Assembly: GCF_018499875.1 (NCBI RefSeq)
Contig: NZ_JAHBAY010000001.1
Coordinates: 806,001 to 870,000, forward strand
Length of the DNA: 64,000 bases
Direction of reading: 5' to 3'
From: Kineosporia corallincola
GTDB lineage: Bacteria; Actinomycetota; Actinomycetes; Actinomycetales; Kineosporiaceae
Part shown: positions 1-64,000 of the stretch, one piece after another
Layout of the letters: the number at the start of each line of letters is the position of its first letter
Numbering within the stretch: the first letter of the stretch is position 1
Translations under genes and position numbers: made by a program
Notes under the pieces: model-generated
Seen by the model: the letters and a program-made list of their open reading frames with translations, nothing else
What the model was told of the DNA's origin: nothing
The model's database searches: none

Positions 1-1073
1 AGGGCGGTCTTGCCGTCCATCTGCTGACAACCCTTCTTCAGGTTGATGTGCGCCTTGCTGTCTTTCATGTTGCGCTTGGGACACAGCTCCACGCCGCCGA
101 TCGCGTTGACGATGTCGGCGAAGCCGCCCAGGCCGGTCTCCACGTAATCGTCGATCTTGACCCCGCCGACGTTCTCCAGGGTCTGGATCAGCAGTGACGC
201 GCCGCCGTAGGAGTAGGCCGCGTTGATCTTGTTGCTGCCGTGGCCCGGGATCGGCACGTAGGAGTCACGCGGCACGCTGATCAGCACGGTCGGGCCGTCG
301 CCGTCGGGCACGTGCAGCAGCATGATCGTGTCGGTGCGCTGGCCGGCGACCGAGCCGGTGCCGAGGTCCTTCTTCTCCTCGTCGCTCAGGTCGCTGCGGG
401 CGTCGCTGCCGACCACCAGGTAGGTGCGGCCCGGGGTGTCTTCGAGCTCGGAGTTCTCGTGGGCCGGGCCGACCGCGTCCACCCGGTTCAGGCTGGTCCA
501 CGCGGTGAACCCGAGGATGATCGGATAGGCGATGAGCAGGCCGACCACGATCAGCGCGATCCACTTCGGCCGCAGGCGCAGCCCCCGGCGCGGGCCGGAG
601 AAGGCCGACGGTGGACGCCCCGGGCCGCCCGGGCCATCGGGCCCGTCCGGTCCCCGGCCCCCGGGCCCGCGACCGCCGGCCCCGCCACTTCCCTGGCCCT
701 GCGCGCCACGCCCGCCGGGCCCGTAACCACCCGCTCCGGAACCGGATTGGCCGCCACGCCCGTACTGGTCACCCTGCCCGTACTGGTCGCCGGACCCGTA
801 CTGACCGGCCGCGCCGTACTGCCCACCGCGCCCGTACTGGTCGTCGCCGTACCGGTTGTCGCCGTACTGGCCGGAGCCGTACCGGTCGGAGTCGTGCCGG
901 TCGACCCGCTGCCCGTACCCGGCGTGCGGGTCCTCGCCGCCGTGCTGGCGGTACATGTCGCCGACCTCGTCGGCCTCCTGGTCGTACGGCTGCTGGTCAC
1001 GCTGGGGCCGGCGACGCGGCCGCCCGGCCGCCTCGTCGGGCGTCCAGAAGCGGGGTTCGTCGTTGTCGCTCAT
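1..1073 (-). CDS. LCP (LytR-CpsA-Psr) family cell-wall ligase, C-terminus cut by window edge
   Basis: LCP proteins transfer undecaprenyl-linked glycopolymers onto peptidoglycan at the outer face of the membrane. The visible part has a long, disordered cytoplasmic N-terminus of about 170 residues, rich in Tyr, Gly and Gln with repeated QYG units and then Gly/Pro/Arg runs. One membrane segment follows (around WIALIVVGLLIAYPIILGF). Then comes the LCP core: YLVVGSDAR, RTDTIMLLHV, the SVPRDSYVPI block and NKINAAYSYGG. The start ATG overlaps the stop of the upstream CoA-binding gene by four bases (ATGA), so the two are co-transcribed. The C-terminus lies left of base 1. The family call is firm; the polymer transferred cannot be told from sequence. 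Confidence 0.93.
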   Translation of the reverse strand, partial: MSDNDEPRFWTPDEAAGRPRRRPQRDQQPYDQEADEVGDMYRQHGGEDPHAGYGQRVDRHDSDRYGSGQYGDNRYGDDQYGRGGQYGAAGQYGSGDQYGQGDQYGRGGQSGSGAGGYGPGGRGAQGQGSGGAGGRGPGGRGPDGPDGPGGPGRPPSAFSGPRRGLRLRPKWIALIVVGLLIAYPIILGFTAWTSLNRVDAVGPAHENSELEDTPGRTYLVVGSDARSDLSDEEKKDLGTGSVAGQRTDTIMLLHVPDGDGPTVLISVPRDSYVPIPGHGSNKINAAYSYGGASLLIQTLENVGGVKIDDYVETGLGGFADIVNAIGGVELCPKRNMKDSKAHINLKKGCQQMDGKTA

Positions 1074-1510
1074 GCCACCCCCAGCCGCGGGGCCTCGATC
1101 GCCGGGCAGGTGTTCATCACGACCGCGAGCCCGGCCGTGGCGGCCCGTGCCGCCGCGGCCTCGTCGATCACGCCGAGCTGGAGCCAGACCGCCTTGGCGC
1201 CCACCGCGATCGCCTGGTCCACCACGTCGCCGGCGCCCTCGCTGTTGACGAACACGTCGACCACGTCGATCGGGCCCTCGGCCGCCACCGCCTCGGCCAG
1301 GGTGGCGTAGCCCCTGGCCCCGTGCACCGTGTCGGCCTTGGGGTGCACCGGGACGATCCGCATGCCCAGGTTCTGCACGTACCGCGCCACGCTGTGCGCG
1401 GGACGGGTGCGGTTGTCGGACAGCCCGACCACGGCCCATCTGGTGGGCGTGGTGAGCAGCCGCTGCATCACCCCGGGGTCATTGCGGTGTGCCCTTGAAG
1501 CGGTCTCCAT
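1070..1510 (-). CDS. CoA-binding domain protein (YccU-like)
   Basis: A small Rossmann-fold protein of the CoA_binding family, about 146 residues. It starts with WAVVGLSDNRTRPAHSVARYV, then VVPVHPKA-type strand IVPVHPKADTVHG, the VDVFVNSE block and AVWLQLGV, ending in NTCPAIEAPRL. This is the usual order for YccU-like proteins, whose exact role is unknown. I chose the ATG giving METASRAHRND rather than an upstream start 13 codons earlier, because homologous sequence begins about there. The stop overlaps the LCP start by four bases. Function beyond nucleotide or CoA binding is not claimed. Confidence 0.88.
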   Translation of the reverse strand: METASRAHRNDPGVMQRLLTTPTRWAVVGLSDNRTRPAHSVARYVQNLGMRIVPVHPKADTVHGARGYATLAEAVAAEGPIDVVDVFVNSEGAGDVVDQAIAVGAKAVWLQLGVIDEAAAARAATAGLAVVMNTCPAIEAPRLGVA

Positions 1511-1611
1511 GGGCACAGTCTGCCCTGAGACACCGACAATTCGCCTCATGCCCGGATGGCCTCCCGGGGAACTGTGATCAAGCCGGACGCTGCGTCAAAG
1601 TCCGGTCACAG

Positions 1612-1648
1612 AAAGGCACCTGGGGTGCGGGGCTGCACCCCAGGTGCC
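1612..1648 (-). terminator. Rho-independent terminator of galE
   Basis: A perfect 14-bp inverted repeat (GGCACCTGGGGTGC and its complement) with a 6-base loop lies at 1615-1648. Read on the minus strand it is followed by TTTC. It sits just after the galE stop and before the CoA-binding gene, separating the two transcription units. Confidence 0.75.
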
Positions 1649-1685
1649 CTCCAGGTACTTGCCGGAACCGGCCGGTGCGAACCGG

Positions 1686-2660
1686 TCAGCGGGCGACCGA
1701 CTGCCACGCCGTCCAGGCGGAGGCGACCATGTCTTCCAGGCTGTGCCGGGTGGCCCAGTCCAGGTCGCGCTGGGCCAGCTGGCCGTCGGCCACGATCCGC
1801 GCCGGGTCGCCGGGGCGCCGGTCCACGATCTTCGGCTCGAAGGCGATGCCGGTGACCTTGGCGACCGCGGTCATGATCTCCAGCACCGAGGCGCCGTCAC
1901 CGCTGCCCAGGTTGTAGACCCGCTCGATCGGCTGCCCGGCCTCCATCCGCGCGGCGGCCGCGACGTGCGCCAGGGCGATGTCCTGCACGTGCACGTAGTC
2001 CCGCACGCAGGAGCCGTCGGGGGTGTCGTAGTCGTTGCCCCGGACCTGCGGAATGCCGCCCTCGGTGAGGGTTTTCAGCACCACCGGGAACAGGTTGTGC
2101 GGGCTCACGTCGTAGATGTCGGGGTGGCCGGAGCCGACCACGTTGAAGTAGCGCAGCGAGGTGTGGGTCAGGCCGGACACCCGGCCGACGTTGCGCAGCA
2201 GCCACTCGCCGATGAGTTTGCTCTCACCGTAAGGGGATTCGGGGGTGGTGGCGGTGCTCTCGGTGACCAGCTCGACGTCCGGCGTGCCGTAGACGCCCGC
2301 GCTGGAGGAGAACACGATGTTCTCGACGCCGACCTCGGCCATCACCTCGAGCAGGTGCTGGGTGCCCTGCACGTTCTGGGTGTAGGTGTGCAGCGGGCGC
2401 TTCACCGACTCACCGGCGTACTTGAACCCGGCGCAGTGGATCACGCCGGTGATCGGAGAGCCGTCGGGCTCGGTCAGGGCCGCGCGCAGCGCGTCGGCGT
2501 CGAGGATCGAGCCTTCGTGGAAGCGCGTACCGGAACCGACGAAATCCCGCACACCCGTCGACAGATCGTCCAGGACGGCGACGGACCGCCCGGACTCCTC
2601 GAGGCAGCGGGCGATGTGCGCGCCGATGTACCCGGCGCCACCGGTCACAAGCCATGTCAT
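1686..2660 (-). CDS. galE: UDP-glucose 4-epimerase
   Basis: Interconverts UDP-glucose and UDP-galactose using bound NAD in the cytoplasm, supplying UDP-galactose for cell-wall and capsular glycans. The 324-residue product opens with the NAD-binding GGAGYIGAH motif. It then has LDDLSTG, VIHCAGFKYAGESV, the SSSAGVYG serine region, the catalytic pair YGESK (Tyr-x-x-x-Lys) and LRYFNVVG, and later the DYVHVQD block. All are canonical for GalE. The start is set at ATG for MTWLVTGGAG; an earlier GTG would add six residues that do not belong to the fold. It is a single-gene unit with a clear terminator. Confidence 0.96.
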   Translation of the reverse strand: MTWLVTGGAGYIGAHIARCLEESGRSVAVLDDLSTGVRDFVGSGTRFHEGSILDADALRAALTEPDGSPITGVIHCAGFKYAGESVKRPLHTYTQNVQGTQHLLEVMAEVGVENIVFSSSAGVYGTPDVELVTESTATTPESPYGESKLIGEWLLRNVGRVSGLTHTSLRYFNVVGSGHPDIYDVSPHNLFPVVLKTLTEGGIPQVRGNDYDTPDGSCVRDYVHVQDIALAHVAAAARMEAGQPIERVYNLGSGDGASVLEIMTAVAKVTGIAFEPKIVDRRPGDPARIVADGQLAQRDLDWATRHSLEDMVASAWTAWQSVAR

Positions 2661-2735
2661 ATCGGCAACCCTACCCACCGCCCCTGAACGGGGAGATCGC
2701 GCCCGCTGTCAGAAAGCTGGGCAATCACTCCCGGG

Positions 2736-3566
2736 TCACGGGCGGGGCAGTTCCAGAACCACCCGGACGCCACAGTGGTCACCCACCGGCAGGCCCTCGT
2801 CCGTCTCTCCCGACACCCGCGAACCCGGTGGCAGCCCGATCGCCAGCACGTGGTCGAGCTGCACCCCGGGCCGCCGGGCCGGGAAGGTCGGCCGGCTCAC
2901 CAGGGGCGTCCAGCCGGTCGAGCGGCGCACCGGCAGCAGGGGCAGGTTCAGGTCGCCGAGCACCAGCACCGGCCGGGGCACACCGAGTCCCTCCAGCCAG
3001 CGCCGCACCTGGCGCAGCTGCCGCAGGTTGACACCGGGGACGAAGGACAGGTGGGTGCAGACCACCGTCACGCCGCGGTCCAGCACGGCGGCCAGCGCCA
3101 CCCGCGGCTCGTCCCGCAGCCAGATCAGCCGTGGCGGCCGGCCGGGCGACACCAGCGGATAACGGCCGCCGGCCGGGGGCAGGCGCAGCCTGTGCCACTC
3201 CAGCACCGGCACCCGGGAGACCAGCCCGATCCCGTAGGCGGGCCCGACCGAGGAGGTGCCGGTGGCCGGGGTCCAGCCCGGCTCGCCCGGTGTGCCCAGC
3301 ACCGTCGGCTCGAACCGCTTCCAGCCCGCGCCCAGCGCCTGGGCGGCCACCGACGTCTGGTCGGTGCCGCCCGAGCGCGGCTGGTCGCGGTCCACCTCCT
3401 GGATGCCCAGCACGTCGGCGTCCAGCCGGCCGACCGCCTCGGCCAGCGCCTCCGGACCGGCGGGCAGTCCACGAGAGGTGCGGCCGGAGAACAGGTTCAG
3501 CGAGGCGACACGCAGGCGGGCGCTCTCGTCGTGCATGCGCGGGAAGAATTCACCAGGGCTCGTCAC
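2736..3566 (-). CDS. Endonuclease/exonuclease/phosphatase family hydrolase
   Basis: A 276-residue protein of the EEP (DNase I-like) fold. Characteristic strands are visible: RVASLNLFSGR with the conserved Asn, DVLGIQEVDRDQPRSGG with the metal-binding Glu, a VVCTHLSF strand, PVLVLGDLNLPL with Asp/Asn, QLDHVLA, and a final VGDHCGVRVVLEL with the catalytic Asp-His. The substrate may be a phosphodiester or sphingomyelin-like headgroup; it cannot be told here. GGAGG is nine bases before the chosen ATG, which overlaps the end of the upstream kinase gene by 17 bases, so the two genes form one operon. Confidence 0.87.
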   Translation of the reverse strand: MTSPGEFFPRMHDESARLRVASLNLFSGRTSRGLPAGPEALAEAVGRLDADVLGIQEVDRDQPRSGGTDQTSVAAQALGAGWKRFEPTVLGTPGEPGWTPATGTSSVGPAYGIGLVSRVPVLEWHRLRLPPAGGRYPLVSPGRPPRLIWLRDEPRVALAAVLDRGVTVVCTHLSFVPGVNLRQLRQVRRWLEGLGVPRPVLVLGDLNLPLLPVRRSTGWTPLVSRPTFPARRPGVQLDHVLAIGLPPGSRVSGETDEGLPVGDHCGVRVVLELPRP

Positions 3567-4461
3567 CGACTCCGGCCTCCAGGTCAGCGAGCATCTGCAC
3601 GGCGTCGTCGATGATCGCCGAGTCGTCCGTGTGCACCCCGTGCAGCAGCCAGCGGGCGATCGCGAACTCGCCGGACAGCCGGGCGCGGCGCCGCAGGTCC
3701 ACGTCCACCGGCTCGCTGCGGGCCGCGGTGTAGGCGGTGAACACCGGGCCCATCGCGGTCTCGGTCGCCCCGATCGACACCCAGGCCAGGTCGTCGGCGG
3801 GATCGGCGACCCGGGTCTCGGACCACTCCATCACCCCGGTCACCTCCTCGCCCTCGGCCAGCACGTTGTCGCCGGCCAGGTCGCCGTGCACGACGCAGGG
3901 GATGAACCGCCAGGCGCCGACCTCCTCGACCGCGTGCTCCCAGCGGGTCAGCAGGCGCACCGGGGTGAGACCGGTGGCCGCCACCCGGTCCAGCTCGGCC
4001 AGGCGGCGGAACCGGTACTCCTCGGCCGTGTACACCGGCAGCCCGGCCTCTTCGACCAGGCGGGTGGGCAGATTATGGATGGCCGCGATGGCCTGGCCGT
4101 ACGCGGTGGCGAGGGTGGGGCGGTGGAGCAGCTCGAGCGGCCGGATCGGCCGGCCCGGCAGCTTGCGGTGCACCAGCGCGCGGCCACCGGAACGCAACGG
4201 CGCCACGCCCTCCGCCTCGGGCATCCCGAACGGCAGCCACGAGCGCAGCTGGCCGATCAGCTGGGACTCCGCGTCGAGCCGCATGCTGGCCACGTTGTTG
4301 CGCGGGGCCCGCACCACCCAGTGCCGGCTCAGGTTGTCTTCGATCAGGGCGGTATCGATGTCGTCGGCGGTGGCGTCGAGCAGCTGCGTGCGCATCGGTT
4401 CCAGGCCGCTGACGGCCGCGGAGGCCAGCGCGGCCAGGGAGAGAGGTGATCGGGCGGGCAC
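3550..4461 (-). CDS. APH-family (macrolide phosphotransferase-like) kinase
   Basis: A 303-residue aminoglycoside phosphotransferase-fold kinase. The Brenner-type catalytic loop is HGDLAGDNVL near residue 200. The metal loop reads VMEWSETRVADPADDLAWV, so the usual IDW Asp is Glu here. The fold resembles macrolide 2'-phosphotransferases, and a kinase of this type is often next to nudC in actinobacteria, but resistance activity is unproven. The longest open frame runs antisense through nudC; I placed the start at GTG (VPARSPLSLAALA), which leaves a 39-base divergent promoter region to nudC. An internal ATG (MRTQLL) is a weaker alternative. Confidence 0.85.
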   Translation of the reverse strand: MPARSPLSLAALASAAVSGLEPMRTQLLDATADDIDTALIEDNLSRHWVVRAPRNNVASMRLDAESQLIGQLRSWLPFGMPEAEGVAPLRSGGRALVHRKLPGRPIRPLELLHRPTLATAYGQAIAAIHNLPTRLVEEAGLPVYTAEEYRFRRLAELDRVAATGLTPVRLLTRWEHAVEEVGAWRFIPCVVHGDLAGDNVLAEGEEVTGVMEWSETRVADPADDLAWVSIGATETAMGPVFTAYTAARSEPVDVDLRRRARLSGEFAIARWLLHGVHTDDSAIIDDAVQMLADLEAGVGDEPW

Positions 4462-4500
4462 CGATCCACCGTAACCGGAGATGCCGGTTAGGGTGCGGCT

Positions 4501-5415
4501 ATGCCATTGGAGCGTCTCGCCCTGTCCCGTTCGACGCTCGACCGGACGGCCGAGCGTCGCTCCGACCCGCAGCTGGTCGCCACCCTTCTCGCCGACCCCC
4601 GCACCCGGGTCGCGCTGATCCACGAGGGCGAGACCGCGATCACCGCCGCCCCCACCCTGCACCTGTGGACCGCCGACGCCCTGGTCGGGCTGAAAGACGA
4701 TGCGCTGCGGTTCTTTCTGGGCACGGACGACGAGGGCCGGGGCTACCTGGCGCTGTCCGTCGCCGAGCGCCCGACCGTGCCCGAGGGGGTGCGCTGGGCG
4801 CCGCTGCGCGAGGTCGGCGCCCTGCTCGACGACGCCGGTGCGGGCATCTTCACCACCGCCGTGGCGCTGATCGCCTGGCACGCCTTCCACACCCACTGCG
4901 CCAACTGCGGCGAGGGCACCGACGTGGTGCAGGCCGGCTGGGTGCGGCTGTGCCCGAACTGTGGGCGCGAGCACTACCCGCGCACCGACCCGGCGGTGAT
5001 CATGACCGTGGTCGACGCGGACGACCGGGTGCTGCTCGGACGGCAGGCGTCCTGGCCGGAACACCGCTACTCGACGCTGGCCGGGTTCGTCGAGCCGGGT
5101 GAGTCGCTGGAGGACGCGGTGCGCCGCGAGGTGCTCGAGGAGTCCGGCGTGCTGGTGGGTGAGGTGCAGTACCGGGGCAGTCAGCCCTGGCCCTTCCCGT
5201 CGTCCCTGATGGTGGGCTTCCGCGGCGAGGCGCTGTCGTCGCAGGTGCGGGTGGACGGCGTGGAACTGGCCGAGGCGCGCTGGTGGAGCCGGGAGGAACT
5301 CCAGGCCGACATCAAGGCCGGCCGGCTCATCCTCCCGCCCGCGGTCTCGATCGCCCGGCGGCTGATCGAGGACTGGTTCGGCGCCCCGATCCCCGACGAC
5401 ACGTCGGCCTGGTAG
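4501..5415 (+). CDS. nudC: NAD(+) diphosphatase (NADH pyrophosphatase)
   Basis: NudC hydrolyses NADH/NAD to NMN(H) and AMP and can remove NAD caps from RNA. The 304-residue protein has the N-terminal NUDIX-like domain and a four-cysteine zinc ribbon (CANCGEG ... CPNCGREHYPR). The Nudix box follows (GFVEPGESLEDAVRREVLEESGV, a G-x5-E-x7-REVLEE pattern) and then the SQPWPFPSS signature diagnostic for NudC. Every diagnostic element is intact and the length is normal. It is transcribed divergently from the APH-like kinase and converges on the uridine-kinase-like gene. Confidence 0.96.
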   Translation: MPLERLALSRSTLDRTAERRSDPQLVATLLADPRTRVALIHEGETAITAAPTLHLWTADALVGLKDDALRFFLGTDDEGRGYLALSVAERPTVPEGVRWAPLREVGALLDDAGAGIFTTAVALIAWHAFHTHCANCGEGTDVVQAGWVRLCPNCGREHYPRTDPAVIMTVVDADDRVLLGRQASWPEHRYSTLAGFVEPGESLEDAVRREVLEESGVLVGEVQYRGSQPWPFPSSLMVGFRGEALSSQVRVDGVELAEARWWSREELQADIKAGRLILPPAVSIARRLIEDWFGAPIPDDTSAW

Positions 5416-5448
5416 AGCGCTCAAGGGCGAACAAATGGTGGACGACGC

Positions 5449-6066
5449 TCAGGCCGGCCGGATCGCCGGCCGGTCCGGGTGGTCGAAGCGGACCACCAGA
5501 TCGGCATGCTTCACCGGGTCCGCCTCGGCCAGGTAACGCTGCCAGGCGCCACTCACCCGGGCGGTCTCGTCCGCCGGAAGCCGTCGTCCCAGGGCACTGG
5601 CCGACACGTCCAGGTGAACGATCAGGTCGAACCCGTCCCGGATGTCGTCGCGGGTCAGGAACCGGCCGTCGACGACGGCCACGGTGCCGGGCGGCGCGGG
5701 CTGCGGGGTCGCGCGCACCGAGCGGTCGGTGTGCGGGTCGCGCAGCCGGGGCAGCCAGGTGTGGCGCCCGCCGGGCAGCAGCGGGTCGAGCACCTCGCGG
5801 CGCAGGGCCGAAAAGTCGTACCAGAGGTCGTACATCGAGTCCGGGTCGTCGTGGCCGTACTCCAGCCGCACCGAGCGCCCACGCAGGAAGTCGCCGGCGC
5901 TCACCCGGGCCACCGGCACGGCCCGGGCGGCCAGCACCCCGGCGACCGTGTCGGCCAGCCCGGAGGTGTCGGCCTCGACCGGGCCGTCCAGGGCCAGACG
6001 CCGGCGATCGCCCGGCAGCCGGTCCAGCTGCCGGGCGATCTGCTCGGCGAGATCGTCGGGACTCAG
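5449..6066 (-). CDS. Uridine-kinase-like protein lacking a canonical P-loop (start unresolved)
   Basis: The body (VSAGDFLRGRSVRLEYGHDDPDS..., FSALRREVLDPLLPGG, VVDGRFL, FDLIVHLDV, RYLAEADPVKHADLVVRFD) follows actinobacterial uridine-kinase-like proteins. Homology-like sequence extends upstream as RRLALDGPVEADTSGLADTV. There the expected Walker A (G-x4-GK-T/S) reads GPVEADTSGLA: the glycine-lysine is missing. No ATG, GTG or TTG lies in frame before that block; the only strong one, GTG at 5937, would delete it. Start is given provisionally at CTG 6066, just after the mrx1 stop, implying translational coupling. Kinase activity is doubtful. From memory, some relatives also have a weak P-loop here. 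Confidence 0.6.
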   Translation of the reverse strand: MSPDDLAEQIARQLDRLPGDRRRLALDGPVEADTSGLADTVAGVLAARAVPVARVSAGDFLRGRSVRLEYGHDDPDSMYDLWYDFSALRREVLDPLLPGGRHTWLPRLRDPHTDRSVRATPQPAPPGTVAVVDGRFLTRDDIRDGFDLIVHLDVSASALGRRLPADETARVSGAWQRYLAEADPVKHADLVVRFDHPDRPAIRPA

Positions 6067-6068
6067 CG

Positions 6069-6329
6069 TCAGGCCGGCGTGCCGATGCGGGACTTCACCT
6101 CGGCCAGCGACGGGTTGGTGGCCGCCGAGCCGTCCGGGAAGACCACCGTGGGAACGGTCTGGTTGCCGTTGTTCACCGACATCACGTAGTCCGCGGCGTC
6201 CGGCACCTCTTCGATGTTGACCTCGGTGTAGCCGATGCCCTCACGCTGAAGCTGGCTCTTGAGCCGCTTGCAGTAACCGCACCAGGTGGTGCTGAACATG
6301 GTGATCGTGCCGGGAGCCGGGGCGTCCAT
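6069..6329 (-). CDS. mrx1: Mycoredoxin (mycothiol-dependent glutaredoxin)
   Basis: Mycoredoxin reduces mycothiol-protein mixed disulfides and is specific to mycothiol-producing actinobacteria. The 86-residue protein has the redox motif WCGYCKRL near residue 18, the cis-proline loop TVPTVVF and the C-terminal SLAEVKSRI helix. AAGGA sits eight bases before the chosen ATG; a second ATG nine bases earlier would overlap that site. Position next to nudC and uvrD2 is conserved in mycobacteria. The uridine-kinase-like frame begins at its stop codon. Confidence 0.93.
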   Translation of the reverse strand: MDAPAPGTITMFSTTWCGYCKRLKSQLQREGIGYTEVNIEEVPDAADYVMSVNNGNQTVPTVVFPDGSAATNPSLAEVKSRIGTPA

Positions 6330-6533
6330 CGAAGCCATCCTTCGCGTCGAACAGGTCGGACTGAACTCGTCGAGCGTTCAACATCCCGCCGACGGGCTGT
6401 GTTCCCGGCCTGTCAGGATGTCGTGATCGACCGGGGTGGCGACCGGCAGTTCGGCCTGGCGTTCGGCGAACCGGTCGGGATCGGCTGACCCGGCCGGGCC
6501 CGGGCTCGTCCGGCGGTGCGAGAGAATGTCCCG

Positions 6534-8642
6534 ATGACCATCCCCGCGCGCGGCGCCGACGGCATGCTCGAGGGGCTGGACCCGGAGCAGCGTGAGGTCG
6601 CCCTGGCCGTGCGCGGCCCGGTGTGCGTGCTGGCCGGGGCCGGCACCGGCAAGACCCGCGCCATCACCCACCGCATCGCCTACGGCGTGCACTCCGGCAT
6701 CTACGTGCCGCAGCAGGTCCTCGCCGTCACCTTCACCGCCCGGGCGGCCGGTGAGATGCGCACCCGGCTGCGGCAGCTCGGGGTCGGCGGGGTCCAGGCC
6801 CGCACCTTCCACGCCGCCGCGCTGCGCCAGCTCGGCTACTTCTATCCCCGGGTGATCGGCGGCCGCCCGCCCGAGCTGCTGGAGCACAAGGCCCGCATGG
6901 TCGCCGACGCCGCGGCCCGGCTGCGGCTCACCGTCGACCGCGCCGCCGTGCGCGACCTGGCCGCCGAGATCGAGTGGTCCAAGGTGTCGCTGCTCACCCC
7001 CGAGAGCTACGTGCGCGCCGCCCGCACGGCCGGGCGCGGTGAGCCGGGCGGCTTCCCGGTCGAGACCGTGTCCCGGCTGATCGGCGTCTACGAGGAGACC
7101 AAGACCGACCGCGGCATGATCGACTTCGAGGACGTCCTGCTGCTGATGGCGGGCATCATCGAGACCCAGCCGCAGGTGGCCAACGAGGTGCGCGGCCAGT
7201 ACCGGCACTTCGTGGTGGACGAGTACCAGGACGTCTCCGCGCTCCAGCAGCGTCTTCTCGACCAGTGGCTGGGCGACCGCAAGGAGGTGTGCGTGGTCGG
7301 CGACCCCAGCCAGACCATCTACTCGTTCACCGGAGCCAGCGCCGACCACCTGCTGCGCTTCCCGCAGAACTACCCGGACGCCCAGGTGGTCCGCCTGGTG
7401 CGCGACTACCGCTCCACGCCGCAGATCGTCTCGCTGGCCAACCGGCTGCTCGCCCGCCGGGTGAAGACCGCCGGGCCCGCCCCGCTGGAGCTGCGCTCGC
7501 AGCGGGAGTCCGGCCCGGCCCCCCGGCTGACCTCGCACGACGACGACGCCGCCGAGGCGGCCGCGGTGGCCAAGCAGGTGTCAGGACTGCTCGACGACGG
7601 CGTGAGAGCGCGCGAGATCGCCGTGCTCTTCCGCACCAACTCGCAGTCGGAGCAGGTGGAACAGGCCCTGGCCGACGCCGGGCTGCCCTACCAGTTGCGG
7701 GGCGGGGAGCGGTTCTTCGCCCGCAAGGAGGTGCGCGAGGCGGTCATGCTGATCCGCGGCGCGGCCCGCGGCGGGCTGGGCGACGGCACGCTCGGCGAGG
7801 CCACCCGCGACGTCCTCTCACACTGCGGCTGGACCCCCCAGGCGCCGTCCGGCGTGCAGGCCGGCGGGGTGCGCGAGCGCTGGGAGTCGCTCCAGGCCCT
7901 GGCCGCGCTCGCCGACGACCTGGCCGCGACCCGTCCGGACGCCACCCTGGCCGACCTGGTGGCCGAGCTGGACGAGCGGGCCGCGGCCCAGCACGCCCCC
8001 TCGGTCGAGGGCGTCACCCTGGCCTCGCTGCACGCGGCGAAGGGCCTGGAGTGGGACGCCGTGTTCCTGGTCGGCCTGTCCGAAGGGCTGATGCCGATCT
8101 CGTTCGCCGAGGGCTGGGACGCGATCGAGGAGGAACGCCGGCTGTTCTACGTCGGCATCACCCGGGCCCGAGAGCACCTGCACCTGTCCTGGTCGCGCGC
8201 CCGCACCGGGGGCCGGGGCGGCCGTAATCCGTCGCGTTTCCTGGAGGGCATCTTCCCGGACGCGGGGGAGCGCGACATCAAGGTGCGGGAGCCGTCCCGC
8301 AAGACCGCCGCGCACCGCCCGCCCCCGGCTCTGTGCAAGATCTGCGGCCGGGCCCTGACCAGTGCCGTCGAGCGGAAGGTGGGCCGCTGCTCGGCCTGCC
8401 CGGCCGGCTACGACGAGCAGACGCTGCAACGGCTGCGGGACTGGCGGGCCGCCGCCGCCGAGGCGGCCCGGATGCCTGCCTACGTGATCTTCACCGACGC
8501 CACGCTGATGGCGATCGCCGAGGCGGCTCCCGCCGAGCCCGGCGAGCTCGCGGCGGTGCCCGGCGTGGGAGTGACCAAGCAGCGGCGATGGGGCGACGAC
8601 GTGCTCGCGGTGCTGTCCGGTACGCCCTGGGAGACGCCGTAA
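6534..8642 (+). CDS. uvrD2: ATP-dependent DNA helicase UvrD2
   Basis: A superfamily 1A 3'-5' helicase of 702 residues. Walker A is AGAGTGKTRAITHRIAYG, the Q-motif area is LDPEQREVAL, Walker B is VDEYQDVS, and later motifs are GDPSQTIYSFTGA and VTLASLHAAKGLEWDAVFLVG. The C-terminus has the tetracysteine module CKIC...CSAC joined to an HRDC domain (ending AAVPGVGVTKQRRWGDDVLAVL). This is the architecture known for mycobacterial UvrD2, and the neighbours mrx1, nudC and whiB7 match that locus too. The start is ATG 6534; a GTG 18 bases upstream is possible but adds no conserved residues. Confidence 0.95.
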   Translation: MTIPARGADGMLEGLDPEQREVALAVRGPVCVLAGAGTGKTRAITHRIAYGVHSGIYVPQQVLAVTFTARAAGEMRTRLRQLGVGGVQARTFHAAALRQLGYFYPRVIGGRPPELLEHKARMVADAAARLRLTVDRAAVRDLAAEIEWSKVSLLTPESYVRAARTAGRGEPGGFPVETVSRLIGVYEETKTDRGMIDFEDVLLLMAGIIETQPQVANEVRGQYRHFVVDEYQDVSALQQRLLDQWLGDRKEVCVVGDPSQTIYSFTGASADHLLRFPQNYPDAQVVRLVRDYRSTPQIVSLANRLLARRVKTAGPAPLELRSQRESGPAPRLTSHDDDAAEAAAVAKQVSGLLDDGVRAREIAVLFRTNSQSEQVEQALADAGLPYQLRGGERFFARKEVREAVMLIRGAARGGLGDGTLGEATRDVLSHCGWTPQAPSGVQAGGVRERWESLQALAALADDLAATRPDATLADLVAELDERAAAQHAPSVEGVTLASLHAAKGLEWDAVFLVGLSEGLMPISFAEGWDAIEEERRLFYVGITRAREHLHLSWSRARTGGRGGRNPSRFLEGIFPDAGERDIKVREPSRKTAAHRPPPALCKICGRALTSAVERKVGRCSACPAGYDEQTLQRLRDWRAAAAEAARMPAYVIFTDATLMAIAEAAPAEPGELAAVPGVGVTKQRRWGDDVLAVLSGTPWETP

Positions 8643-8743
8643 TACAACTGTCCCGCCGGTCGTGATCGTGGATGTCCGGGTACAGCGCCTATCGTGGTTA
8701 CCGGCCCGTGGTTCGGTATGGTCGTATTTCGGAGGATTTCTCG

Positions 8744-11362
8744 GTGGTCAGCGCCAGGACGCTGTTCGAGCGTGCCGTGAAGACGCACCTCGACGCGCAG
8801 GGACTGCTCGACGCCGTGCGCGATCGGCTGGACCGGCTGGAGGCCGAGTCCACCCACAGCGCCGAGTCCGCCCAGCAGCAGATCGCCCTGGCCGCCCGGC
8901 TGGAACGGGCCGCGGCCGAGGCCGCCCCGCAGTGGCTGGGAGCGCCCTGGCAGGTGGTGGCGCAGGAACGGTTCCCGCTGGAGCACTCGGCCCGGCCCGG
9001 TGAGCCGGCCCTGATCCGGGTGGCCGACGCCCAGCCGCTGCCCGGGGTGGGGTTCCCGGTGATCGTGCCGTTCACCGGCATCGGTCACATCGCGCTCGAC
9101 CTCGACGCCCGCGACCCGGTGGTCGCCGGTCTGCTGCGCAGCATCATCACCCGGCTGGTGGCCGCGTTCCCGGCCGGGCAGCTGCGCATCCTGGCGGTCG
9201 ACGGCGGTGCGCTGGGTGCCCCGCTGGCCCCGTTCCACGCCCTGGTCCCGGCCGGGGTGATGAACGAGCCGGTGAGTGAGCTGGACGAGTTCCGCGAGCT
9301 GCTGACCGAGGCCGAGGAGCAGGTCAAGCAGGTGCAGGCCGGGCTGAACCCGAACCCGGACGTGATCGTCATCGTGACCGCGGCCCTGCCCCCGAACTGC
9401 ACCCGCAGCGACTACGCCCGGCTGGCCGCCCTGGCCCACGCCGGCCCGGCCGCCCGGGTGCACCTGCTGCTGGCCGGGTACGCCTCCCGGTCCCGTTCCA
9501 CCTGGACCCAGCTGCCGCCGCTGGAACGCACCACGATGATCACGACCGATCCGTCGTCCCGTGGTCATTTCCGCATCGGCGACCCGCCGGAGGAGAGCTT
9601 CGGGGGAGGCCTGAACGCCCCCGTCACCCTCGACCCGGCGCCGCCGCCCGGGCTGATCGACGAGCTCTGCCGCCGGGTGGCGGCCAAGGCCGAGTCGGAC
9701 GGCAAGCTGGTGTTCGACGATCTGGTGCCGAAGGAGCTCTGGACGCAGTCGTCGGTGGGCGGGCTGACCACGCTGATCGGCCGGGTGGGCCGGGGCGACG
9801 CGGTGGTCTCGCTCGACGACGCCACGCCGCACTGGCTGGTCGCCGGGCGCACCGGCGCCGGCAAGACGGTGTTCCTGCTCGACATCCTGTACGGCCTGGC
9901 CGCCCGCTACTCACCCGACGAACTGGCGCTCTACCTGCTCGATTTCAAAGAGGGAGTGTCGTTCTCGGAGTTCATCCCGACCGAGGTCGACCCGACCTGG
10001 GTGCCGCACGCCCGCACCGTCGGCGTCGAGTCCGACCGGGAGTACGGGCTGGCCGTGCTCACCGAGCTGGTGCGCGAGATGGGCCGCCGGGCTGCCGCGA
10101 TGAAGAAGGCGGGCGTCACCAACCTGGCCCAGCTGCGCAGCTCACGGCCCGACGTCGCGCTGCCGCGCATCCTCACCGTCATCGACGAGTTCCACGTGCT
10201 GCTCAAGGGCAACGACGACACCGCCAAGCGGGCCGTCGGGCTGCTCGAGGAGGTGGCTCGCAAGGGCCGCTCCTACGGCATCCACCTGATCATGGCCAGC
10301 CAGTCGATCTCCGGCATCGAGGCGCTGTTCACCAAGGGCTCGTCGGTGTTCGCGCAGTTCGCCATGCGGGTGGCGCTGTCCGGCGGCGGCAACATCCTGG
10401 ACACCCTGAACGACGCCGCCACCGCCCTGCCGATCGGCCAGGTGGTGCTGAACAACCAGGCCGGCACCGCCAGCGCCAACCGGCGGGCCCGGTTCCCCGA
10501 CGCCGACGCGCCCAGCCTGCACGCCCTGCGTCACCGGATGTGGGAGATGCGCACGCCCGGCTCGCCGCCGCCCGCCGTCTTCATCGGGTACGCCGAGTAC
10601 TCGGTGGACGACGCGCCGCCCCCTCCGCGCCGCAGCCTGGGCCGTCGGCGGCGGGTCGCGCTGGTCGGGCGGCAGGTCGACGTGGGGCTGTCGTCCGCGG
10701 CCTTCCCGCTGGACTCCTCGCCCGGTCGGCACCTCGGCGTGATCGGCACCTCGCTGGTCGGCGCCGACGTGCTCTCGTCGGCCGCGATCAGCCTGGCCCG
10801 GCAGCACGACCCGGGCACGGCCACCTTCCATCTGGTCAGCCTGATCGGCCCGACCGAGGACGAGGTGGAGGGCCTGGAGGCGCGGTTGCAGCGCAACGGG
10901 CACGAGGCCACGGTGCTGCGGCTGCCCGAGTACCGCAACCTGCTGCACCACTTCGCCGATCACCCGCCCACCGACCGCGACTTCGCCAACTACATCCTGG
11001 TCTACGGCGCCGACGCGGCCACCTCCACGCTGAAGCAGAAGGAGGCCGGCCGCTCCCGCACCGGCCTCGACGAGTTCCGCACCCTGCTGCGTGAGGGCCC
11101 GGCCGGGGGCGTGCACGTGTTCGGCTGGTGGCGGGGCGCCCGGCGGCTGTCCGACGACCTGGGCATCCAGGGCAAGGACGACGTGGCCGGCATCGTCGCG
11201 CTCAACGTGAAGGGCAACGAGGTGGGTCAGCTGATCGGTCGCTCGCACGTGCAGTGGCAGCCACGGCACAACCGGGCCCTGCTGATCGACCGTCACGAAG
11301 ACCGGGAAGAACTGATCGTGCCGTTCGTCTCGCCCGGGCGTTACAGCGAGGAGTTCGCCTGA
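8744..11362 (+). CDS. FtsK/SpoIIIE-domain ATPase, function unknown
   Basis: An 872-residue protein with no transmembrane segment in view. The N-terminal 60 residues (ARTLFERAVKTHLDAQGLL...) look like a charged helix or coiled coil. The FtsK-like motor has Walker A VAGRTGAGKTVFLLDIL near residue 370 and Walker B RILTVIDEFHVLL near 475, followed by KGRSYGIHLIMASQS. A second ATPase-like domain after residue 650 (LGVIGTSLVGADVLSSAAISLAR) lacks a Walker lysine and is presumably inactive. GGAGG lies eight bases before the chosen GTG. The stop overlaps the ATG of the next gene (TGATG), so the two products probably act together. It differs from the DNA translocase FtsK, which has N-terminal TM helices and a gamma domain. 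It resembles EccC-type motors in domain number only. Confidence 0.85.
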   Translation: MVSARTLFERAVKTHLDAQGLLDAVRDRLDRLEAESTHSAESAQQQIALAARLERAAAEAAPQWLGAPWQVVAQERFPLEHSARPGEPALIRVADAQPLPGVGFPVIVPFTGIGHIALDLDARDPVVAGLLRSIITRLVAAFPAGQLRILAVDGGALGAPLAPFHALVPAGVMNEPVSELDEFRELLTEAEEQVKQVQAGLNPNPDVIVIVTAALPPNCTRSDYARLAALAHAGPAARVHLLLAGYASRSRSTWTQLPPLERTTMITTDPSSRGHFRIGDPPEESFGGGLNAPVTLDPAPPPGLIDELCRRVAAKAESDGKLVFDDLVPKELWTQSSVGGLTTLIGRVGRGDAVVSLDDATPHWLVAGRTGAGKTVFLLDILYGLAARYSPDELALYLLDFKEGVSFSEFIPTEVDPTWVPHARTVGVESDREYGLAVLTELVREMGRRAAAMKKAGVTNLAQLRSSRPDVALPRILTVIDEFHVLLKGNDDTAKRAVGLLEEVARKGRSYGIHLIMASQSISGIEALFTKGSSVFAQFAMRVALSGGGNILDTLNDAATALPIGQVVLNNQAGTASANRRARFPDADAPSLHALRHRMWEMRTPGSPPPAVFIGYAEYSVDDAPPPPRRSLGRRRRVALVGRQVDVGLSSAAFPLDSSPGRHLGVIGTSLVGADVLSSAAISLARQHDPGTATFHLVSLIGPTEDEVEGLEARLQRNGHEATVLRLPEYRNLLHHFADHPPTDRDFANYILVYGADAATSTLKQKEAGRSRTGLDEFRTLLREGPAGGVHVFGWWRGARRLSDDLGIQGKDDVAGIVALNVKGNEVGQLIGRSHVQWQPRHNRALLIDRHEDREELIVPFVSPGRYSEEFA

Positions 11363-11988
11363 TGTCCGAGCAGGGCTGGGCCGAGTACGCCGAGTACGCC
11401 CGCCGTCTCGACGAGGTGCGGGCGCAGGAGACCGCCCGCACCGCCGGGATCCGGGAGGGCGTCGCGGAGATGTCCGACCACGCCGACGAGCTGGTGGCCA
11501 GGCTGGAGCGTCAGCGGCTGCACATGACGGCCTTCGCCCAGAAGGTGAGGTTCCGGCCCCCGTCCGGCGCCGGCACGCCGCAGGAGGGCCATGTCGAGCC
11601 GCAGACCGACCTCAGCCGGGTGGCTGAGCTGATCGACATCGCCGACCGGGAGGGGGGCGAGGCCCACAACCGGGCGATCCGGCCCAACCTGATGCCCGGG
11701 GCCGGGCCGCGACTGCGGGGCGTCGCGGTCTTCGGCGCCACCATGCTGGTGCTGATGGTCGTGCAGTGGATCGCCTTCGCCCGCACGAACAACAACCCCG
11801 ACTTCATCATGATCGGCGTGATCCTGCCGCTGATCGGGTTCGTGGTGTCGCTGCTGGTGCTGAGGTTCGGCAACCAGGCCCGCGACCGGGACGTGCGCCC
11901 GGCCGAGATCCCCACCCGGATGGGCCTGCTCATGTGTTTCGGTGCGCTGCCGGTGCTCTGGGGAATCCTGGTCCTCGCCTCGCGCTGA
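11362..11988 (+). CDS. Three-TM membrane protein paired with FtsK-like ATPase
   Basis: A 208-residue protein I do not recognise. Residues 1-65 are helical and charged (EYARRLDEVRAQETARTAGIREG...), a likely coiled coil. After a polar linker come three hydrophobic segments at about 119-138 (VAVFGATMLVLMVVQWIAF), 146-166 (IMIGVILPLIGFVVSLLVL) and 187-206 (MGLLMCFGALPVLWGILVL). Its ATG overlaps the TGA of the FtsK-like gene by one base, implying translational coupling. It may be the membrane anchor for that otherwise soluble ATPase; this is an inference from gene order only. Confidence 0.8.
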   Translation: MSEQGWAEYAEYARRLDEVRAQETARTAGIREGVAEMSDHADELVARLERQRLHMTAFAQKVRFRPPSGAGTPQEGHVEPQTDLSRVAELIDIADREGGEAHNRAIRPNLMPGAGPRLRGVAVFGATMLVLMVVQWIAFARTNNNPDFIMIGVILPLIGFVVSLLVLRFGNQARDRDVRPAEIPTRMGLLMCFGALPVLWGILVLASR

Positions 11989-12028
11989 CGGCGGCCGTGT
12001 GCAGGTGAGCGATTGCTTACCGGGCAGT

Positions 12029-12080
12029 CGCCGGATCGCGCCGCGCAGCGCCCGGCGGCGCACTTTTAAAACTTTTTTCT
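12029..12080 (+). terminator. Terminator after the FtsK-like/three-TM operon
   Basis: CGCCGG at 12029 pairs with CCGGCG at 12052, with an inner GCGC/GCGC stem, and the hairpin is followed by CTTTTAAAACTTTTTT. It lies about 40 bases after the operon's last stop codon. Confidence 0.6.
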
Positions 12081-12159
12081 GGATCCCAAAAACCTTGTGT
12101 CGCAAGTGAAATGGCCATCTTGATGGGCTGTTCAGGTGGGCGTCACGAGGTGATCGCCG

Positions 12160-12198
12160 TTAAATACGTTGTCCGCCGGGCTCGGGGGCGTCTACTCT
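12160..12198 (+). promoter_or_regulatory. Predicted whiB7 promoter with upstream AT-rich element
   Basis: TTGTCC (12169-12174) and TACTCT (12193-12198) form a -35/-10 pair with an 18-base spacer. TTAAATA lies two bases upstream of the -35. WhiB7-responsive promoters are known to need an AT-rich stretch just upstream of the -35, so this arrangement fits autoregulation by WhiB7. The predicted transcript start near 12205 leaves a leader of about 520 bases. Confidence 0.55.
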
Positions 12199-12284
12199 CG
12201 ATCTCGTTGCTCAAAGAGTGACAACAATCGCGCAGCGGCGGGTCTGAAGAAGACCGGCCCGAGTTGATAGGAGGTGGCGGAAAC

Positions 12285-12554
12285 GTGAACACGATGACTT
12301 CTCGTCTGAGCACGGCCGTCACCGCCGCCTCGGGTATGCCGTTGAGTGCCGCCCGGTATCGCTCGGGTGCCATGGGTCTCGCTTCCGTGGGCGCAGTGTG
12401 CCCGCAGGTCGCCTCCCTGGCTCTGAGCTCGCCCTGGGCCGGTGCCGAAGGCGGCTTCGCCGGCATCGAGGCAGGTCACACGACCGCCGTGCGCCAGAAC
12501 TCCGATTTCTTCAAGCCCCGTTACGGGTCTCAGGCCAGCGATGGCACCGGATAG
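12285..12554 (+). CDS. Upstream ORF in whiB7 leader (89 aa)
   Basis: GGAGGTGG lies seven bases before a GTG start, and the frame runs 89 codons to TAG. The product (starting MNTMTSRLSTAVTAASGMPLS, ending DFFKPRYGSQASDGTG) matches no family I know. The stop is 24 bases before the left arm of the intrinsic terminator that precedes whiB7. In mycobacteria and Streptomyces, whiB7/wblC is known to be controlled by attenuation: ribosomes stalled by drugs on a leader ORF change the fold and let polymerase read through. This ORF is placed exactly as such a sensor. It could instead be a free-standing small protein. Confidence 0.7.
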   Translation: MNTMTSRLSTAVTAASGMPLSAARYRSGAMGLASVGAVCPQVASLALSSPWAGAEGGFAGIEAGHTTAVRQNSDFFKPRYGSQASDGTG

Positions 12555-12578
12555 GCATCAGCCGCTTCCGGCCTCGCG

Positions 12579-12616
12579 AAAAGCCGTGGACCCCGATTCG
12601 GGTCCACGGCTTTTTC
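12579..12616 (+). terminator. Attenuator-type intrinsic terminator between uORF and whiB7
   Basis: A perfect 15-bp stem (AAAAGCCGTGGACCC / GGGTCCACGGCTTTT) with loop CGATTC spans 12579-12614, ending in a five-T run. It is 24 bases after the upstream ORF and 108 bases before whiB7, so without drug stress it would stop transcription before whiB7. Confidence 0.85.
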
Positions 12617-12723
12617 GTTGTCTGACAAGGGTTTCCGGTTCCGCAATGAGAAAACTGTCCGATCCCGATCCAGCGAGAGATGAAACAGCTCCCGGTCAGT
12701 ACCGGGGGAACAACCCGAGGGGG

Positions 12724-13023
12724 ATGAAACCCGTGCAGCTCACCGCCTTGCTCGACGCCTTGGTGGAAGAGATCGATGAGACCTCCACCGAGATGCCATG
12801 CCGGGTGTTCGACGCGGAGCTCTGGTTCGCAGAGTCTCCGACGGATGTGGAGCACGCGAAGGCACTCTGCCAGGACTGCCCCGTGCGTCAGGAATGCCTG
12901 GCCGGGGCACTGGAGCGGAACGAACCGTGGGGCGTCTGGGGTGGCGAGCTCTTCGTCGCCGGCGTGATCGTCCCGCGCAAGCGGCCCCGGGGCCGGCCGC
13001 GGAAGTGCGTGGTGGCTGCCTGA
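12724..13023 (+). CDS. whiB7: WhiB7/WblC transcription factor
   Basis: WhiB7 is the iron-sulfur regulator of intrinsic antibiotic resistance in actinobacteria and works with the primary sigma factor. The 99-residue protein has four cluster cysteines (MPCRVFD, then ALCQDCPVRQECL), the GVWGGELF turn and the C-terminal AT-hook RGRPRK. The combination of that turn and hook identifies WhiB7 rather than other Wbl proteins. GTG at 12733 has better spacing from GAGGGG than ATG 12724, and ATG 12646 would add 26 residues; all are in frame. The leader carries an upstream ORF and a terminator. Location beside uvrD2 and an AarF kinase matches mycobacteria. Confidence 0.93.
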   Translation: MKPVQLTALLDALVEEIDETSTEMPCRVFDAELWFAESPTDVEHAKALCQDCPVRQECLAGALERNEPWGVWGGELFVAGVIVPRKRPRGRPRKCVVAA

Positions 13024-13133
13024 TCCGTCAGGCGGCCACCGCCGCTATCACGCGCCGTCCCCTCCGGAGCACCCGTCCATCGACGTCCGAAATCACCTAT
13101 CAAGCCTTAAGTTTCGTCCCGAGGGGAAACGCC

Positions 13134-13310
13134 GTGCACGCCAACCTGTACAACTTCGAATTGATCAAGCTGCAACACGCCGAGGACCGGCGCCTGGCGA
13201 ACGACGCCCAGTGGGTGGCCGTCGCCCGGCGCGCCCGCCGTCGCACCCGCCGTGCGCTGTGGACCAAGGTGACGCCGGGGCAGGCGCCCACCAGGCCCGC
13301 GATCGGCTGA
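13134..13310 (+). CDS. Small basic protein (58 aa), unknown
   Basis: GAGGGG is seven bases before a GTG start. The product begins MHANLYNFELIKLQHAEDRRLAN and continues into a basic helix (VARRARRRTRRALW). It resembles short Arg-rich actinobacterial proteins that begin MH(A/P)-x-LY, none with a known role that I can name. It follows whiB7 by 110 bases and may share its transcript. The strong ribosome site and the hairpin after it support a real gene. Confidence 0.65.
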   Translation: MHANLYNFELIKLQHAEDRRLANDAQWVAVARRARRRTRRALWTKVTPGQAPTRPAIG

Positions 13311-13378
13311 AATTTTCTGTCCGAACACGTATCTGAGGCGCAACGCGGGGACTCTACCTGGCGTCTTGGACTCGACGG

Positions 13379-13408
13379 GGGCTGACCATCGGAGGGGGTG
13401 GTCAGCCC
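13379..13408 (+). terminator. Hairpin after small basic gene
   Basis: A perfect 10-bp stem GGGCTGACCA / TGGTCAGCCC with a 10-base loop lies about 70 bases after the stop at 13310. No T-run follows, so termination is likely but not certain. Confidence 0.5.
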
Positions 13409-13909
13409 TCGTCGCACCATTTTGGGCGTCGTTGTCACGGGGGCTGGAGGGTGCTGTCCTGCTCCTGGCCGGCCCGGTGAGTCCGGTGAGTCCGGTGCGT
13501 TCGCCGCCGAAGCATGAGTGGCTGAAGACAGGGCGCGGCGGTGAGCGGGGACGGAGCTGGCGTCGTCCACAAGTTCTTGGTCGTGCGCGTGCCGTGACGA
13601 CGGGGCGTCACCGACCGCGACGAACGGGCGTGCCGATTCGTGGGTACGCGAGCGAGGAGTGTGGGGACCCTTGGGGCCGCCGGGCTTTCGCGGAATCGGG
13701 CTCGGGCGCGGGTCGCGCGGCGCTGCCCGCCGACCGTCTCCCGGTAGTTCACGGGCGGGTCGCCGTCAGCACACGGCGGCGCCGGTGGGCGCCGTCGTCA
13801 GGTGCGCCGGAGCCGCTCCAACCGGTCGGCGGGAGCGGCGGTCTCTACCCGGCGGTGCGAGGGCCGTCTGTGTGAGGGTGGGGTGGGACGGCGATCGGCG
13901 TCAGTGGCG
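13409..13909 (+). other. Intergenic stretch, no supported gene
   Basis: Frames here give Arg/Pro-rich products on both strands without ribosome sites or recognisable motifs. I see a short tandem GGTGAGTCC repeat near 13474-13500 and a CGTCGTCCAC half-site near 13560 like those in the inverted repeats at 59.4 and 61.4 kb. Nothing else is supported. Confidence 0.5.
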
Positions 13910-14161
13910 TCAGCGTCGGCTGCCGCGCACGTCCTGCCCGTCTTCGATCTCGAGAATGCGCTCACGGGCACAGCTTTCGCAGTCCCAAAGGGCGATGCTG
14001 TTGATCACTGACCAGACACCGACCACCCGGTAAAGACTTTCGGGGGCGGGCGCGAGGCAGGTGCGGCAGTGGGTGTGCGACCCGGACTGCGTGGGGATGG
14101 CAGCCAGGCCGGCAGGGCGGGGATCAGCGACACGGGTGTGGGAACTCAGTGAGCCACTCAT
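13910..14161 (-). CDS. Small two-CxxC protein, possible zinc ribbon (83 aa)
   Basis: The product has paired cysteines CRTC (about residue 33) and CESC (about 63) spaced by a hydrophobic stretch (YRVVGVWSVINSIALWD), and it ends EDGQDVRGSRR. This looks like a small zinc-binding protein, but I do not recognise a family. The start is the ATG for MSGSLSSHTRV; two ATG/other starts up to 10 codons upstream are possible, and none has a strong ribosome site. It converges on whiB7 and its small neighbour. Confidence is moderate because only the cysteine pattern supports it. Confidence 0.5.
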   Translation of the reverse strand: MSGSLSSHTRVADPRPAGLAAIPTQSGSHTHCRTCLAPAPESLYRVVGVWSVINSIALWDCESCARERILEIEDGQDVRGSRR

Positions 14162-14657
14162 GGCTTTCAGGGTACGCATTTCGCGTAACACGGGGATGAC
14201 GGTTCACCGGTCCGGCCGATATCTGCACGACATCTGGATGGGGGTGCAGGGACGCCCGGGGTCACCCTTTCATCTCGTTATCCGGGACGCGCGTCTCAGT
14301 AAATGAGCAGAGCGAAAACCGGCGCGCCGGTGCCCGCTTCGCCGCCGTGCACGTTGCGTCATGACCGGCAGGTGTGTGACATCGCTGGTCGCAGCGCGTC
14401 CTCCTGGGTTCCGTCCGCCGTCCGGAAAGACGGGATCACGTCGCCTGGCCTCACTCTCGGTCAGCCGACGACCGTGACTGCCCTTGGGTGCATCGGAGGG
14501 CAGCGAATGCCGTCGGTGCTCGCCGAGCCTCTGCCGGGCGGTCGAGGTGCCCGGTTACAGGCTGATTATGTGGTGCGCATCACGGCAGTTTGAGTACATC
14601 GGATTGCCGATCCGAATCCGGAGAGTCGGCGGAGAGGAGGGTCGGGCGTAGGTGGGG
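14162..14657 (+). other. Intergenic stretch, no supported gene
   Basis: Nearly 500 bases between the small two-CxxC gene and the end of the AarF gene. Open frames (for example 14303-14593) lack ribosome sites and family motifs. It probably holds the promoter of the small gene and the 3' end region of the AarF transcript. Confidence 0.5.
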
Positions 14658-16016
14658 TCAGCCCGGCTCGACGGCGGTGTCTTCGATGGCGTACGCGGAC
14701 GGATCGAACTCCGGCAGCCACTCGGCCAGGACCTCGGGCACCGGCACGTCACCGTCGATCTGGCAGAGCACCGCGATGCCCCCCAGCCAGACCCGGTGGA
14801 TCAGCAGGTACTCGGGCGGCAGGTTGAGTTTGAGGCCCATCGTCCAGTCCGGGCGCCGCACGTCGTTGATGTAGGCGAACAGCGAGCGCATCCAGGCCCG
14901 CTCGAACCGCCAGGTGGTGTGCCGGATCGGCTCCAGGAACGGTTCCAGGTAGGTGAGCAGGGCGTCGCCGTCGATCTTGATCGACGACTTGATGAAGCCG
15001 AGCTCGCGCAGTCCCTCGACCACCGCCTCGGACTCCCCGGCCAGGGCCAGCGTGAGCAGCCGGCCCATCTCCGGAGGCATGCCCTGCGGCAGACGCTTGA
15101 CGGCCCCGAAGTCGAGGATGCCGAAACGGCCGTCGTCGAGCAGGCGGTAGTTGCCGGGGTGCGGATCGGCGTGCAGCAGCCCGGCCCGGGCCGGGCCGGC
15201 CAGCAGGAACTCCATGTAGCGACGGGCGCCCAGGTCCCGTTCCTCCTGCGTGCCGGAGGCGATCAGGCGGGACAGCGGCACCCCGTCGAGCCATTCGCTG
15301 ACGATCACGTGCTCGCTGCTGACCAGCACCTCGGGCACCGCGAAGACCGGATCGCCGCGGAACGCCCGGGCGAACCGGGCCTGCGTCTTGGCCTCCAGCG
15401 AGTAGTCCAGCTCCTCGACCATGCGGGCCTTCAGCTCGTCGAGGATCGGCTTCACGTCGAGGCCGGGGATCCAGCCCGCTGCCACCCGGCCCACCCGGGT
15501 GACCTGGTTCAGGTCGGAGATCAGCGCCGCCCCCGCCCCCGGGTACTGGATCTTGACCGCGCACGGCCGGCCGTCCCGCCAGACCGCCTTGTGCACCTGG
15601 CCGATGCTGGCCGCGGCCGAGGGTCTGTCGTCGAAACTCTGGAACTTGCTGGTGCGCCAGCGCGGCCCGAGCTGCTCGGCCAGCACCTGGTGCACGGTGG
15701 CCGCGGGCAGCGGGGGAGCCGAGTCCTGGAGCTTGGTCAGCGTGGCCCGGTACGGCCCGGCGACCTCCTCGGGGAGCGCGGCCTCGAAGATGCTCAGGGC
15801 CTGGCCGAACTTCATCGCCCCGCCCTTGAGCTCGCCGAGCACCCGGAACAGCTGCTCGGCGGTGCGGGCCTGCATTTCGGCGGCGACCGCCTCGGCGGAC
15901 TTGCCGCCCAGCCGTTTGCCCACGCCCAGGGCGGTGCGCCCCGCAGCGGTCAGGGGCAGGGCCGCCAGCTTCGCCGTCCGGGTGACCGCGCGACGCGGCA
16001 GATCTGTCACCGTCAC
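14658..16016 (-). CDS. AarF/ABC1/UbiB-family atypical kinase
   Basis: A 452-residue member of the ABC1 atypical kinase-like family. Hallmarks are the N-terminal KxGQ motif (MKFGQALS), the Ala-rich loop replacing the P-loop glycines (AAASIGQVHKA), the nucleotide-binding Lys in AVKIQYPG, the catalytic block HADPHPGNY and the metal motif ILDFGAVK. Homologues act in quinone or lipid metabolism. In mycobacteria the ABC1 gene beside whiB7 (Rv3197) has been reported as a WhiB7-controlled macrolide-tolerance factor. Here the same neighbourhood is kept, although this gene points the other way from whiB7. Its start is close behind the ThiF-like gene, so they likely form one operon. Confidence 0.93.
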   Translation of the reverse strand: MTVTDLPRRAVTRTAKLAALPLTAAGRTALGVGKRLGGKSAEAVAAEMQARTAEQLFRVLGELKGGAMKFGQALSIFEAALPEEVAGPYRATLTKLQDSAPPLPAATVHQVLAEQLGPRWRTSKFQSFDDRPSAAASIGQVHKAVWRDGRPCAVKIQYPGAGAALISDLNQVTRVGRVAAGWIPGLDVKPILDELKARMVEELDYSLEAKTQARFARAFRGDPVFAVPEVLVSSEHVIVSEWLDGVPLSRLIASGTQEERDLGARRYMEFLLAGPARAGLLHADPHPGNYRLLDDGRFGILDFGAVKRLPQGMPPEMGRLLTLALAGESEAVVEGLRELGFIKSSIKIDGDALLTYLEPFLEPIRHTTWRFERAWMRSLFAYINDVRRPDWTMGLKLNLPPEYLLIHRVWLGGIAVLCQIDGDVPVPEVLAEWLPEFDPSAYAIEDTAVEPG

Positions 16017-16067
16017 ATTCTCCCTTCTCGTCCCCTCCTGCGCTCGCCCGCCTCGCCTGCGATGCCC

Positions 16068-17255
16068 TCAGTGACAGCCACAGGCCGGGTGCAGGGGCCA
16101 GCGGCGCCGGGCGATCAGGCCGTCGGGGAGCTCTACCTCCAGGGTGGCGCCGACCGCCGCCGGCACCGTGAGGCCGTCGAGCTGGGCGAGCACCTGGAGC
16201 GCCGCCAGTGCGGCGGCCAGCCCTGCGCTCGCTGACTCCTGCGGTGATCCGGACGCCGCGACCTGCTCCCGCAACTGCGCCAGGACGCCGGGCCAGGCCG
16301 GGTCGCGGTCCTGCCGGTGCAGGTCGAGGCAGTGCAGGCAGGCGCTGAGGCCCGGCCGGACCAGGGGGCCGACCACCACGCCGTCCTCGCCGATGACCAC
16401 GGCCAGGTGCGGTACGTCGTCGCTGACCAGGGTGGCGCCGCGACGGGAGTCCGCGGCGCCGTGCTCGATCAGCACGACCAGGTCGGGGGTGGGGTGTGTG
16501 GGGTCGTCGTGGGGGTGTCGCGGGCGCGTCGTCGGGGACGTCGGTGGTCGCCGGGTGCGCGTCGGTGGCCGGGTGGGTGCGCGGTTGGTGGGTGTGGGAC
16601 CGGGTGCCTGGTGACTGGATGCCTGGTGAACGGATGCCTGGTGGCCGGTTGAGCTACCGCGGGGCGGTGCCTCGGACCGGCCTCCTGCTCGGTGCACCAC
16701 GTCCTGCCCGACCGCCTGCCGGAGCCGGCCCAGGTCGGGGAGGCCGGCACCGGCCGGGGCCAGGTCGGCGGCGGTGACCCGGCCGGAGTCGTGCAGCGCC
16801 ACGCTGCCGACCCCGGCCGCGGCCAGGGTGGCGGCGAGCGTGGTGCCCAGACGCCCGGCGTCACGGACGACCACGTACCGCCCCGCCCGGGAGGCGATCA
16901 GCGGCCAGCCGTCGCCGCAGTGCGGGTGCACCACGGACCAGACGGTCGCATCCGGCGCCAGCCGATCGGCGCCATGACCGATGCGGCCGGGACCGGGAGT
17001 GTGCGCATCGGAGGCGATGAGCACGCCCGAGGCGTGCAGAAGGCGGACCAGGCTCTGGCTGCGACCGGGTGGGCCGTCGGTGCCGGAGCGACTCGCGACA
17101 GCGGGATCGACGCCCTGCCGGAGTGCTTCGACCAGGGGGAGGTCGTGGGGTGTGAGCCCGGTGACCACGGCGCCGTGACGCGGGGACAGGCCGACCTGGA
17201 GCGTGGTCCGATCGCGCCAGACCCGCCGGAGGCCGGGCTTGAGACGTAATTGCAC
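16068..17255 (-). CDS. ThiF/E1-like family protein with low-complexity insert
   Basis: A 395-residue protein related to E1-like (ThiF) adenylyltransferases. The core strand GRYVVVRDAGRLGTTLAATLAAAGVGSVALHD corresponds to the nucleotide-binding segment. The second half has VVGPLVRPGLSACLHCLDLHRQDRDP with paired cysteines, and the protein ends PACGCH. Between them lies a His/Pro/Thr-rich insert of about 60 residues encoded partly by 15-bp repeats. The canonical GxGxxG is reduced to GRLG, so adenylation is uncertain. The start is GTG with GGGGGAGA five bases upstream; longer frames upstream are non-coding. ThiF-like genes beside AarF and DUF5679 are common in actinobacteria. Substrate is unknown. 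Confidence 0.78.
   Translation of the reverse strand: MQLRLKPGLRRVWRDRTTLQVGLSPRHGAVVTGLTPHDLPLVEALRQGVDPAVASRSGTDGPPGRSQSLVRLLHASGVLIASDAHTPGPGRIGHGADRLAPDATVWSVVHPHCGDGWPLIASRAGRYVVVRDAGRLGTTLAATLAAAGVGSVALHDSGRVTAADLAPAGAGLPDLGRLRQAVGQDVVHRAGGRSEAPPRGSSTGHQASVHQASSHQAPGPTPTNRAPTRPPTRTRRPPTSPTTRPRHPHDDPTHPTPDLVVLIEHGAADSRRGATLVSDDVPHLAVVIGEDGVVVGPLVRPGLSACLHCLDLHRQDRDPAWPGVLAQLREQVAASGSPQESASAGLAAALAALQVLAQLDGLTVPAAVGATLEVELPDGLIARRRWPLHPACGCH
16602..16646 (-). repeat. Three 15-bp tandem repeats inside ThiF-like gene
   Basis: Unit GGRTGCCTGGTGRMY repeats three times head to tail. On the coding strand it gives HQA-centred five-residue units (GHQAS, VHQAS, SHQAP) at the beginning of the low-complexity insert. 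Confidence 0.85.
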
Positions 17256-17487
17256 GAGATCTCCCCCTTCGACCCTGGAAAGGGTGTCAGGTGGGACGAG
17301 GTCGTGGGTGGGGCTGTGGATAAACCCGGTGATGTGTATACCGCGATGAGGTGGCGGCCAGGACGCGTCACCGAGTCCTGGCGCCCGCCACCGCTGCACC
17401 GGACGCCGCCTGCGGCCGCCCCGCAAGCGTGCCCAGTGCTGTCGACGAGGGCCTCTCAAGCGCCCTGCGACTGCCTGAACGTGCTGG

Positions 17488-17643
17488 TCAGGCCTTACCG
17501 AGGATGCGGTTCAGGTTCGTTCCGCACACCGGGCAGGTGCCCTTCGCCATGCGCCGGCCGTTGGTCTCGACGACCTTGCCCTCGGCCTGACGCTTTTCCT
17601 TGCACTTCACGCAGTAGAACTCGCCGCTGTAGGTGTCCGACAT
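17488..17643 (-). CDS. DUF5679 zinc-ribbon protein (51 aa)
   Basis: A 51-residue protein with two CxxC pairs (FYCVKCKEKR and GTCPVCGTNLNRIL) that would bind one zinc. The sequence between them, VVETNGRRMAKG, is typical of DUF5679, a widespread actinobacterial family of unknown role. AGGAG is five bases before the chosen ATG, and upstream in-frame codons are not coding-like. It is its own small unit 230 bases ahead of the ThiF-like gene on the same strand. Confidence 0.92.
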   Translation of the reverse strand: MSDTYSGEFYCVKCKEKRQAEGKVVETNGRRMAKGTCPVCGTNLNRILGKA

Positions 17644-18233
17644 GTTCGCTCCTGTTACGGGTTGTGAGTGCGGTCTGGTCGCATTGACCGCTCCTGACGA
17701 GGCGGTGCCCTGACTGGGCGTGACGCCTTTCCCAGCGACTCCCCGGCCCGGTCGGAAGGTCACATTAGCTCAGCACGCGGGTTGTGCCTGCTTAGACGGC
17801 TATTCGGCGCGCCGGAAGGGACTGCGAGTGCAGTGTGATGTCGCTTTTGTGGTGGCTCGTCCGGGTACTCGCAGTAAGAACTGCCACACGACACGCGGGC
17901 GCGAAAATGGGCCCCGGGCCGATCACCGTGCGCCTTCCCCAGCGCGCGAAGATCGATACCCGGAGCCCTGACGATCACGCTAGAAGGTGCTCGCCGGTCC
18001 GTCAATCGCGAATTCCTCCAGGGGTGCACTGGTCGTGCACCCGGCTGTGGACAACGCTGTGGACATTCTTGTGGACGACGCGCGTGCGCTGTGGACATGT
18101 CCGGGTATGTCTGGGGACAGAGCGGCGGGTCGCCGCCGGAAAGGATCACCGAGCGCAAGCCCTAGCTGCGGTTGTGCGAACGAACTGCTGTGGATCAAGG
18201 AGTCCTGGGCCGTTCGGCGGGTACGGTGCGGAG
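17644..18233 (+). other. Divergent intergenic region, no gene
   Basis: About 590 bases between the DUF5679 gene (minus) and the YgjP-type gene (plus). No credible coding frame is seen. It should hold both promoters, and it contains the DnaA-box-like cluster annotated at 18046-18098. Confidence 0.6.
18046..18098 (-). promoter_or_regulatory. Cluster of four DnaA-box-like nonamers
   Basis: TGTGGACAA (18046-18054), TGTGGACAT (18058), TGTGGACGA (18070) and TGTGGACAT (18090) lie in one orientation. The first is the exact complement of TTGTCCACA, the preferred actinobacterial DnaA box, and the others differ by one base. Spacing is 12, 12 and 20 bases. A separate TGTGGATAA sits at 17315. Confidence 0.45.
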
Positions 18234-18971
18234 GTGGCCAATAGCACGCCGGAGCCGGCGGACGACCCGCGGGTCGAGGTACGCCGCAGTGGACGGCGCC
18301 GCAGCACGGTGACGGCCTACCGCGAGGGCGGCCGTACCGTGGTGCTCATTCCGGCCCGCTTCACCCGCAGCCAGGAAGAGGAATGGGTGAAGCGGATGCT
18401 CGACCGGCTGTCCGCCCAGGAGCGGCGCCGACGGCCCGGCGACGAGGAACTGATGACGCGGGCACTCACCCTGAACGAGCGGCACCTGCGCGGCCTGGCC
18501 ACTCCCGCGAGCGTCACCTGGGTGCAGAACCAGAACACTCGCTGGGGGTCCTGCACCCCGGCCGACCGTTCGATCCGGCTCAGCACCCGGCTGCTGGGCA
18601 TGCCGTCGTGGGTGCTCGACTACGTGCTGCTGCACGAGCTCGCCCATCTCATCCAGCCCGGTCACGGCCCGGACTTCTGGTCGCTGCTCGACACCTATCC
18701 GCGCACCGAGCGGGCGCGTGGCTTCCTGGAGGGGTTCTCGGCGGCCCGGGACCTGCCGATGGACGACGATCCACCCGGCTCGGCCGAGGACGGCGACAAC
18801 CCCGCCGACCATGCCGCGCACGCCGATCAGGACGACGAGGACGACGCCAACCCGGACGACGCGAACCCGGACGAGCCCCGCGACACCGAGAGCATCGCCG
18901 CCCTGGACGTGGGGGCGGCCGTGGTGACCCGCAGCCTCGGCCGTCGGCAGGCTCGTCAGAACTCGGCCTGA
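18234..18971 (+). CDS. YgjP-type (M48-like, DUF45) metallopeptidase
   Basis: A 245-residue protein whose core has NQNTRWGSCTPADRSIRLSTRLL followed by VLLHELAHLIQPGHGPDFW. This gives the HExxH zinc motif and the downstream His typical of YgjP/DUF45 proteins. Cellular substrates are unknown. The last 70 residues are an acidic, disordered Asp/Asn/Pro tail (DDEDDANPDDANPDEP) ending in a basic patch, an unusual addition to the roughly 170-residue family core. The start is GTG for VANSTPEPADDP; the ribosome site is weak. A DnaA-box-like cluster lies 140-190 bases upstream. Confidence 0.88.
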   Translation: MANSTPEPADDPRVEVRRSGRRRSTVTAYREGGRTVVLIPARFTRSQEEEWVKRMLDRLSAQERRRRPGDEELMTRALTLNERHLRGLATPASVTWVQNQNTRWGSCTPADRSIRLSTRLLGMPSWVLDYVLLHELAHLIQPGHGPDFWSLLDTYPRTERARGFLEGFSAARDLPMDDDPPGSAEDGDNPADHAAHADQDDEDDANPDDANPDEPRDTESIAALDVGAAVVTRSLGRRQARQNSA

Positions 18972-19002
18972 GGCCTGCCGGCAGTTGTGGGGCTCAGGCG
19001 GA

Positions 19003-19075
19003 CGCCGGACTCGGCCTGGCCGGCACTCGGCCCGGTCCACGGCACTCGGCCTGGTTCACGGTGCTCGGCCCGGCC
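19003..19075 (+). repeat. Imperfect tandem repeat between convergent genes
   Basis: Four imperfect copies of a unit with the core ACTCGGCCTGG, spaced about 16-20 bases, lie between the YgjP-type gene and the NUDIX gene, which converge here. The last copy has GCTCGGCCCGG. No protein is encoded. Confidence 0.55.
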
Positions 19076-19124
19076 GAGGCAACGCTCGCGACCGACGGCT
19101 CAGCCCTGCCCGGGCACACGGTTT

Positions 19125-19724
19125 TCACCGGCGCGCGGTCGGCACCCAGCCGTCCGGCTGCGCGGCCAGCACCTCGGTCGCCCTGCGCACCAGCTCGGGC
19201 ACGCCGGAGGCGAGATCCCGCGGCAGATCGTGCACCGGCCACCAGCGCACCTGGGGCGACTCGTCGCTCGGGGTCGGGTCGACCACGTCGCTGAGCATCA
19301 GGTACTGAAGGTCGAGGTGATAGTCGACCACGCCCGGCGCGCAGGGCGCGGGGTGCCGCGACAGCAGCACCGGTGCCGGCGTCACCCGGCCGGACAGTCC
19401 GGTCTCCTCAGCCACCTCACGGGCCGCGGCCGCCGCCCCGCTGGGGTCACCGGCCTCGAAATGGCCTCCGGGCTGCACCCAGGTCTGCATCTTGTGGTGG
19501 AACACCAGGCAGGTCTGGGCGCCGTCAGGACTCAGGACCGCCGCCGAGGCGGTGAGATGGGCCGGTGCCTGCGCGCGGCGCAGCAGGCCGTCGCCGGTGC
19601 TGGCCAGGAGGGCCAGCCAGGCGGTCTGCTCGAAACGCTCGGCCGGGCTCTGCGGCCGGGCGTCACGAAGGGCGGCGCCGACATCGTCCAGAAGCCGGGC
19701 ACCGCCCTCGGCGAGGTCACTCAC
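19125..19724 (-). CDS. NUDIX hydrolase
   Basis: A 199-residue NUDIX protein. The Nudix box is GGHFEAGDPSGAAAAAREVAEETGL, with Asp where the first Glu of the consensus usually stands and the REVAEE metal-binding core intact. The strand before it, CLVFHHKMQTWVQPGGH, suits an actinobacterial NUDIX hydrolase of unknown nucleotide substrate. The GTG start overlaps the stop of the DUF2342 gene by four bases (GTGA), so translation is coupled. A far longer open frame on this strand is antisense noise beyond that point. Confidence 0.9.
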   Translation of the reverse strand: MSDLAEGGARLLDDVGAALRDARPQSPAERFEQTAWLALLASTGDGLLRRAQAPAHLTASAAVLSPDGAQTCLVFHHKMQTWVQPGGHFEAGDPSGAAAAAREVAEETGLSGRVTPAPVLLSRHPAPCAPGVVDYHLDLQYLMLSDVVDPTPSDESPQVRWWPVHDLPRDLASGVPELVRRATEVLAAQPDGWVPTARR

Positions 19725-21316
19725 TGGTCGTCGTCGTCCTTCTTCGGCTCGTCCTTCTGCGGACCGCCCTCGGGGGACGGTTCGTCGGGCGCCTCGCCCA
19801 GGCCGCCGTCGAGCAGCCGGGCCAGTTCGGCGTCCATGTCGTCGGTCTGCGGCTCCACCCCGGCGAAGCCGACCGGGTCGGCGAAGGCGGCCTCGCCGGG
19901 CGCGATGTCGGGGTGTTCCCAGAGGGCGTCGCGGCCGGCGGCGCCTCGGGCCGCGGTCAGCGCGGACCACACCGCGGCGGCCTCCCGCAGCCGGCGCGGC
20001 CGCAGCTCGAGACCGACCAGCGAGGCGAAGGTGTGCTCGGCCGGGCCACCGGCGGCGCGGCGCCGGCGCAGGGTCTCCTGCAAGGCGGACGCGTGCGGCA
20101 GTGAGTGCCGGGCGGCCTCGTCGACCACCGTGTCCACCCAGCCCTCGACCAGCGCCAGGGCCATCTCCAGCCGGTCCAGGGCGGCCTGCTGGGTGGGGGT
20201 GCGCTCGGGCTCGAAGATGTCCGAGGCCAGGGCCTGCTGCATGGCCTGCGGGTCGCTGGGGTCGAGGTCGCGGATGGCCGACTCGATGCGGTCGGTGTCG
20301 ATCACGATGCCGCGGGCGTACTCCTCGACCGCCGCCAGCAGGTGCGCACGCAGCCACGGCACCCCGGCGACCAACCGGGCATAGGCCGCCTCGCGCAGCG
20401 CCAGGTACAGCCGGACCTCGTCTTCCTCCAGACCCAGGCCCTCGCCGAATTCGGCCAGGTTGGCCGGGATCATCGCGACCTTGCCGGCCGGGAGCAGGGG
20501 CAGGCCGACGTCTCCGCCGCCGATCACCTCGCGCGACAGCGCGCCCAGGGCCTGGCCGAGCTGCGCGCCGAAGAACGTGCCACCCATCTTGCGCATCATC
20601 GGCAGGGCATTGCCGAGCACGGCGCGCATCTCCGGCGGGGCCTGCTCGGTGAGGGCCTTGGCCATCGCCTCGTTGACGCTGTTCGCCACCGGCTCGACCA
20701 CGATCTTCCAGACGCCGAGCGTGTTCTCGATCCACTCGGCCCGGCTCCATGCCTCGGTGCGGGCCGTGGCCGAGGGCAGGTCGCAGACCCGGTCGAGCCA
20801 CAGGTCGGCCGTGCGCAGGGCTTCGGCGACCTTGCGCTGCTGGGCGTCGCCCACGCTCGGGTCGCCGCCCTCGGCGGCCGCCTGACGGGCCACGTTGGTG
20901 GCGAGCTCCCAGTTGACCGGGCCGTCGCCGCCACCGCTCATCATCATCTGCTGCACGGAGCTGAGCATCGCCTGGAGCGACTGCGCGTCTTGCGGCATGC
21001 CGGGCATGTTGAGCATGCCCGGGGGCAGGCTGCCGAGCAGGTCGGGCGGGAGCCCGGCGCCACCCGCGCCACCGCCCATGAAGGCGGAGAACAGCCCGGC
21101 CAGCGGGTCTTCGGGGGTTTCGTCGTCTTTCTTGCGCGGGCCGCCCGGCGCGCCGCCGGTGCTCAGGTCGGACCCGAAGCCGATGCGCGGCCCGGTGCCC
21201 GGACGCGGTTCGTCGCGAGGCGTCTCACCGCTGTCGCCCTGGTTCTTCTCGCGGCCCTCGTCGTCGCGGGGGCCGTCGGACCCAGCGTCCCGGCCGTCCC
21301 GGTTTCCCTCGCTCAT
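19721..21316 (-). CDS. DUF2342-family zinc-metalloprotease-like protein
   Basis: A 531-residue protein of the DUF2342 family, annotated elsewhere as a putative zinc-dependent metalloprotease or hydrolase. Residues 1-70 are disordered and charged. The core has GTFFGAQLGQALGALSREVIGGGDVGLPLLP, then YLALREAAYARLVAGVPWLRAHLLAAVEEYARGI, and it ends in an Asp/Lys-rich tail. The helix that would carry a metal site reads REAAYARL. I see no HExxH, and Tyr stands where many relatives have His as I recall. Its mycobacterial homologue sits in the same whiB7-region cluster. It heads a two-gene operon with NUDIX. Confidence 0.87.
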   Translation of the reverse strand: MSEGNRDGRDAGSDGPRDDEGREKNQGDSGETPRDEPRPGTGPRIGFGSDLSTGGAPGGPRKKDDETPEDPLAGLFSAFMGGGAGGAGLPPDLLGSLPPGMLNMPGMPQDAQSLQAMLSSVQQMMMSGGGDGPVNWELATNVARQAAAEGGDPSVGDAQQRKVAEALRTADLWLDRVCDLPSATARTEAWSRAEWIENTLGVWKIVVEPVANSVNEAMAKALTEQAPPEMRAVLGNALPMMRKMGGTFFGAQLGQALGALSREVIGGGDVGLPLLPAGKVAMIPANLAEFGEGLGLEEDEVRLYLALREAAYARLVAGVPWLRAHLLAAVEEYARGIVIDTDRIESAIRDLDPSDPQAMQQALASDIFEPERTPTQQAALDRLEMALALVEGWVDTVVDEAARHSLPHASALQETLRRRRAAGGPAEHTFASLVGLELRPRRLREAAAVWSALTAARGAAGRDALWEHPDIAPGEAAFADPVGFAGVEPQTDDMDAELARLLDGGLGEAPDEPSPEGGPQKDEPKKDDDDQ

Positions 21317-21666
21317 GTTCCCGTCTCCCTCGCTGGCGATGGCTGCCGCCCGCCCGGTGCCGCGTGCCCGATCAGCCTGTCAAGCCTGTCTGAGACCCGC
21401 CTCCAGGGTCGCACCGAATCCGCTGGGACACAGAACGACAGGAGGTCGCACCGACACCGGCCGGTGTCGGTGCCGATTTTGCCGAGTGCGGGGCGCGGCG
21501 CTGCGCCGGGGTGGTGGGGTCAGTCTGTCGGGTCCAACGCGCGGGACCGGTCGCTGGAGCCCGGATCCGCCCACGGCGAAACCCGATCTGCCTGATCGGG
21601 CACGGGCGCTGTTGCGAGGGCCGACCCGGGGTGCCGGGAATCGGCTGGTGATGATGGGATTCATCC

Positions 21667-23643
21667 GTGACCCCGACACGCCGCACTCGCTTCCTGCTCG
21701 GATCAGGCGGCCCGGCGGGGCCGGGAGTGATCGCGATCACGGGCGCCGCCGGCCCGGCCGGCCGCGCCCTGGTGCGCTCGTTGCTCCGCCGGATGAGTGA
21801 AACGCCCACGTCGGCCCCCACCCGGGTGATCGCCATCGACACCGCCGAGCGGATCGAGCGGCTGACCGCCCCCGGGCCGGACCCGAAGCCGGGCTCCAGG
21901 AACGCGGTGGACCCGGTGCGGGGTCAGGTGGAGGCCGGCCTGGAGTACGCCGCCGAGCCTGCTCCGGTGCCCGAGGTCGCCGGTGCGGCAACCGAAGTGA
22001 CCCAGGAATTCGTCACGCCCGGTACGGGACTGGCGGCACCAAAAGTGGGGCCGGCGGCGGGACCAGGGGCGGGACCGGTGGTGGCACCCGGAGAGGGACC
22101 GATGGTGGCACCCGGAGTAGCGCCGACGGGGGGACCGACAGCGGCATCGACGTCAGCAACCCCGGCTCAGGACAGTGAGGCCGCCCGGGCAGCCCGCATG
22201 CCGTCCGGCGAACTGGCTGAAAGGGCCGAGCAGACCGGCACGGCCGGGCAGACCGCGAAGGCCGGTCGGGCGGACCAGAACGCGAAGACCGGGCAGACCT
22301 CGAGTGCGGGGCAGGCCGAGACGGCGGGGCAGGCCGAGACGGCGGGGCAGGCCGAGACGGCGGGGCAGGCCGAGACAGCGGGGCAGAGCGAGAAGACGGG
22401 GCAGAGCGAGAAGGCAGGGCAGGCCGAGAAGGCGGGGCAAGCCACCGGGGCCGAGGGGCTGGGTGGGGAGGGGAGCTCTTCGTCGTCCACTGTTACTGAA
22501 GAACCCACCCGGCCGCGCCGCCGCTCCTACCTGCCGGCCGGCCTGACCCCTTCACGCAAGGAACCGCGCAAGGACAAAGAGCCCCGCAAGGACAGGGAGC
22601 CGCGCGAGGAGAAGACCAAGGACGACGAACCGGCGCCGTCCGCGCCCGAACTCGGCATCGTGCCGGGCACCGACACCGGGGTGGAGTGGCGCGCGGCCGA
22701 CATCTCCTCGCCCGAGGTGGTGACGGCACTCGACGCCGCCGACGTGGTGATCCATCTTGCCACGGCCGACGACGCGACCGAGGCGGTCAGCGGCAGCCCG
22801 TCCGACCGGCGGCTGCGCGCGGTGCGGGCAGCGCAGGCGGTCAGCATGGCCGCGGCCGCGGTCGGGGCCCGCCGCCTGGTCGCCGTCACCACCGCGATGG
22901 TCCTCGGCGCCCGCCCCGACAACCCGGTGCCGCTGGCCGACGACGCGGACTGCCGCGCCGACCCGGACGACGGCCTGATCGGCGACCTGCTGGAGGTAGA
23001 GCGGGTGCTGGAGCGGATCCCGCGCGTGCATCCCGGGCTGGCCTTCAGCCTGGTGCGCCCGGCCGCGCTGGTCGGGCCCGGCGTCGACACCGCGGTCACC
23101 CGGCACTTCGAGGCGCCCCGGCTGCTGGTGCTGCGCGGCACCGGCACGCAGTGGCAGTTCTGCCACGTCGACGACCTGGCCGAGGCGATCTGGACGGTGA
23201 TCAGCAGCGGCATCGACGGTCCGCTGGCGGTGGGCGCGCCGGGCTCGCTGGACGAGACACAGGTCGAGACGATCAGCGGCATGCGGCGTCTGGAGGTGCC
23301 GACCGCGCTGGCCTTCAGCACCGCCGAGCGCCTGCACCGGGTGGGGGTGCTGAACACGCCGGCCAGTGAGCTCGCCTACGTCGTCCACCCGTGGGTCGTC
23401 GGGTCGGCCGGGCTGCTCGCCGCCGGCTGGGCGCCGGAGCACGACAACGAGGCCTGCCTGCGGGGTCTGCTGGAGGACCAGCGCCGGCGCCGGGCCCTGG
23501 GCTGGCGGGTGGACCGCCGCGACGCGGCGATGGGCGCTGCCGGTGCGGCGGGGGCCGCGGTGGCGCTGCTGGGCACCGCCGCGATCGTGCGGCAGGCCAG
23601 GTCACGTCAGTCCAAACGTCGCCGTTCTACCCTTGAGCCGTGA
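21667..23643 (+). CDS. NAD-dependent epimerase/SDR with large repeat-rich insert
   Basis: An extended SDR of 658 residues. The N-terminal GVIAITGAAGPAGRALVRSLL is the Rossmann glycine motif and RVIAIDTAERIE is strand 2. From about residue 60 to 340 the fold is broken by a disordered insert: Ala/Gly/Pro repeats, then AGQAET-type hexapeptides, then Lys/Glu/Pro-rich sequence. The fold resumes with VEWRAADISSPEVVTALDAADVVIHLA and continues to HVDDLAEAIWTV. The catalytic YxxxK is not evident, as in atypical SDRs. The C-terminus has a hydrophobic helix (AAGAAGAAVALLGTAAIV) and a basic tail. The start is GTG. The stop overlaps the next start by four bases. Confidence 0.85.
   Translation: MTPTRRTRFLLGSGGPAGPGVIAITGAAGPAGRALVRSLLRRMSETPTSAPTRVIAIDTAERIERLTAPGPDPKPGSRNAVDPVRGQVEAGLEYAAEPAPVPEVAGAATEVTQEFVTPGTGLAAPKVGPAAGPGAGPVVAPGEGPMVAPGVAPTGGPTAASTSATPAQDSEAARAARMPSGELAERAEQTGTAGQTAKAGRADQNAKTGQTSSAGQAETAGQAETAGQAETAGQAETAGQSEKTGQSEKAGQAEKAGQATGAEGLGGEGSSSSSTVTEEPTRPRRRSYLPAGLTPSRKEPRKDKEPRKDREPREEKTKDDEPAPSAPELGIVPGTDTGVEWRAADISSPEVVTALDAADVVIHLATADDATEAVSGSPSDRRLRAVRAAQAVSMAAAAVGARRLVAVTTAMVLGARPDNPVPLADDADCRADPDDGLIGDLLEVERVLERIPRVHPGLAFSLVRPAALVGPGVDTAVTRHFEAPRLLVLRGTGTQWQFCHVDDLAEAIWTVISSGIDGPLAVGAPGSLDETQVETISGMRRLEVPTALAFSTAERLHRVGVLNTPASELAYVVHPWVVGSAGLLAAGWAPEHDNEACLRGLLEDQRRRRALGWRVDRRDAAMGAAGAAGAAVALLGTAAIVRQARSRQSKRRRSTLEP
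22306..22440 (+). repeat. 18-bp tandem repeats coding hexapeptides
   Basis: About 7.5 copies of an 18-base unit (core GGGCAGGCCGAGACGGC) run head to tail inside the SDR gene. The first copies give AGQAET, and later ones drift to AGQSEK, TGQSEK and AGQAEK. The near identity of the first four copies suggests recent slippage expansion. Confidence 0.9.
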
Positions 23644-24758
23644 GCGATCAGCCCGACAGCGGCAACCCTGTGAACAGCCCGGACGATCGCTGGGTGCCGC
23701 CCAGATCGGGGCTGATCGACCCGCGCACCGGGGTGATGCTGATCGCCTGTCTCTTCGCGGTGATCCTGTCGGCCGTGGTGGTGCTGCTGCCGGTGAAGTA
23801 CGCGATCATGCAGCCCGGCCCGGTGCTCAACACCCTGGGCGAGGTGGACGGCAAGCCGCTGATCTCGGTCTCCGGCCACCAGACCTACGAGACCACCGGC
23901 ACACTCGACCTGACCACGGTCTCGCTGCTCGGCGGCCCCGACCGCAAGGTCACGCTGCTCCAGGTGGTCGACGGCTGGCTGCGCGGCAGCAAGGCGGTGG
24001 TGCCGGAGGAGCAGGTGTTCACCCCCGGCGAGACCCAGGAGGAGTCGGACGCCGAGAACCAGGCGGAGATGACCTCGTCGCAGGAGAGCGCGACCGCCGC
24101 GGCGCTGTGGGCCCTCGACATCGACGTGCCGACCACGCTGACGGTGGCCGGCACCGCGGAAGGCTCGCCGGCCGCCGACGTCCTCGAGGAGAAGGATGTG
24201 ATCACCGCGGTCAACGGCACGGCCATCGGTGACCTGGCCGATCTGCGCACCACGCTGGCCGGTCTGGAGGCGGGTGCGAAGATCACCGTGACGGTGCAGC
24301 GCGACGGCAAGAAGCGCACGCTGACCACCGAGACGATGAAGAACGACGCGGGCGACACGGTCCTCGGCATCTACATCACGCCGGACTTCGACTTCCCGTT
24401 CGACGTGAAGATCCAGATCGAGGACATCGGCGGCCCGAGCGCCGGGATGATGTTCGCCCTCGGCATCATCGACACGCTCACCCCCGGCGACCTGACCGGC
24501 GGCAAGCACATCGCCGGCACCGGCACGATCGACGCCGACGGCACCGTGGGTGCGATCGGCGGCATCCGGCAGAAGCTGGTGGGTGCGCGTCAGGCGGGGG
24601 CGGACTACTTCCTCGCCCCCGCCGACAACTGCGACGAGGTGGCCGGGCACGTGCCCGACGGCCTCCAGGTGATCCGGGTCGAGACGCTCGACCAGGCCCG
24701 CACCGACGTCGAGGCGATCGCGGACGGCACCGCCTCGGGGCTCAAGGGCTGCGAATAA
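23640..24758 (+). CDS. YlbL-type PDZ-Lon (S16) membrane protease
   Basis: A 372-residue protein with a short cytoplasmic N-terminus and one membrane helix at about 31-54 (VMLIACLFAVILSAVVVLLPV). An extracytoplasmic PDZ domain follows (GSPAADVLEEKDVITAVNGTAIGDLADLRTTL), then a Lon-type S16 protease domain. The catalytic Ser is in DIGGPSAGMMFALGI and the Lys in IGGIRQKLVGARQAGADYFLAP. Homologues (Bacillus YlbL, mycobacterial Rv3194c) occupy the same cluster. Client proteins are not known here. The GTG start overlaps the SDR stop (GTGA), so both are made from one message. Confidence 0.94.
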   Translation: MSDQPDSGNPVNSPDDRWVPPRSGLIDPRTGVMLIACLFAVILSAVVVLLPVKYAIMQPGPVLNTLGEVDGKPLISVSGHQTYETTGTLDLTTVSLLGGPDRKVTLLQVVDGWLRGSKAVVPEEQVFTPGETQEESDAENQAEMTSSQESATAAALWALDIDVPTTLTVAGTAEGSPAADVLEEKDVITAVNGTAIGDLADLRTTLAGLEAGAKITVTVQRDGKKRTLTTETMKNDAGDTVLGIYITPDFDFPFDVKIQIEDIGGPSAGMMFALGIIDTLTPGDLTGGKHIAGTGTIDADGTVGAIGGIRQKLVGARQAGADYFLAPADNCDEVAGHVPDGLQVIRVETLDQARTDVEAIADGTASGLKGCE

Positions 24759-24785
24759 GGGACGACGGAAAGACCCGTCGCACCG

Positions 24786-25337
24786 TCAGTCCAGGGTCGC
24801 GGCCACGCCCTCGACCAGGCCGGGAGCCAGGTCGCGGCCCACCGCCACGCTGTCGTCGGAGTCGTGGTCGCGGGCCCGGACGGCACAGCAGTACTCGCCG
24901 CTGCGCAGCACGGCGGCGCCCAGGCGCACGTCACGCCGGTCGGGGTGCCGGTCGATCCACTCGATCGCCGCGGCCTCGTCGTCCGGGATCTGGCTCTCCG
25001 CCTCGGGCGGCAGCACGGTGCGCTCGACCACCACGGCCGCGCCGTCCACGCTGTCCGGCCAGGCGATCTGGTGCAGCAGCTCCTCCAGGTTCTGGGCCTC
25101 CGGCAGGCCCTCCTGCTCGACCGCGGTCAGGTGGTCGAGGTCCTCGGTGGCGGCATTGATCACCTCGGTCGGCAGCCGGTTCGCCAGTGAGGGGTCGCGC
25201 TCCAGTGCGCCCGCCGTCTTGACCAGGGCGAACACCCGGATCGGAGCGTCCCAGCCGGCGGTGGCGACGTGACGCTCGAGCTCCACGATCACGCGGCGGA
25301 CGGACAGCGAACGGGGGTCGGCGGGTTCATCAGTCAC
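24786..25337 (-). CDS. PPA1309-family protein
   Basis: A 183-residue cytoplasmic protein of the actinobacteria-specific PPA1309 family, of unknown function. Recognisable blocks are VELERHVATAGWDAPIRVFALV, LPTEVINAATEDLDHLTAVEQEGLP, EELLHQIAWPDSVDGAAVVVERTVLPP and VRLGAAVLRSGEYCCAVRARDHDSDD. It converges on the PDZ-Lon gene and diverges from UPF0182. A gene of this family beside ylbL and UPF0182 is a regular actinobacterial arrangement. Confidence 0.9.
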   Translation of the reverse strand: MTDEPADPRSLSVRRVIVELERHVATAGWDAPIRVFALVKTAGALERDPSLANRLPTEVINAATEDLDHLTAVEQEGLPEAQNLEELLHQIAWPDSVDGAAVVVERTVLPPEAESQIPDDEAAAIEWIDRHPDRRDVRLGAAVLRSGEYCCAVRARDHDSDDSVAVGRDLAPGLVEGVAATLD

Positions 25338-25458
25338 GCCCGCATCCTTCCATCCTGTGGATCACCGGACCTCCTCACCCGGACGGGGGAGTTTTCACAG
25401 CCCGGAATCAGCTGCGTCGGGTAGGGAACCGGGCGGATCGTGGGTAAGTTCTCCATGC

Positions 25459-28400
25459 GTGACGTACGAGCGCGACCCACGCGGCCCCCGTCCGGTCCTC
25501 AACAGGCGACGGCGCGGTGCGCTGGCGCCCACGCTGATCACGCTGGGCGTGCTGATCGTGCTGGGGTTGATCGCGTCCCAGATGTGGACCGAGGTGCTCT
25601 GGTTCCAGTCGGTCGGCTACACCCAGGTGTACCGCACCGAGCTGCTGACCAAGATCGCCCTGTTCGTGCTGGGCGCCCTGGTGATGGGCGCGGCGGTGGC
25701 GGCCTCGCTGATCATCGGCTACCGCAGCCGCCCGATCTACGCCCCGATGTCGACCGAGCAGGTCGGTCTCGACCGCTACCGGGAGAGCATCGAGCCGCTG
25801 CGCCGCCTGGTCGGCCTGGCGGTGCCGATCGTGCTCGGCCTGTTCGCCGGGTCGGCGGCCAGCCAGCAGTGGCAGACCGTTCAGCTGTGGCTGCACCGGG
25901 TGCCGTTCGGCGAGAAGGACCCGCAGTTCAAGATGGACATCGGGTTCTTCGTGTTCACCCTGCCCTGGTTGCAGTTCCTGGTCAGCTTCCTGACCGCCGC
26001 GGTGTTCCTGTCGGCCATCGCCGCCCTGGTGACGCACTACCTGTACGGCGGTCTGCGGGTGCAGGGTGCCGGCCAGCGGCTCACCTCGGCCGCGCGCGTG
26101 CACCTGTTCGTGCTGGCCGCCTCGTTCCTGGTGCTGCGCGGCCTGGACTACTGGCTCGGCCGCTACGCCCTCTCCACCAAGACCTCGCGGCTGATCACCG
26201 GTCTCACCTACACCGACGCCAACGCCGGGCTGACCTCACGGGGCATCCTGGCCGGCGTCGCGATGATCATCGCCGTCCTGTTCATCGTCGCCGCGTTCGT
26301 CGAGCGCGCCCGGCTGATCCCGCTCTACGGCACCGCCCTGCTGGTGGTGTCGGCCATCGTGATCGGCGGCATCTACCCGGCCGGTGTGCAGCGCTTCCAG
26401 GTGCAGCCGAGCGCGCAGGAGCTGGAGAACAAGTACATCCAGCGCAACATCCAGGCCACCCGCGACGCCTACGGCCTCGACAACATCAAGACCGAGACCT
26501 ACAACGCCGAGTCCGACGCCGACCAGGCCGACCTGCGCGAGAGCGCCGAGGCCATCCCGGGCATCCGGCTGCAAGACCCGGCGCTGGTCAGCCCCACGTT
26601 CTCGCAGCTCCAGCAGATCAAGCAGTACTACTCGTTCGCGGACACGCTCGACGTGGACAAGTACACGATCGACGGCGAGACCAGCGACGCCGTGGTGGCC
26701 GCCCGCGAGCTGAACATCGACGCCGCGCCCAGCGCCCAGCGCAACTGGGTCAACGACCACATCGTCTACACGCACGGCTACGGCCTGGTGGCGGCGTACG
26801 GCAACGAGCGCACCTCGGACGGCGAGCCGGTGTTCCTCCAGTCCGGCATCCCCTCCACCGGTGAGCTGGGTGACTACGAGCCGCGCATCTACTTCGGCGA
26901 GAACTCGCCGGACTACTCCATCGTGGGCGCGCCGGAGGGCGCCGACCCGCAGGAGCTCGACATCCCGGACGACGAGAGCGACAGCGGCCAGGTCAACTAC
27001 ACCTACCAGGGCGACGGCGGCGTCGACGTCGGCTCGACCCTGCGTCAGCTGCTCTACTCGATCAAGTTCCAGGACCAGAACATCCTGCTGTCGAACCAGG
27101 TGAACTCGGACTCGCAGATCCTCTACGACCGCTCCCCGCGGGAGCGCGTCGAGAAGGTGGCGCCGTTCCTCGAACTCGACGGCGACCCCTACCCGGCCGT
27201 GGTGAACGGCAAGATCACCTGGATCATCGACGCCTACACCACCACCTCGCAGTACCCGTACTCGAAGACCCAGGTGCTGGAAGACGCCACGTCCGACTCG
27301 ATCACCGAGACCACGACGGCCGTCAACCCGCTGGACAACACCCGGGTCAACTACATCCGTAACTCGGTGAAGGCCACGGTCGACGCCTACGACGGCACGG
27401 TCACGCTGTACACCTGGGACGACGAGGACCCGATCCTGAAGGCCTGGACCAAGGTCTTCCCGAACACGGTCAAGCCGATCGGTGACATCAGCTCCCAGCT
27501 CATGTCGCACCTGCGCTACCCGGAAGACCTGTTCAAGGTGCAGCGTGAGCTGTTGCAGCAGTACCACGTGACCGACGCGAACGCGTTCTACTCGCAGCAG
27601 GACTTCTGGACGGTCCCGGACGACCCGACCCGGGACGGCGGCAACTCGCTCCAGCCGCCGTACTACCTGACCCTCCAGATGCCCGGCACGGACACCACGA
27701 ACTTCTCGCTGACGTCCACCTTCATCCCGGCGGGCCGCACCCGTGGCGTGCTCACCGGCTTCCTGGCGGTCGACGCCGACGCCGGCGACACGGCGGGCAA
27801 ACCGCGGGAGGACTACGGGCAGCTGAGACTGCTGCAACTGCCCAAGGACACGGTGATCTCCGGGCCCAGCCAGGTGCAGAACACGTTCAACTCCGACCCG
27901 GACGTGTCGTACCTGCTGAACCAGCTGCAACGGGGGAGCGACAGCTCGGTCCAGCGCGGCAACCTGCTCACCCTGCCGCTGGCCGGTGGTCTGCTCTACG
28001 TGCAGCCGGTCTACGTGAAGGGCTCGGGTGCCACGGCCTACCCGCTGCTCCAGAAGGTGCTGGTCTCGTTCGGTGACGAGATCGGGTTCGCCGACGATCT
28101 CGACGGCGCGCTCGACCAGGTCTTCGGCGAGGCCAGGGCCAGCGACGGCGACGACTCCGGAGACGACTCCGGCGGTGGCGACACCTCGGGCGACTCCGCG
28201 GTGGCCCGGGCCCAGGCCAGCCTCCAGTCCGCCCTGGACGACGCGTCCAAGGCCTTCAAGGAGGGGCAGACGGCGCTCCAGAGCAGCGACTTCGCCGCCT
28301 ACGGCCAGGCCCAGACCGCGTTGGAAGACGCGCTCCAGCGGGCCACCGAGGCGGAGACGGCCCTGGAAGCGGCCCAGCAGGCAGCGGGCGCGACCGCCAC

Positions 28401-28506
28401 GGCCACGCCGTCGACCAGTGCCACACCGAGCTCCACACCGAGCTCCACGCAGAGTTCCACCCAGAGCGCCACACCGAGTCCGTCGGGCACCACCTCGGCC
28501 GGCTGA
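25459..28506 (+). CDS. UPF0182 family membrane protein
   Basis: A 1015-residue protein. The first third has seven hydrophobic helices, starting with TLITLGVLIVLGLIASQMW and ending near ALLVVSAIVIGGIYP. A large extracytoplasmic domain follows, with YIQRNIQATRDAYGL, YPYSKTQVLEDATSD and HLRYPEDLFKVQRELL. This order is typical of UPF0182, whose role is unknown. The C-terminus adds an acidic linker, a helical Ala-rich segment and a Ser/Thr/Pro tail. The GTG start giving VTYERDPRGPRP fits the family better than an earlier ATG, which lies in the divergent promoter region. It is the last gene of the conserved block. Confidence 0.93.
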   Translation: MTYERDPRGPRPVLNRRRRGALAPTLITLGVLIVLGLIASQMWTEVLWFQSVGYTQVYRTELLTKIALFVLGALVMGAAVAASLIIGYRSRPIYAPMSTEQVGLDRYRESIEPLRRLVGLAVPIVLGLFAGSAASQQWQTVQLWLHRVPFGEKDPQFKMDIGFFVFTLPWLQFLVSFLTAAVFLSAIAALVTHYLYGGLRVQGAGQRLTSAARVHLFVLAASFLVLRGLDYWLGRYALSTKTSRLITGLTYTDANAGLTSRGILAGVAMIIAVLFIVAAFVERARLIPLYGTALLVVSAIVIGGIYPAGVQRFQVQPSAQELENKYIQRNIQATRDAYGLDNIKTETYNAESDADQADLRESAEAIPGIRLQDPALVSPTFSQLQQIKQYYSFADTLDVDKYTIDGETSDAVVAARELNIDAAPSAQRNWVNDHIVYTHGYGLVAAYGNERTSDGEPVFLQSGIPSTGELGDYEPRIYFGENSPDYSIVGAPEGADPQELDIPDDESDSGQVNYTYQGDGGVDVGSTLRQLLYSIKFQDQNILLSNQVNSDSQILYDRSPRERVEKVAPFLELDGDPYPAVVNGKITWIIDAYTTTSQYPYSKTQVLEDATSDSITETTTAVNPLDNTRVNYIRNSVKATVDAYDGTVTLYTWDDEDPILKAWTKVFPNTVKPIGDISSQLMSHLRYPEDLFKVQRELLQQYHVTDANAFYSQQDFWTVPDDPTRDGGNSLQPPYYLTLQMPGTDTTNFSLTSTFIPAGRTRGVLTGFLAVDADAGDTAGKPREDYGQLRLLQLPKDTVISGPSQVQNTFNSDPDVSYLLNQLQRGSDSSVQRGNLLTLPLAGGLLYVQPVYVKGSGATAYPLLQKVLVSFGDEIGFADDLDGALDQVFGEARASDGDDSGDDSGGGDTSGDSAVARAQASLQSALDDASKAFKEGQTALQSSDFAAYGQAQTALEDALQRATEAETALEAAQQAAGATATATPSTSATPSSTPSSTQSSTQSATPSPSGTTSAG

Positions 28507-28537
28507 CCCGTCTGAGTCACCCCGCACTCACGTCGAT

Positions 28538-28567
28538 TTGCTGTTCGACCCCGACAGCGAATAGAGT
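28538..28567 (+). promoter_or_regulatory. Predicted promoter of first initiator tRNA
   Basis: TTGCTG (28538-28543) and TAGAGT (28562-28567) are 18 bases apart, and the tRNA begins 12 bases after the -10. Confidence 0.6.
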
Positions 28568-28578
28568 TACATCAACGA

Positions 28579-28655
28579 CGCGGGGTGGAGCAGCTCGGTA
28601 GCTCGCTGGGCTCATAACCCAGAGGTCGCAGGTTCAAATCCTGTCCCCGCTACCA
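28579..28655 (+). tRNA. Initiator tRNA-fMet (CAT), copy 1
   Basis: A 77-base cloverleaf with encoded CCA. The anticodon loop CTCATAA carries CAT. The anticodon stem has the three consecutive G-C pairs (GGG/CCC) of initiators, and positions 1 and 72 are unpaired (C and T), another initiator mark. The T arm contains GGTTCAAATCC. It is identical base for base to the copy at 32827-32903. Confidence 0.97.
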
Positions 28656-28657
28656 GA

Positions 28658-28704
28658 AGTTGGGCCCGGTCTCCTGAACAAGGAGGCTGGGCCCAACTGC
28701 TTTG
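28658..28704 (+). terminator. Terminator of tRNA-fMet copy 1
   Basis: A 10-bp stem AGTTGGGCCC / GGGCCCAACT with an inner CTCCT/AGGAG hairpin is followed by GCTTTG, directly after the CCA end. Confidence 0.8.
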
Positions 28705-28762
28705 TCCTCACCCGACACGGACTTGCCGCCCCCTACGCTCCTTCCGCTCCCTAACCTTCCGA

Positions 28763-28782
28763 GTGCGGCCGTCCGGCCGCAC
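28763..28782 (+). promoter_or_regulatory. Inverted repeat upstream of GH12 gene 1
   Basis: GTGCGGCC-GTCC-GGCCGCAC lies 28 bases before the first GH12 start. It could be an operator for a sugar-responsive repressor or a hairpin in the leader. It does not match the CebR consensus (TGGGAGCGCTCCCA). Confidence 0.35.
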
Positions 28783-28810
28783 TTCTCGGAACGGGGGGAG
28801 AAGAATCCCG

Positions 28811-29866
28811 ATGAGGCACAGACTTCTCATGACCGCCGCGGCACTCGCGGCGGCGGTCGGGCTGGTGCAGGCGCCGTCGGCCGGGGCCGCCACTACCCTG
28901 TGCGAGCAGTACGCCACCGCCAAGATCCAGGGCGGCAAGTACATCGTGCAGAACAACCGCTGGGGCACGAGCTCCGAACAGTGCATCGACGTCACCGACA
29001 CGGGTTTCACGATCAGCAAGCAGGACGGGGTCAACCCGACCAACGGCGCGCCGACCGCGTACCCGTCGGTCTTCTGGGGGTGCCACTACAACAACTGCAC
29101 CAACGGTTTCTCGCCGATCCGGGCCGACAGCACCGATTTCGGCAAGATCACCACGAAGGCCGGGCTGACCTACATCAGCAGCGGCAACTGGAACGCCTCG
29201 TACGACATCTGGTTCGACCCGACCGCTCGCAAGGACGGCCAGAACACCGGGGCCGAGATCATGGTCTGGACCAGCCATTCCGGGCCACCGCAGCCGTACG
29301 GGTCCAAGGTGGCCACGGGGGTGACGATCGCCGGCAGCACCTATGACGTCTGGTACGGCAACAGCGGCTGGAACGTGGTCTCGTACGTGCGCACCACCGC
29401 GGCCGCCGACGTCAGCTTCACGGTGGACGACTTCTACAAGGACTCGGTGACGCGTGGCTACGCGCAGCGGTCCTGGTACCTGACCAGTGTCCAGGCCGGG
29501 TTCGAGCCGTGGAGCGGTGGAAAGGGCCTGGCGGTGAAGACCTTCTCGGTGAACGCTCCGGTCACCCCGCCGACCTGCACGGCGGCCTTCGCCCTGAACA
29601 CCACCTGGAACACCGGATTCACCGCTGACGTGACGGTGAAGAACACCGGCGGCACCGCCACCGGCAGCTGGAAGGTGAAGTGGACCTGGCCGGGCAACCA
29701 GACCATCTCCAGCATCTGGAACGCCACCGAAACCCGTTCGGGTAAAACCGTGACCGCGTCCAGCATGGACTACAACAGCGTCGTCCCGGCGGGCGGCACC
29801 ACCGGTTTCGGGATGGTGGTGAACGGCGCGGCCACCACGCCGGCCCTCACCTGTACCGCCACCTGA
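28811..29866 (+). CDS. Secreted GH12 endoglucanase/xyloglucanase with CBM2
   Basis: A 351-residue secreted beta-glucanase. A Sec signal peptide ends near residue 27 (PSAGAA). The GH12 domain (28-245) has QGGKYIVQNNRWGT, NASYDIWFDPTARKDGQNTGAEIMVW with the nucleophile Glu149, and SWYLTSVQAGFEPW with the acid/base Glu232. A CBM2 cellulose-binding domain (about 256-351) has WNTGFTADVTVKNTGG, WKVKWTWPGNQTISSIWNA and the conserved end TPALTCTAT. The linker is very short (NAPVTPPT). It cleaves beta-1,4-glucans or xyloglucan outside the cell; the preferred substrate is not readable from sequence. A paralogue lies 1.6 kb downstream. Confidence 0.93.
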   Translation: MRHRLLMTAAALAAAVGLVQAPSAGAATTLCEQYATAKIQGGKYIVQNNRWGTSSEQCIDVTDTGFTISKQDGVNPTNGAPTAYPSVFWGCHYNNCTNGFSPIRADSTDFGKITTKAGLTYISSGNWNASYDIWFDPTARKDGQNTGAEIMVWTSHSGPPQPYGSKVATGVTIAGSTYDVWYGNSGWNVVSYVRTTAAADVSFTVDDFYKDSVTRGYAQRSWYLTSVQAGFEPWSGGKGLAVKTFSVNAPVTPPTCTAAFALNTTWNTGFTADVTVKNTGGTATGSWKVKWTWPGNQTISSIWNATETRSGKTVTASSMDYNSVVPAGGTTGFGMVVNGAATTPALTCTAT

Positions 29867-29880
29867 ACCCGACCACGAAC

Positions 29881-29919
29881 GGACGCCCGTGGGCACCGGA
29901 CCGGTGCCCACGGGCGTCC
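29881..29919. terminator. Bidirectional terminator between GH12 gene 1 and fucO
   Basis: A 19-base perfect inverted repeat (GGACGCCCGTGGGCACCGG and its complement) sits between the convergent stops of the GH12 gene and fucO and can serve both. Confidence 0.8.
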
Positions 29920-29937
29920 CTGGTTGTGCGGACGGCC

Positions 29938-31089
29938 TCAGAGGATCGAGCGGTACAGCTCCTCGATCTGGGTGACCGTGGCCTCGCGCGGGTTGCCCCC
30001 GGCGCAGACGTCGTCGAAGGCGGCCTGCGCCAGGGCGGGCAGGTCCTCCTCCCGGGCGCCGATCTCGCCCAGCGTGGTCGGGTTGCCGAGCTCACGGGTC
30101 AGCTCGGCGACTGCCTCGACGGCGGCGACGCGGACCTCGTCCAGCGGCATGGTGGCGGCGTCGGCCACCCCGAAGGCGACAGCGATGTCGCGGTAACGCT
30201 CGCCGCTGTTCTCCGCGTTGAAGGCCATCACCGGGGCGAGCAGGACGCCGTTCGCGACGCCGTGCGGGGCGGAGTAGAACGCGCCCAGCGGGTGTGCCAT
30301 GGCGTGCACCAGGCCGAGACCCACGTTGGAGTAACCCATTCCGGCCACGTACTGGCCCAGGGCCATGCGCTCCGCGGCCTCCGGGTCGCCGTCGGCGGCG
30401 GCCTTCAGCGAGCCGGCGATCGTGGTGATCGCCTTGAGGTGGAACAGGTCGGACAGTTCCCAGGCACCCCGGGTGATGTAGCCCTCGATGGCGTGGGTCA
30501 GGGCGTCCAGGCCGGTCGCGACCTTGAGGCCGCGCGGGGCGCTCGCCATCATCTCGGAGTCGACGACGGCCAGGACCGGGATGTCGTGCGGATCGACGCA
30601 GACGAACTTACGCTGCCGCTCGACATCGGTGATGACGTAGTTGATGGTGGTCTCGGAGGCGGTGCCGGCCGTGGTGGGCACCGCGATGATCGGCACCGAC
30701 GGGTTCTTCGTGGGGGCCACGCCCTCCAGTGAGCGCACGTCGGAGAACTCCGGGTTGGCGACGATGATGCCGATCGCCTTGCAGGTGTCCTGCGGGGAGC
30801 CGCCGCCGACGGCGATCAGCACGTCCGCCCCGGCCGCCCCGAACGCCGCGACGCCGGCCTGCACCTTCTCGATCGGCGGGTTGGGCAGGACGTCGGAGAA
30901 CACCTCGTAGGGGAACTGCGCGGCGTCGAGCAGGGCGGTGACCCGGCCGGTCACGCCGGTGTCGACGAGCACCTGGTCGGACACCACGAAGGCCTTGCGG
31001 AACCCGCGCCGGGCGAGCTCGCCGGGGATCACCTCGATCGAGCCGGCGCCGAAGTAGGCGGTCTGGTTCCAGATCATCCGATACGCCAT
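29938..31089 (-). CDS. fucO: Iron-dependent lactaldehyde reductase/1,2-propanediol dehydrogenase
   Basis: FucO reduces L-lactaldehyde to 1,2-propanediol with NADH during fucose or rhamnose breakdown. The 383-residue protein closely tracks E. coli FucO from end to end. It has VGGGSPQDTCKAIGII (NAD), VPTTAGTASETTINYVITD, KFVCVDPHDIPVLAVVD, the iron ligands in ATGLDALTHAIEGYITRGAW and HAMAHPLGAFYSAPHGVANGVLL, and ends CAGGNPREATVTQIEELY. The length is the same. A perfect ATTGAAA-CC-TTTCAAT palindrome 32-47 bases upstream suggests LacI-family repression. No fucose pathway partner lies in the window, so substrate may differ from E. coli. Confidence 0.9.
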   Translation of the reverse strand: MAYRMIWNQTAYFGAGSIEVIPGELARRGFRKAFVVSDQVLVDTGVTGRVTALLDAAQFPYEVFSDVLPNPPIEKVQAGVAAFGAAGADVLIAVGGGSPQDTCKAIGIIVANPEFSDVRSLEGVAPTKNPSVPIIAVPTTAGTASETTINYVITDVERQRKFVCVDPHDIPVLAVVDSEMMASAPRGLKVATGLDALTHAIEGYITRGAWELSDLFHLKAITTIAGSLKAAADGDPEAAERMALGQYVAGMGYSNVGLGLVHAMAHPLGAFYSAPHGVANGVLLAPVMAFNAENSGERYRDIAVAFGVADAATMPLDEVRVAAVEAVAELTRELGNPTTLGEIGAREEDLPALAQAAFDDVCAGGNPREATVTQIEELYRSIL

Positions 31090-31120
31090 GTCACTTGCTC
31101 CGATCGAGCCCGGAAGGGGT

Positions 31121-31136
31121 ATTGAAACCTTTCAAT
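31121..31136. promoter_or_regulatory. LacI-type operator upstream of fucO
   Basis: Perfect palindrome ATTGAAA-CC-TTTCAAT, the size and form of LacI/GalR-family operators. It is 32 bases from the fucO start and about 360 bases from the divergent GH12 gene. No LacI regulator is encoded in the window. Confidence 0.6.
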
Positions 31137-31495
31137 CTGGAGCGTAGGCGGCCCGGGTGCCGCCCTCAGCGATCATTGGGCCCCCGGGGCGGGGCCGGCA
31201 GTCATCAATCAGGGACGCTCGTGGGGGCTTTTCGGCGGTCGGTCACCGGGCGGTCGGTCACCTGATCAGTCACCGGATCGGCGCGGCTGTCTGTTGGCCG
31301 AATACTAAGCAGGCGTCACTCCAGGCTCAATTGTTCACCGGAAAGTGCTGTCAGTCAGGGAGGTTCGATAAATCACCCCTAAATCCGTCCCGGCGAGCAA
31401 CTTTCCGGAACCCCACGGCAACTGGACAGGCGTAACCGTCCGATCGTGGCTTTCGACGCCGCGTGCCCTGACACCGGAAAGAGAAGACACTTTTC
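31137..31495 (+). other. Long leader/promoter region of GH12 gene 2
   Basis: No gene. It contains CGGTCGGTCACC direct repeats near 31235-31262. The last 130 bases before the GH12 start have several complementary segments (for example CCACG near 31414 with CGTGG near 31444, and GGAC/GTCC flanking AGGCGTAACC). They may fold as a structured leader, but I cannot match a known riboswitch class. Confidence 0.4.
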
Positions 31496-32677
31496 ATGAA
31501 GGCTCGTATCGCGCTGGCCGCCACCGCCGTGGCCGCCGCCGTCGTCGGGGGCGGCATCGTGCTGTCCGGCCCGGCCTCGGCCGTCGAGACCACCCTCTGC
31601 GACCAGTACGCCTCCACCAAGGTCCAGGGTGGCGAATACATCGTGCAGAACAACGTCTGGGGGACGAGCGCCACCCAGTGCATCGACGTCACCGACGACG
31701 GGTTCACCATCACCCAGCAGGACGGCGTCAACTCCGGCGGCGCCCCGACCGCCTACCCGTCGCTGGTGTGGGGCTGCCACTACAACAACTGCACCAACGA
31801 CTTCTCCCCGATCCTGGCCAGCTCCAGCGAGTTCGACAAGATCGGGTCGCAGGCCTCGTTCACCTACAACACCGGTGGCGTCTGGAACGCCTCGTACGAC
31901 ATCTGGTTCGACCCGACCGCCCGTAAGGACGGCCAGAACACCGGCGCCGAGATCATGATCTGGGCCAACCACGCCGGTGGCGCCTCGCCGGTCGGCTCCA
32001 AGGTCGGCGAGGTGACCACGGCCGGTGGCACCTGGGACGTCTGGTACGGCAACAGCGGTTGGAACGTCGTCTCGTACGTCCGCACCTCCGCGGCGTCGTC
32101 CGTCGACTACAAGGTGACGGACTTCTACGACGACGCCGTGGACCGCGGTTACGCGCAGGACTCCTGGTACCTCACCAGCATCCAGGCCGGGTTCGAGCCG
32201 TGGAGCGGTGGAAAGGGCCTGGGCATCGACGACTTCGCGGTGACCACGGACGGGTCGGGCGGCACCACGCCGGACGACTCGGGCACCACTGAGCCGACCG
32301 CCACCACCACCGCGACGCCGGTCGTCACCACCACGGCGCCCACCACCACCGACCCGGGCACCGGCACGGGCGGCGAGACCGGCGACTGCGCCGCGAGCTA
32401 CAAGGTGACCCAGTCGTGGGGCTCCGGCTTCATCGGTGAGGTCACCGTGAAGAACACCGGTGACAGCGCCACCCAGGGCTGGAAGGTCAACTGGACCTGG
32501 CCGTCGGGCCAGAAGCTGGCCTCGATGTGGAACGCCTCCAACGAGACCTCCGGCAGCACCGTGACCGCGAGCAACGTCAGCTACAACGGCGGCGTGGCCA
32601 AGGGTGACAGCACCACGTTCGGGATGCAGGTGGACGGCTCCTCCGCCACCCCGACCCTGACCTGCACCGCCGGCTGA
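31496..32677 (+). CDS. Secreted GH12 glucanase with Thr-rich linker and CBM2
   Basis: A 393-residue paralogue of the GH12 gene at 28.8 kb. The signal peptide ends near residue 29 (GPASAV). The catalytic domain keeps NASYDIWFDPTARKDGQNTGAEIMIW (nucleophile Glu) and SIQAGFEPWSGGKGL (acid/base Glu). It differs from its partner in having a 45-residue Thr/Pro/Asp linker before the CBM2 domain (CAASYKVTQSWGSGFIGEVTVKNTGD ... TPTLTCTAG). The domain boundary is thus elongated here and nearly absent in the other copy. GGAAAGAGAAG precedes the ATG. It is presumably secreted for cellulose or xyloglucan attack. Confidence 0.93.
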   Translation: MKARIALAATAVAAAVVGGGIVLSGPASAVETTLCDQYASTKVQGGEYIVQNNVWGTSATQCIDVTDDGFTITQQDGVNSGGAPTAYPSLVWGCHYNNCTNDFSPILASSSEFDKIGSQASFTYNTGGVWNASYDIWFDPTARKDGQNTGAEIMIWANHAGGASPVGSKVGEVTTAGGTWDVWYGNSGWNVVSYVRTSAASSVDYKVTDFYDDAVDRGYAQDSWYLTSIQAGFEPWSGGKGLGIDDFAVTTDGSGGTTPDDSGTTEPTATTTATPVVTTTAPTTTDPGTGTGGETGDCAASYKVTQSWGSGFIGEVTVKNTGDSATQGWKVNWTWPSGQKLASMWNASNETSGSTVTASNVSYNGGVAKGDSTTFGMQVDGSSATPTLTCTAG

Positions 32678-32695
32678 GTCGACGGTGTGAAGGAG

Positions 32696-32732
32696 GCCGC
32701 CCCCGGAACCCTGCGGATGGTTCCGGGGGCGG
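32696..32732 (+). terminator. Terminator of GH12 gene 2
   Basis: A GC-rich stem (CCGCC...GGAACC against GGTTCCGGGGGCGG, one C bulged) with an 8-base loop begins 19 bases after the stop. No strong T-run. Confidence 0.65.
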
Positions 32733-32785
32733 ACTGCATCCACGGTGTCCCTTTTGCCCGGTACGGAGCCGGGTTTCGGCGCCGA

Positions 32786-32815
32786 TTCGCTTTCCTGACG
32801 GGAGTGGCATAGTCT
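32786..32815 (+). promoter_or_regulatory. Predicted promoter of second initiator tRNA
   Basis: TTCGCT (32786-32791) and TAGTCT (32810-32815) are 18 bases apart, with the tRNA starting 12 bases after the -10, the same geometry as copy 1. Confidence 0.5.
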
Positions 32816-32826
32816 TTATTCATCGA

Positions 32827-32903
32827 CGCGGGGTGGAGCAGCTCGGTAGCTCGCTGGGCTCATAACCCAGAGGTCGCAGGTTCAAATCCTGTCCCCGCTA
32901 CCA
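32827..32903 (+). tRNA. Initiator tRNA-fMet (CAT), copy 2
   Basis: Identical over all 77 bases to the copy at 28579-28655, including CCA, the three G-C pairs in the anticodon stem and the unpaired C1/T72. Only GAC is shared immediately upstream; promoters and terminators differ, so the copies are separately expressed. Confidence 0.97.
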
Positions 32904-32908
32904 CGGTT

Positions 32909-32950
32909 GAGGCCTGGTCACCGAATTAACGGTGACCAGGCCTCATTTCG
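32909..32950 (+). terminator. Terminator of tRNA-fMet copy 2
   Basis: A perfect 15-bp stem GAGGCCTGGTCACCG / CGGTGACCAGGCCTC with loop AATTAA is followed by ATTTCGTTT. Confidence 0.88.
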
Positions 32951-33046
32951 TTTGCCGGTTCGTGGATCCGTTGGCGTGACCGGCGTCTGACGGGACCGGG
33001 ATGCCGCCGGCTCGGTTGACATGATCGGCATCGGCCGACGTGGCCA

Positions 33047-33081
33047 GCGGCGACTGACGTGAGCGGCGGCGACTGACGTGA
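33047..33081 (+). repeat. Two direct 16-bp repeats in intergenic DNA
   Basis: GCGGCGACTGACGTGA occurs at 33047-33062 and again at 33066-33081. The surrounding 32951-33192 has no supported gene. Confidence 0.6.
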
Positions 33082-33192
33082 GCGGTTCGATCCGGTGCCG
33101 CACTTCACGCCTTCCGTGCCGCGCCCGGCTTCGCGTCTTGCGCGCCGACTGACATCCCGGTGGCACGTGACTGTGGATGGGTGTCATGACCG

Positions 33193-33237
33193 TGGGTCAA
33201 TATTGACCCACTGACGGAATGGGTCAATATTGACCCA
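33193..33237 (+). promoter_or_regulatory. Twin HipB operators overlapping the promoter
   Basis: Two identical 18-bp palindromes TGGGTCAATATTGACCCA occupy 33193-33210 and 33220-33237, 27 bases centre to centre. TTGACC in the first and AATATT in the second make a -35/-10 pair with a 17-base spacer, so bound repressor would block the promoter. They lie directly before the hipB ribosome site. Confidence 0.85.
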
Positions 33238-33251
33238 CAGGAGGTGGTGGA

Positions 33252-33479
33252 ATGGCTGAATCGATCTGGGCCCGGGTGAACGGCCCGGCTGAGCTGGGTG
33301 CCTTCGTGCGTGAGGTGCGTGAGCGAGCCGAGATGACCCAGGAGCAGCTGGCTGATGCCATCGGGGCAGACCGTAAGTACGTCTATCAGGTCGAGTCCGG
33401 CCAGGGCACGCGCTATGCCCTGCGGCTGTTCGCGCTGCTGCGCGAGCTGGATGTCGACATCCAGGTACGCACCCGGTGA
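33252..33479 (+). CDS. hipB: HipB-like HTH regulator (orphan antitoxin)
   Basis: A 75-residue XRE-family DNA-binding protein: LGAFVREVRERAEMTQEQLADAIGADRKYVYQVESGQGTRYALRLFALLRELDVDIQVR. The helix-turn-helix (TQEQLADAIGADRKYVYQVE) and the C-terminal strand fit HipB, which dimerises, represses hipBA and restrains the HipA kinase. AGGAGG is seven bases before the ATG. Its stop overlaps a GTG (GTGA) that begins a HipA-like N-terminus, but only a short remnant follows. The twin palindromes upstream are its probable targets. Confidence 0.87.
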   Translation: MAESIWARVNGPAELGAFVREVRERAEMTQEQLADAIGADRKYVYQVESGQGTRYALRLFALLRELDVDIQVRTR

Positions 33480-33652
33480 CGACCCTCGATGCCTGGCGGT
33501 ACGGGACCCGTGTCGCCGTGGCTCCACGACGAGGTCGGGGTGCCGCCGGTGAGGGCAAGGGGCCGGATGCGGGCCGAACAGCCCCGCCTCCCCGGAGGGC
33601 GTCCGGGCGGTGGCCGCTACGCCGGCCCCGGAGAACTGCTCCCGTAGAGTGA
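33476..33652 (+). pseudogene. hipA remnant (N-terminal fragment only)
   Basis: GTG at 33476 overlaps the hipB stop by four bases. The first 15 codons (V-TTLDAWRYGTRVAV) resemble the beginning of HipA kinases, which open with LD-x-W-x-x-G-x-x-V. After that the frame becomes Arg/Pro/Gly-rich with no HipA motif and stops after 58 codons. Intact HipA has more than 400 residues. I read this as the stub of a deleted toxin gene. A chance resemblance over 15 residues cannot be excluded. Confidence 0.55.
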
Positions 33653-33656
33653 CACC

Positions 33657-34343
33657 GTGGACGATCCGGCCCCCGACGTGGCGCGCTACCCGTCCACCAT
33701 CGCCGAGACGTTCGAGCACGAGCTGGTGGTCAAGAAGTCCCGGTTCATCGCCCACCTGGCCCCGGCTCGCAGCACCGAGCAGGCCGACGCCGTCATCGCG
33801 GCGGTGCGCAAGCAGTACTGGGACGCCCGGCACCACTGCGTCGCCATGGTCATCGGCACCCACGCCGACCAGCAGCGTTCCTCCGACGGGGGTGAGCCCT
33901 CCGGCACCGCGGGCGTCCCCATGCTCGAGGTGCTGCGCCGGCGTGAGCTCACCGACCTGGTGGCGGTGGTGACCCGCTACTTCGGCGGGGTCAAGCTCGG
34001 GGCCGGCGGACTGGTGCGGGCCTACTCCTCGGCCGTCTCCGAGGCCCTCGACCTGGTTCCGGTCGTGCAGCGCACCCCGGCCGTCCGGGTCAGCGTGGAC
34101 GTCCCGCACCCGGACGCCGGGCGTCTCCAGGGCGTGCTGCGGGACTGGGCCGCCGCCCGCGACGCCCAGGTGGCCGGTGTGGACTACGCGGCGAACGCCA
34201 CCATCACCCTGCTCGTGCCGCCCGCCCGGCTGGACGACCTCGACGCCTCACTCGCCGCCGCCAGCGCGGGCCGGCTGGTGGCCGAGCGCGGCACCACCGT
34301 GGTGATGGAGCACCTCTCCGGAGCCCACGGCGACACGCGATAA
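33657..34343 (+). CDS. YigZ/IMPACT family protein
   Basis: A 228-residue UPF0029/YigZ protein. Signature blocks are VKKSRFIAHLAPARSTEQADAVIAAVRKQYWDARHHCVAMVIG, SSDGGEPSGTAGVPMLEVL and VAVVTRYFGGVKLGAGGLVRAYSSAV, followed by the ferredoxin-like C-terminal domain. Bacterial members have unclear roles; eukaryotic IMPACT modulates GCN2. The GTG start lies four bases after the stop of the hipA remnant. It is an ordinary housekeeping gene with all conserved blocks intact. Confidence 0.93.
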   Translation: MDDPAPDVARYPSTIAETFEHELVVKKSRFIAHLAPARSTEQADAVIAAVRKQYWDARHHCVAMVIGTHADQQRSSDGGEPSGTAGVPMLEVLRRRELTDLVAVVTRYFGGVKLGAGGLVRAYSSAVSEALDLVPVVQRTPAVRVSVDVPHPDAGRLQGVLRDWAAARDAQVAGVDYAANATITLLVPPARLDDLDASLAAASAGRLVAERGTTVVMEHLSGAHGDTR

Positions 34344-34393
34344 GCTTCCCGGCCGTCCTGGTCACCGCCCCACCGTTTCCGCAGGAGTCCCCG

Positions 34394-35329
34394 TTGCCCG
34401 CTCTGCCCGTCTTCTTCGACTGCGACACCGGGATCGACGACTCCCTGGCCCTGGCCCAGCTGGTCTCCAGGACGGACGTCGACCTGGTCGGCATCAGCAC
34501 GGTGAGCGGCAACACCGATGCCGCCCAGGCCGCCCGCAACACGCTCGACCTGCTGGCCCTGCTCGGCCGCGACGACGTGCCGGTCGCGGTCGGCGAGCAC
34601 CACCCGATCGCCGGTGACTACGCCGGCGGGGCGCCGGAGGTGCACGGCGGCAACGGGATCGGCGACGTCGAGCTGCCCCGGGCCACTCGTCCCGTGGCCG
34701 CCGCCACCGGTGCCGAGCAGCTGGTCGCGACCGCCCGCGAGCACGCCGGGCGGCTTCACCTGATCGCCGTCGGCCCGCTGACCAACCTGGCCAAGGCCCT
34801 GGATCAGGCCCCCGACCTGCCCGGCCTGGTGGGACACGTGACGATCATGGGCGGGGCGGTCTGGCACGAGGGCAACATCACCCCGCACGCCGAGGCCAAC
34901 ATCCACAACGACGCCGAGGCGGCCGCCCGGGTGCTCGGCGCCGGGTGGCCGGTCACCCTGGTGCCGCTCGACGTCACGATGACCCACTCGCTCGACGGCG
35001 CCGCCCAGGCCGCGCTGGCCGCCCGCGGCACCACCTTCCACGACGCCCTGGCCGGCATGCTCGACTGTTACTTCAGCTTCCACGAAGACCGTTACGGCAG
35101 GCGGATCTCGGCGCTGCACGACCCGATGGCCACGATGCTGGCGACCGGTCAGGTCACGGCCACCACGGTGCGCTCCACCGGCATCCGGGTGGAGCTGGAG
35201 GGGGAGACCCGGGGCCGCACGGTCGCGGTGGAGGCCGGCGCGCAGCACCCGGCGGTGGACGTGGTCACCGAGATCGCCGACCCGGTCGGTCCCTGGCTGC
35301 TGGAGAGCCTTCTCGGCCTCTCCGCCTGA
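34394..35329 (+). CDS. Nucleoside hydrolase (IU-NH family)
   Basis: Hydrolyses N-glycosidic bonds of ribonucleosides in salvage. The 311-residue protein starts VFFDCDTGIDDSLAL, the DxDxxxDD calcium site of the family. It has VGISTVSGNTD, HGGNGIGD, LIAVGPLTNLAKAL, ITIMGG-type VTIMGGAVWHEGNITPHAEANIHNDAEAA and the final Asp in HDPMATML. The start is TTG with GCAGGAG five bases upstream. Specificity for purine or pyrimidine nucleosides is not decided by these motifs. It precedes an AsnC-type regulator by 20 bases and may be co-transcribed with it. Confidence 0.93.
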   Translation: MPALPVFFDCDTGIDDSLALAQLVSRTDVDLVGISTVSGNTDAAQAARNTLDLLALLGRDDVPVAVGEHHPIAGDYAGGAPEVHGGNGIGDVELPRATRPVAAATGAEQLVATAREHAGRLHLIAVGPLTNLAKALDQAPDLPGLVGHVTIMGGAVWHEGNITPHAEANIHNDAEAAARVLGAGWPVTLVPLDVTMTHSLDGAAQAALAARGTTFHDALAGMLDCYFSFHEDRYGRRISALHDPMATMLATGQVTATTVRSTGIRVELEGETRGRTVAVEAGAQHPAVDVVTEIADPVGPWLLESLLGLSA

Positions 35330-35349
35330 TGCCAGCCTAATATCGGCCC

Positions 35350-35856
35350 ATGGACATCGAGGCCGTCGACATGATCGACCGGAAGATCATCGATCAGCTG
35401 CGCATCGACGGCCGCCGCTCGTTCGGTGAGATCGGGCGGTACGTGGGTCTTTCCGAGGGCAGTGTGCGGTCCCGGTACAAGCGGTTGCTGGGACTGGGCA
35501 TCGTCCAGGTGGTCGGCATGCCCAACGTGACGAAAATCGGCCTGCTGGAAGTGCATCTGTCGATCCGGGTGCGAGGGGCCACGGTGGCGGCGGTGGCCAC
35601 GGCGCTGGCCGAGATGCCCGAGGTGAAGTACGTGGCGGGCTGTATCGGCAGCTACGACCTGATCGTCGACGCCCGGTTCGACAGCCATCCGGAGATTTCG
35701 GCGTTCTTGTCCGAAAAGATCCGCCGGGTGCCCGGTATCGAGTCGATCGACACCGCGACCACCCTGGAGGTGCTGAAAGACACCTACCTGTGGGCCGGTT
35801 TCCGCGACCCGGTCACTCGCCCGACCCGCCCGCACCCGGCATCGGGAACCAGCTAG
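35350..35856 (+). CDS. Lrp/AsnC-family regulator 1
   Basis: A 168-residue feast/famine regulator. The N-terminal winged HTH is MIDRKIIDQLRIDGRRSFGEIGRYVGLSEGSVRSRYKRLLGLGIVQVVG. The RAM ligand-binding domain follows (VHLSIRVRGATVAAVATALAEMPEVKYVAGCIGSYDLIVDARFD ... VPGIESIDTATTLEVLKDTYLW). It converges on a second Lrp/AsnC gene with only about 16 bases between stops. Since it follows the nucleoside hydrolase closely, it may control that gene or the amine operon opposite; sequence alone does not say. Confidence 0.93.
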   Translation: MDIEAVDMIDRKIIDQLRIDGRRSFGEIGRYVGLSEGSVRSRYKRLLGLGIVQVVGMPNVTKIGLLEVHLSIRVRGATVAAVATALAEMPEVKYVAGCIGSYDLIVDARFDSHPEISAFLSEKIRRVPGIESIDTATTLEVLKDTYLWAGFRDPVTRPTRPHPASGTS

Positions 35857-35872
35857 GGCGCCACTCAGGCAG

Positions 35873-36355
35873 TCAGGCGCCGCCCAGGCCGTGCGCCCGG
35901 TCTCCGACCGGGTTGCGCAGGCCCGACCAGGAGTAGTCCTTGTACAGCCGGGTGAGCACATACTGGTCGATCGTGGCCACCCCGGGGGTGCGGCGCAGCT
36001 CGTCGAGAAGGTCGGCCAGCTGCCCCAGGTCGCGGGCCGTGCCCTCGAGGTAGATGTCGTGCGAGCCGGAGACCAGTTCCACGTGGCCGATCATCGGCAG
36101 GTCGAGCAGGCTGCGGGCCACCGCGCGCGGGGTCAGTCCGCGCACGGTGAGCAGCAGCCGCACCGACTGGTGGCCCAGGGTCAGGGGATTGCACAGGGCC
36201 ACGATGCGCAGGGTGCCGTCGGTGGTGAGCCGTTGCACCCGGGCGCGCACGGTCGCCTCCGAGACCCCGATCATCGAGGCCATCTCGGTGAACGTGCGCC
36301 GCCCGTCCTCGCCGAGCAGCTCGACCAGGCGGCGGTCGATCTCGTCGACTGCCAT
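35873..36355 (-). CDS. Lrp/AsnC-family regulator 2
   Basis: A 160-residue Lrp/AsnC protein: HTH VDEIDRRLVELLGEDGRRTFTEMASMIGVSEATVRARVQRLTTDGTLRI and RAM domain VRLLLTVRGLTPRAVARSLLDLPMIGHVELVSGSHDIYLEG. It is the last gene of the minus-strand operon carrying the polyamine-type transporter, nitrilase-like, RraA-like and BKACE-like genes, 21 bases after BKACE, so it is the likely ligand-responsive regulator of that pathway. AGGA is eight bases before the chosen ATG; an ATG three codons earlier overlaps that site. Confidence 0.92.
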   Translation of the reverse strand: MAVDEIDRRLVELLGEDGRRTFTEMASMIGVSEATVRARVQRLTTDGTLRIVALCNPLTLGHQSVRLLLTVRGLTPRAVARSLLDLPMIGHVELVSGSHDIYLEGTARDLGQLADLLDELRRTPGVATIDQYVLTRLYKDYSWSGLRNPVGDRAHGLGGA

Positions 36356-36376
36356 GCGGGCCATCCTAAAACCTGG

Positions 36377-37108
36377 TCAGGCGGCCTCGATCGAGCGGGC
36401 CAGGCGCACCATCGCCGCGTTGTCCGGGGCCGGGGTGCCGTCTTCCAGCAGCAGCATGTCCTCGTAGCCCACCCGGGTCTCGCAGCCGTCCTCGAACGCG
36501 GCCCGCACCAGGGGCCAGGCCGTGACCTCGTAGCCGTGGTACAGAATCGGGGCGGTGACGCCCGCGGCCCGCACCTGGGCGGCGATCGAGCGGGCCATCG
36601 CCACGGCCTCGTCGGCGTCTTCCACCTCGGGCTCGATCAGGATCCGGACGTTCTGGTGCAGAGTGGGTGAATCCAGCAGCGCCGGGACGTCTTTCGGGTC
36701 CCACACCGCGGACTCCAGGATCATCCCCTGGGCCAGCACCAGTTCGGCGGCCTCGGCGGCGCCCTCCTCGCAGAAGGCCACGCTGGCGAAGTCGGGCCGG
36801 GCGTCTGCCGGCCAGTCCGCCAGCAGTTTCATCCGTTCGGCGTGCCCGGAGCAGGTCCACAGGCCGGTGGTGGTGCCCAGCACGATGGTCGGGTCCACGG
36901 CCTTCACCGCGCGCACCATGGCCGCGACGTGGTCCGGGTGGATGGTCTGGCCGCCGTCGGCGGTGCGCGCGTGGGCGTGCACCACGTCGGCCCCGGCCCG
37001 CACGGCCTCGAAGGCGGCCCGGGCGATCTCGGACGGCGTGATCGGCACGGCCGGGTTCTCGGCGTAGCCGCGTCCGCCGTTGACGGCGGCCTTGATCAAG
37101 ACACTCAT
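36377..37108 (-). CDS. BKACE-family (beta-keto acid cleavage enzyme-like) protein
   Basis: A 243-residue TIM-barrel protein of the DUF849/BKACE family, whose members exchange a beta-keto acid and acetyl-CoA to give a CoA ester and acetoacetate. The metal motif VVHAHAR (two His) is present and the C-terminal barrel end reads ETRVGYEDMLLLEDG. In classical members this region reads GHVRVGLEDN with a third metal His; here that position is Glu. The protein is also shorter than the usual 270-310 residues. Its start overlaps the RraA-like stop by four bases. The substrate is unknown; the operon suggests an amine-derived acid. Confidence 0.85.
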   Translation of the reverse strand: MSVLIKAAVNGGRGYAENPAVPITPSEIARAAFEAVRAGADVVHAHARTADGGQTIHPDHVAAMVRAVKAVDPTIVLGTTTGLWTCSGHAERMKLLADWPADARPDFASVAFCEEGAAEAAELVLAQGMILESAVWDPKDVPALLDSPTLHQNVRILIEPEVEDADEAVAMARSIAAQVRAAGVTAPILYHGYEVTAWPLVRAAFEDGCETRVGYEDMLLLEDGTPAPDNAAMVRLARSIEAA

Positions 37109-37782
37109 CGACGGGCCTCCAGAATCTTGTTGATCGCCTCGGTGGCGCCGGTCAGGTCGCCCAGCCGGGCCCCGTCCCGCACCTGCTGCACCAGTTCGGG
37201 CTCCTCGGCGTCGTCGGCCAGGGCGGTGTCGACGATGCTCTCGAGAACGGCCGGTGCGGCGGCGAAAACACCGTTTCGGTCGGCCAGCACCACGTCGCCC
37301 GGCTGCACGGTGACGCCACCGATGCTGACCGGCACGTGCAGGCCGCCGGCGTCCAGGTGCAGCAGCTTGGTGGTGAGAACGCTGCGCCCACGGGCATATA
37401 CGGGCAGGCCGAGCGGCTCCACCTCGTCGATGTCGGTCATCACGCCGTCGATGATCACGCCCGCCGCGCCGCGCGCGGCCAGGATCTCGCCGAGCACCTC
37501 GCCGACCGGGGCGTGCCGGGTGTCGCCGCCCATGTCGATGACGAACACGTCACCGGGCTCGCACCAGCCCGCGGCGTGGTGCAGAACGGTCGAGTCCTGG
37601 GCGGTCAGGCGTACCGTGATAGCCCGGCCGACAACCTTTTTCGTGCCGCACTGGCGCTGGACGGCGGGATCGACGAAGCCCTCCTCCAGGTAGTGGCCGA
37701 TGGTCGGGAAGGAGACGCGCGACAGCTTCTCGGTCAGCGTGGGGGAGAGCGCCGGCGGCGGCGTACCGATGGTCAGGGTCAT
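37105..37782 (-). CDS. RraA-like / HMG-aldolase family protein
   Basis: A 225-residue protein of the RraA fold, which includes class II 4-hydroxy-4-methyl-2-oxoglutarate aldolases and oxaloacetate decarboxylases. Typical blocks are FPTIGHYLEEGFVDPA, VGRAITVRLTAQDS, VFVIDMGGDTRHAPVGEVLGEILAARGAAGVIIDGVMTDIDEV and VQPGDVVLADRNGVFAA. In active aldolases the central motif is DGxxRD; here the Arg is Thr (DGVMTD), while the following Asp is kept. Activity is therefore uncertain. Translation is coupled to BKACE (four-base overlap), so both likely act on the same intermediate series. Confidence 0.87.
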   Translation of the reverse strand: MTLTIGTPPPALSPTLTEKLSRVSFPTIGHYLEEGFVDPAVQRQCGTKKVVGRAITVRLTAQDSTVLHHAAGWCEPGDVFVIDMGGDTRHAPVGEVLGEILAARGAAGVIIDGVMTDIDEVEPLGLPVYARGRSVLTTKLLHLDAGGLHVPVSIGGVTVQPGDVVLADRNGVFAAAPAVLESIVDTALADDAEEPELVQQVRDGARLGDLTGATEAINKILEARR

Positions 37783-37808
37783 GCCAGTTCCTTAATGGGG
37801 GACGTCGT

Positions 37809-38624
37809 TCAGGCCGGGATCTCGACGGTCACCGACAGGCGCCGGTTGGCGAGGGAGGGCAGGCTCTCGCGCACCTCCGCGGTGCGGTCCAGCGAGATCT
37901 GCACCAGGCCCACCCCGGTCTTCACCGGGCCCAGCCCCGCGCGCACCGTGCCGAGCGGGTCCACCGCCAGGCTGTGCCCGATGCAGTCGGCCGAGCTGGT
38001 TCCGGAAGCCAGTACCCAGCAGGTGTTCTCGATTGCCCGGGCGCGCACCAGGGTGGTCCAGTGATCTTCCTTGGCCGGGCCGGAGACCCAGGCGGCTGAC
38101 ACGCTGAGCACGTCCGCGCCGCGGTCCACCAGATCGCGGGCCAGCTCGGGGAAACGGATGTCGTAGCAGTTGATCAGGCCGATCGCGACACCCTCGACCA
38201 TCACCACCGGCGGCAGTTCGGCGCCGGGCACCACGTAGTCCGACTCCCGGTAGCTGAACGCGTCGTAGAGGTGCACCTTGCGATAGGTGGTGACCACCTC
38301 GCCGCGCGGGTTCAGCACGACCAGGGTGTTGTAGGGCCGCGCCTGGCCGGAGGGCTCGTAACCCCCGGCGATCAGCCAGATGTCGTGCTCGATGGCCAGG
38401 TCGGACAGCAGCGTGACGAACAGCGGCCACTCCCGGGACACCACATCGGCCACCGGCTCGTCCTTCACCTCGCCGGCGGTCAGCATCGCCTCCTCCGGCA
38501 GCACCGCGAGCCGGGCCCCGGCCGCTGCGGCCTCGGCGACCAGGCCGGTGATCAGGGAACGGTTGGCGGCGGCGTCGACGGTCGGGGCGAGCTGCACCAC
38601 CGCGGCGGACAGGGAGGGGTTCAT
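37809..38624 (-). CDS. Nitrilase-superfamily carbon-nitrogen hydrolase
   Basis: A 271-residue amidase-type member of the nitrilase superfamily. The catalytic triad is visible: Glu in LAVLPEEAML, Lys in VTTYRKVHLYDAFSYRESD and Cys in AIGLINCYDIRFPELARDL. It resembles Nit/omega-amidase or carbamoylputrescine amidase-type enzymes, which free ammonia from an amide or carbamoyl group. With a polyamine-type importer next door, an N-carbamoyl or amide derivative of an amine is a plausible substrate; this is inference. The ATG overlaps the transporter ATPase stop by four bases. Confidence 0.9.
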   Translation of the reverse strand: MNPSLSAAVVQLAPTVDAAANRSLITGLVAEAAAAGARLAVLPEEAMLTAGEVKDEPVADVVSREWPLFVTLLSDLAIEHDIWLIAGGYEPSGQARPYNTLVVLNPRGEVVTTYRKVHLYDAFSYRESDYVVPGAELPPVVMVEGVAIGLINCYDIRFPELARDLVDRGADVLSVSAAWVSGPAKEDHWTTLVRARAIENTCWVLASGTSSADCIGHSLAVDPLGTVRAGLGPVKTGVGLVQISLDRTAEVRESLPSLANRRLSVTVEIPA

Positions 38625-39742
38625 GCCGGGGATCCGTTCAGGACAGGGGCGTCGGTGGCGTCGGCAGGCAGGACCCGGCCGGCCGCGGCGGGCCAGGACA
38701 CCCAGACCCTGCCGCCCTCGGGCAGCGAGGCCAGGGCGGCGGACATCTCGCCGCTGGGCACCCGCACGGTGAGCGTCTGGTCGCCGGCCCGCACGTGGTA
38801 GGTCCACTCGTCGCCGAGGAAGACCCGCTCGGAGATCACGCCCTCGAAGGCACCTTCCGAGGGCTGGTCGGTGAGGGTGGTGCGTTCCGGTCGCACGCCG
38901 AGGGCGACCGGCGTCCCGGTGGCGAAATCGTCTGGGAGAGTAGCGGGTACGGGGCCGAGGCCGGGAACGACCACTCGTCGTCCACCGTTGTCGTCCGTGA
39001 CCACGCCGTCGATCAGGTTGCAGCTGCCGATGAATCCGGCGACGAACTTCGAGATGGGCGCGTCGTAGATCTCGGTCGGGCTGGCCACCTGGAGCACCCG
39101 GCCGTGGCTCATCACCGCGATCCGGTCGCTCATCGTCAGTGCCTCCTCCTGGTCGTGGGTCACGTAGATGAACGTGATGCCCACTTCCTTCTGGAGACGC
39201 TTGAGCTCGAACTGCATCTCCTTGCGCAGCTTCTGGTCCAGCGCGCCGAGGGGCTCGTCGAGCAGCACCACGGCGGGCCGGCCGACCACGGCCCGGGCCA
39301 GGGCCACGCGCTGACGCTGACCGCCGGACAGTTCCGACGGCTTGCGTTTCGCGAAGTCCTCCAGCCGGACCAGGGCCAGCGCCTCCCGCACCCGGGTGTC
39401 GAGCTCGGCCTTCGCGGTCTTGCGCACCCGCAGTTCGAAGGCGACGTTCTCGTACACCGACAGGTGCGGGAAGAGCGCGTAGCTCTGGAAGAGCATGTTG
39501 AGGTCCCGCTGCCGGGTCGGAACCCGGTCGACGGTCTTGCCGTCCAGCTCCACCGAGCCGCCCGAGGGCGTCTCGAATCCCGTGATCATGCGCATCAGAG
39601 TCGTTTTCCCGCAGCCGGAGGGGCCGAGGATGCTGAAGAACTCGTTGCGCCCGATCTCCAGGTCGAGGGGCTCGACCACCAGGTTGCTCCCGAAGGACTT
39701 GGTGATCCCGCGGAGCCGGACAGCAGGCGTCGTCTGGGTCAT
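38621..39742 (-). CDS. Polyamine-type ABC transporter ATPase (PotA-like)
   Basis: A 373-residue ABC ATPase: Walker A GPSGCGKTT near residue 38, Q-loop LFQSYALFP, signature LSGGQRQRVALARA, Walker B VLLDEPLGALD and the switch His in VTHDQEEAL. A C-terminal TOBE-type regulatory domain follows (VALGVRPERTTL ... EGVISERVFLGDEWTYHVRAGDQTLTV). Together with the adjacent binding protein and two permeases this forms a spermidine/putrescine-type importer. The gene order on the message is permease, permease, binding protein, ATPase, hydrolase. Confidence 0.94.
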   Translation of the reverse strand: MTQTTPAVRLRGITKSFGSNLVVEPLDLEIGRNEFFSILGPSGCGKTTLMRMITGFETPSGGSVELDGKTVDRVPTRQRDLNMLFQSYALFPHLSVYENVAFELRVRKTAKAELDTRVREALALVRLEDFAKRKPSELSGGQRQRVALARAVVGRPAVVLLDEPLGALDQKLRKEMQFELKRLQKEVGITFIYVTHDQEEALTMSDRIAVMSHGRVLQVASPTEIYDAPISKFVAGFIGSCNLIDGVVTDDNGGRRVVVPGLGPVPATLPDDFATGTPVALGVRPERTTLTDQPSEGAFEGVISERVFLGDEWTYHVRAGDQTLTVRVPSGEMSAALASLPEGGRVWVSWPAAAGRVLPADATDAPVLNGSPA

Positions 39743-39773
39743 CGTGTGCTCTTCCAGTTCGTCGAAAGGGTGA

Positions 39774-40850
39774 TCAGGAGGCGGAGACTCGGGTCCAGCC
39801 GTCCTGGTAGTAGGTCAGCGCGTCACCCGGGTCGACGATGAACTCGGACTTCTTCAGGTCTTCCTCCGGCGCGTAGATCGCCGGGTTGTCCACCAGCGTC
39901 TGGTCCTTGACCTTCTCCATCGCGGCGGTGTTGGTGCTGGCCAGCGAGGCGTCGTCGGTCAGCAGCGCGGCCACCTCGGGACGCAGCGTGTAGTTCAGCC
40001 ACTGGTAGGCGCCGGAGGTGTTGTCGGTGCCCGCGGCGATCGAGAAGGAGTCGGTCCAGAGCGTGCCGCCCTCTTCCGGGATGATGTAGTGCACCTTGTC
40101 GTTGGCCGCGACGGCCTTGGCCGAGGTGGTGCCGCTGTAGGCCTCGGCGATGCAGGCGTCACCGGAACCGACCAGGTCGGCGTAGTTGTCGCTGTTGTAA
40201 CCGGCCAGCAGGTCCTTCTGCTCCAGCAGCTTGTCGGTGGCCTTGGAGATGTCGGCCTCCGACGTGGTGGTGGCCGAGAGGCCCTGCACCTGGAGACCGG
40301 CGATGTACGCCGACAGCATGTTGTCGAGCATGTACATCTTGCCCTTGTACTTCGAGTCCCACATGTCCGACCAGCCGGTGATCTCACCGCCGGTGCAGTC
40401 CTCGTTGTAGAGGATGCCGGTGGTGCCCCAGGCCCACGGGATCGAGTACTGGTTGCCCTCGTCGAAGCTCGGGTTCACGAACTTCGTGGCCAGGTTGTCG
40501 AAGCCCTCCAGCTTGGTCTGGTCGATCTTCTCCAGCAGGTTGCGCTGCACCATCAGCTGCACCGCGTACTGGCTGGGCTCGACGATGTCGTAGCCCGAGT
40601 TGCCCGCCGCCAGCTTGGAGATCATCGTCTCGTTGCTGTCGAAGGTGTCGACGGTGACCTTGATCCCGGTCTCCTTCTCGAAACCGTCGATCACCGAGTC
40701 CGGGATCTCCCCGGCCCAGGCGTAGATGGCGAGCTCGCCGGTGTTGGTGTCGCTGGACTCCGCGGCGCCGCTCGACGAGCCGCCGCAGGCGGACAGGGCG
40801 AGCACGGACGTCGCGGCGAGGCCGGCCGCGAGATAGGCCTTGGTCTTCAC
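39774..40850 (-). CDS. Polyamine-type periplasmic-binding lipoprotein (PotD-like)
   Basis: A 358-residue extracytoplasmic solute-binding protein. The lipoprotein signal ends LALSACGGSSSG, so the Cys is lipidated and tethered to the membrane. The mature part has ELAIYAWAGEIPDSVIDGFEKETGIKVTVDTFDSNETMISKLAAG and YDIVEPSQYAVQLMVQRNLLEKID, typical of PotD/spermidine-binding proteins. Later comes SIPWAWGTTGILYN. The transported amine could be putrescine, spermidine or a related compound such as 4-aminobutyrate; sequence does not decide. Confidence 0.93.
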   Translation of the reverse strand: MKTKAYLAAGLAATSVLALSACGGSSSGAAESSDTNTGELAIYAWAGEIPDSVIDGFEKETGIKVTVDTFDSNETMISKLAAGNSGYDIVEPSQYAVQLMVQRNLLEKIDQTKLEGFDNLATKFVNPSFDEGNQYSIPWAWGTTGILYNEDCTGGEITGWSDMWDSKYKGKMYMLDNMLSAYIAGLQVQGLSATTTSEADISKATDKLLEQKDLLAGYNSDNYADLVGSGDACIAEAYSGTTSAKAVAANDKVHYIIPEEGGTLWTDSFSIAAGTDNTSGAYQWLNYTLRPEVAALLTDDASLASTNTAAMEKVKDQTLVDNPAIYAPEEDLKKSEFIVDPGDALTYYQDGWTRVSAS

Positions 40851-40887
40851 GGTGGGGGAACCTTTCGCTCAGGGGCAGTGAGTGAAA

Positions 40888-41679
40888 TCAGTTGGTGCTT
40901 GCCAGGATCCGGCGCATCTGCTGCACCCCGACGAGGGCGATGACCAGCAGGGTGAAGAGCACGAGCAGCGTGCCGAGGGCGTTGAGTTCCGGGGTCAGGC
41001 CGGTCTTCAGGGTGGAGTAGATCCGCAGCGGCAGCGTGGTGGTGCCGACGCCGGAGGTGAACGTCGAGATCACGATGTTGGAGAACGACGTGGTGAAGCT
41101 GAGCAGGAACGCGGCCAGGATCGACGGCCGCAGCAGCGGGAACAGCACGCGGCGGAAGGTGATCCAGCCGGTGGCGCCGAGGTCGGTGGCGGCCTCGGAC
41201 AGACTCGGGTCGAGCGCGGCCATCGCACCCATCGGCACCAGGGTGGCCAGTGGCAGGGTGATCACGATGTGGCCGAGCACCATGGTGAGCAGGCCGTTCG
41301 GAATGCCGGCGGTGCTGAAGATGGTGAGGAGCGATACGCCGAGCACGATCTCGGGCACGATCAGCGGGATCAGGATGGCGCCGAGGAAGAACGCCCGGCC
41401 CCTCACCCGGTAGCGCACCAGGGCGAAGGCGGTGAGGAACCCGATCGCGGTGGCGGCCAGGCCGGCCAGCAGGCCGACGATCGCGCTGGTGCGCAGGGTC
41501 TCGAGAAGCCGCTCGTCGTGGAACAACTCGCCGTACCAGCGGGTGGTCAGGCCGGTGAACCGGTAGCTCACCTCGGAGGCGTTGAAGCTGTACACCACGA
41601 CCGCGATGATCGGGATGTAGAGGAAGACGAAGACCAGCCGGGCGAACCAGCTGACCACACGGTCCATCACGGTGTCCAT
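40888..41679 (-). CDS. ABC permease (PotC-like)
   Basis: A 263-residue membrane permease with six hydrophobic helices, beginning LVFVFLYIPIIAVVVYSFNAS. The EAA loop is LDPSLSEAATDLGATGWITFRRVLFPLLRPSI, which docks onto the ATPase. Its ATG shares a base with the stop of the upstream permease (TGATG). It fits the second permease of the polyamine family. Confidence 0.93.
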   Translation of the reverse strand: MDTVMDRVVSWFARLVFVFLYIPIIAVVVYSFNASEVSYRFTGLTTRWYGELFHDERLLETLRTSAIVGLLAGLAATAIGFLTAFALVRYRVRGRAFFLGAILIPLIVPEIVLGVSLLTIFSTAGIPNGLLTMVLGHIVITLPLATLVPMGAMAALDPSLSEAATDLGATGWITFRRVLFPLLRPSILAAFLLSFTTSFSNIVISTFTSGVGTTTLPLRIYSTLKTGLTPELNALGTLLVLFTLLVIALVGVQQMRRILASTN

Positions 41680-42578
41680 CAGGCGGCCTTCCGGTTCGAG
41701 AGCAGGCGGAGCAGGCCGGCGACGACCGCGACCGAGAGCAGCATGAGGATCAGCACCACCATCGACATCGCGGCGCCGAGCGGCTCGTTCCGGAACTCGG
41801 TGAACAGGGTGACGATGAGATTGCCGACCAGTGGGTCCTTTCCGCCGCCGAGCAGCACCGGGATGACGAACACGCCGAGCGTGGGCACGAAGGTCAGCAT
41901 CACCGAGGAGCCGATACCCGAGGCGGAGAGCGGGATGTAGACGCGGCGGTGGGTCTGCCACCAGCCGGCCCCGAGGTCGGCGGCGGCCTCGCGCAGCGAC
42001 GGGTCGATCGAGCGCATCGCGGCGTAGATCGGGAACACCGCCACCGGCAGGAACGCGTAGAGCAGCGACATCACCACGGCGAACTGCGAGGGCACCAGCG
42101 AGCTCGCGTCGAAACCCAGTAGCCGGGCCAGCTTCACGTACGGCCCGCCCGAGCCCAGCAGGGTGATCCAGGCGAACGAGCGCACCAGGAAGTCGGTGAG
42201 GAAGGGGATGATCACCAGCATCAGCAGCACCGGCTGGCGGGAGGCCGGCCGGGTGGCGATGTAGAAGGCCACCGCGTATCCGACCACCAGGCAGACCACC
42301 GCGTTCAGCGCGGCCATGGCCAGGCTGTAGCCCATCGTCTTGGCGTACACCGGGTCGAGCAGCTTGGTGTAGTTGGCCCAGGTGAAACCGCCGACGTCGC
42401 CGCCGAGCAGCGGGTCGCTCAGGGCGAAGCTCTGCCGGGCGATGACCGCCATCGGCACGATGACCAGCAGGACGATCACCGCGACGGCGGGCAGCAACAT
42501 GAGGTACCCGAGCAGGGTGCCGCGGGCCGGTGCCCGTAGTGCCCGTCCTGCCTGTGCCGGTGCGGTGCTCGCGCTCAT
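41679..42578 (-). CDS. ABC permease (PotB-like), first gene of amine operon
   Basis: A 299-residue permease with six predicted helices, starting LLGYLMLLPAVAVIVLLVIVPMAVIARQSF, and an EAA loop IDPSLREAAADLGAGWWQTHRRVYIPLSASGI. It is the first gene of an eight-gene minus-strand operon (two permeases, binding protein, ATPase, nitrilase-like, RraA-like, BKACE-like, AsnC). The promoter must lie in 42579-42858, where I could not pick a convincing -35/-10 pair. Confidence 0.92.
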   Translation of the reverse strand: MSASTAPAQAGRALRAPARGTLLGYLMLLPAVAVIVLLVIVPMAVIARQSFALSDPLLGGDVGGFTWANYTKLLDPVYAKTMGYSLAMAALNAVVCLVVGYAVAFYIATRPASRQPVLLMLVIIPFLTDFLVRSFAWITLLGSGGPYVKLARLLGFDASSLVPSQFAVVMSLLYAFLPVAVFPIYAAMRSIDPSLREAAADLGAGWWQTHRRVYIPLSASGIGSSVMLTFVPTLGVFVIPVLLGGGKDPLVGNLIVTLFTEFRNEPLGAAMSMVVLILMLLSVAVVAGLLRLLSNRKAA

Positions 42579-42858
42579 CAGTGGATTCCCGTCCTTCCCC
42601 GTGTGTGGAGGTCCGTCCTTACGAGATGCCTAATCGTGCGTGAACGCGGAGACCTTCGGATATGGCCAGGGGCGTCGGAACCCGTCGTAGGTAGGTTTCT
42701 CATCAACGCATTTCGCAGGGTGGGCCAGGTCACTCTGCTCTGAAGGGCGTGCTGACCTGGGAGAACGTGCGCTGCGGGATTCGGGGGAGGGGTCGGCGGC
42801 GCGCCAGGTGCACCGGTGAAACGCCGAGATCATGAATGAATCGCCCTTTTTCGACCGC
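42579..42858 (-). other. Promoter region of amine-uptake operon
   Basis: No gene is supported here. The region separates the amine oxidase terminator from the first permease gene and should carry the operon promoter and any AsnC/Lrp-binding sites. I see no clear palindrome. Confidence 0.5.
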
Positions 42859-42909
42859 AAAACGCCGTACGGCCCGGATTCGTCGAGAACCCGGGCCGTA
42901 CGGCGTTTT
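42859..42909 (-). terminator. Terminator of the amine oxidase gene
   Basis: A perfect 19-bp stem (AAAACGCCGTACGGCCCGG and its complement) with a 13-base loop lies immediately after the amine oxidase stop and ends in TTTT on the minus strand. Confidence 0.88.
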
Positions 42910-42917
42910 CGAGGAGG

Positions 42918-44255
42918 TCAGACGGCGTCGGCCAGCATCCGCCCGATCCGGATCGCGCCGTCGACGTGCTGGAAACCGAGGCCGGCCACGTCAGACGTGC
43001 CGAACGAGACCGGGCCGACCGGCTCGCGCAGCGTGGCGCCGTAGCGGGTCAGGCCGCCGATGTCGAAGCTCGTGGCGTAGGCCCCCGCCGTCCACTCCTC
43101 GGCCATCCACTGGCTCTCGTAGTAGGCCACGGGTTCCAGGGCCTGCTCACCGTAGTAGGCGGAGAGCGAGGCCAGGATCTGCGCACGGCGTTCGCCGTCG
43201 GACAGCGCCAGCAGCCGGTCGGCGTTCTCGTCCGACACGAAACCGACCAGCGTGCCACGGGTCTCGTCGTGATTGGTGTTGTCGTAGGCCTCGTGCACCA
43301 CCTGGTAGGGGCTGAACGCGGTGCCGGACAGGCCGGCCTGCCGCCAGAACGGCGTGGCGTAGGTGATGTGCAGCTTGATCACCAGACCGAACGAGGTGTG
43401 CTGCCGGGCCTGCATCTGGATCGGGGGCAGGTTCGGGCTGAAGGCGATGCGTGACACCAGGGTCGGCGGCACGGCCACGATCACCTTCTTGGCCCGCCAC
43501 TGCCCGGTCGCGGTGGTGACGGTGGCCCCCTCGGCGTCGTGGGCGATCGAGGTGACCGGCGAACCCGTCACCACCCGGTCGCCGAGGGCGGCGGCCAGCA
43601 TCAGCGGAACCTGCTGGAGCCCACCGGCCACCCGCTTGTCCAGGATGAAGTCGGCGTCCACCAGGTTGCTGAAACTGCCCGCGCTGGCGGCCATCAGCAC
43701 GGCGGACAGGGCGGAGAAGGCGTGGGCGGGCTTGGTCAGCATGGCCGGGCCGATGTAGAGGGCGATGTTGTCGCGCGCCTCCTCGTCGTCCGTCTGCCCT
43801 TCGAGCCAGGCGGCGAACGAGACCTGGTCGAGCTCCGCGGCACCGGGCATGTCCCACGGGTTCAGCGGGTCCATCCGCGCGGCCAGGTCGTCGAGCACGG
43901 CGGTGAGCCGGTCCACCTCGGCCTCGGTGCGGGCGGAGACCGGGAACGAGGCACCGGAGAAGGTACGCCGGACGCCGTCGCGGCCGACGTAGACGCCCTC
44001 GCCCTCGCGGTAGCGGGAGAAGGTCTTCAGCCCGAGCTCGTCGATCGTCTCCAGCAGGGCGGACTGGTCGGGGGAGACCCACTGCCCGCCGAGCTCCAGC
44101 CGCACGCCGTCCACCGTGTCGGTCCACAGCCGGCCGCCGACGCGGTCGCGGGCCTCCAGCACCACCACGCTGCGCCCCGCCTTCACCAGGCGGGTGGCCG
44201 CGGTCAGGCCGGTGACACCGGCGCCCACCACTACGACGTCGACTTCGGACTTCAT
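42918..44255 (-). CDS. Flavin monoamine oxidase, putrescine-oxidase-like
   Basis: A 445-residue FAD amine oxidase. It has the dinucleotide motif VVVVGAGVTGLTAATRLVKAGRSVVVLEARDRVGGRLWT, then LELGGQWVSPDQ, and a C-terminal FAD-covering segment FGTSDVAGLGFQHVDGAIRIGRMLADAV. The overall sequence follows Rhodococcus-type putrescine oxidases, which turn putrescine into 4-aminobutanal, ammonia and hydrogen peroxide. GGGAG is seven bases before the chosen ATG; upstream codons are not conserved. Its place between a polyamine-type importer and gabT-gabD fits putrescine use through GABA. Confidence 0.9.
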   Translation of the reverse strand: MKSEVDVVVVGAGVTGLTAATRLVKAGRSVVVLEARDRVGGRLWTDTVDGVRLELGGQWVSPDQSALLETIDELGLKTFSRYREGEGVYVGRDGVRRTFSGASFPVSARTEAEVDRLTAVLDDLAARMDPLNPWDMPGAAELDQVSFAAWLEGQTDDEEARDNIALYIGPAMLTKPAHAFSALSAVLMAASAGSFSNLVDADFILDKRVAGGLQQVPLMLAAALGDRVVTGSPVTSIAHDAEGATVTTATGQWRAKKVIVAVPPTLVSRIAFSPNLPPIQMQARQHTSFGLVIKLHITYATPFWRQAGLSGTAFSPYQVVHEAYDNTNHDETRGTLVGFVSDENADRLLALSDGERRAQILASLSAYYGEQALEPVAYYESQWMAEEWTAGAYATSFDIGGLTRYGATLREPVGPVSFGTSDVAGLGFQHVDGAIRIGRMLADAV

Positions 44256-44355
44256 GATCGGGCTCCCAAGAGGTGCGTATATCGTCGTCATGAGTGTCAG
44301 CGACGCTCGAATCAGCGTCAAGTGCGGTTAACAACGACGAAATCAACAGCAAAAA

Positions 44356-45243
44356 TTATGGGACGACGCTGGATCCGTACTGCTCGGCGCAGAACGCGGC
44401 CAGCCGGCCGGCCAGCCCGGCCAGCGTGGGTTCGGCGTGATGACGGGGATCCCAGGCGGCATACAGATGGATGCGTACCGGCCCGCCCGGCCCGGTCAGC
44501 CCCAGCGGAGTGAGCCCGAACCGGGGGTCGTCCGACACCACCGCCACACCCCGGCCGGCCGCCGCGAGGGCCTGCGCCACCTGGGCGTTCGTGCAGTCGA
44601 TGGTCTCCCGGTAGCTCACCTGGGCGGCGGCCACCGCCTCGTCGAGCAACTGCCGGGGCCGGAAGTCCTCGGTGAGCAGCACCAGGGGGTGCCCGGCCAG
44701 CTCACCGACGTCCACCGTCGACCGCGTGGCCAGAGGGTGGGCCGCAGGCACCTGCGCCCAGACCGGCAGCACCGCGAGGGCCAGTGAGGCCAGGGGCCGG
44801 GCCGGTGGCCGGGTGACGATGGCCAGGTCGGCGCCGGAGTGCAGGGCCACGTCGGCGCCGCGCGGGTCGAGCTGCCGCACGAACGGCACCGGGTCGTCCG
44901 GGCGCAGCGTGGCCAGGAAGGGGGCCAGCACGTCGCTGAGCGTCGTGGTCGGCACGGCCAGGTGCACCTGGTCCAGGCGCCCGCCGGCGATGCTGGCCGC
45001 GGCCCGCCGCACCTCGTCCGCCTGCCGCAGCAGGTTCCGGGCCAGGGGCAGGAAATGTTCACCCGCCGGGGTCAGCCGCAGCCGGTGCCCCTGCCGCTCG
45101 AACAGCGGCAGGCCCAGGTCCTGCTCCAGCTGCCGTAGTTGTCGCGACAGCACCGGCTGGGTCACGTGCAGGCGCCCGGCGGCACGGGTGGCGGAGCCTG
45201 CGTCCACGGTCTCGACGAGATAGCGCAGCAGCCGCAGGTTCAT
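44356..45243 (-). CDS. LysR-family regulator
   Basis: A 295-residue LysR-type protein. The N-terminal HTH is MNLRLLRYLVETVDAGSATRAAGRLHVTQPVLSRQLRQLEQDLGLPLFERQGHRLRLTPAGE. The effector domain follows. It is divergent from gabT-gabD with 71 bases between starts, the usual set-up for a LysR activator of the neighbouring genes, and points toward the amine oxidase gene. The start codon chosen (ATG for MNLRLL) is 15 codons inside the longest frame. A CATGCT-N5-AGCATG palindrome overlaps it. Confidence 0.92.
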   Translation of the reverse strand: MNLRLLRYLVETVDAGSATRAAGRLHVTQPVLSRQLRQLEQDLGLPLFERQGHRLRLTPAGEHFLPLARNLLRQADEVRRAAASIAGGRLDQVHLAVPTTTLSDVLAPFLATLRPDDPVPFVRQLDPRGADVALHSGADLAIVTRPPARPLASLALAVLPVWAQVPAAHPLATRSTVDVGELAGHPLVLLTEDFRPRQLLDEAVAAAQVSYRETIDCTNAQVAQALAAAGRGVAVVSDDPRFGLTPLGLTGPGGPVRIHLYAAWDPRHHAEPTLAGLAGRLAAFCAEQYGSSVVP

Positions 45244-45257
45244 GCTCACGAAGCATG
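45241..45257. promoter_or_regulatory. Palindrome at the LysR start
   Basis: CATGCT-CACGA-AGCATG overlaps the LysR start codon in the divergent LysR/gabT region. It may be an autoregulatory LysR site; arms are only 6 bp. Confidence 0.35.
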
Positions 45258-45314
45258 AAGATAGTGCTGAACAGGTCTTGGACAACATGATGGACGACGT
45301 CGCACCCTCGACAC

Positions 45315-46628
45315 ATGCCCGAACTCGAACAGTCCCGCCTGCTGCGCACCGAGCTGCCTGGCCCCCGCTCGGCCGCCCTCATGCAGCGCAAGCAGGCCTT
45401 CGTCAGCCCCGGTGTGGGGACCACGATGCCGGTCTTCGCCGCCCGCGCGGCCGGCGGCATCGTCGAGGACGTCGACGGCAACCGGTTCATCGACCTCGGC
45501 TCGGGCATCGCGGTCACCACGGTCGGCAGCAGCGCGCCCCGCGTGGTCGAGGCGGTGCGGGCCCAGGTGGCCGAGTTCACCCACACCTGCTTCATGATCA
45601 CGCCGTACGAGTCCTACGTGGCGGTTGCCGAGGCGCTCGCCCGGCTGACCCCGGGCGACGGCGAAAAGCGTTCCGCCCTGTTCAATTCCGGGTCCGAGGC
45701 GGTGGAGAACGCGGTCAAGATCGCGCGCTCGTACACCGGCCGCGACGCCGTGGTGGTGTTTGATCATGCCTACCACGGCCGCACCAACCTGACCATGGCG
45801 ATGACCGCGAAGGTGGCACCCTACAAGCACGGGTTCGGCCCGTTCGCCGGAGAGGTGTACCGGGCGCCGATGTCGTACCCCTCGCGCGACGGCCTCTCCG
45901 GGCCCGAGGCCGCCCGGCGTGCGCTGTCGCAGATCGAGACCCAGGTCGGGGCCGGCAATCTCGCTGCCCTGGTGATCGAGCCGATCCAGGGCGAGGGCGG
46001 TTTCGTCGTCCCCGCACCGGGATTCCTGAAGGCCCTGGCCGACTGGTGCACCGCCAACGGCGTGGTGTTCGTGGCCGACGAGGTGCAGTCCGGATTCGGC
46101 CGCACCGGAACGATGTTCGCGGTGGAGCACGAAGACGTCGTGCCCGACCTGGTGGTGAGTGCCAAGGGCATCGCCGGCGGGCTCCCGCTGTCGGCCGTCA
46201 CCGGCCGGGCCGACATCATGGACGCCGTCCACACCGGTGGACTCGGCGGCACCTACGGGGGCAACCCGCTGGCCTGCGCCGCCGCGCTCGCCGTGATCGA
46301 GACGATCGAGAGGGACGGCCTGCTGGAGCGGGCCCGGCAGATCGAGACCCTGGTGCTCGGCCGGCTGAGCGCCCTGGACGACCCCCGGATCGGTGACGTG
46401 CGGGGCCGGGGCGCCATGCTGGCCGCCGAGTTCGTCCACCCGGCCACCGGTGAGCCCGACGCGGCGCTCGCCAAAGCCGTTGCCGCTCATGCGCACTCGC
46501 AGGGCGTGATCACCCTGACCTGCGGCACCTGGGGCAACGTGATCCGCTTCCTGCCGCCGCTGAGCATCTCCGACGAGCTGCTCACCGAGGGCCTCGACGT
46601 GATCGCCGCCGCGCTGAAGGAGAACTGA
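45315..46628 (+). CDS. gabT: 4-aminobutyrate aminotransferase
   Basis: A 437-residue class III PLP aminotransferase that moves the amino group of GABA to 2-oxoglutarate, giving succinate semialdehyde. Key features are NRFIDLGSGIAVTTVG, NSGSEAVENAVKIARSYTGR, YHGRTN, the PLP Asp in VVFVADEVQSGFGRTG and the Schiff-base Lys in VVSAKGIAGGLPLSAVTGR, then GGTYGGNPLACAAALAVI. All catalytic residues are present. It is followed three bases later by gabD. Confidence 0.95.
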   Translation: MPELEQSRLLRTELPGPRSAALMQRKQAFVSPGVGTTMPVFAARAAGGIVEDVDGNRFIDLGSGIAVTTVGSSAPRVVEAVRAQVAEFTHTCFMITPYESYVAVAEALARLTPGDGEKRSALFNSGSEAVENAVKIARSYTGRDAVVVFDHAYHGRTNLTMAMTAKVAPYKHGFGPFAGEVYRAPMSYPSRDGLSGPEAARRALSQIETQVGAGNLAALVIEPIQGEGGFVVPAPGFLKALADWCTANGVVFVADEVQSGFGRTGTMFAVEHEDVVPDLVVSAKGIAGGLPLSAVTGRADIMDAVHTGGLGGTYGGNPLACAAALAVIETIERDGLLERARQIETLVLGRLSALDDPRIGDVRGRGAMLAAEFVHPATGEPDAALAKAVAAHAHSQGVITLTCGTWGNVIRFLPPLSISDELLTEGLDVIAAALKEN

Positions 46629-46631
46629 GTC

Positions 46632-48050
46632 GTGAACGACGTACTGATCGACGGTAACTGGCTGGAGGGGGAGCGGGGCGAGTTCGACGTCGTCGACCCG
46701 GCCACGCTCGCCGTGGTCGCCCGGGTGTCCGACGCCGGCCCGGCCGACGCGGTGGCCGCCGTGGACGCCGCGGCCGCGGCCCTGCCGGCCTGGTCGGCCA
46801 CCGCCCCGCGGGCGCGGGCCGACCTGCTGATGCGGACCCGCGAGCTGATGCTGCGCGACACCGAGGAACTTGCCGCGCTGATCGCCTCGGAGAACGGCAA
46901 GTCGCTGGTGGACGCCCGGGGCGAGGTGGGTTACGCGGCCGAGTTCTTCCGCTGGTTCGCCGAGGAGGCCGTGCGCCCGCACGGCGACTTCGGTTCCTCA
47001 CCGGCCGGCGGCACCCGCACCGTGGTCACCCACCACCCGGTCGGCGTGGCGGCGCTGGTGACGCCGTGGAACTTCCCGGCCGCCATGGCCACCCGCAAGA
47101 TCGCCCCGGCCCTGGCCGCCGGCTGCACGGTGGTGCTCAAGCCCGCCGCCGAGACACCCCTGACCGCCTTGGCCGTGGCCCGGCTGATGCACGAGGCCGG
47201 AATCCCGTCCGGCGTGGTCAATGTCGTGCCCGGGCTGGACGGCCCGGCAATCGTGAAGGCCTGGACCGACGACCCGCGGGTGCGCAAGATCTCGTTCACC
47301 GGCTCGACGAACGTGGGGCGCCAGCTGCTGCGCCAGGCCTCGGACCGGGTGATGAACACGTCGATGGAACTCGGCGGCAACGCGCCGTTCGTGGTCACCG
47401 CCGACGCCGACCTGGACGCCGCGGTGGACGGTGCGATGATCGCCAAGTTCCGCAATGGTGGGCAGGCCTGCACCGCGGCCAACCGGTTCTACGTGCACGC
47501 CGACGTCGCCGCGGAATTCACCGCCAGGCTCGGCGCCCGGGTCGAGAAGCTGGTGGTCGGGCCGGCTTGCGAGGGCTCGGACATCGGCCCGCTGATCTCC
47601 GCGAAGGCGTTGGCCAACGTGACCCGCCTGGTCGAGTCGGCCCTGGTGACCGGCGCCCGGGTGGCGCACCGGGCCGCTCCGGCCACCGCGCCCGGGCACT
47701 TCTTCACCCCGGTCGTGCTGACCGGCGTGACGGCGGAGTCGGACGTGGTGCGCGAGGAGATCTTCGCGCCGGTCGCCCCGATCGTCACCTGGACCTCGGA
47801 GGCGGAGCTGCTGGCCCAGGTGAACGACACCGAATTCGGCCTGGCCGCCTACGTCTTCGCCGGTGACCTGGGTGCGGCGCTGAAGCTGGCCGAGCGGATC
47901 GAGGCCGGCATGGTCGGCATCAACCGCGGCCTGGTCTCGGACCCGTCCGCCCCGTTCGGCGGGTTCAAGCAGAGCGGCATCGGGCGCGAGGGAGCCCGCG
48001 CCGGGCTGGAGGAGTACACCGAGACCCAGTATTTCAGCGTGGCCTGGTAG
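46632..48050 (+). CDS. gabD: Succinate-semialdehyde dehydrogenase
   Basis: A 472-residue NAD(P)-dependent aldehyde dehydrogenase. It has the cofactor strand VTPWNFPAAMATRKIAPALAAGCTVVLKPA, the FTGSTNVGRQL loop, catalytic Glu in SMELGGNAPFVV and catalytic Cys in NGGQACTAANRFYVH. The C-terminus ends INRGLVSDPSAPFGGFKQSGIGREGARAGLEEYTETQY, close to GabD. It oxidises succinate semialdehyde to succinate and could also accept 4-aminobutanal. GTG start, four bases after gabT. Confidence 0.93.
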   Translation: MNDVLIDGNWLEGERGEFDVVDPATLAVVARVSDAGPADAVAAVDAAAAALPAWSATAPRARADLLMRTRELMLRDTEELAALIASENGKSLVDARGEVGYAAEFFRWFAEEAVRPHGDFGSSPAGGTRTVVTHHPVGVAALVTPWNFPAAMATRKIAPALAAGCTVVLKPAAETPLTALAVARLMHEAGIPSGVVNVVPGLDGPAIVKAWTDDPRVRKISFTGSTNVGRQLLRQASDRVMNTSMELGGNAPFVVTADADLDAAVDGAMIAKFRNGGQACTAANRFYVHADVAAEFTARLGARVEKLVVGPACEGSDIGPLISAKALANVTRLVESALVTGARVAHRAAPATAPGHFFTPVVLTGVTAESDVVREEIFAPVAPIVTWTSEAELLAQVNDTEFGLAAYVFAGDLGAALKLAERIEAGMVGINRGLVSDPSAPFGGFKQSGIGREGARAGLEEYTETQYFSVAW

Positions 48051-48118
48051 CGCCTGGCCGGACGTTCATCACGCCGCGCTGGAGGGCAGAGCCTGTGCGC
48101 GGGCTGTGGAATCGCCGA

Positions 48119-48937
48119 TCAGGTGACCGTCGTCTCACGCCACGGTGCCCAGTCCGGGTCGTGCCCGGGCCAGACCTCCACCCCCGGCTGCTGATCCAGC
48201 TCGTGCAGCCGCCGGATCGCGGTCAGAGCGTGCGGCTCGTCCTGGGGTCGCATGGTGGTGCCGCACGGCAGCGCCTGCTCGATGTTGCCGCGCAGGTCGG
48301 CCGCGTCGCAGGCGAGAACCACGGTGCGGGTGGGCAGCTCGATCCGGAACGACTGGTGGCCCGGGGTGTGGCCGCGGGTGTCCAGGGCGCTCACCCCCGG
48401 GGCCAGGGCGGTGTCGCCGTCGAGCAGCACCAGGTCGAGGTCCGGCCGCAGGAAGTCGCCGGGCACCGTGACCAGCGTGTCGCCGAGTTCCGGGATGGCC
48501 CGGGCGAACTCGTACTCGGCCCGCTGCATCAGCACCGGGGCGCTGATCAGGCGCAGGCCGCCGGTGTGGTCGAGGTGCACGTGCGAGATTCCGCAGCCCT
48601 TCAGGCCGGCCCAGTCCAGGCCGAGCGCCGCCACCTGGTCGGCCAGCGGGTCGCCGGGCGGCAGCAGGGCGGTGTAGCTCTCGTAGTTCAGGTATTCCGC
48701 GCGCCGGGCCGCATCGCGCACCACGTCCACGTTGAAACCGCTGTCGAACAACAGCCAGCCGTTCTCGAACACCACCGCGGCCACCGTCACCGGCTCCAGC
48801 AGGAACCGGGCCGGGTCGCCGCCGGGCACCGAGATCGGCTCCCGGATCGGCTCGTAGCCCACCACCATCGGATGCATCCGCAGCGGCCGGCCGGTCAGGC
48901 CGAGGCCCGAACCGGGCTGCCAGTCACGCACACTCAT
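48119..48937 (-). CDS. Metallo-beta-lactamase-fold hydrolase (lactonase-like)
   Basis: A 272-residue MBL-fold protein with the metal motif SHVHLDHTGGL, a later GHTPGHQSF and Asp in VLACDAADLRGN, and an end PGHDPDW. This resembles N-acyl-homoserine lactonases (AiiA/AttM group), which open lactone rings. It is the final gene of the peptide/nickel-type ABC operon: its ATG overlaps the ATPase stop by four bases. That setting suggests it processes the imported compound rather than a quorum signal; the substrate is unknown. Confidence 0.87.
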   Translation of the reverse strand: MSVRDWQPGSGLGLTGRPLRMHPMVVGYEPIREPISVPGGDPARFLLEPVTVAAVVFENGWLLFDSGFNVDVVRDAARRAEYLNYESYTALLPPGDPLADQVAALGLDWAGLKGCGISHVHLDHTGGLRLISAPVLMQRAEYEFARAIPELGDTLVTVPGDFLRPDLDLVLLDGDTALAPGVSALDTRGHTPGHQSFRIELPTRTVVLACDAADLRGNIEQALPCGTTMRPQDEPHALTAIRRLHELDQQPGVEVWPGHDPDWAPWRETTVT

Positions 48938-50454
48938 GAAGCCACCTCCAGACTCGGGGACGCCGCCAGCAGACTCCTGGTGTAGTCGTGCCGCGGCGCG
49001 TCGAACACCTCGCGCACGCCACCCTCCTCCACGATCCGGCCCTCCGTCATCACCGCGACCCGCCCGGCGATCCGCTTGGCCACCGCGAGGTCGTGGGTGA
49101 CCAGCAGCAGAGCCACACCGGTGGTGCGGCGCAGCTCGTCGAGCAGGTCCACGACCTGGGCGGCCAGGGTGGCGTCGAGTGCGCTCACCGGCTCGTCGCA
49201 CAGCAGCACGCGCGGCGAGGAGGCCAGGGCCCGGGCGATCGCGGCCCGCTGGCACTGGCCGCCGGACAGCCGTCCCGGACGTGCCCCGGCCAGTTCCGGG
49301 TCCAGCCCGACCCGCCGCAGCAGCTCGGCCACCCGGTGCCCGCGCTCCGCCCGGGGCAGCCGCTCGGCGATCTGCCGGCCGATCGGCATCCACGGCGTCA
49401 GCGAGGCCCGGGCGTCCTGAAAGATCAACTGGGGACGCGTGTCCGCCGGCACCCGCACCGAACCCGCGCTCGGCGTCTGGAGTCCGGCCGCGATCCGCAG
49501 CAGCGTGGACTTGCCGCTCCCGCTCTCGCCGACCAGCGCCACCGATTCCCCCTCGGCCAGGCTCAGATCCACGCCGTGCAGCACCCGCCGGGTCTGGCGC
49601 CGGCGGTGCGGCACCGGGAAGTCCTGGACGATGCCGGACATCCCCAGCACCTCGTTCGCCGTATCGAACGAGGCGTCCGGAACGCCGAACGGACCGGCGA
49701 TGTCCAGGCGCGATGCCAGGAGCCTGCGCGTGTAGGGGTGTTTCGGGGCGCCGAGTACGGCGGCTGCCGGGCCCTGTTCGCGGATCTGCCCGTCCGACAT
49801 CACCACGATCCGGTCGGCGATCTGCGCGGCCACCCCCAGGTCGTGGGTGATCAGCAGCACCGAGCAGCCGTGCTCGGCCCGCAACCGGGCGAACAGCGCC
49901 ACCACCCGGGCCTGCACGCTGACGTCGAGAGCCGTGGTCGGCTCGTCGGCCACGATCAGCGCCGGGGCCTCGCCGGTCGGGGTGGCGATCGCCCCGGCGA
50001 TGCTCACCCGTTGCCGCAGCCCGCCGGACAGCTGGTGCGGCCAGTAGTGAAACCGCTCGCCGGGCTCGGGAACTCCGCACTCCTCCAGCGCCGCCACCCC
50101 GCGCTCCGGGGTGGCGCCACGTTCGCACACCTGCGCCCCGGCCCGCATCGTCGGGTCGAGCGAGGTGAGCGGGTCCTGGAAGACGGCACCCAGCCGGTGC
50201 CGGCGCACCCGGTGCCGCTGCGCCCGCGACCCGGTCAGCATGTCCACGCCGTCCACCTCCACGGTGCCGCCGACCGAGGCGTGCGGAGCCGGGAGGCCGA
50301 GCAGGCAGCTGCCCAGAACGGTCTTGCCCGAGCCGGACTCGCCGACCAGGGCGACGATCTCGCCCGCGGTGATCTCCAGGTCGACCCCGTCCACGGCCCG
50401 CCGGCCGCCGAAATCGACCACCAGCCCGGACACCCGGGCCACGATGTGGGTCAT
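48934..50454 (-). CDS. Fused double ATPase of dipeptide/nickel-type ABC transporter
   Basis: A 506-residue protein carrying two nucleotide-binding domains, equivalent to DppD and DppF joined. Domain 1 has Walker A GESGSGKTV, signature HQLSGGLRQRVS and Walker B ALIVADEPTTALD; the oligopeptide-type HPYTRRLLAS segment follows. Domain 2 has GESGSGKST, RLSGGQCQRAAIARAL and VLLCDEPVSALD. All catalytic motifs are intact in both halves. The ATG overlaps the permease stop by four bases. A longer frame on this strand upstream is antisense noise. Confidence 0.93.
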   Translation of the reverse strand: MTHIVARVSGLVVDFGGRRAVDGVDLEITAGEIVALVGESGSGKTVLGSCLLGLPAPHASVGGTVEVDGVDMLTGSRAQRHRVRRHRLGAVFQDPLTSLDPTMRAGAQVCERGATPERGVAALEECGVPEPGERFHYWPHQLSGGLRQRVSIAGAIATPTGEAPALIVADEPTTALDVSVQARVVALFARLRAEHGCSVLLITHDLGVAAQIADRIVVMSDGQIREQGPAAAVLGAPKHPYTRRLLASRLDIAGPFGVPDASFDTANEVLGMSGIVQDFPVPHRRRQTRRVLHGVDLSLAEGESVALVGESGSGKSTLLRIAAGLQTPSAGSVRVPADTRPQLIFQDARASLTPWMPIGRQIAERLPRAERGHRVAELLRRVGLDPELAGARPGRLSGGQCQRAAIARALASSPRVLLCDEPVSALDATLAAQVVDLLDELRRTTGVALLLVTHDLAVAKRIAGRVAVMTEGRIVEEGGVREVFDAPRHDYTRSLLAASPSLEVAS

Positions 50455-51416
50455 GACGTCTCCCGAAGTCGCGGGTCGATCAGCAGCTGGAGCATGTCGA
50501 CGACGAAATTGAGCAGCACGTAGGCCACCCCGAGCACCAGCACCACCCCGGTGATCGCGGCCAGGTCGGAGGCGGCGATCGCCCCGGACAGGTAGCGGCC
50601 CAGACCCGGCCAGGAGAACAGTCCCTCCACCACCACCGAGCCGCTGAACATGATGCTCACCTGGAGCCCGGCCATCGACAGGGCGGGCCCGGCGGCGTTG
50701 CGCAGCCCGTGCCGCCACACCGTGGCCCACCAGCCGGCCCCCTTGGCCCGGGCCGAGCGCACGTAGTCGGCCGCCATCGCCTCGCGCAGCGAGGCCCGCA
50801 GCACCCGGCCGATCGCCACGGCCGGCGACAGCGACAGCACCACGGCGGGCAGCACGAGATGCCACAGCGCGTCGAGGAATCCGGTCACGCCGCCGGGCGC
50901 CAGCAGGGCCGCGCCCCGGCCGCCCGCCGGGAACCAGTGCAGGTCGCGGTAGAACACCAGGAGCAGCACGATCGCCACCAGGAACGACGCCGCCGAGGCC
51001 CCGGCCACGGTGACCACCCGCACCGTGCCGGCGGCGATCCCGTCCCGGGCCCCGAACACGCCCAGCAGCAGGCCGCCGGCCAGCGCCATAACCGCCGCCA
51101 CCAGCACCAGTTCGAGCGTGGCGGGCAGATAGGTGGCGATGTCGTCGGCCACCGGGCGCCGGGTGCTCACCGACGTGCCCAGGTCACCGCCCAGCAACCG
51201 GCCGAGATAGCCCAGGTAGTGCGGGATCAGCGGCTCGTCCAGGCCAAGTCGCTCCCGGGCCGCGGCCAGCGCCTGGGGTGAGGCGGTGCGCCCGGCCAGC
51301 ACCCGGGCCGGGTCGGAGGGCAGCTGTCGCTGGATCAGGTCGACCACGAAGGTCAGCACCAGTAGCACGCCGGCCATCGCGGCCAGCCGCACGCCGAACT
51401 GTCGCAGGAAAGCCAT
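50451..51416 (-). CDS. ABC permease (DppB-like)
   Basis: A 321-residue DppB/NikB-type permease. It starts MAFLRQFGVRLAAMAGVLLVLTFVVDLIQRQLPSDPARVLAG, has the typical large first loop (GLDEPLIPHYLGYLGRLLGGDLGTSVSTRRPV) and then the EAA region VLRASLREAMAADYVRSARAKGAG. Its start and the preceding permease's stop share one base (TGATG). Confidence 0.93.
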   Translation of the reverse strand: MAFLRQFGVRLAAMAGVLLVLTFVVDLIQRQLPSDPARVLAGRTASPQALAAARERLGLDEPLIPHYLGYLGRLLGGDLGTSVSTRRPVADDIATYLPATLELVLVAAVMALAGGLLLGVFGARDGIAAGTVRVVTVAGASAASFLVAIVLLLVFYRDLHWFPAGGRGAALLAPGGVTGFLDALWHLVLPAVVLSLSPAVAIGRVLRASLREAMAADYVRSARAKGAGWWATVWRHGLRNAAGPALSMAGLQVSIMFSGSVVVEGLFSWPGLGRYLSGAIAASDLAAITGVVLVLGVAYVLLNFVVDMLQLLIDPRLRETS

Positions 51417-52258
51417 CAGCCGATCCGCTCCTGTACCCCGTCGCCGGCGAAGTTGGCAGCCATCGTGACCACGAAAAGCACTGCGGCGGGAGCGAGAGCG
51501 ATCCACGGCGCACTGAACAGGTAGGTGAAACCGGCGGCCGACATGCTGCCGATCTCGGCGGCCGGGGCCGGGGCGCCGAGCCCGATGAACGACAGCGAGG
51601 CCAGCAGCACCAGCACCGAGCCGACGTCGAGCGAGGCCACGACGACCACCTGCCGCAGCACCCCGGGCAGGACGTGCCGCCCGGTGACCCGTAACCGGGA
51701 CAACCCGGCGGAGCGGGCGGCGTCGACGTGCGGCAGGTGCCGGACCGCCCGCACCTGGCCGCGCACGATGCGCGCGTACCAGGGCCACCAGGTGGCGGTC
51801 ACGGCCAGCAGCACGTTGCGCAGGCCCGGGCCGAGGGCCGCCACCACCAGCAGCGCGACCAGCGGCCCGGGCAGCGCCAGCACGGCGTCGGTGATCCGCA
51901 TCAGCACGCCGTCCACGATTTTGCCCGACATCCCGGCGAGAGTGCCCACCAGGGTGCCGATCAGCAGACTGCCCCCGATGATGCCGAGCACTCCCCACCA
52001 GCCGGCCGACAACCCGAGGACGACGCGGGAGAGCACGTCGCGGCCCTGTTCGTCGGTGCCCAGCCAGTGCTGCCACCCGGGTGCGGTGAAAGGCGCCGCC
52101 ACGATCTCGGTCTCGCCCGCCGGCACGAGCCAGCGGGCGAACGGCAGAACCAGGGTGAGGACGACGATCAGGACCAGGCACCCGAGTTCCAGCATGCCGC
52201 CGGCATTCCGGCGCGGTGCGACGACCCGGAACCGCACCGGCGCGGCCATGGTGCTCAC
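51416..52258 (-). CDS. ABC permease (DppC-like)
   Basis: A 280-residue DppC/NikC-type permease with the family mark HWLGTDEQGRDVLSRVVLGLSAG near residue 65 and an EAA-type loop HVDAARSAGLSRLRVTGRHVLPGVL. The start is uncertain between GTG 52258 and ATG 52249; the former lies five bases from the binding-protein stop. Part of the five-gene transporter-lactonase operon. Confidence 0.9.
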   Translation of the reverse strand: MSTMAAPVRFRVVAPRRNAGGMLELGCLVLIVVLTLVLPFARWLVPAGETEIVAAPFTAPGWQHWLGTDEQGRDVLSRVVLGLSAGWWGVLGIIGGSLLIGTLVGTLAGMSGKIVDGVLMRITDAVLALPGPLVALLVVAALGPGLRNVLLAVTATWWPWYARIVRGQVRAVRHLPHVDAARSAGLSRLRVTGRHVLPGVLRQVVVVASLDVGSVLVLLASLSFIGLGAPAPAAEIGSMSAAGFTYLFSAPWIALAPAAVLFVVTMAANFAGDGVQERIG

Positions 52259-52263
52259 GGTGG

Positions 52264-53844
52264 TCAGTTCCGCTTCAGCGTGCGCAGGTCGAGCGTGACC
52301 GACAGCGGCAGCCAGTGCCCGGCGCCGGTCAGGTCGGCGCTCATGATGAACGCGTCCTGGAGGTCGGCCAGGGTGATGTACGAGACGTCGTCGTGGATCG
52401 CGTCTCCCGCCTCGCCGTAGGCCTTCTCGATCTCGGCCTGGTCGGTCGCGGCCGACCCGGTGTCGATCAGCTCGTCGGCCGCCGGGGTGCCGCCCGCCAG
52501 GTAGTTCAGGGCGCCGTTGCCGTCGGCGCTGTCGGAGTACCAGAACAGCCGGGCCCAGGTGTCCGGGTGCGCCGAGTCCGGGTAGGCCGCCTCGAACAGC
52601 AGATCCGGTGCGGTGTCGAGACTTCCGCTCAGCCCGTACACGTCGTTGCCCTGCACCGAGCTCAGCTCGACGTCCACCCCGGCGGCGGCCCACTGCGCCT
52701 GGAGCGCCTCGGCGGCCTGCTGGTCGGCGGTGTGCCCGGCGATGTACCCGAGCGTGATCGTCTTCCCCCGGGCCAGGGTGGCCAGATCGCCGTTCGAGGT
52801 CTGCGTCGATGTCTGCCAGGTGTCGGCGGCCGTGCCCTCCGGCACCATCCCGGCCGGGTACATCTGCTCCGACACCGTGGCGTACTCACCCCAGACCTGG
52901 CTGACCAGGGCCTGCCGATCGATCGAGTCTCGCAGCGCCGTGCGCAGTTCCACGTCCGCCAGGGTGCCGCTGGTCTTCACGTGCAGGTCGGCCTTCTGGA
53001 GCGTGGGGAACCGCACCACCTGGTAGTCGTCGTCGGCCGCGAACTGGTTCAGCGTGGTCACCGGCTGACCGGTGATCACGTCCAGGTCGCCGCCCTGCAA
53101 CTGGAGCAGCTGGGTGGCGGCGTCGCTGATCACCTTCACCGACACGGTGGCGAAATACGGCTCGGCGCCCCAGTAACCGTCCCGCCGGGCGAGGTCGTAC
53201 TCCTGGCCCGCGGTCATCGAGGTGAGCTGGTAGGGCCCGGTGCCCGCGGTGTTCTCCGCCAGGTAGGCCGCCGCGTCGTCGTCCGCATGCTCGTCCAGCA
53301 CGTCGGCGTCGATCACCTTGGGGCCGAACGGGCTGGCCACCAGCGACAGGAACGAGCTGCTCGCCGCCGACAGCTCGACCACGAAGGTGGAGTCGTCGGG
53401 GGTGTCGTAGTTCTTCACCCCGGCCACCATGTAGGCCATCTGCGACCCGAGGTCCGGGTCGGCCAGCCGCTCGAAGCTCGCCAGAACGTCTTTCGAGGTC
53501 ATCGCCCGGCCGTCGGCGAAGGTCACGTCGTCGCGCAGGTGGAAGGTGTAGGTGAGCCCGTCGTCCGACATCTCGTACGACTCGGCGAGCATCGGCTCGA
53601 TCTCGTCGGTGGAGTCGGGGCTGTAGGTGAGCAGGCCCTCGTAGACCGCGGTGAGCACCTGGTTGCCCTCGTACTGGTACACGGTCTGCGGGTCGAGTGT
53701 GGGCATCTCGGCGGAGATCGCCAGGCGCAGCTCGTCCGCGGCGCCGCCGGCGCCGCCCTGGCTCGTGCCCGAGCACGCGGCCAGGCTCGTGACGATGACG
53801 ACGGCGCTGAGGGGCCGCAGATACGGGGAGAATCGGCGCTTCAT
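52264..53844 (-). CDS. Peptide/nickel-type solute-binding lipoprotein (DppA-like)
   Basis: A 526-residue family 5 extracellular binding protein, first in its operon. The lipoprotein signal ends IVTSLAACSGTSQGG. The mature part has LRLAISAEMPTLDPQTVYQYEGNQVLTAVYEGLLTYSPDSTD, YTFHLRDDVTFADGRAMTSKDV and the long C-terminal lobe. Such proteins bind oligopeptides, nickel chelates or glycosides; the ligand is not predictable here. A TetR-type operator lies 25-44 bases before its start, so expression is probably linked to that of the carboxylase gene beyond tetR. Confidence 0.93.
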   Translation of the reverse strand: MKRRFSPYLRPLSAVVIVTSLAACSGTSQGGAGGAADELRLAISAEMPTLDPQTVYQYEGNQVLTAVYEGLLTYSPDSTDEIEPMLAESYEMSDDGLTYTFHLRDDVTFADGRAMTSKDVLASFERLADPDLGSQMAYMVAGVKNYDTPDDSTFVVELSAASSSFLSLVASPFGPKVIDADVLDEHADDDAAAYLAENTAGTGPYQLTSMTAGQEYDLARRDGYWGAEPYFATVSVKVISDAATQLLQLQGGDLDVITGQPVTTLNQFAADDDYQVVRFPTLQKADLHVKTSGTLADVELRTALRDSIDRQALVSQVWGEYATVSEQMYPAGMVPEGTAADTWQTSTQTSNGDLATLARGKTITLGYIAGHTADQQAAEALQAQWAAAGVDVELSSVQGNDVYGLSGSLDTAPDLLFEAAYPDSAHPDTWARLFWYSDSADGNGALNYLAGGTPAADELIDTGSAATDQAEIEKAYGEAGDAIHDDVSYITLADLQDAFIMSADLTGAGHWLPLSVTLDLRTLKRN

Positions 53845-53868
53845 GGGGGTCCTCGCCAGCCGGGAGAG

Positions 53869-53888
53869 TTTCGATCAACCGATAGGAA
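53869..53888 (-). promoter_or_regulatory. TetR-type operator O2 before the transporter operon
   Basis: TTTCGATCAACCGATAGGAA matches the operator at 54687-54706 at 16 of 20 positions, in the same orientation. It lies between the tetR stop and the start of the binding-protein gene. Confidence 0.6.
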
Positions 53889-53948
53889 GTCGGCCCTATT
53901 CAGCCCATCGCGTGTTTCGCCGGTGATACGCGGGCGCGGCGGGATTGG

Positions 53949-54602
53949 TTAAATGGTGAAGGCGGAAGATGTGGTGCGGGCCACAGTGCGTAGCCGGCGC
54001 TCGGGCACTCGCAGCACGCGCAGGGCCGCGTCGGCGATCGCCGGGGCCACCTCGGCGGCATCCATCGTGCCCTCGGTGCGGCGCCGCAGGATCACCGACT
54101 CGATCAGGCCGATCACCAGTGCCGCAGTCGGTTTCGCCAGGTCGGGGGTGGTGTCTAGCACGGCGGCGACGAGTTCGCGGTACACCCCGTAGAGGCGTTC
54201 CCGCTCGGTCCGGAACTCGGCGAAGGGCTCCTCGTCGACCCCGGGGATCAGGTAGAGCGCGCCCAGGTTGTCCGGTCCGGACAGCAGCAGCCGGGTGTCG
54301 TAGGAGCACAGGGCCCACAGCCGCACGTCGGCCGGCGCGTCGCTGGCCGCCAGTGAGGTGGCGAACTCCACCGAGGGGCGCACGGTCTCCATCAGCAGCC
54401 GCAGCAGTACGGCCTGCTTGCCGGGGAAGTAGTGGTACATCGAGGCCTGGCTGATGCCGGCCCGGGCCGCGATCTTGTGCGTGCTGGTGCTGCCGTAGCC
54501 GGCCGTGCAGAACAGGTGCGCGGCGGCGGCCAGGATGTCTTGCTCGGTGCTGAGGCCGGAGGTGGAGGGGCCTTTGGCACGGGGCCGGCCGAGCGTGGGC
54601 AT
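53949..54602 (-). CDS. TetR-family regulator
   Basis: A 217-residue TetR protein. The N-terminal HTH is EQDILAAAAHLFCTAGYGSTSTHKIAARAGISQASMYHYFPGKQAVLLRLL, and the ligand domain is unlike any named subfamily I know. It lies between the peptide-type transporter operon (same strand, downstream) and the carboxylase gene (divergent). Related 20-bp operators stand in front of both, so it probably represses both and senses a shared substrate. Confidence 0.92.
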   Translation of the reverse strand: MPTLGRPRAKGPSTSGLSTEQDILAAAAHLFCTAGYGSTSTHKIAARAGISQASMYHYFPGKQAVLLRLLMETVRPSVEFATSLAASDAPADVRLWALCSYDTRLLLSGPDNLGALYLIPGVDEEPFAEFRTERERLYGVYRELVAAVLDTTPDLAKPTAALVIGLIESVILRRRTEGTMDAAEVAPAIADAALRVLRVPERRLRTVARTTSSAFTI

Positions 54603-54686
54603 GGCCGGAGTGTAACCCGCCCCGGCGAGCGAGGTTACGTCGTGTTAACCGGTACGGAATCCGGCGTCAACGCGTGCTGTCTTGAC

Positions 54687-54706
54687 TTTCTATCAACTAA
54701 TAGAAA
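54687..54706 (+). promoter_or_regulatory. TetR-type operator O1 in carboxylase/tetR promoter region
   Basis: TTTCTATCAACTAATAGAAA is a palindrome with 7-bp perfect arms and a 6-base centre. TTGACT at 54682-54687 is a good -35 for the carboxylase, so a bound repressor would cover the promoter. Confidence 0.75.
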
Positions 54707-54761
54707 ATGGGCCGCCGCTCCTCGGGGGGTGCGGCCGGATGTCTGGAATCGCGAGGACTTG

Positions 54762-57700
54762 GTGACGGAACTGCGCACAGGCCAGGGGATCTCCACGCTG
54801 CTGGTGGCCAACCGCGGCGAGATCGCCTGCCGGGTCATCCGCTCGGCGAAGCGGCTCGGCATCCGCACGGTGGCGGTGTTCTCCGAGGCCGACCGGGCCG
54901 CCGCGCACGTGCTGCTGGCCGACGAGGCGGTGCTGATCGGGCCGGCCGCGCCGGCGGCGAGCTACCTGAACGCGCGGGCGCTGCTGGCCGCGGCCCGCGA
55001 CACCGGTGCGCAGGCGGTGCACCCGGGCTACGGCTTCCTGTCCGAGGACGCCTCGTTCGCCGAGCAGGTGGAGGCGGCCGGGCTGGTCTGGGTCGGCCCG
55101 ACGCCGCGGCAGCTGCGGCTGCTCGGGGTCAAGCACACCGCCCGGGCCGCCGCGGTGGCGGCCGGGGTGCCGGTGTTCCCCGGCACCGGGCTGCTGGAGT
55201 CGGCCGAGGCGGCGGTGGCCGAGGTGGCGGAGATCGGCTACCCGGTGATGCTGAAGGCCACCGGCGGCGGTGGCGGGATCGGGATGACGGTGTGCCGCGA
55301 CGAGGCCGCGCTGCGGGCCGGTTTCGAGCGCGTCTCCGGGCTCGCGGCCCGGAGTTTCGGTGACGCCGGGGTGTTCGCCGAACGGTATGTGGAGCGGGCC
55401 CGGCACGTCGAGGTGCAGGTGTTCGGCGACGGTGCCGGGCGGGTGGTGTCACTGGGCGACCGGGACTGCTCGCTCCAGCGGCGGCATCAGAAGGTGGTGG
55501 AGGAGGCGCCCGCGCCGGGTCTGCCCGACGGGCTGCGGGAGCGGTTGCACACCTCGGCGCGCGACCTGCTGGCGTCCGTCGGTTACCGCTCGGCCGGCAC
55601 CGTGGAGTTCGTCTACGACCCGGCCCGCGGCGAGGCGTCGTTCCTGGAGGTGAACGCCCGCCTCCAGGTGGAGCACCCGGTCACCGAGGCGGTCACCGGG
55701 GTGGACCTGGTGGGGTGGATGCTGCGGCTGGCCGGGGGCGAGAAAGACCTGCTGGCGGGGATTTCCGATGCTGTTCCGTCGCGCGGGCACGCCTTCGAGG
55801 CCCGGGTCTACGCCGAGGACCCGGCCGCCGGGTTCCGGCCCGGCGCCGGTCTGCTGACCCGGGTGGAACTGCCCGCCGGTGCGCGGGTGGACGGCTGGGT
55901 CACCACCGGCACCACGATCCCGACCGAGTACGACCCGCTGCTGGCCAAGGTGATCGTGCACGGCGACACCCGTGACGAGGCGCTGGGCCGGCTGCGCGAG
56001 GCGCTCGGGCGGACCCGGTTCGACGGCGTGGAGGTGAATCTCGGCCTGTTGCGGGCAATCACGCGGCTGCCGGAGTTCTCCGCGCTCGGCCATCACACCG
56101 GAACGCTGGAGGGGCTGGGCGATCCGGAGCCACGGATCACCGTGGGCCGGCCGGGCCTGATGACGACCGTTCAGGACGCCGACGGCCGGCGCGGCTTCTG
56201 GCAGGTGGGGGTGCCGCCGAGCGGGGCGATGGACGACCGGTCGCTGCGGGCGGGCAACCGGCTGCTGGGCAACCCGGACGACGCGGCCGGGCTGGAGTGC
56301 ACGGCGAACGGCCCGGAACTGACGTTCACCCACGCCACCCGGGTCTGCGTCACCGGTGCCCCGGCCCCGGTCACGGTCGACGGCCGGGAGGTGGCGATGT
56401 GGAGCGTGGTGACGGTTCCGGCCGGGGCCACGCTGGCGGTCGGCGAGGCGAGCGCCGGGCTGCGCAGCTACGTGACGATCGGCGGGGGTTTCGCCGTCTC
56501 TGATTATCTGGGTTCTGCGTCGACTTTCACCCTGGGCGGGTTCGGTGGCCACGGCGGGCGGGCCCTGCGCCCCGGCGACGTGCTGCGTGCCGGGCACAGG
56601 CAGGCCACCGGTGAGCCCGCCGCCACCCTGGAACCCGTTGCCTTCGAACGGCACTGGGACCTGACGGTCACCGTCGGCCCGCACGGTGCCCCGGACTTCT
56701 TCACCCGGGCGGACGTCCGGCAGATCCTGTCGGCCCGCTACGAGGTGCATTTCAACTCCGCGCGCACCGGCGTGCGGCTGATCGGCCCGAAACCGGAGTG
56801 GGCGCGCCGGGACGGCGGGGAGGCCGGGCTGCACCCGTCCAACATCCACGACAACGCCTACTCCGTGGGTGCCCTCGACTTCACCGGCGACACCCCGATC
56901 CTGCTCGGCCCGGACGGCCCGTCGCTCGGCGGGTTCGTCTGCCCGGTCACCGTGATCCGTTCCGAGCGCTGGAAACTCGGTCAGCTGCGACCGGGTGACA
57001 CCGTGCGATTCGTCGAGAAGGCTCAGACCTCAAGGGGTCTGAGGGGTACGGACGGCGTACTGCTGCGCTGCGCGGCCGACGGCGACGCTCCCGAGGTGGC
57101 GTACCGGCGCAGCGGTGACGACAATGTGCTGATCGAATACGGCCCGATGACACTGGATCTCGGCCTGCGGGCGCGGGTGCACGCGCTGCACACCCGTCTG
57201 GCGGGGCTCGGAATCCCGGGCGTGGTCGACCTCACCCCGGGCATCCGCAGCCTTCAGGTGCACGTGGATCCGGAGGTGCTGCCGGTGTCGCGTCTGCTCG
57301 GGCTGCTGGTGGAGGCCGAGGGCGACCTGCCGGCCACGAGCGAGCTGGTGGTGCCGAGCCGGCGGGTGCGCCTGCCCCTGAGCTGGGACGACCCGGCCAC
57401 CCGGCTGGCGATCGAGCGGTACATGGCCGGGGTGCGCGACGACGCCCCGTGGTGCCCGTGGAACATCGAGTTCATCCGCCGGATCAACGGCCTGGAGACG
57501 CCGGACGACGTGTACCGCACCGTGTTCGACGCCGAGTACCTGGTGCTCGGGCTGGGCGACGTGTACCTGGGCGCACCGGTGGCCACGCCGCTCGACCCGC
57601 GGCACCGGCTGGTCACCACCAAGTACAACCCGGCCCGCACCTGGACCGCGGAGAACTCGGTCGGCATCGGCGGCGCATACCTGTGTATCTACGGCATGGA

Positions 57701-58301
57701 GGGGCCGGGCGGCTACCAGTTCGTCGGGCGTACCACGCAGGTCTGGCGCACCCATCCGGCCGCCGGCGAGAACCCTTGGCTGCTGGACTTCTTCGACCGG
57801 ATCAGCTGGTACCCGGTGTCGGCCGAGGAACTGCTCGACCTGCGCGCCGACCTGGCCGCCGGGCGCAGCACCCCGGACATCACCGAGGGCAGCTTCTCGC
57901 TGGCCGAGCACGAACGGTTCCTGGCCGGCAACGCCGACTCGATCGCCGCGTTCCGCCAGGTGCAGGCCGCGGCGTTCGGGGCGGAGCGCCGGGCCTGGGA
58001 GGAGGCGGGTGAGTTCGACCGGGCCGAGCGGGCCGCCGCGCAGGTGGTCGAGGTGACCGCCGAGGTGGCGGTGCCGGAGGGTGGCACCCGGGTGGACGCG
58101 CCGTTCGTGGCGAACGTCTGGAAGGTGCTGGTGCGGCCGGGCGACCTGGTCGAGGCCGGGCAGGAGGTGGTGGTGCTGGAGGCGATGAAGATGGAGGCAC
58201 CGGTGCTCGCGGCCGCGGCCGGGGTGGTGGCCGCGATCCCGGTGACGCCCGGGTCGCAGGTGGCGCCCGGCGATGCGCTGGTGGTGCTGGGGCCCCGCTG
58301 A
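54762..58301 (+). CDS. Biotin-dependent urea/guanidine-type carboxylase
   Basis: A 1179-residue multidomain enzyme that carboxylates urea (to allophanate) or a related compound with ATP and bicarbonate. Order: biotin carboxylase (from residue 10, LLVANRGEIACRVIRSAKRLG; KATGGGGGIGM; EVNARLQVEHPVTEAVTG), AHS2/KipA-like (about 460, GRPGLMTTVQDADGRRG), AHS1/KipI-like (about 778), urea-carboxylase-specific YNPARTWTAENSVGIGGAYLC, and a biotin-carrier domain ending with EAMKMEAPV (biotinyl Lys near 1143). No amidase (DUR2) domain is attached and no allophanate hydrolase gene is in the window. GTG start after GAGGA. Urea versus guanidine specificity is unresolved. Confidence 0.92.
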   Translation: MTELRTGQGISTLLVANRGEIACRVIRSAKRLGIRTVAVFSEADRAAAHVLLADEAVLIGPAAPAASYLNARALLAAARDTGAQAVHPGYGFLSEDASFAEQVEAAGLVWVGPTPRQLRLLGVKHTARAAAVAAGVPVFPGTGLLESAEAAVAEVAEIGYPVMLKATGGGGGIGMTVCRDEAALRAGFERVSGLAARSFGDAGVFAERYVERARHVEVQVFGDGAGRVVSLGDRDCSLQRRHQKVVEEAPAPGLPDGLRERLHTSARDLLASVGYRSAGTVEFVYDPARGEASFLEVNARLQVEHPVTEAVTGVDLVGWMLRLAGGEKDLLAGISDAVPSRGHAFEARVYAEDPAAGFRPGAGLLTRVELPAGARVDGWVTTGTTIPTEYDPLLAKVIVHGDTRDEALGRLREALGRTRFDGVEVNLGLLRAITRLPEFSALGHHTGTLEGLGDPEPRITVGRPGLMTTVQDADGRRGFWQVGVPPSGAMDDRSLRAGNRLLGNPDDAAGLECTANGPELTFTHATRVCVTGAPAPVTVDGREVAMWSVVTVPAGATLAVGEASAGLRSYVTIGGGFAVSDYLGSASTFTLGGFGGHGGRALRPGDVLRAGHRQATGEPAATLEPVAFERHWDLTVTVGPHGAPDFFTRADVRQILSARYEVHFNSARTGVRLIGPKPEWARRDGGEAGLHPSNIHDNAYSVGALDFTGDTPILLGPDGPSLGGFVCPVTVIRSERWKLGQLRPGDTVRFVEKAQTSRGLRGTDGVLLRCAADGDAPEVAYRRSGDDNVLIEYGPMTLDLGLRARVHALHTRLAGLGIPGVVDLTPGIRSLQVHVDPEVLPVSRLLGLLVEAEGDLPATSELVVPSRRVRLPLSWDDPATRLAIERYMAGVRDDAPWCPWNIEFIRRINGLETPDDVYRTVFDAEYLVLGLGDVYLGAPVATPLDPRHRLVTTKYNPARTWTAENSVGIGGAYLCIYGMEGPGGYQFVGRTTQVWRTHPAAGENPWLLDFFDRISWYPVSAEELLDLRADLAAGRSTPDITEGSFSLAEHERFLAGNADSIAAFRQVQAAAFGAERRAWEEAGEFDRAERAAAQVVEVTAEVAVPEGGTRVDAPFVANVWKVLVRPGDLVEAGQEVVVLEAMKMEAPVLAAAAGVVAAIPVTPGSQVAPGDALVVLGPR

Positions 58302-58317
58302 ACGGTGGTGTGGTCAC

Positions 58318-58339
58318 TCGAACAAACGTTCGATAAACT
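58318..58339 (+). promoter_or_regulatory. LexA (SOS) box with -10
   Basis: TCGAAC-AAAC-GTTCGA at 58318-58333 is a perfect actinobacterial SOS box (TCGAAC-N4-GTTCGA). TAAACT at 58334-58339 follows directly as a -10 element. The next gene's ATG is 37 bases further on. Confidence 0.85.
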
Positions 58340-58376
58340 GGGGGTGTTGGCCACACCGACCGTGGCGGGGGTGCTC

Positions 58377-58727
58377 ATGCAGCCGATGCAGTCGCGAGCC
58401 GTTCATCAGTTCCTTCCCCGTGATCCGCGGGTCCGGGTGCACGAGCCGCCGCAGGCGGTGCCGGTGCTGGCCCTGCTGCGGGGGGAAGACGACGAGGTGC
58501 TGGCGGTCGTGCCGGCGGCGGTGCAGGCCTGGTCGGGCGATTCGGTGCTGATCACCTGGGCCGCGCGGCGGGGTGTGCGGCTGTACTCGGCCTGGATCCC
58601 GGCGCGAGACGTCGCCCGGGGCGAGGCGGCCTCGCGACTCCTCGACGAGTTCGCCTTCGGCGGTGGGCAGCGAGCGGTGATCGCCCGCTTCCTGGCCTGG
58701 CGCGACGCTCAGCCGCGTCCGGCCTGA
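58377..58727 (+). CDS. SOS-controlled small protein of unknown function (116 aa)
   Basis: The product (from ATG: MQPMQSRAVHQFLPRDPRVRVHEP ... ) has no signal peptide or TM helix. It continues LALLRGEDDEVLAVVPAAVQAWSGDSVLITWAARRG and ends FLAWRDAQPRPA; I recognise no family. The hydrophobic beta-like middle suggests a small compact fold. A perfect LexA box with an abutting -10 lies just upstream, so it should be induced by DNA damage. GGGGGTG is near the start. GTG 58305 in the same frame would run through the SOS box and is unlikely. Role cannot be deduced; small SOS proteins in other bacteria halt division or aid repair. Confidence 0.7.
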   Translation: MQPMQSRAVHQFLPRDPRVRVHEPPQAVPVLALLRGEDDEVLAVVPAAVQAWSGDSVLITWAARRGVRLYSAWIPARDVARGEAASRLLDEFAFGGGQRAVIARFLAWRDAQPRPA

Positions 58728-58737
58728 GCGGGCCGTC

Positions 58738-59418
58738 TCAAGAAGGCTCCAGCTCGTAGAGCAGCACCCCGTTCTCGGCCTGCGCCGGGTCCACCGCGGC
58801 GAGCCGTTCCACGCACAGTTCCAGCAGCTCCACCACTCCCGGTGCGATCACCCGGCGCAGGTCTTCGTCCGCGCCGATCACGATCACCTGCCCGACCCGT
58901 CCACCGGGCGCCGGGGTCAGGTCGACGGCCAGCTGGTTGCCCCCGCCGTCGGTCGCGAAACCTATCCAGTCCGGCGAGGTGTACAGGCCCTGCACCGGAT
59001 CGCCCTCGCGCACCTCCACCGCACGGTCGAAGTTCTTGGCCAGCTCCTGCGGCGTGTACCCGGACCGCACCTCCTGCCAGGCCCGCCACCCGTCGGCCAG
59101 CTTGGCCACCGGGTCGAAACCCCAGCCGTCGCCGAACAGGGCGCACGCCCAGCGCCCGCGCTCGCGAACGGTTTTCGCGTGCGCGCCGTGCGTCAGGTCG
59201 TACCACTCGGTCTGCCCATCGGCGAGCTGGTAGAGCCCGGCCAGGTCGGCGGGCAGCGCCCGGCCGACGGCCTGCTGGGCGGCCGCGACGTCGGCCTGGG
59301 CGGCACCGGGACGGACCAGCTCGTCCACCGCGTAACCGGCCCGGGCCAGGGCGTCGAGCAGCCCGGCCCAGGCCTCCTGCACCTCCGCGCGCGGTGGGGC
59401 GATCGCTTCGGCCACCAT
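58738..59418 (-). CDS. SMI1/KNR4 (SUKH) family protein
   Basis: A 226-residue SUKH-superfamily protein: GYAVDELVRPGAAQADVAAAQQAVGRALPADLAGLYQLADGQT near the start, then WGFDPVAKLADGWRAWQ, SPDWIGFATDGGGNQLAVDLTPAPGGRVGQVIVIGADED. This is the usual SMI1/KNR4 pattern (P-x-D-L-x-x-LY and the ...G-N-L-x-D-L-P turn). Such proteins can be immunity factors for polymorphic toxins or stand-alone; no toxin gene lies beside it. GGAGGAG is five bases before the ATG. Confidence 0.88.
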   Translation of the reverse strand: MVAEAIAPPRAEVQEAWAGLLDALARAGYAVDELVRPGAAQADVAAAQQAVGRALPADLAGLYQLADGQTEWYDLTHGAHAKTVRERGRWACALFGDGWGFDPVAKLADGWRAWQEVRSGYTPQELAKNFDRAVEVREGDPVQGLYTSPDWIGFATDGGGNQLAVDLTPAPGGRVGQVIVIGADEDLRRVIAPGVVELLELCVERLAAVDPAQAENGVLLYELEPS

Positions 59419-59440
59419 CTGCTCTCCTCCAGCTCGGGCA

Positions 59441-59495
59441 GGCGATTGTGGACGACGATAGGCCCGGTACGGGCTCGGCGTCGTCCACAATCGCC
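59441..59495. repeat. 17-bp inverted repeat with nested stem, divergent promoter region
   Basis: GGCGATTGTGGACGACG (59441-59457) is perfectly complementary to 59479-59495. Between the arms GCCCG-GTA-CGGGC forms an inner stem. It sits between the divergent SUKH and aminotransferase genes. The core TGGACGACG recurs at 61386-61427. Confidence 0.85.
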
Positions 59496-59513
59496 GGACT
59501 TTATGCTGAGCCG

Positions 59514-60707
59514 ATGAGCAAGCCGGTGAGACCGTCGAAGCGAGCACTGGCCGTCGAGCCGTTCTACGCGATGGAGTTCGGCAAACGGGCCCATGAGCTG
59601 GAGCAGCAGGGTCATCACGTGGTCCGGATGAATCTGGGGGAGCCGGACTTCGGTGCCCCGCCCGCGGTGCTGGCCGCGCTCGGCCGGCTGTCCGACGGCC
59701 GGCCGCTGCCCTACACCGGGGCCACCGGGCTGCCCGAGCTGCGTCAGGCGATCTCCGGCTTCTACCGGCAGCAGCACGACGTGGCGGTGGACCCGCGGCG
59801 CATCGTGGTGACGGCGGGGGCCTCCGCCGCCCTGCTGCTGGTCAGTGCCGCCCTGGTGAACGAGGGTGACCGGGTGCTGATCGGCGATCCGGCCTACCCG
59901 TGCAACCGGCAGTTCGCCGAGAGCTTCGGTGCCGACGTGGTTCTCGTGCCCACCACGGCGCAGTCCCGGTTCCAGCTGGACCTGGCCGCGGTGCGCGCCG
60001 AGTGGACCGACGACACCCGGGGCATCATGATCGCCACTCCGTCGAACCCGACCGGCACCTCGATCGCGCCGGACGAGCTGCGGGCCGTCTGCGACCTCGC
60101 CCGCGAGCGCGGCGCCTGGCGGGTGGTGGACGAGATCTACCTGAACCTCGGCGCCCACGACGCCGACGGCCGCCCTCCCGCCAGTGTTCTGTCCTGCGAC
60201 CCGGACGCTTTCGTGATCAACAGCTTCTCCAAATACTTCGGCATGACCGGCTGGCGGCTCGGCTGGTGCGTGGTGCCGGAGGAGTTCGTGCCGGTGATGG
60301 AGCGCCTCGCCCAGAACTACTACATCTGCCCCTCCACCCCCGCGCAGTACGCCGCCCTGGAGTGCTTCACCCCGGCCTCGATCGACGTGGCCGAGAGCCG
60401 CCGGGAGGAGTTCGAACGGCGCCGGGCGGTGGTGCTGCGAGGGCTGGAGGCCGCCGGGCTGCCGGTGCCGGTGCTGCCCGACGGCGCCTTCTACGTGTAC
60501 TTCGACGTCAGCGGCACCGGCCTGACCTCGTGGGAGTTCTGCGAACGGATGCTGGCCGAGCAGCACGTGGCCCTGACCCCGGGCCGCGACTTCGGCCGGA
60601 TCGGCGCCGACCGCTACGTGCGGCTGTCACACGCCGCCTCGGTCGCCGAACTGCATGAGGGGCTCTCCCGCATCCAGGCGTTCACCGGGTCGCTGACCCG
60701 CGTCTGA
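59514..60707 (+). CDS. PLP-dependent aminotransferase (class I/II)
   Basis: A 397-residue fold-type I aminotransferase. It has VVRMNLGEPDFGAPPAVLAAL, LPYTGATGLPELRQAISGFY, VVTAGASAALLLVSAALVNEGDRVLIGDPAYPCNR, TPSNPTGT and the PLP Lys in VINSFSKYFGMTGWRLGW. The C-terminus ends FGRIGADRYVRLSHAAS. It resembles aspartate/valine-pyruvate-type enzymes; the amino donor is not certain. It begins four bases after a short intergenic stretch holding a large inverted repeat. Confidence 0.93.
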   Translation: MSKPVRPSKRALAVEPFYAMEFGKRAHELEQQGHHVVRMNLGEPDFGAPPAVLAALGRLSDGRPLPYTGATGLPELRQAISGFYRQQHDVAVDPRRIVVTAGASAALLLVSAALVNEGDRVLIGDPAYPCNRQFAESFGADVVLVPTTAQSRFQLDLAAVRAEWTDDTRGIMIATPSNPTGTSIAPDELRAVCDLARERGAWRVVDEIYLNLGAHDADGRPPASVLSCDPDAFVINSFSKYFGMTGWRLGWCVVPEEFVPVMERLAQNYYICPSTPAQYAALECFTPASIDVAESRREEFERRRAVVLRGLEAAGLPVPVLPDGAFYVYFDVSGTGLTSWEFCERMLAEQHVALTPGRDFGRIGADRYVRLSHAASVAELHEGLSRIQAFTGSLTRV

Positions 60708-60741
60708 CGCATCCGTGCCGACGGAGAGGTCGTCCCCGGGG

Positions 60742-60747
60742 TATTAT
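60742..60747 (+). promoter_or_regulatory. -10 element of a probably leaderless gene
   Basis: TATTAT ends seven bases before the ATG of the alpha/beta hydrolase and no ribosome site is present between them, the usual layout of leaderless mRNAs in actinobacteria. Confidence 0.6.
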
Positions 60748-60753
60748 ATTTGA

Positions 60754-61386
60754 ATGCTCAATCACTCGCCCTTCCCGGAGCCGGTCACCGTCAGCGCCGG
60801 CACGGGCCGCCCGCTGGTGGTGCTGCTGCACGGCCGGGGCTCGAACGAGGCCGACATCATCGGGCTGGCCGGGCACCTGCCGGAAGGGGCCGAGTACCTG
60901 GCGGTCCGGGCGCCGATCGCCGAGGGCGGGGGGTACGCCTGGTTCGCGAACCGGGGCATCGGCCGGCCACGTGCCGAGTCGTTGCGCCAGACGATGGACT
61001 GGTTCACCGCCTGGCTCGACGGTTTCGCGGAGGACCGGCCGGTGCACCTGATCGGGTTCTCCGGCGGGGCGGCCTTCGCCGGCGGCCTGATCCTCGACCG
61101 GCCGGGGCGTTTCGCCGGGGCGGCCGTCCTCTACGGCACGCTGCCGTTCGACGCGGGGGTGCCGGTGGACGCCGATCACCTGGCCGGGCTGCCGGTTTTC
61201 GTCGGTCAGGGGGAGGACGACGCGGTGATCCCGCGCGAACTGCTCGACCGCACCTGGCAGTACCTGACCGGCGGCTCCGGCGCGATCGTGCGCGCGGTGA
61301 GAAGGCCTGGCGGGCACGGCATCTCGATGCCCGTTCTGGAAGAGCTCCAGGGCTGGCTGCGCGACCGCCTGGCGGCCGCGGAATGA
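60754..61386 (+). CDS. Alpha/beta hydrolase (phospholipase/carboxylesterase type)
   Basis: A 210-residue alpha/beta hydrolase: PLVVLLHGRGSNEADIIGLAGHL (oxyanion region), GYAWFANRGIGRP, nucleophile Ser in HLIGFSGGAAFAGGLIL, Asp in FVGQGEDDAVIP and His in RPGGHGISMPVLE. This is the YpfH/carboxylesterase group. The ATG is preceded by TATTATATTTGA with no ribosome site, so the message is probably leaderless. It converges on the AIM24 gene. Confidence 0.9.
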   Translation: MLNHSPFPEPVTVSAGTGRPLVVLLHGRGSNEADIIGLAGHLPEGAEYLAVRAPIAEGGGYAWFANRGIGRPRAESLRQTMDWFTAWLDGFAEDRPVHLIGFSGGAAFAGGLILDRPGRFAGAAVLYGTLPFDAGVPVDADHLAGLPVFVGQGEDDAVIPRELLDRTWQYLTGGSGAIVRAVRRPGGHGISMPVLEELQGWLRDRLAAAE

Positions 61387-61427
61387 TGGACGACGAAGGG
61401 CCCCGTCAGCGGCTCTTCGTCGTCCAT
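61386..61427. terminator. Inverted-repeat terminator between hydrolase and AIM24 genes
   Basis: ATGGACGACGAA (61386-61397) pairs with TTCGTCGTCCAT (61416-61427), a 12-bp stem with an 18-base loop. It lies at the meeting point of two convergent genes. It shares the TGGACGACG core with the inverted repeat at 59.4 kb. Confidence 0.6.
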
Positions 61428-61434
61428 GGTTCGA

Positions 61435-62148
61435 TCAACTGAACAGTCCGCCCAGACCGCCACCGCCACCACCGGCGGACTGGGCCTGCTGCGCCGCGGC
61501 GCTCCACTCGCTGGGCTGAACGATCACGAAACCCGGCCCGTGGAAGGCATACTGGAACGCCTCTCCGGTGCCGCCGCGCAGCAGCGAGCGCACGTTCATG
61601 CTGGAGACGATGTCGGGCACCAGGTTGGCCGACCAGGCCACGGCGGCCTGCACGTCGACGAAGGTGGGCTGGTTCGAGCAGTCCAGCACCACCGGCTGGC
61701 CGACCGACACCAGCGCGGCGGTGCCCTGGCCGGAGAGCACCGTGTTGAACAGGCCGCCGGCCATCATGCCCGCGCCCTGAACGCGCTTGATGTCCCATTC
61801 CAGGGAGGCGTCGAAGGCGATCAGGTTCTGCCCGTTCACGCTGAGGGCGTCGCCCGTGAGCTCGACCAGGTGCACGTAACCGGCCTCGTTCGCGAAGAAC
61901 ACCTCGCCCTGGCCGCTCACCCGCATCAGCGGCAGGTCTTCGTTGGTGAGCACCTTCTTCAGGAACTTGCCCACGCTGCCGGAGCCCTCGTGGTTGAACG
62001 TGACCCGGCCCTGATAGGCGACCATGGCCCCCTTGGCCGCCAGCACGTCCGGGCCGAGCGCGACCCGCAGCATCTGCGAGTTCTGGAGCGCGAACCGGTT
62101 CTGCCCGGAGATCTCGAGATTCGACTCGTGGAACAGGCTGCTCTGCAT
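61435..62148 (-). CDS. AIM24 family protein
   Basis: A 237-residue AIM24/TerD-like beta protein. Visible blocks are LRVALGPDVLAAKGAMVAYQGRVTFNHEGSGSVGKFLKKVL, VFFANEAGYVHLVELTGDALSVNG, LIAFDASLEWDIKR and GEAFQYAFHGPGFVIVQPSE, ending in a Gly-rich tail (GGGGGGLGGLF). Bacterial AIM24 proteins are of unknown role; the fungal one acts at mitochondria. A GTG nine bases upstream is an alternative start; no ribosome site is visible for either. Confidence 0.88.
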   Translation of the reverse strand: MQSSLFHESNLEISGQNRFALQNSQMLRVALGPDVLAAKGAMVAYQGRVTFNHEGSGSVGKFLKKVLTNEDLPLMRVSGQGEVFFANEAGYVHLVELTGDALSVNGQNLIAFDASLEWDIKRVQGAGMMAGGLFNTVLSGQGTAALVSVGQPVVLDCSNQPTFVDVQAAVAWSANLVPDIVSSMNVRSLLRGGTGEAFQYAFHGPGFVIVQPSEWSAAAQQAQSAGGGGGGLGGLFS

Positions 62149-62285
62149 GCCGTCCACACTATTGCGGCGCCGGGCCGCTCGTACGGCACTTGCGGTGTGG
62201 CGATCACAGGCCGCTGAACTGGGAACTTTTCGCGGCTGCGGCAGATCGACGTGCGGTGTCCGGAATGCGGGTTCAAGGTCTTCCC

Positions 62286-63767
62286 GTGACGACGACGCCG
62301 CAGCAGGGAACGGGGGACGGCCGGACCCTGCGGAGCAACCTCCCAGCGCGGCTCGACCGGCTGCCCTGGTCGAGCTGGCACCTCACCGTCCTGATCGGTC
62401 TCGGCACGGTCTGGATCCTCGACGGCCTCGAGGTCACCATCGTCGGGGCGCTCGGCGACCGGCTCACCGAGAGCGGCAGCGGTCTGGAGCTGTCCGCCTC
62501 ACAGGTCGGGCAGGCCGCCGCGATCTACGTGGCCGGGGCCTGCCTGGGGGCGTTGTTCTTCGGGCAGCTGACCGAAAAGTATGGACGACGAAAGCTTTTC
62601 ATGATCACCCTCGGCCTCTACCTGGCCGCCACGGTGCTCACCGCGTTCTCGATGAACCCGTTGTTCTTCTTCGTCTGCCGGTTCTTCACCGGGGCCGGCA
62701 TCGGCGGTGAGTACGCGGCCATCAACTCGGCGATCGACGAGCTGATGCCCGCCCGCCTGCGCGGCCGGATCGACCTGATGATCAACGGCTCGTACTGGCT
62801 TGGTGCGGCCGTCGGGGCGGCCCTGACCCTGGTGCTGCTCGACACCGACATCCTGCCCGCCGACGTCGGCTGGCGACTGGCGTTCGGCCTGGGCGCGGTG
62901 CTCGGGCTGGTGATTCTGCTGGTGCGGCGCAATGTTCCGGAGAGCCCACGCTGGCTGACGATCCACGGCAAGCACGAGGAGGCCGAGGGAATCGTCGACC
63001 ACATCGAGCACGTGGTGGAGCACCAGGACAAGCTGACCCTCGAACCGGTGCCGGACGAGAAGTCGATCGCGATCCGCGAGCGCGGCCCGGTGAAGGTCTT
63101 CGAGATCATCCGCACGATGCTGCGCACCTACCCCTCGCGCTCGGCGCTGGGGCTCGGGCTCTTCGTCGGCCAGGCGTTTCTCTACAACGCCGTGTTCTTC
63201 ACCCAGGGCCTGGTGCTGACCAAGTTCTTCGACGTCGGCTCGGGCACCGCCGGGCTCTACATCATCCCGCTGGCGGTGGGGAACTTCCTCGGCCCGGTGC
63301 TGCTCGGCCCGTTCTTCGACACCGTCGGGCGCCGGATGATGATCACCCTGAGCTACGTGGTCAGCTCGATCGCCCTGATCTTCACCGCGGTGCTGTTCCA
63401 GCAGGAGGTGTTCGGCGCCGCCACCCTGACCGTGGCCTGGAGCATCGTGTTCTTCTTCGCCTCGGCCGGGGCCAGCTCGGCCTACCTGACGGTGAGCGAG
63501 ATCTTCCCGATGGAGACCCGGGCCATGGCCATCGCCTTCTTCTACGCCGTGGGCACCGGGCTGGGCGGGATCATCGGGCCGCTGCTGTTCGGCAGGCTGG
63601 TCGAGACCGAGAGCTTCGACGCCGTGGCCGGCGGCTACTACCTGGGCGCCGGGCTGATGCTCGTCGCCGGGCTGCTGGAGTGGTGGCTCGGGGTGGACGC
63701 CGAGAACCGCAACCTGGAAGACATCGCCTCACCGATCTCGTCTGCCGGGCCGACCGTGTCGTCGTGA
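62286..63767 (+). CDS. MFS transporter (sugar/metabolite-type)
   Basis: A 493-residue major facilitator with 12 predicted helices. The first helix is HLTVLIGLGTVWILDGLEVTIVG. Motif A is FGQLTEKYGRRKLFMI, and RFFTGAGIGGEYAAINSAIDELMPARLRGRID is the sugar-porter/metabolite-symporter type block. The long central loop has the PESPRWL motif. The last helix is followed by a short polar tail. It resembles proton-coupled transporters of organic acids or sugars; substrate unknown. AAGG is eight bases before the GTG; an ATG 21 bases upstream is less likely. Confidence 0.93.
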   Translation: MTTTPQQGTGDGRTLRSNLPARLDRLPWSSWHLTVLIGLGTVWILDGLEVTIVGALGDRLTESGSGLELSASQVGQAAAIYVAGACLGALFFGQLTEKYGRRKLFMITLGLYLAATVLTAFSMNPLFFFVCRFFTGAGIGGEYAAINSAIDELMPARLRGRIDLMINGSYWLGAAVGAALTLVLLDTDILPADVGWRLAFGLGAVLGLVILLVRRNVPESPRWLTIHGKHEEAEGIVDHIEHVVEHQDKLTLEPVPDEKSIAIRERGPVKVFEIIRTMLRTYPSRSALGLGLFVGQAFLYNAVFFTQGLVLTKFFDVGSGTAGLYIIPLAVGNFLGPVLLGPFFDTVGRRMMITLSYVVSSIALIFTAVLFQQEVFGAATLTVAWSIVFFFASAGASSAYLTVSEIFPMETRAMAIAFFYAVGTGLGGIIGPLLFGRLVETESFDAVAGGYYLGAGLMLVAGLLEWWLGVDAENRNLEDIASPISSAGPTVSS

Positions 63768-64000
63768 GAGACCCTGCGTGAGAGTGTCTGGAGGGGAACC
63801 CCTTCCGGGTTTGACACCCCCAACCCGCTGACGGTGGTGTCAAAAATCGGGGGCGTCCCTGGATTCCCCGGACACGTGGTGCTCCCGGCCTCCGGTGGAC
63901 GCCCGCCCCGGCCGGATCCGGTCCGCCCCCTCCGACGGACCGCTGAGCGGCGGACACGGCCCTTCGTGCCGGAGGCCGCGTTCGCCGATCAGTTGTACCG
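63768..64000 (+). other. Window end, no supported gene
   Basis: A perfect inverted repeat TTTGACACC (63810-63818) / GGTGTCAAA (63836-63844) follows the MFS gene and may be a terminator or operator. Minus-strand frames ending at the TGA near 63842 could be the C-terminus of a gene continuing beyond the window, but the composition (Gly/Arg/Pro) does not convince me. Confidence 0.4.

Follow-up and report, generated by a model that had tools for sequence, protein, structure and literature searches.

An AmtR-type regulon that probably joins an Opp/Nik-type importer and a metallo-beta-lactamase-fold hydrolase to guanidine carboxylase in Kineosporia corallincola

Guanidine carboxylase, CgdAB and AtzF form a described core pathway of guanidine degradation (PMC11410670, PMC12186494, as far as the accessible sections go), and Asp at the equivalents of both K. 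lactis 1330 and 1584 marks a guanidine carboxylase, by the rule given in the available text of PMC11410670. The natural source of guanidine is still an open question, according to the available part of PMC12186494. A 2013 publication presented an AmtR/"urea carboxylase" regulon of Kineococcus, Streptomyces avermitilis and M. smegmatis as a system for urea; in the sections at hand, AmtR adjoins the carboxylase in several genomes, as it does here, and M. smegmatis AmtR binds the promoter of the "urea carboxylase" operon (PMC4222082). Urea and amino acids were without influence on this binding, and guanidine is not named among the compounds tried in the accessible sections of that report (PMC4222082). 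By our own reading of the same sections, the published urf1 and urf2 next to the carboxylase match UAAP1 and UAAP2 in position. The published operon has an amino acid permease where the present locus has an ABC importer and a metallo-beta-lactamase-fold (MBL) hydrolase, and the UAAP and amidase genes lie here on another contig. For C. glutamicum AmtR, the available text gives the box as tttCTATN6AtAGat/aA and the DNA contacts as Gln53, Ser55, Tyr57, Tyr58 and His59 (PMC2723105). In the open-access literature searched, no paper was found that combines AmtR with "guanidine carboxylase".

Profile searches over the window, the whole 64-kb stretch of DNA analysed here, verified the MBL hydrolase, the importer genes, the TetR gene and the carboxylase. 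The importer operon lies on the reverse strand and comprises a family-5 extracellular solute-binding protein (52264..53844; PF00496), a DppC/NikC-like permease (51416..52258; PF00528, starting at GTG 52258 or ATG 52249), a DppB/NikB-like permease (50451..51416; PF00528 and PF19300), a fused ATPase with two PF00005 stretches and matches to Opp/Nik/Dpp-type models (48934..50454) and, as its final gene, the MBL hydrolase (48119..48937; PF00753). The TetR repressor, placed in the AmtR family by its best PDB matches, is also encoded on the reverse strand (53949..54602), and the single-chain guanidine carboxylase (TIGR02712; Asp706 and Asp933) on the forward strand (54762..58301). One AmtR-type operator, TTTCGATCAACCGATAGGAA, stands ahead of the importer-MBL operon (53869..53888) and is conserved in the congeners G006 and G008; the other, TTTCTATCAACTAATAGAAA, lies between amtR and the carboxylase gene (54687..54706) and forms a perfect 7+7 dyad with a 6-bp spacer. 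Genes and operators were located where the initial annotation had placed them, and the two operators do share 16 of their 20 positions. For the carboxylase, GTG 54762 is the probable start (1179 aa), not GTG 54432, with which the longest open reading frame begins further upstream, since the matches of relatives begin at about residue 8-16 and the operator sits between both GTGs. GabT, GabD, an amine oxidase and a LysR gene upstream were excluded from the locus, as they are retained in G007, whose site lacks the importer and the carboxylase. The host of the regulon is a soil actinomycete.

We propose, as the probable reading of this locus, an AmtR-repressed nitrogen-scavenging regulon that supplies guanidine carboxylase with guanidine and probably also with a larger guanidino compound, once the hydrolase has opened it. 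AmtR would repress the carboxylase gene, the importer-MBL operon and probably its own gene through the two boxes, and an effector, either guanidine or a nitrogen-status signal, would release this repression. The importer would take up guanidine itself or, as its Opp/Nik type makes more likely, some larger guanidino compound, which the zinc MBL hydrolase may open or cleave. Guanidine carboxylase would convert guanidine to carboxyguanidine with ATP. The route from there to ammonia and CO2 would be finished by CgdAB (UAAP1/UAAP2) and AtzF, whose genes form an operon of their own on a different contig. AmtR membership, boxes, carboxylase signature, full gene set and recurring association are established from sequence, and repression, effector, imported substrate and MBL reaction are inferred. 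What appears to be new is the attached Opp/Nik-type importer and AHL-lactonase-like hydrolase, extending the known guanidine pathway.

The TetR protein is a predicted member of the AmtR branch. Its six top PDB matches are 5dxz, 5dy0 and 5dy1, which we take to be TetR entries of M. smegmatis, and the AmtR entries 5mqq, 6gy3 and 5e57 (E 1.2e-32 to 2e-37); the next match follows at E 5.9e-11. In its contact stretch SQASMYHYF, the Gln, Ser and first Tyr are kept and the last two of the five contacts read His-Tyr, as against Tyr-His in C. glutamicum if the order there is taken from the residue names. The operator plan CTAT-N6-ATAG is that of C. glutamicum, where, according to the available text (PMC2723105), the regulon takes in 35 genes or more that serve the use of ammonium, urea and creatinine; here, just two boxes were found genome-wide within three mismatches of a degenerate pattern. 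The core is exact at 54690-54703 and has one mismatch at 53872-53885, and these are the sole sites within one mismatch in the 64 kb. Resampled windows (n = 40) held a mean of 1.1 such sites (maximum 4) and a perfect core in 0 of 40, against one in the window; on these counts, the weaker operator (53869-53888) is not significant by itself, but its conservation is. In two congeners, TTTCGATCAACTGATAGGAA occupies the equivalent position. Across the whole genome, the strong operator occurs once at up to three mismatches, and a degenerate operator pattern at the same tolerance recovers just these two sites (control, 0); a search of five genomes of the genus at up to two mismatches gave 12 sites, every one of them at regulon genes. 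A box-like dyad upstream of the AmtR homologue outscored all 20 shuffles in 39 of 62 loci, where about 3 were expected, and did not rise above the shuffles in the other 23, that of G007 among them. Both operators are predicted AmtR boxes.

The importer and the MBL hydrolase might lie outside guanidine metabolism, serving nickel or peptide uptake and as a quorum-quenching lactonase, with AmtR merely grouping nitrogen-scavenging genes; we consider this unlikely. Peptides or metal chelates are the usual ligands of family-5 binding proteins. One half of the fused ATPase exceeds the NikD cut-off (338 against 318.7 bits) and the NikE score is just below its own (331.9 against 332.55), but the binding protein stays below the cut-off of each of the 12 models listed for nickel, peptides, glutathione and opines, with 171.5 against 393 bits for NikA. 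The structure model of the MBL hydrolase (pLDDT 91.8) has AiiA and other AHL lactonases as its nearest solved folds and suggests that it has the fold and dinuclear metal motif of AiiA and AttM, and its HxHxDH, H, D and H metal-ligand positions are invariant across 18 aligned sequences. In contrast to those lactonases, it is only 26% identical to AiiA, its best solved-structure match, it scores far under the family cut-offs (AttM 83.5 against 390 bits, AiiA 80.5 against 375 bits), and its context is guanidine carboxylase and AmtR. A grouping of unrelated genes would also be in keeping with C. glutamicum AmtR, which governs many transporters according to the available text (PMC2723105), but the distribution of the MBL hydrolase among relatives argues for a link to the carboxylase. 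We used an order sample of 198 genomes and a class sample of 394, each drawn from a larger group. MBL relatives were present in 11 of the 198 order genomes; ten of these have them near a guanidine carboxylase operon and one has them beside AmtR; the carboxylase threshold was passed by 30 of the 198, including 10 of the 11 MBL-positive genomes (Fisher p 1.5e-8, uncorrected for ancestry), and at genus level the association was 3/3 against 8/72 (p 9e-4). The neighbourhoods differ in gene order, and G489 has the MBL near the carboxylase even without the importer.

The association is not uniform. The cluster is present without the MBL in G096 of genus g15, the carboxylase was not found within the fetched 20 kb in five of six g75 genomes, and the G007 site has AmtR and MBL without importer, carboxylase or boxes. 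Among 45 loci (L016-L060), taken from the 80 top-ranking loci (L016-L095) out of 591 confirmed stretches, an AmtR homologue occurs in 39 and UAAP2 in 43, and an MBL or binding-protein match of at least 80 bits in none of the fetched stretches; both would therefore be optional for the guanidine pathway. As the initial annotation had held, two like operators link the TetR gene with both the importer-MBL operon and the carboxylase. Other genera show this gene association as well, which makes chance an unlikely explanation.

The name urea carboxylase, used at first, probably does not apply. The enzyme, the sole full-length copy in the genome, scores 1697 bits on TIGR02712, the "urea carboxylase" model, and carries biotin carboxylase, CT_A_B, CT_C_D and biotin carrier domains in a single chain with an EAMKME motif. 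Together with an AtzF gene in the genome and an AmtR operon in print as urea degradation (PMC4222082, sections available), this could indicate an ordinary two-part urea amidolyase completed by AtzF on contig C18, with importer and MBL incidental, a reading that we regard as improbable. Asp706 aligns with K. lactis 1330, which is Asn in the urea enzyme of that species, and Asp933 aligns with K. lactis 1584 and is Asp in 61 of 61 aligned rows, so that both residues of the predicted guanidine-carboxylase signature are carried. Removal of nine duplicates from these rows left a full-length set of 52 distinct carboxylases (>1000 aa, at least 53% identity), of which 49 have Asp at the position of Asp706, and 47 of those 49 have UAAP2 in the fetched locus; the remaining two are the window enzyme and that of congener G008, both with UAAP2 on another contig. 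The other three have Asn, and UAAP gene, AmtR homologue and MBL are absent from all three fetched loci. Another 25 shorter or split rows were excluded from the 52 (21 Asp, 3 unreadable, 1 Asn), and the lone Asn, in the shorter carboxylase of L059 (Nocardia tenerifensis), retains UAAP1, UAAP2 and an AmtR homologue. Asp signature and UAAP co-occur, though not without exception; on this co-occurrence and on the Asp706 signature, and with UAAP1 and UAAP2 retained in the genome, the urea amidolyase reading was rejected, L059 being the one exception.

In support of guanidine carboxylation, the remaining enzymes are encoded elsewhere in the genome. The initial annotation had noted that allophanate hydrolase and the urea-carboxylase-associated genes were missing; this is correct for the window, but a genome search found UAAP1, UAAP2 and allophanate hydrolase (AtzF) as an operon on contig C18 (L014, 7773-11025). 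UAAP1 and UAAP2 pass their models (TIGR03425, 281.7 against 205.95 bits; TIGR03424, 305.9 against 284.7 bits) and both match PF09347, which identifies them as putative CgdAB, carboxyguanidine deiminase. The initial annotation had named, as a finding that would speak against it, an ordinary urea carboxylase sharing one regulon with a distant atzF. The outcome is mixed: atzF does lie at another site, but its operon showed no AmtR box, and the signature is that of guanidine. Even with 6 mismatches allowed, neither window operator had a counterpart in L014, and a weight matrix found no AmtR box at the cgdAB-atzF operon in L014, L135 and L136, so that AmtR control of it was rejected; it bears another conserved repeat, GGATCC, unlike the AmtR box. 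Judged from these gene assignments, the known pathway is complete in this genome, with the same enzymes and both signature residues, and the suggestion of an undescribed pathway gave way to a core already in print (PMC11410670, PMC12186494, sections available). It differs from the described pathway in being split over two contigs, with carboxylase and CgdAB-AtzF operon of different ancestry, and in its Opp/Nik-type importer, additional MBL and lack of any guanidine riboswitch in the loci searched. That the carboxylase instead acts on a different, larger substrate such as a hydantoin or cyclic urea, as part of an undescribed pathway without allophanate hydrolase, is hardly credible: it is set apart from UAAP and AtzF and linked with importer and MBL in three congeners, but it has the catalytic signature and the full-length architecture of a guanidine carboxylase, its closest relatives outside the split group (G005, G007; 75-76%) lie in canonical UAAP1-UAAP2-carboxylase-AtzF operons, and the UAAP1-UAAP2-AtzF operon is retained in all three split genomes (G000, G006, G008; UAAP2 89-90% alike).

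A regulon published as urea degradation is thereby re-read as a guanidine regulon, which raises the question of what releases AmtR outside Corynebacterium. In several genera, importer and zinc hydrolase turn up together with guanidine carboxylase; their substrate could reveal a natural guanidine source. The early idea that the nutrient is larger or cyclic and of amide or urea type has some support in an isochorismatase-family hydrolase gene that relatives repeatedly carry next to the importer. Since the downstream enzymes are the same, this arrangement resembles, at the level of protein family, the guanylurea hydrolase (GuuH) route (PMC9800807, sections available); the window, by contrast, has no isochorismatase-family gene, and the MBL is of an unrelated fold. 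More speculatively, non-Corynebacterium AmtR proteins might be guanidine-responsive repressors, the protein counterpart of the guanidine riboswitches in Actinobacteria, and the MBL, with the isochorismatase-family hydrolase of relatives, might release guanidine by a new reaction from a larger, possibly cyclic, guanidino nutrient that the Opp/Nik-type importer brings in; we regard this as doubtful.

Guanidine riboswitch control was rejected: with gathering scores as the limit, no such riboswitch was found in the window, in L014 or in another 18 chosen loci, nor was one found near the promoter at a permissive threshold. At the permissive setting, two sub-threshold RNA matches appeared, Giardia U6 RNA and snoRNA sR45. 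A plasmid search for MBL relatives returned four records only, about 32% identical and of AHL-lactonase type, from Pantoea and Paraburkholderia. A sodium-solute symporter was rejected as the common importer because the box was not found at it in G000; it occurs at a third locus in all three split congeners, with an AmtR box there in G006 and G008.

Guanidine carboxylases are reported to be told apart from urea carboxylases by an Asp at K. lactis position 1330, and an Asp at position 1584 is also given as required (PMC11410670). In our alignment, K. lactis itself has Asn at 1330, the window carboxylase has Asp706 at the equivalent site, and its Asp933 aligns with K. lactis 1584. Among 52 distinct full-length carboxylases (61 aligned rows, nine of them duplicates), the residue equivalent to 706 was Asp in 49 and Asn in three, and the 'urea-carboxylase-associated' protein UAAP2 was encoded in the fetched locus of 47 of the 49 Asp-type enzymes and 0/3 of the Asn-type. 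The only two Asp-type carboxylases without it were those of the window and of the congener G008. The 25 shorter or split rows excluded from this count had Asp in 21 cases, were unreadable in three and had Asn in one, the carboxyltransferase of Nocardia tenerifensis (L059), which shares its locus with UAAP1, UAAP2 and an AmtR homologue and either departs from the signature rule or has switched substrate. In Rhodococcus, Nocardia and their kin (L034-L040, L043-L046 and others), the carboxylase match begins near residue 458 and the biotin carboxylase part lies outside it, which suggests a split enzyme or one that relies on a different biotin carboxylase.

The initial annotation pointed to a lack of allophanate hydrolase in the window and of the usual urea-carboxylase-associated (UAAP) genes. 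These genes are indeed absent from the window, which covers C1:806001-870000 of genome G000, but the search of the full genome (8.2 Mb over 53 contigs) located them on contig C18, in a UAAP1-UAAP2-AtzF operon (7773-11025 of L014, C18:92000-111900) in which all three products score above curated cut-offs. UAAP1 and UAAP2 are PF09347 proteins, the family reported to hold the carboxyguanidine deiminase subunits (PMC11410670). Because the genome also has one full-length carboxylase, present as a single copy, the known route from guanidine through carboxyguanidine and allophanate to ammonia is, on gene content, complete in G000 and divided between two loci. The original observation stands, the missing genes exist, and the core of the supposedly undescribed pathway is already known. 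The C18 operon yielded no AmtR box. A GGATCC-N15-GGATCC repeat lies directly upstream of it and is kept in the congeners G006 and G008; the 19.9-kb C18 locus holds three copies, at L014 473 (5' of an MFS transporter), 4359 (5' of an aldehyde dehydrogenase) and 7719 (before UAAP1), compared with an average of 0.01 over 200 resamples. This suggests a second regulator for the deiminase-allophanate hydrolase operon. The two loci of the pathway would be expressed together.

The TetR protein of the window is, by homology, a member of the AmtR family. Six solved structures match it best (E 1.2e-32 to 2e-37), namely the AmtR entries 5mqq, 6gy3 and 5e57 and the TetR regulator entries 5dxz, 5dy0 and 5dy1, the latter presumably M. 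smegmatis AmtR; the seventh reaches only E 5.9e-11. Its gene lies directly upstream of one tight minus-strand operon (53844 to 48119) for a binding protein, two permeases, a fused double ATPase and a metallo-beta-lactamase-fold (MBL) hydrolase, with junctions of 1 to 4 overlapping bases or gaps of about 5 bases; the carboxylase gene is read divergently from this operon, probably from 54762. Both of the related 20-bp operators claimed initially are present (53869-53888 and 54687-54706; 16/20 identical). They are the only occurrences of CTAT-N6-ATAG in the window at up to one mismatch, and a degenerate pattern matches only these two sites across the genome (control zero). The AmtR box has been reported as tttCTATN6AtAGat/aA, with essential spacing (PMC2723105). 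A conserved actinobacterial operon of amtR, an amino acid permease, urf1, urf2, a 'urea carboxylase' and an amidase was described in 2013, together with AmtR binding in M. smegmatis on which urea and amino acids had no influence (PMC4222082). A link between AmtR and guanidine was not found in the open-access literature searched, nor was an importer-MBL extension of the guanidine pathway. AmtR would repress and release its target genes; since the window, L014 and 18 further chosen loci gave no guanidine riboswitch at gathering scores, it may replace the riboswitch there. Elsewhere in G000 (4920-12026 of L203, C5:281000-298500), a second AmtR paralogue (36%) adjoins another Opp/Nik-type importer and two isochorismatase-family hydrolase genes, and an AmtR-like box, TAGCTATCGGCTGATAGTTA, precedes the binding protein gene. 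Similar binding proteins also lie about 7 kb from AmtR paralogues in G006 (C17), G008 (C16) and the congener G007 (C67).

Within the order, MBL relatives (E up to 1e-40) occurred in 11 of 198 genomes and carboxylases (E up to 1e-180) in 30, which included ten of the 11 (Fisher p 1.5e-8, uncorrected for ancestry; p 9e-4 by genus); in the remaining one, G012, the carboxylase is represented only by fragments at the ends of contigs. Counting G012 by its fragment, 10/11 MBL-positive genomes have the MBL gene no more than about 10 kb from the carboxylase operon, in differing gene orders, and in G007 its only partner alongside is AmtR. Genus g15 has carboxylase-MBL, a divergent AmtR and UAAP1-UAAP2-AtzF-binding protein-importer-isochorismatase-family hydrolase, and genus g6 has UAAP1-UAAP2-carboxylase-AtzF-importer-hydrolase-binding protein-MBL. 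In the class sample, the MBL was found in eight of 394 genomes: that of the window, G489, where it directly follows AtzF and the importer is absent, and six of genus g75, where the MBL clusters with AmtR, boxes, importer, hydrolase and binding protein; one of the six fetched loci also shows a carboxylase. Against the generality of this unit, neither the MBL nor the binding protein reached 80 bits in the covered stretch, sometimes short, of any of the 45 loci L016-L060 (from the best 80 of 591 confirmed stretches), and genome G096 carries the cluster without the MBL.

The metal ligands of the MBL hydrolase (HxHxDH, H, D, H) are invariant across 18 aligned sequences. The structures nearest to its predicted fold (pLDDT 91.8) are AiiA (26% identity) and other AHL lactonases, yet its scores are far under their curated cut-offs. 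The isochorismatase-family hydrolase of the relatives matches PF00857, a family reported to include guanylurea hydrolase (PMC9800807), and its best NCBIfam match is biuret hydrolase, far under cut-off. A guanidino compound would be imported, and the MBL enzyme would perform a hydrolysis step.

Within the genus, six members were compared (G000, G005-G009). The carboxylase-AmtR-importer-MBL locus and a separate UAAP1-UAAP2-AtzF operon both occur in G000, G006 and G008, whose UAAP2 proteins are 89-90% alike. A contig break divides the carboxylase gene of G006, with its parts at the starts of C34 and C1; UAAP2 of this genome (C1:518313) is some half a megabase distant. A canonical operon is present in G005 and G007, and in G009 no match to the carboxylase passed the thresholds used. 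The G007 site syntenic to the window keeps amine oxidase, LysR, GabT, GabD, MBL and AmtR and is missing importer, carboxylase and box, which represents either loss or a pre-insertion state; its canonical operon, elsewhere in the genome, has two boxes. A symporter gene adjoins the canonical operons of G005 and G007. The split genomes have it at a third locus, where G006 and G008 show a box and none was found in G000. Allowing up to three mismatches gave 2, 5, 5, 3 and 4 operator sites in G000, G006, G008, G005 and G007, respectively, versus 0, 1, 1, 2 and 4 for the reversed-pattern control. Across these five genomes, 12/12 sites at up to two mismatches lie at the genes discussed here, and all seven three-mismatch sites lie elsewhere and are probably due to chance.

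In the carboxylase tree, the window groups with G008, G007 and G005 (95/97), and this group joins Frondihabitans and G146 (100/100). In the UAAP2 and AtzF trees, the C18 genes stand apart from G005 and G007, with Streptomyces sp. uw30, Propionibacterium cyclohexanicum, G489, G125 and genus g15 (100/100 and 100/99). The simplest reading of these phylogenies is that two operons of different origins were each reduced.

Adjoining the locus, window positions 42918-48050 encode a flavin amine oxidase, a LysR regulator, GabT and GabD, a polyamine/GABA route whose position is kept in G007 and partly in G006. At the G007 site (6864-8347 of L134, C22:1-19000), AmtR and MBL are overlapping reading frames. 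Two tRNA genes of equal score lie in the window at 28579-28652 and 32827-32900, about 4.2 kb apart.
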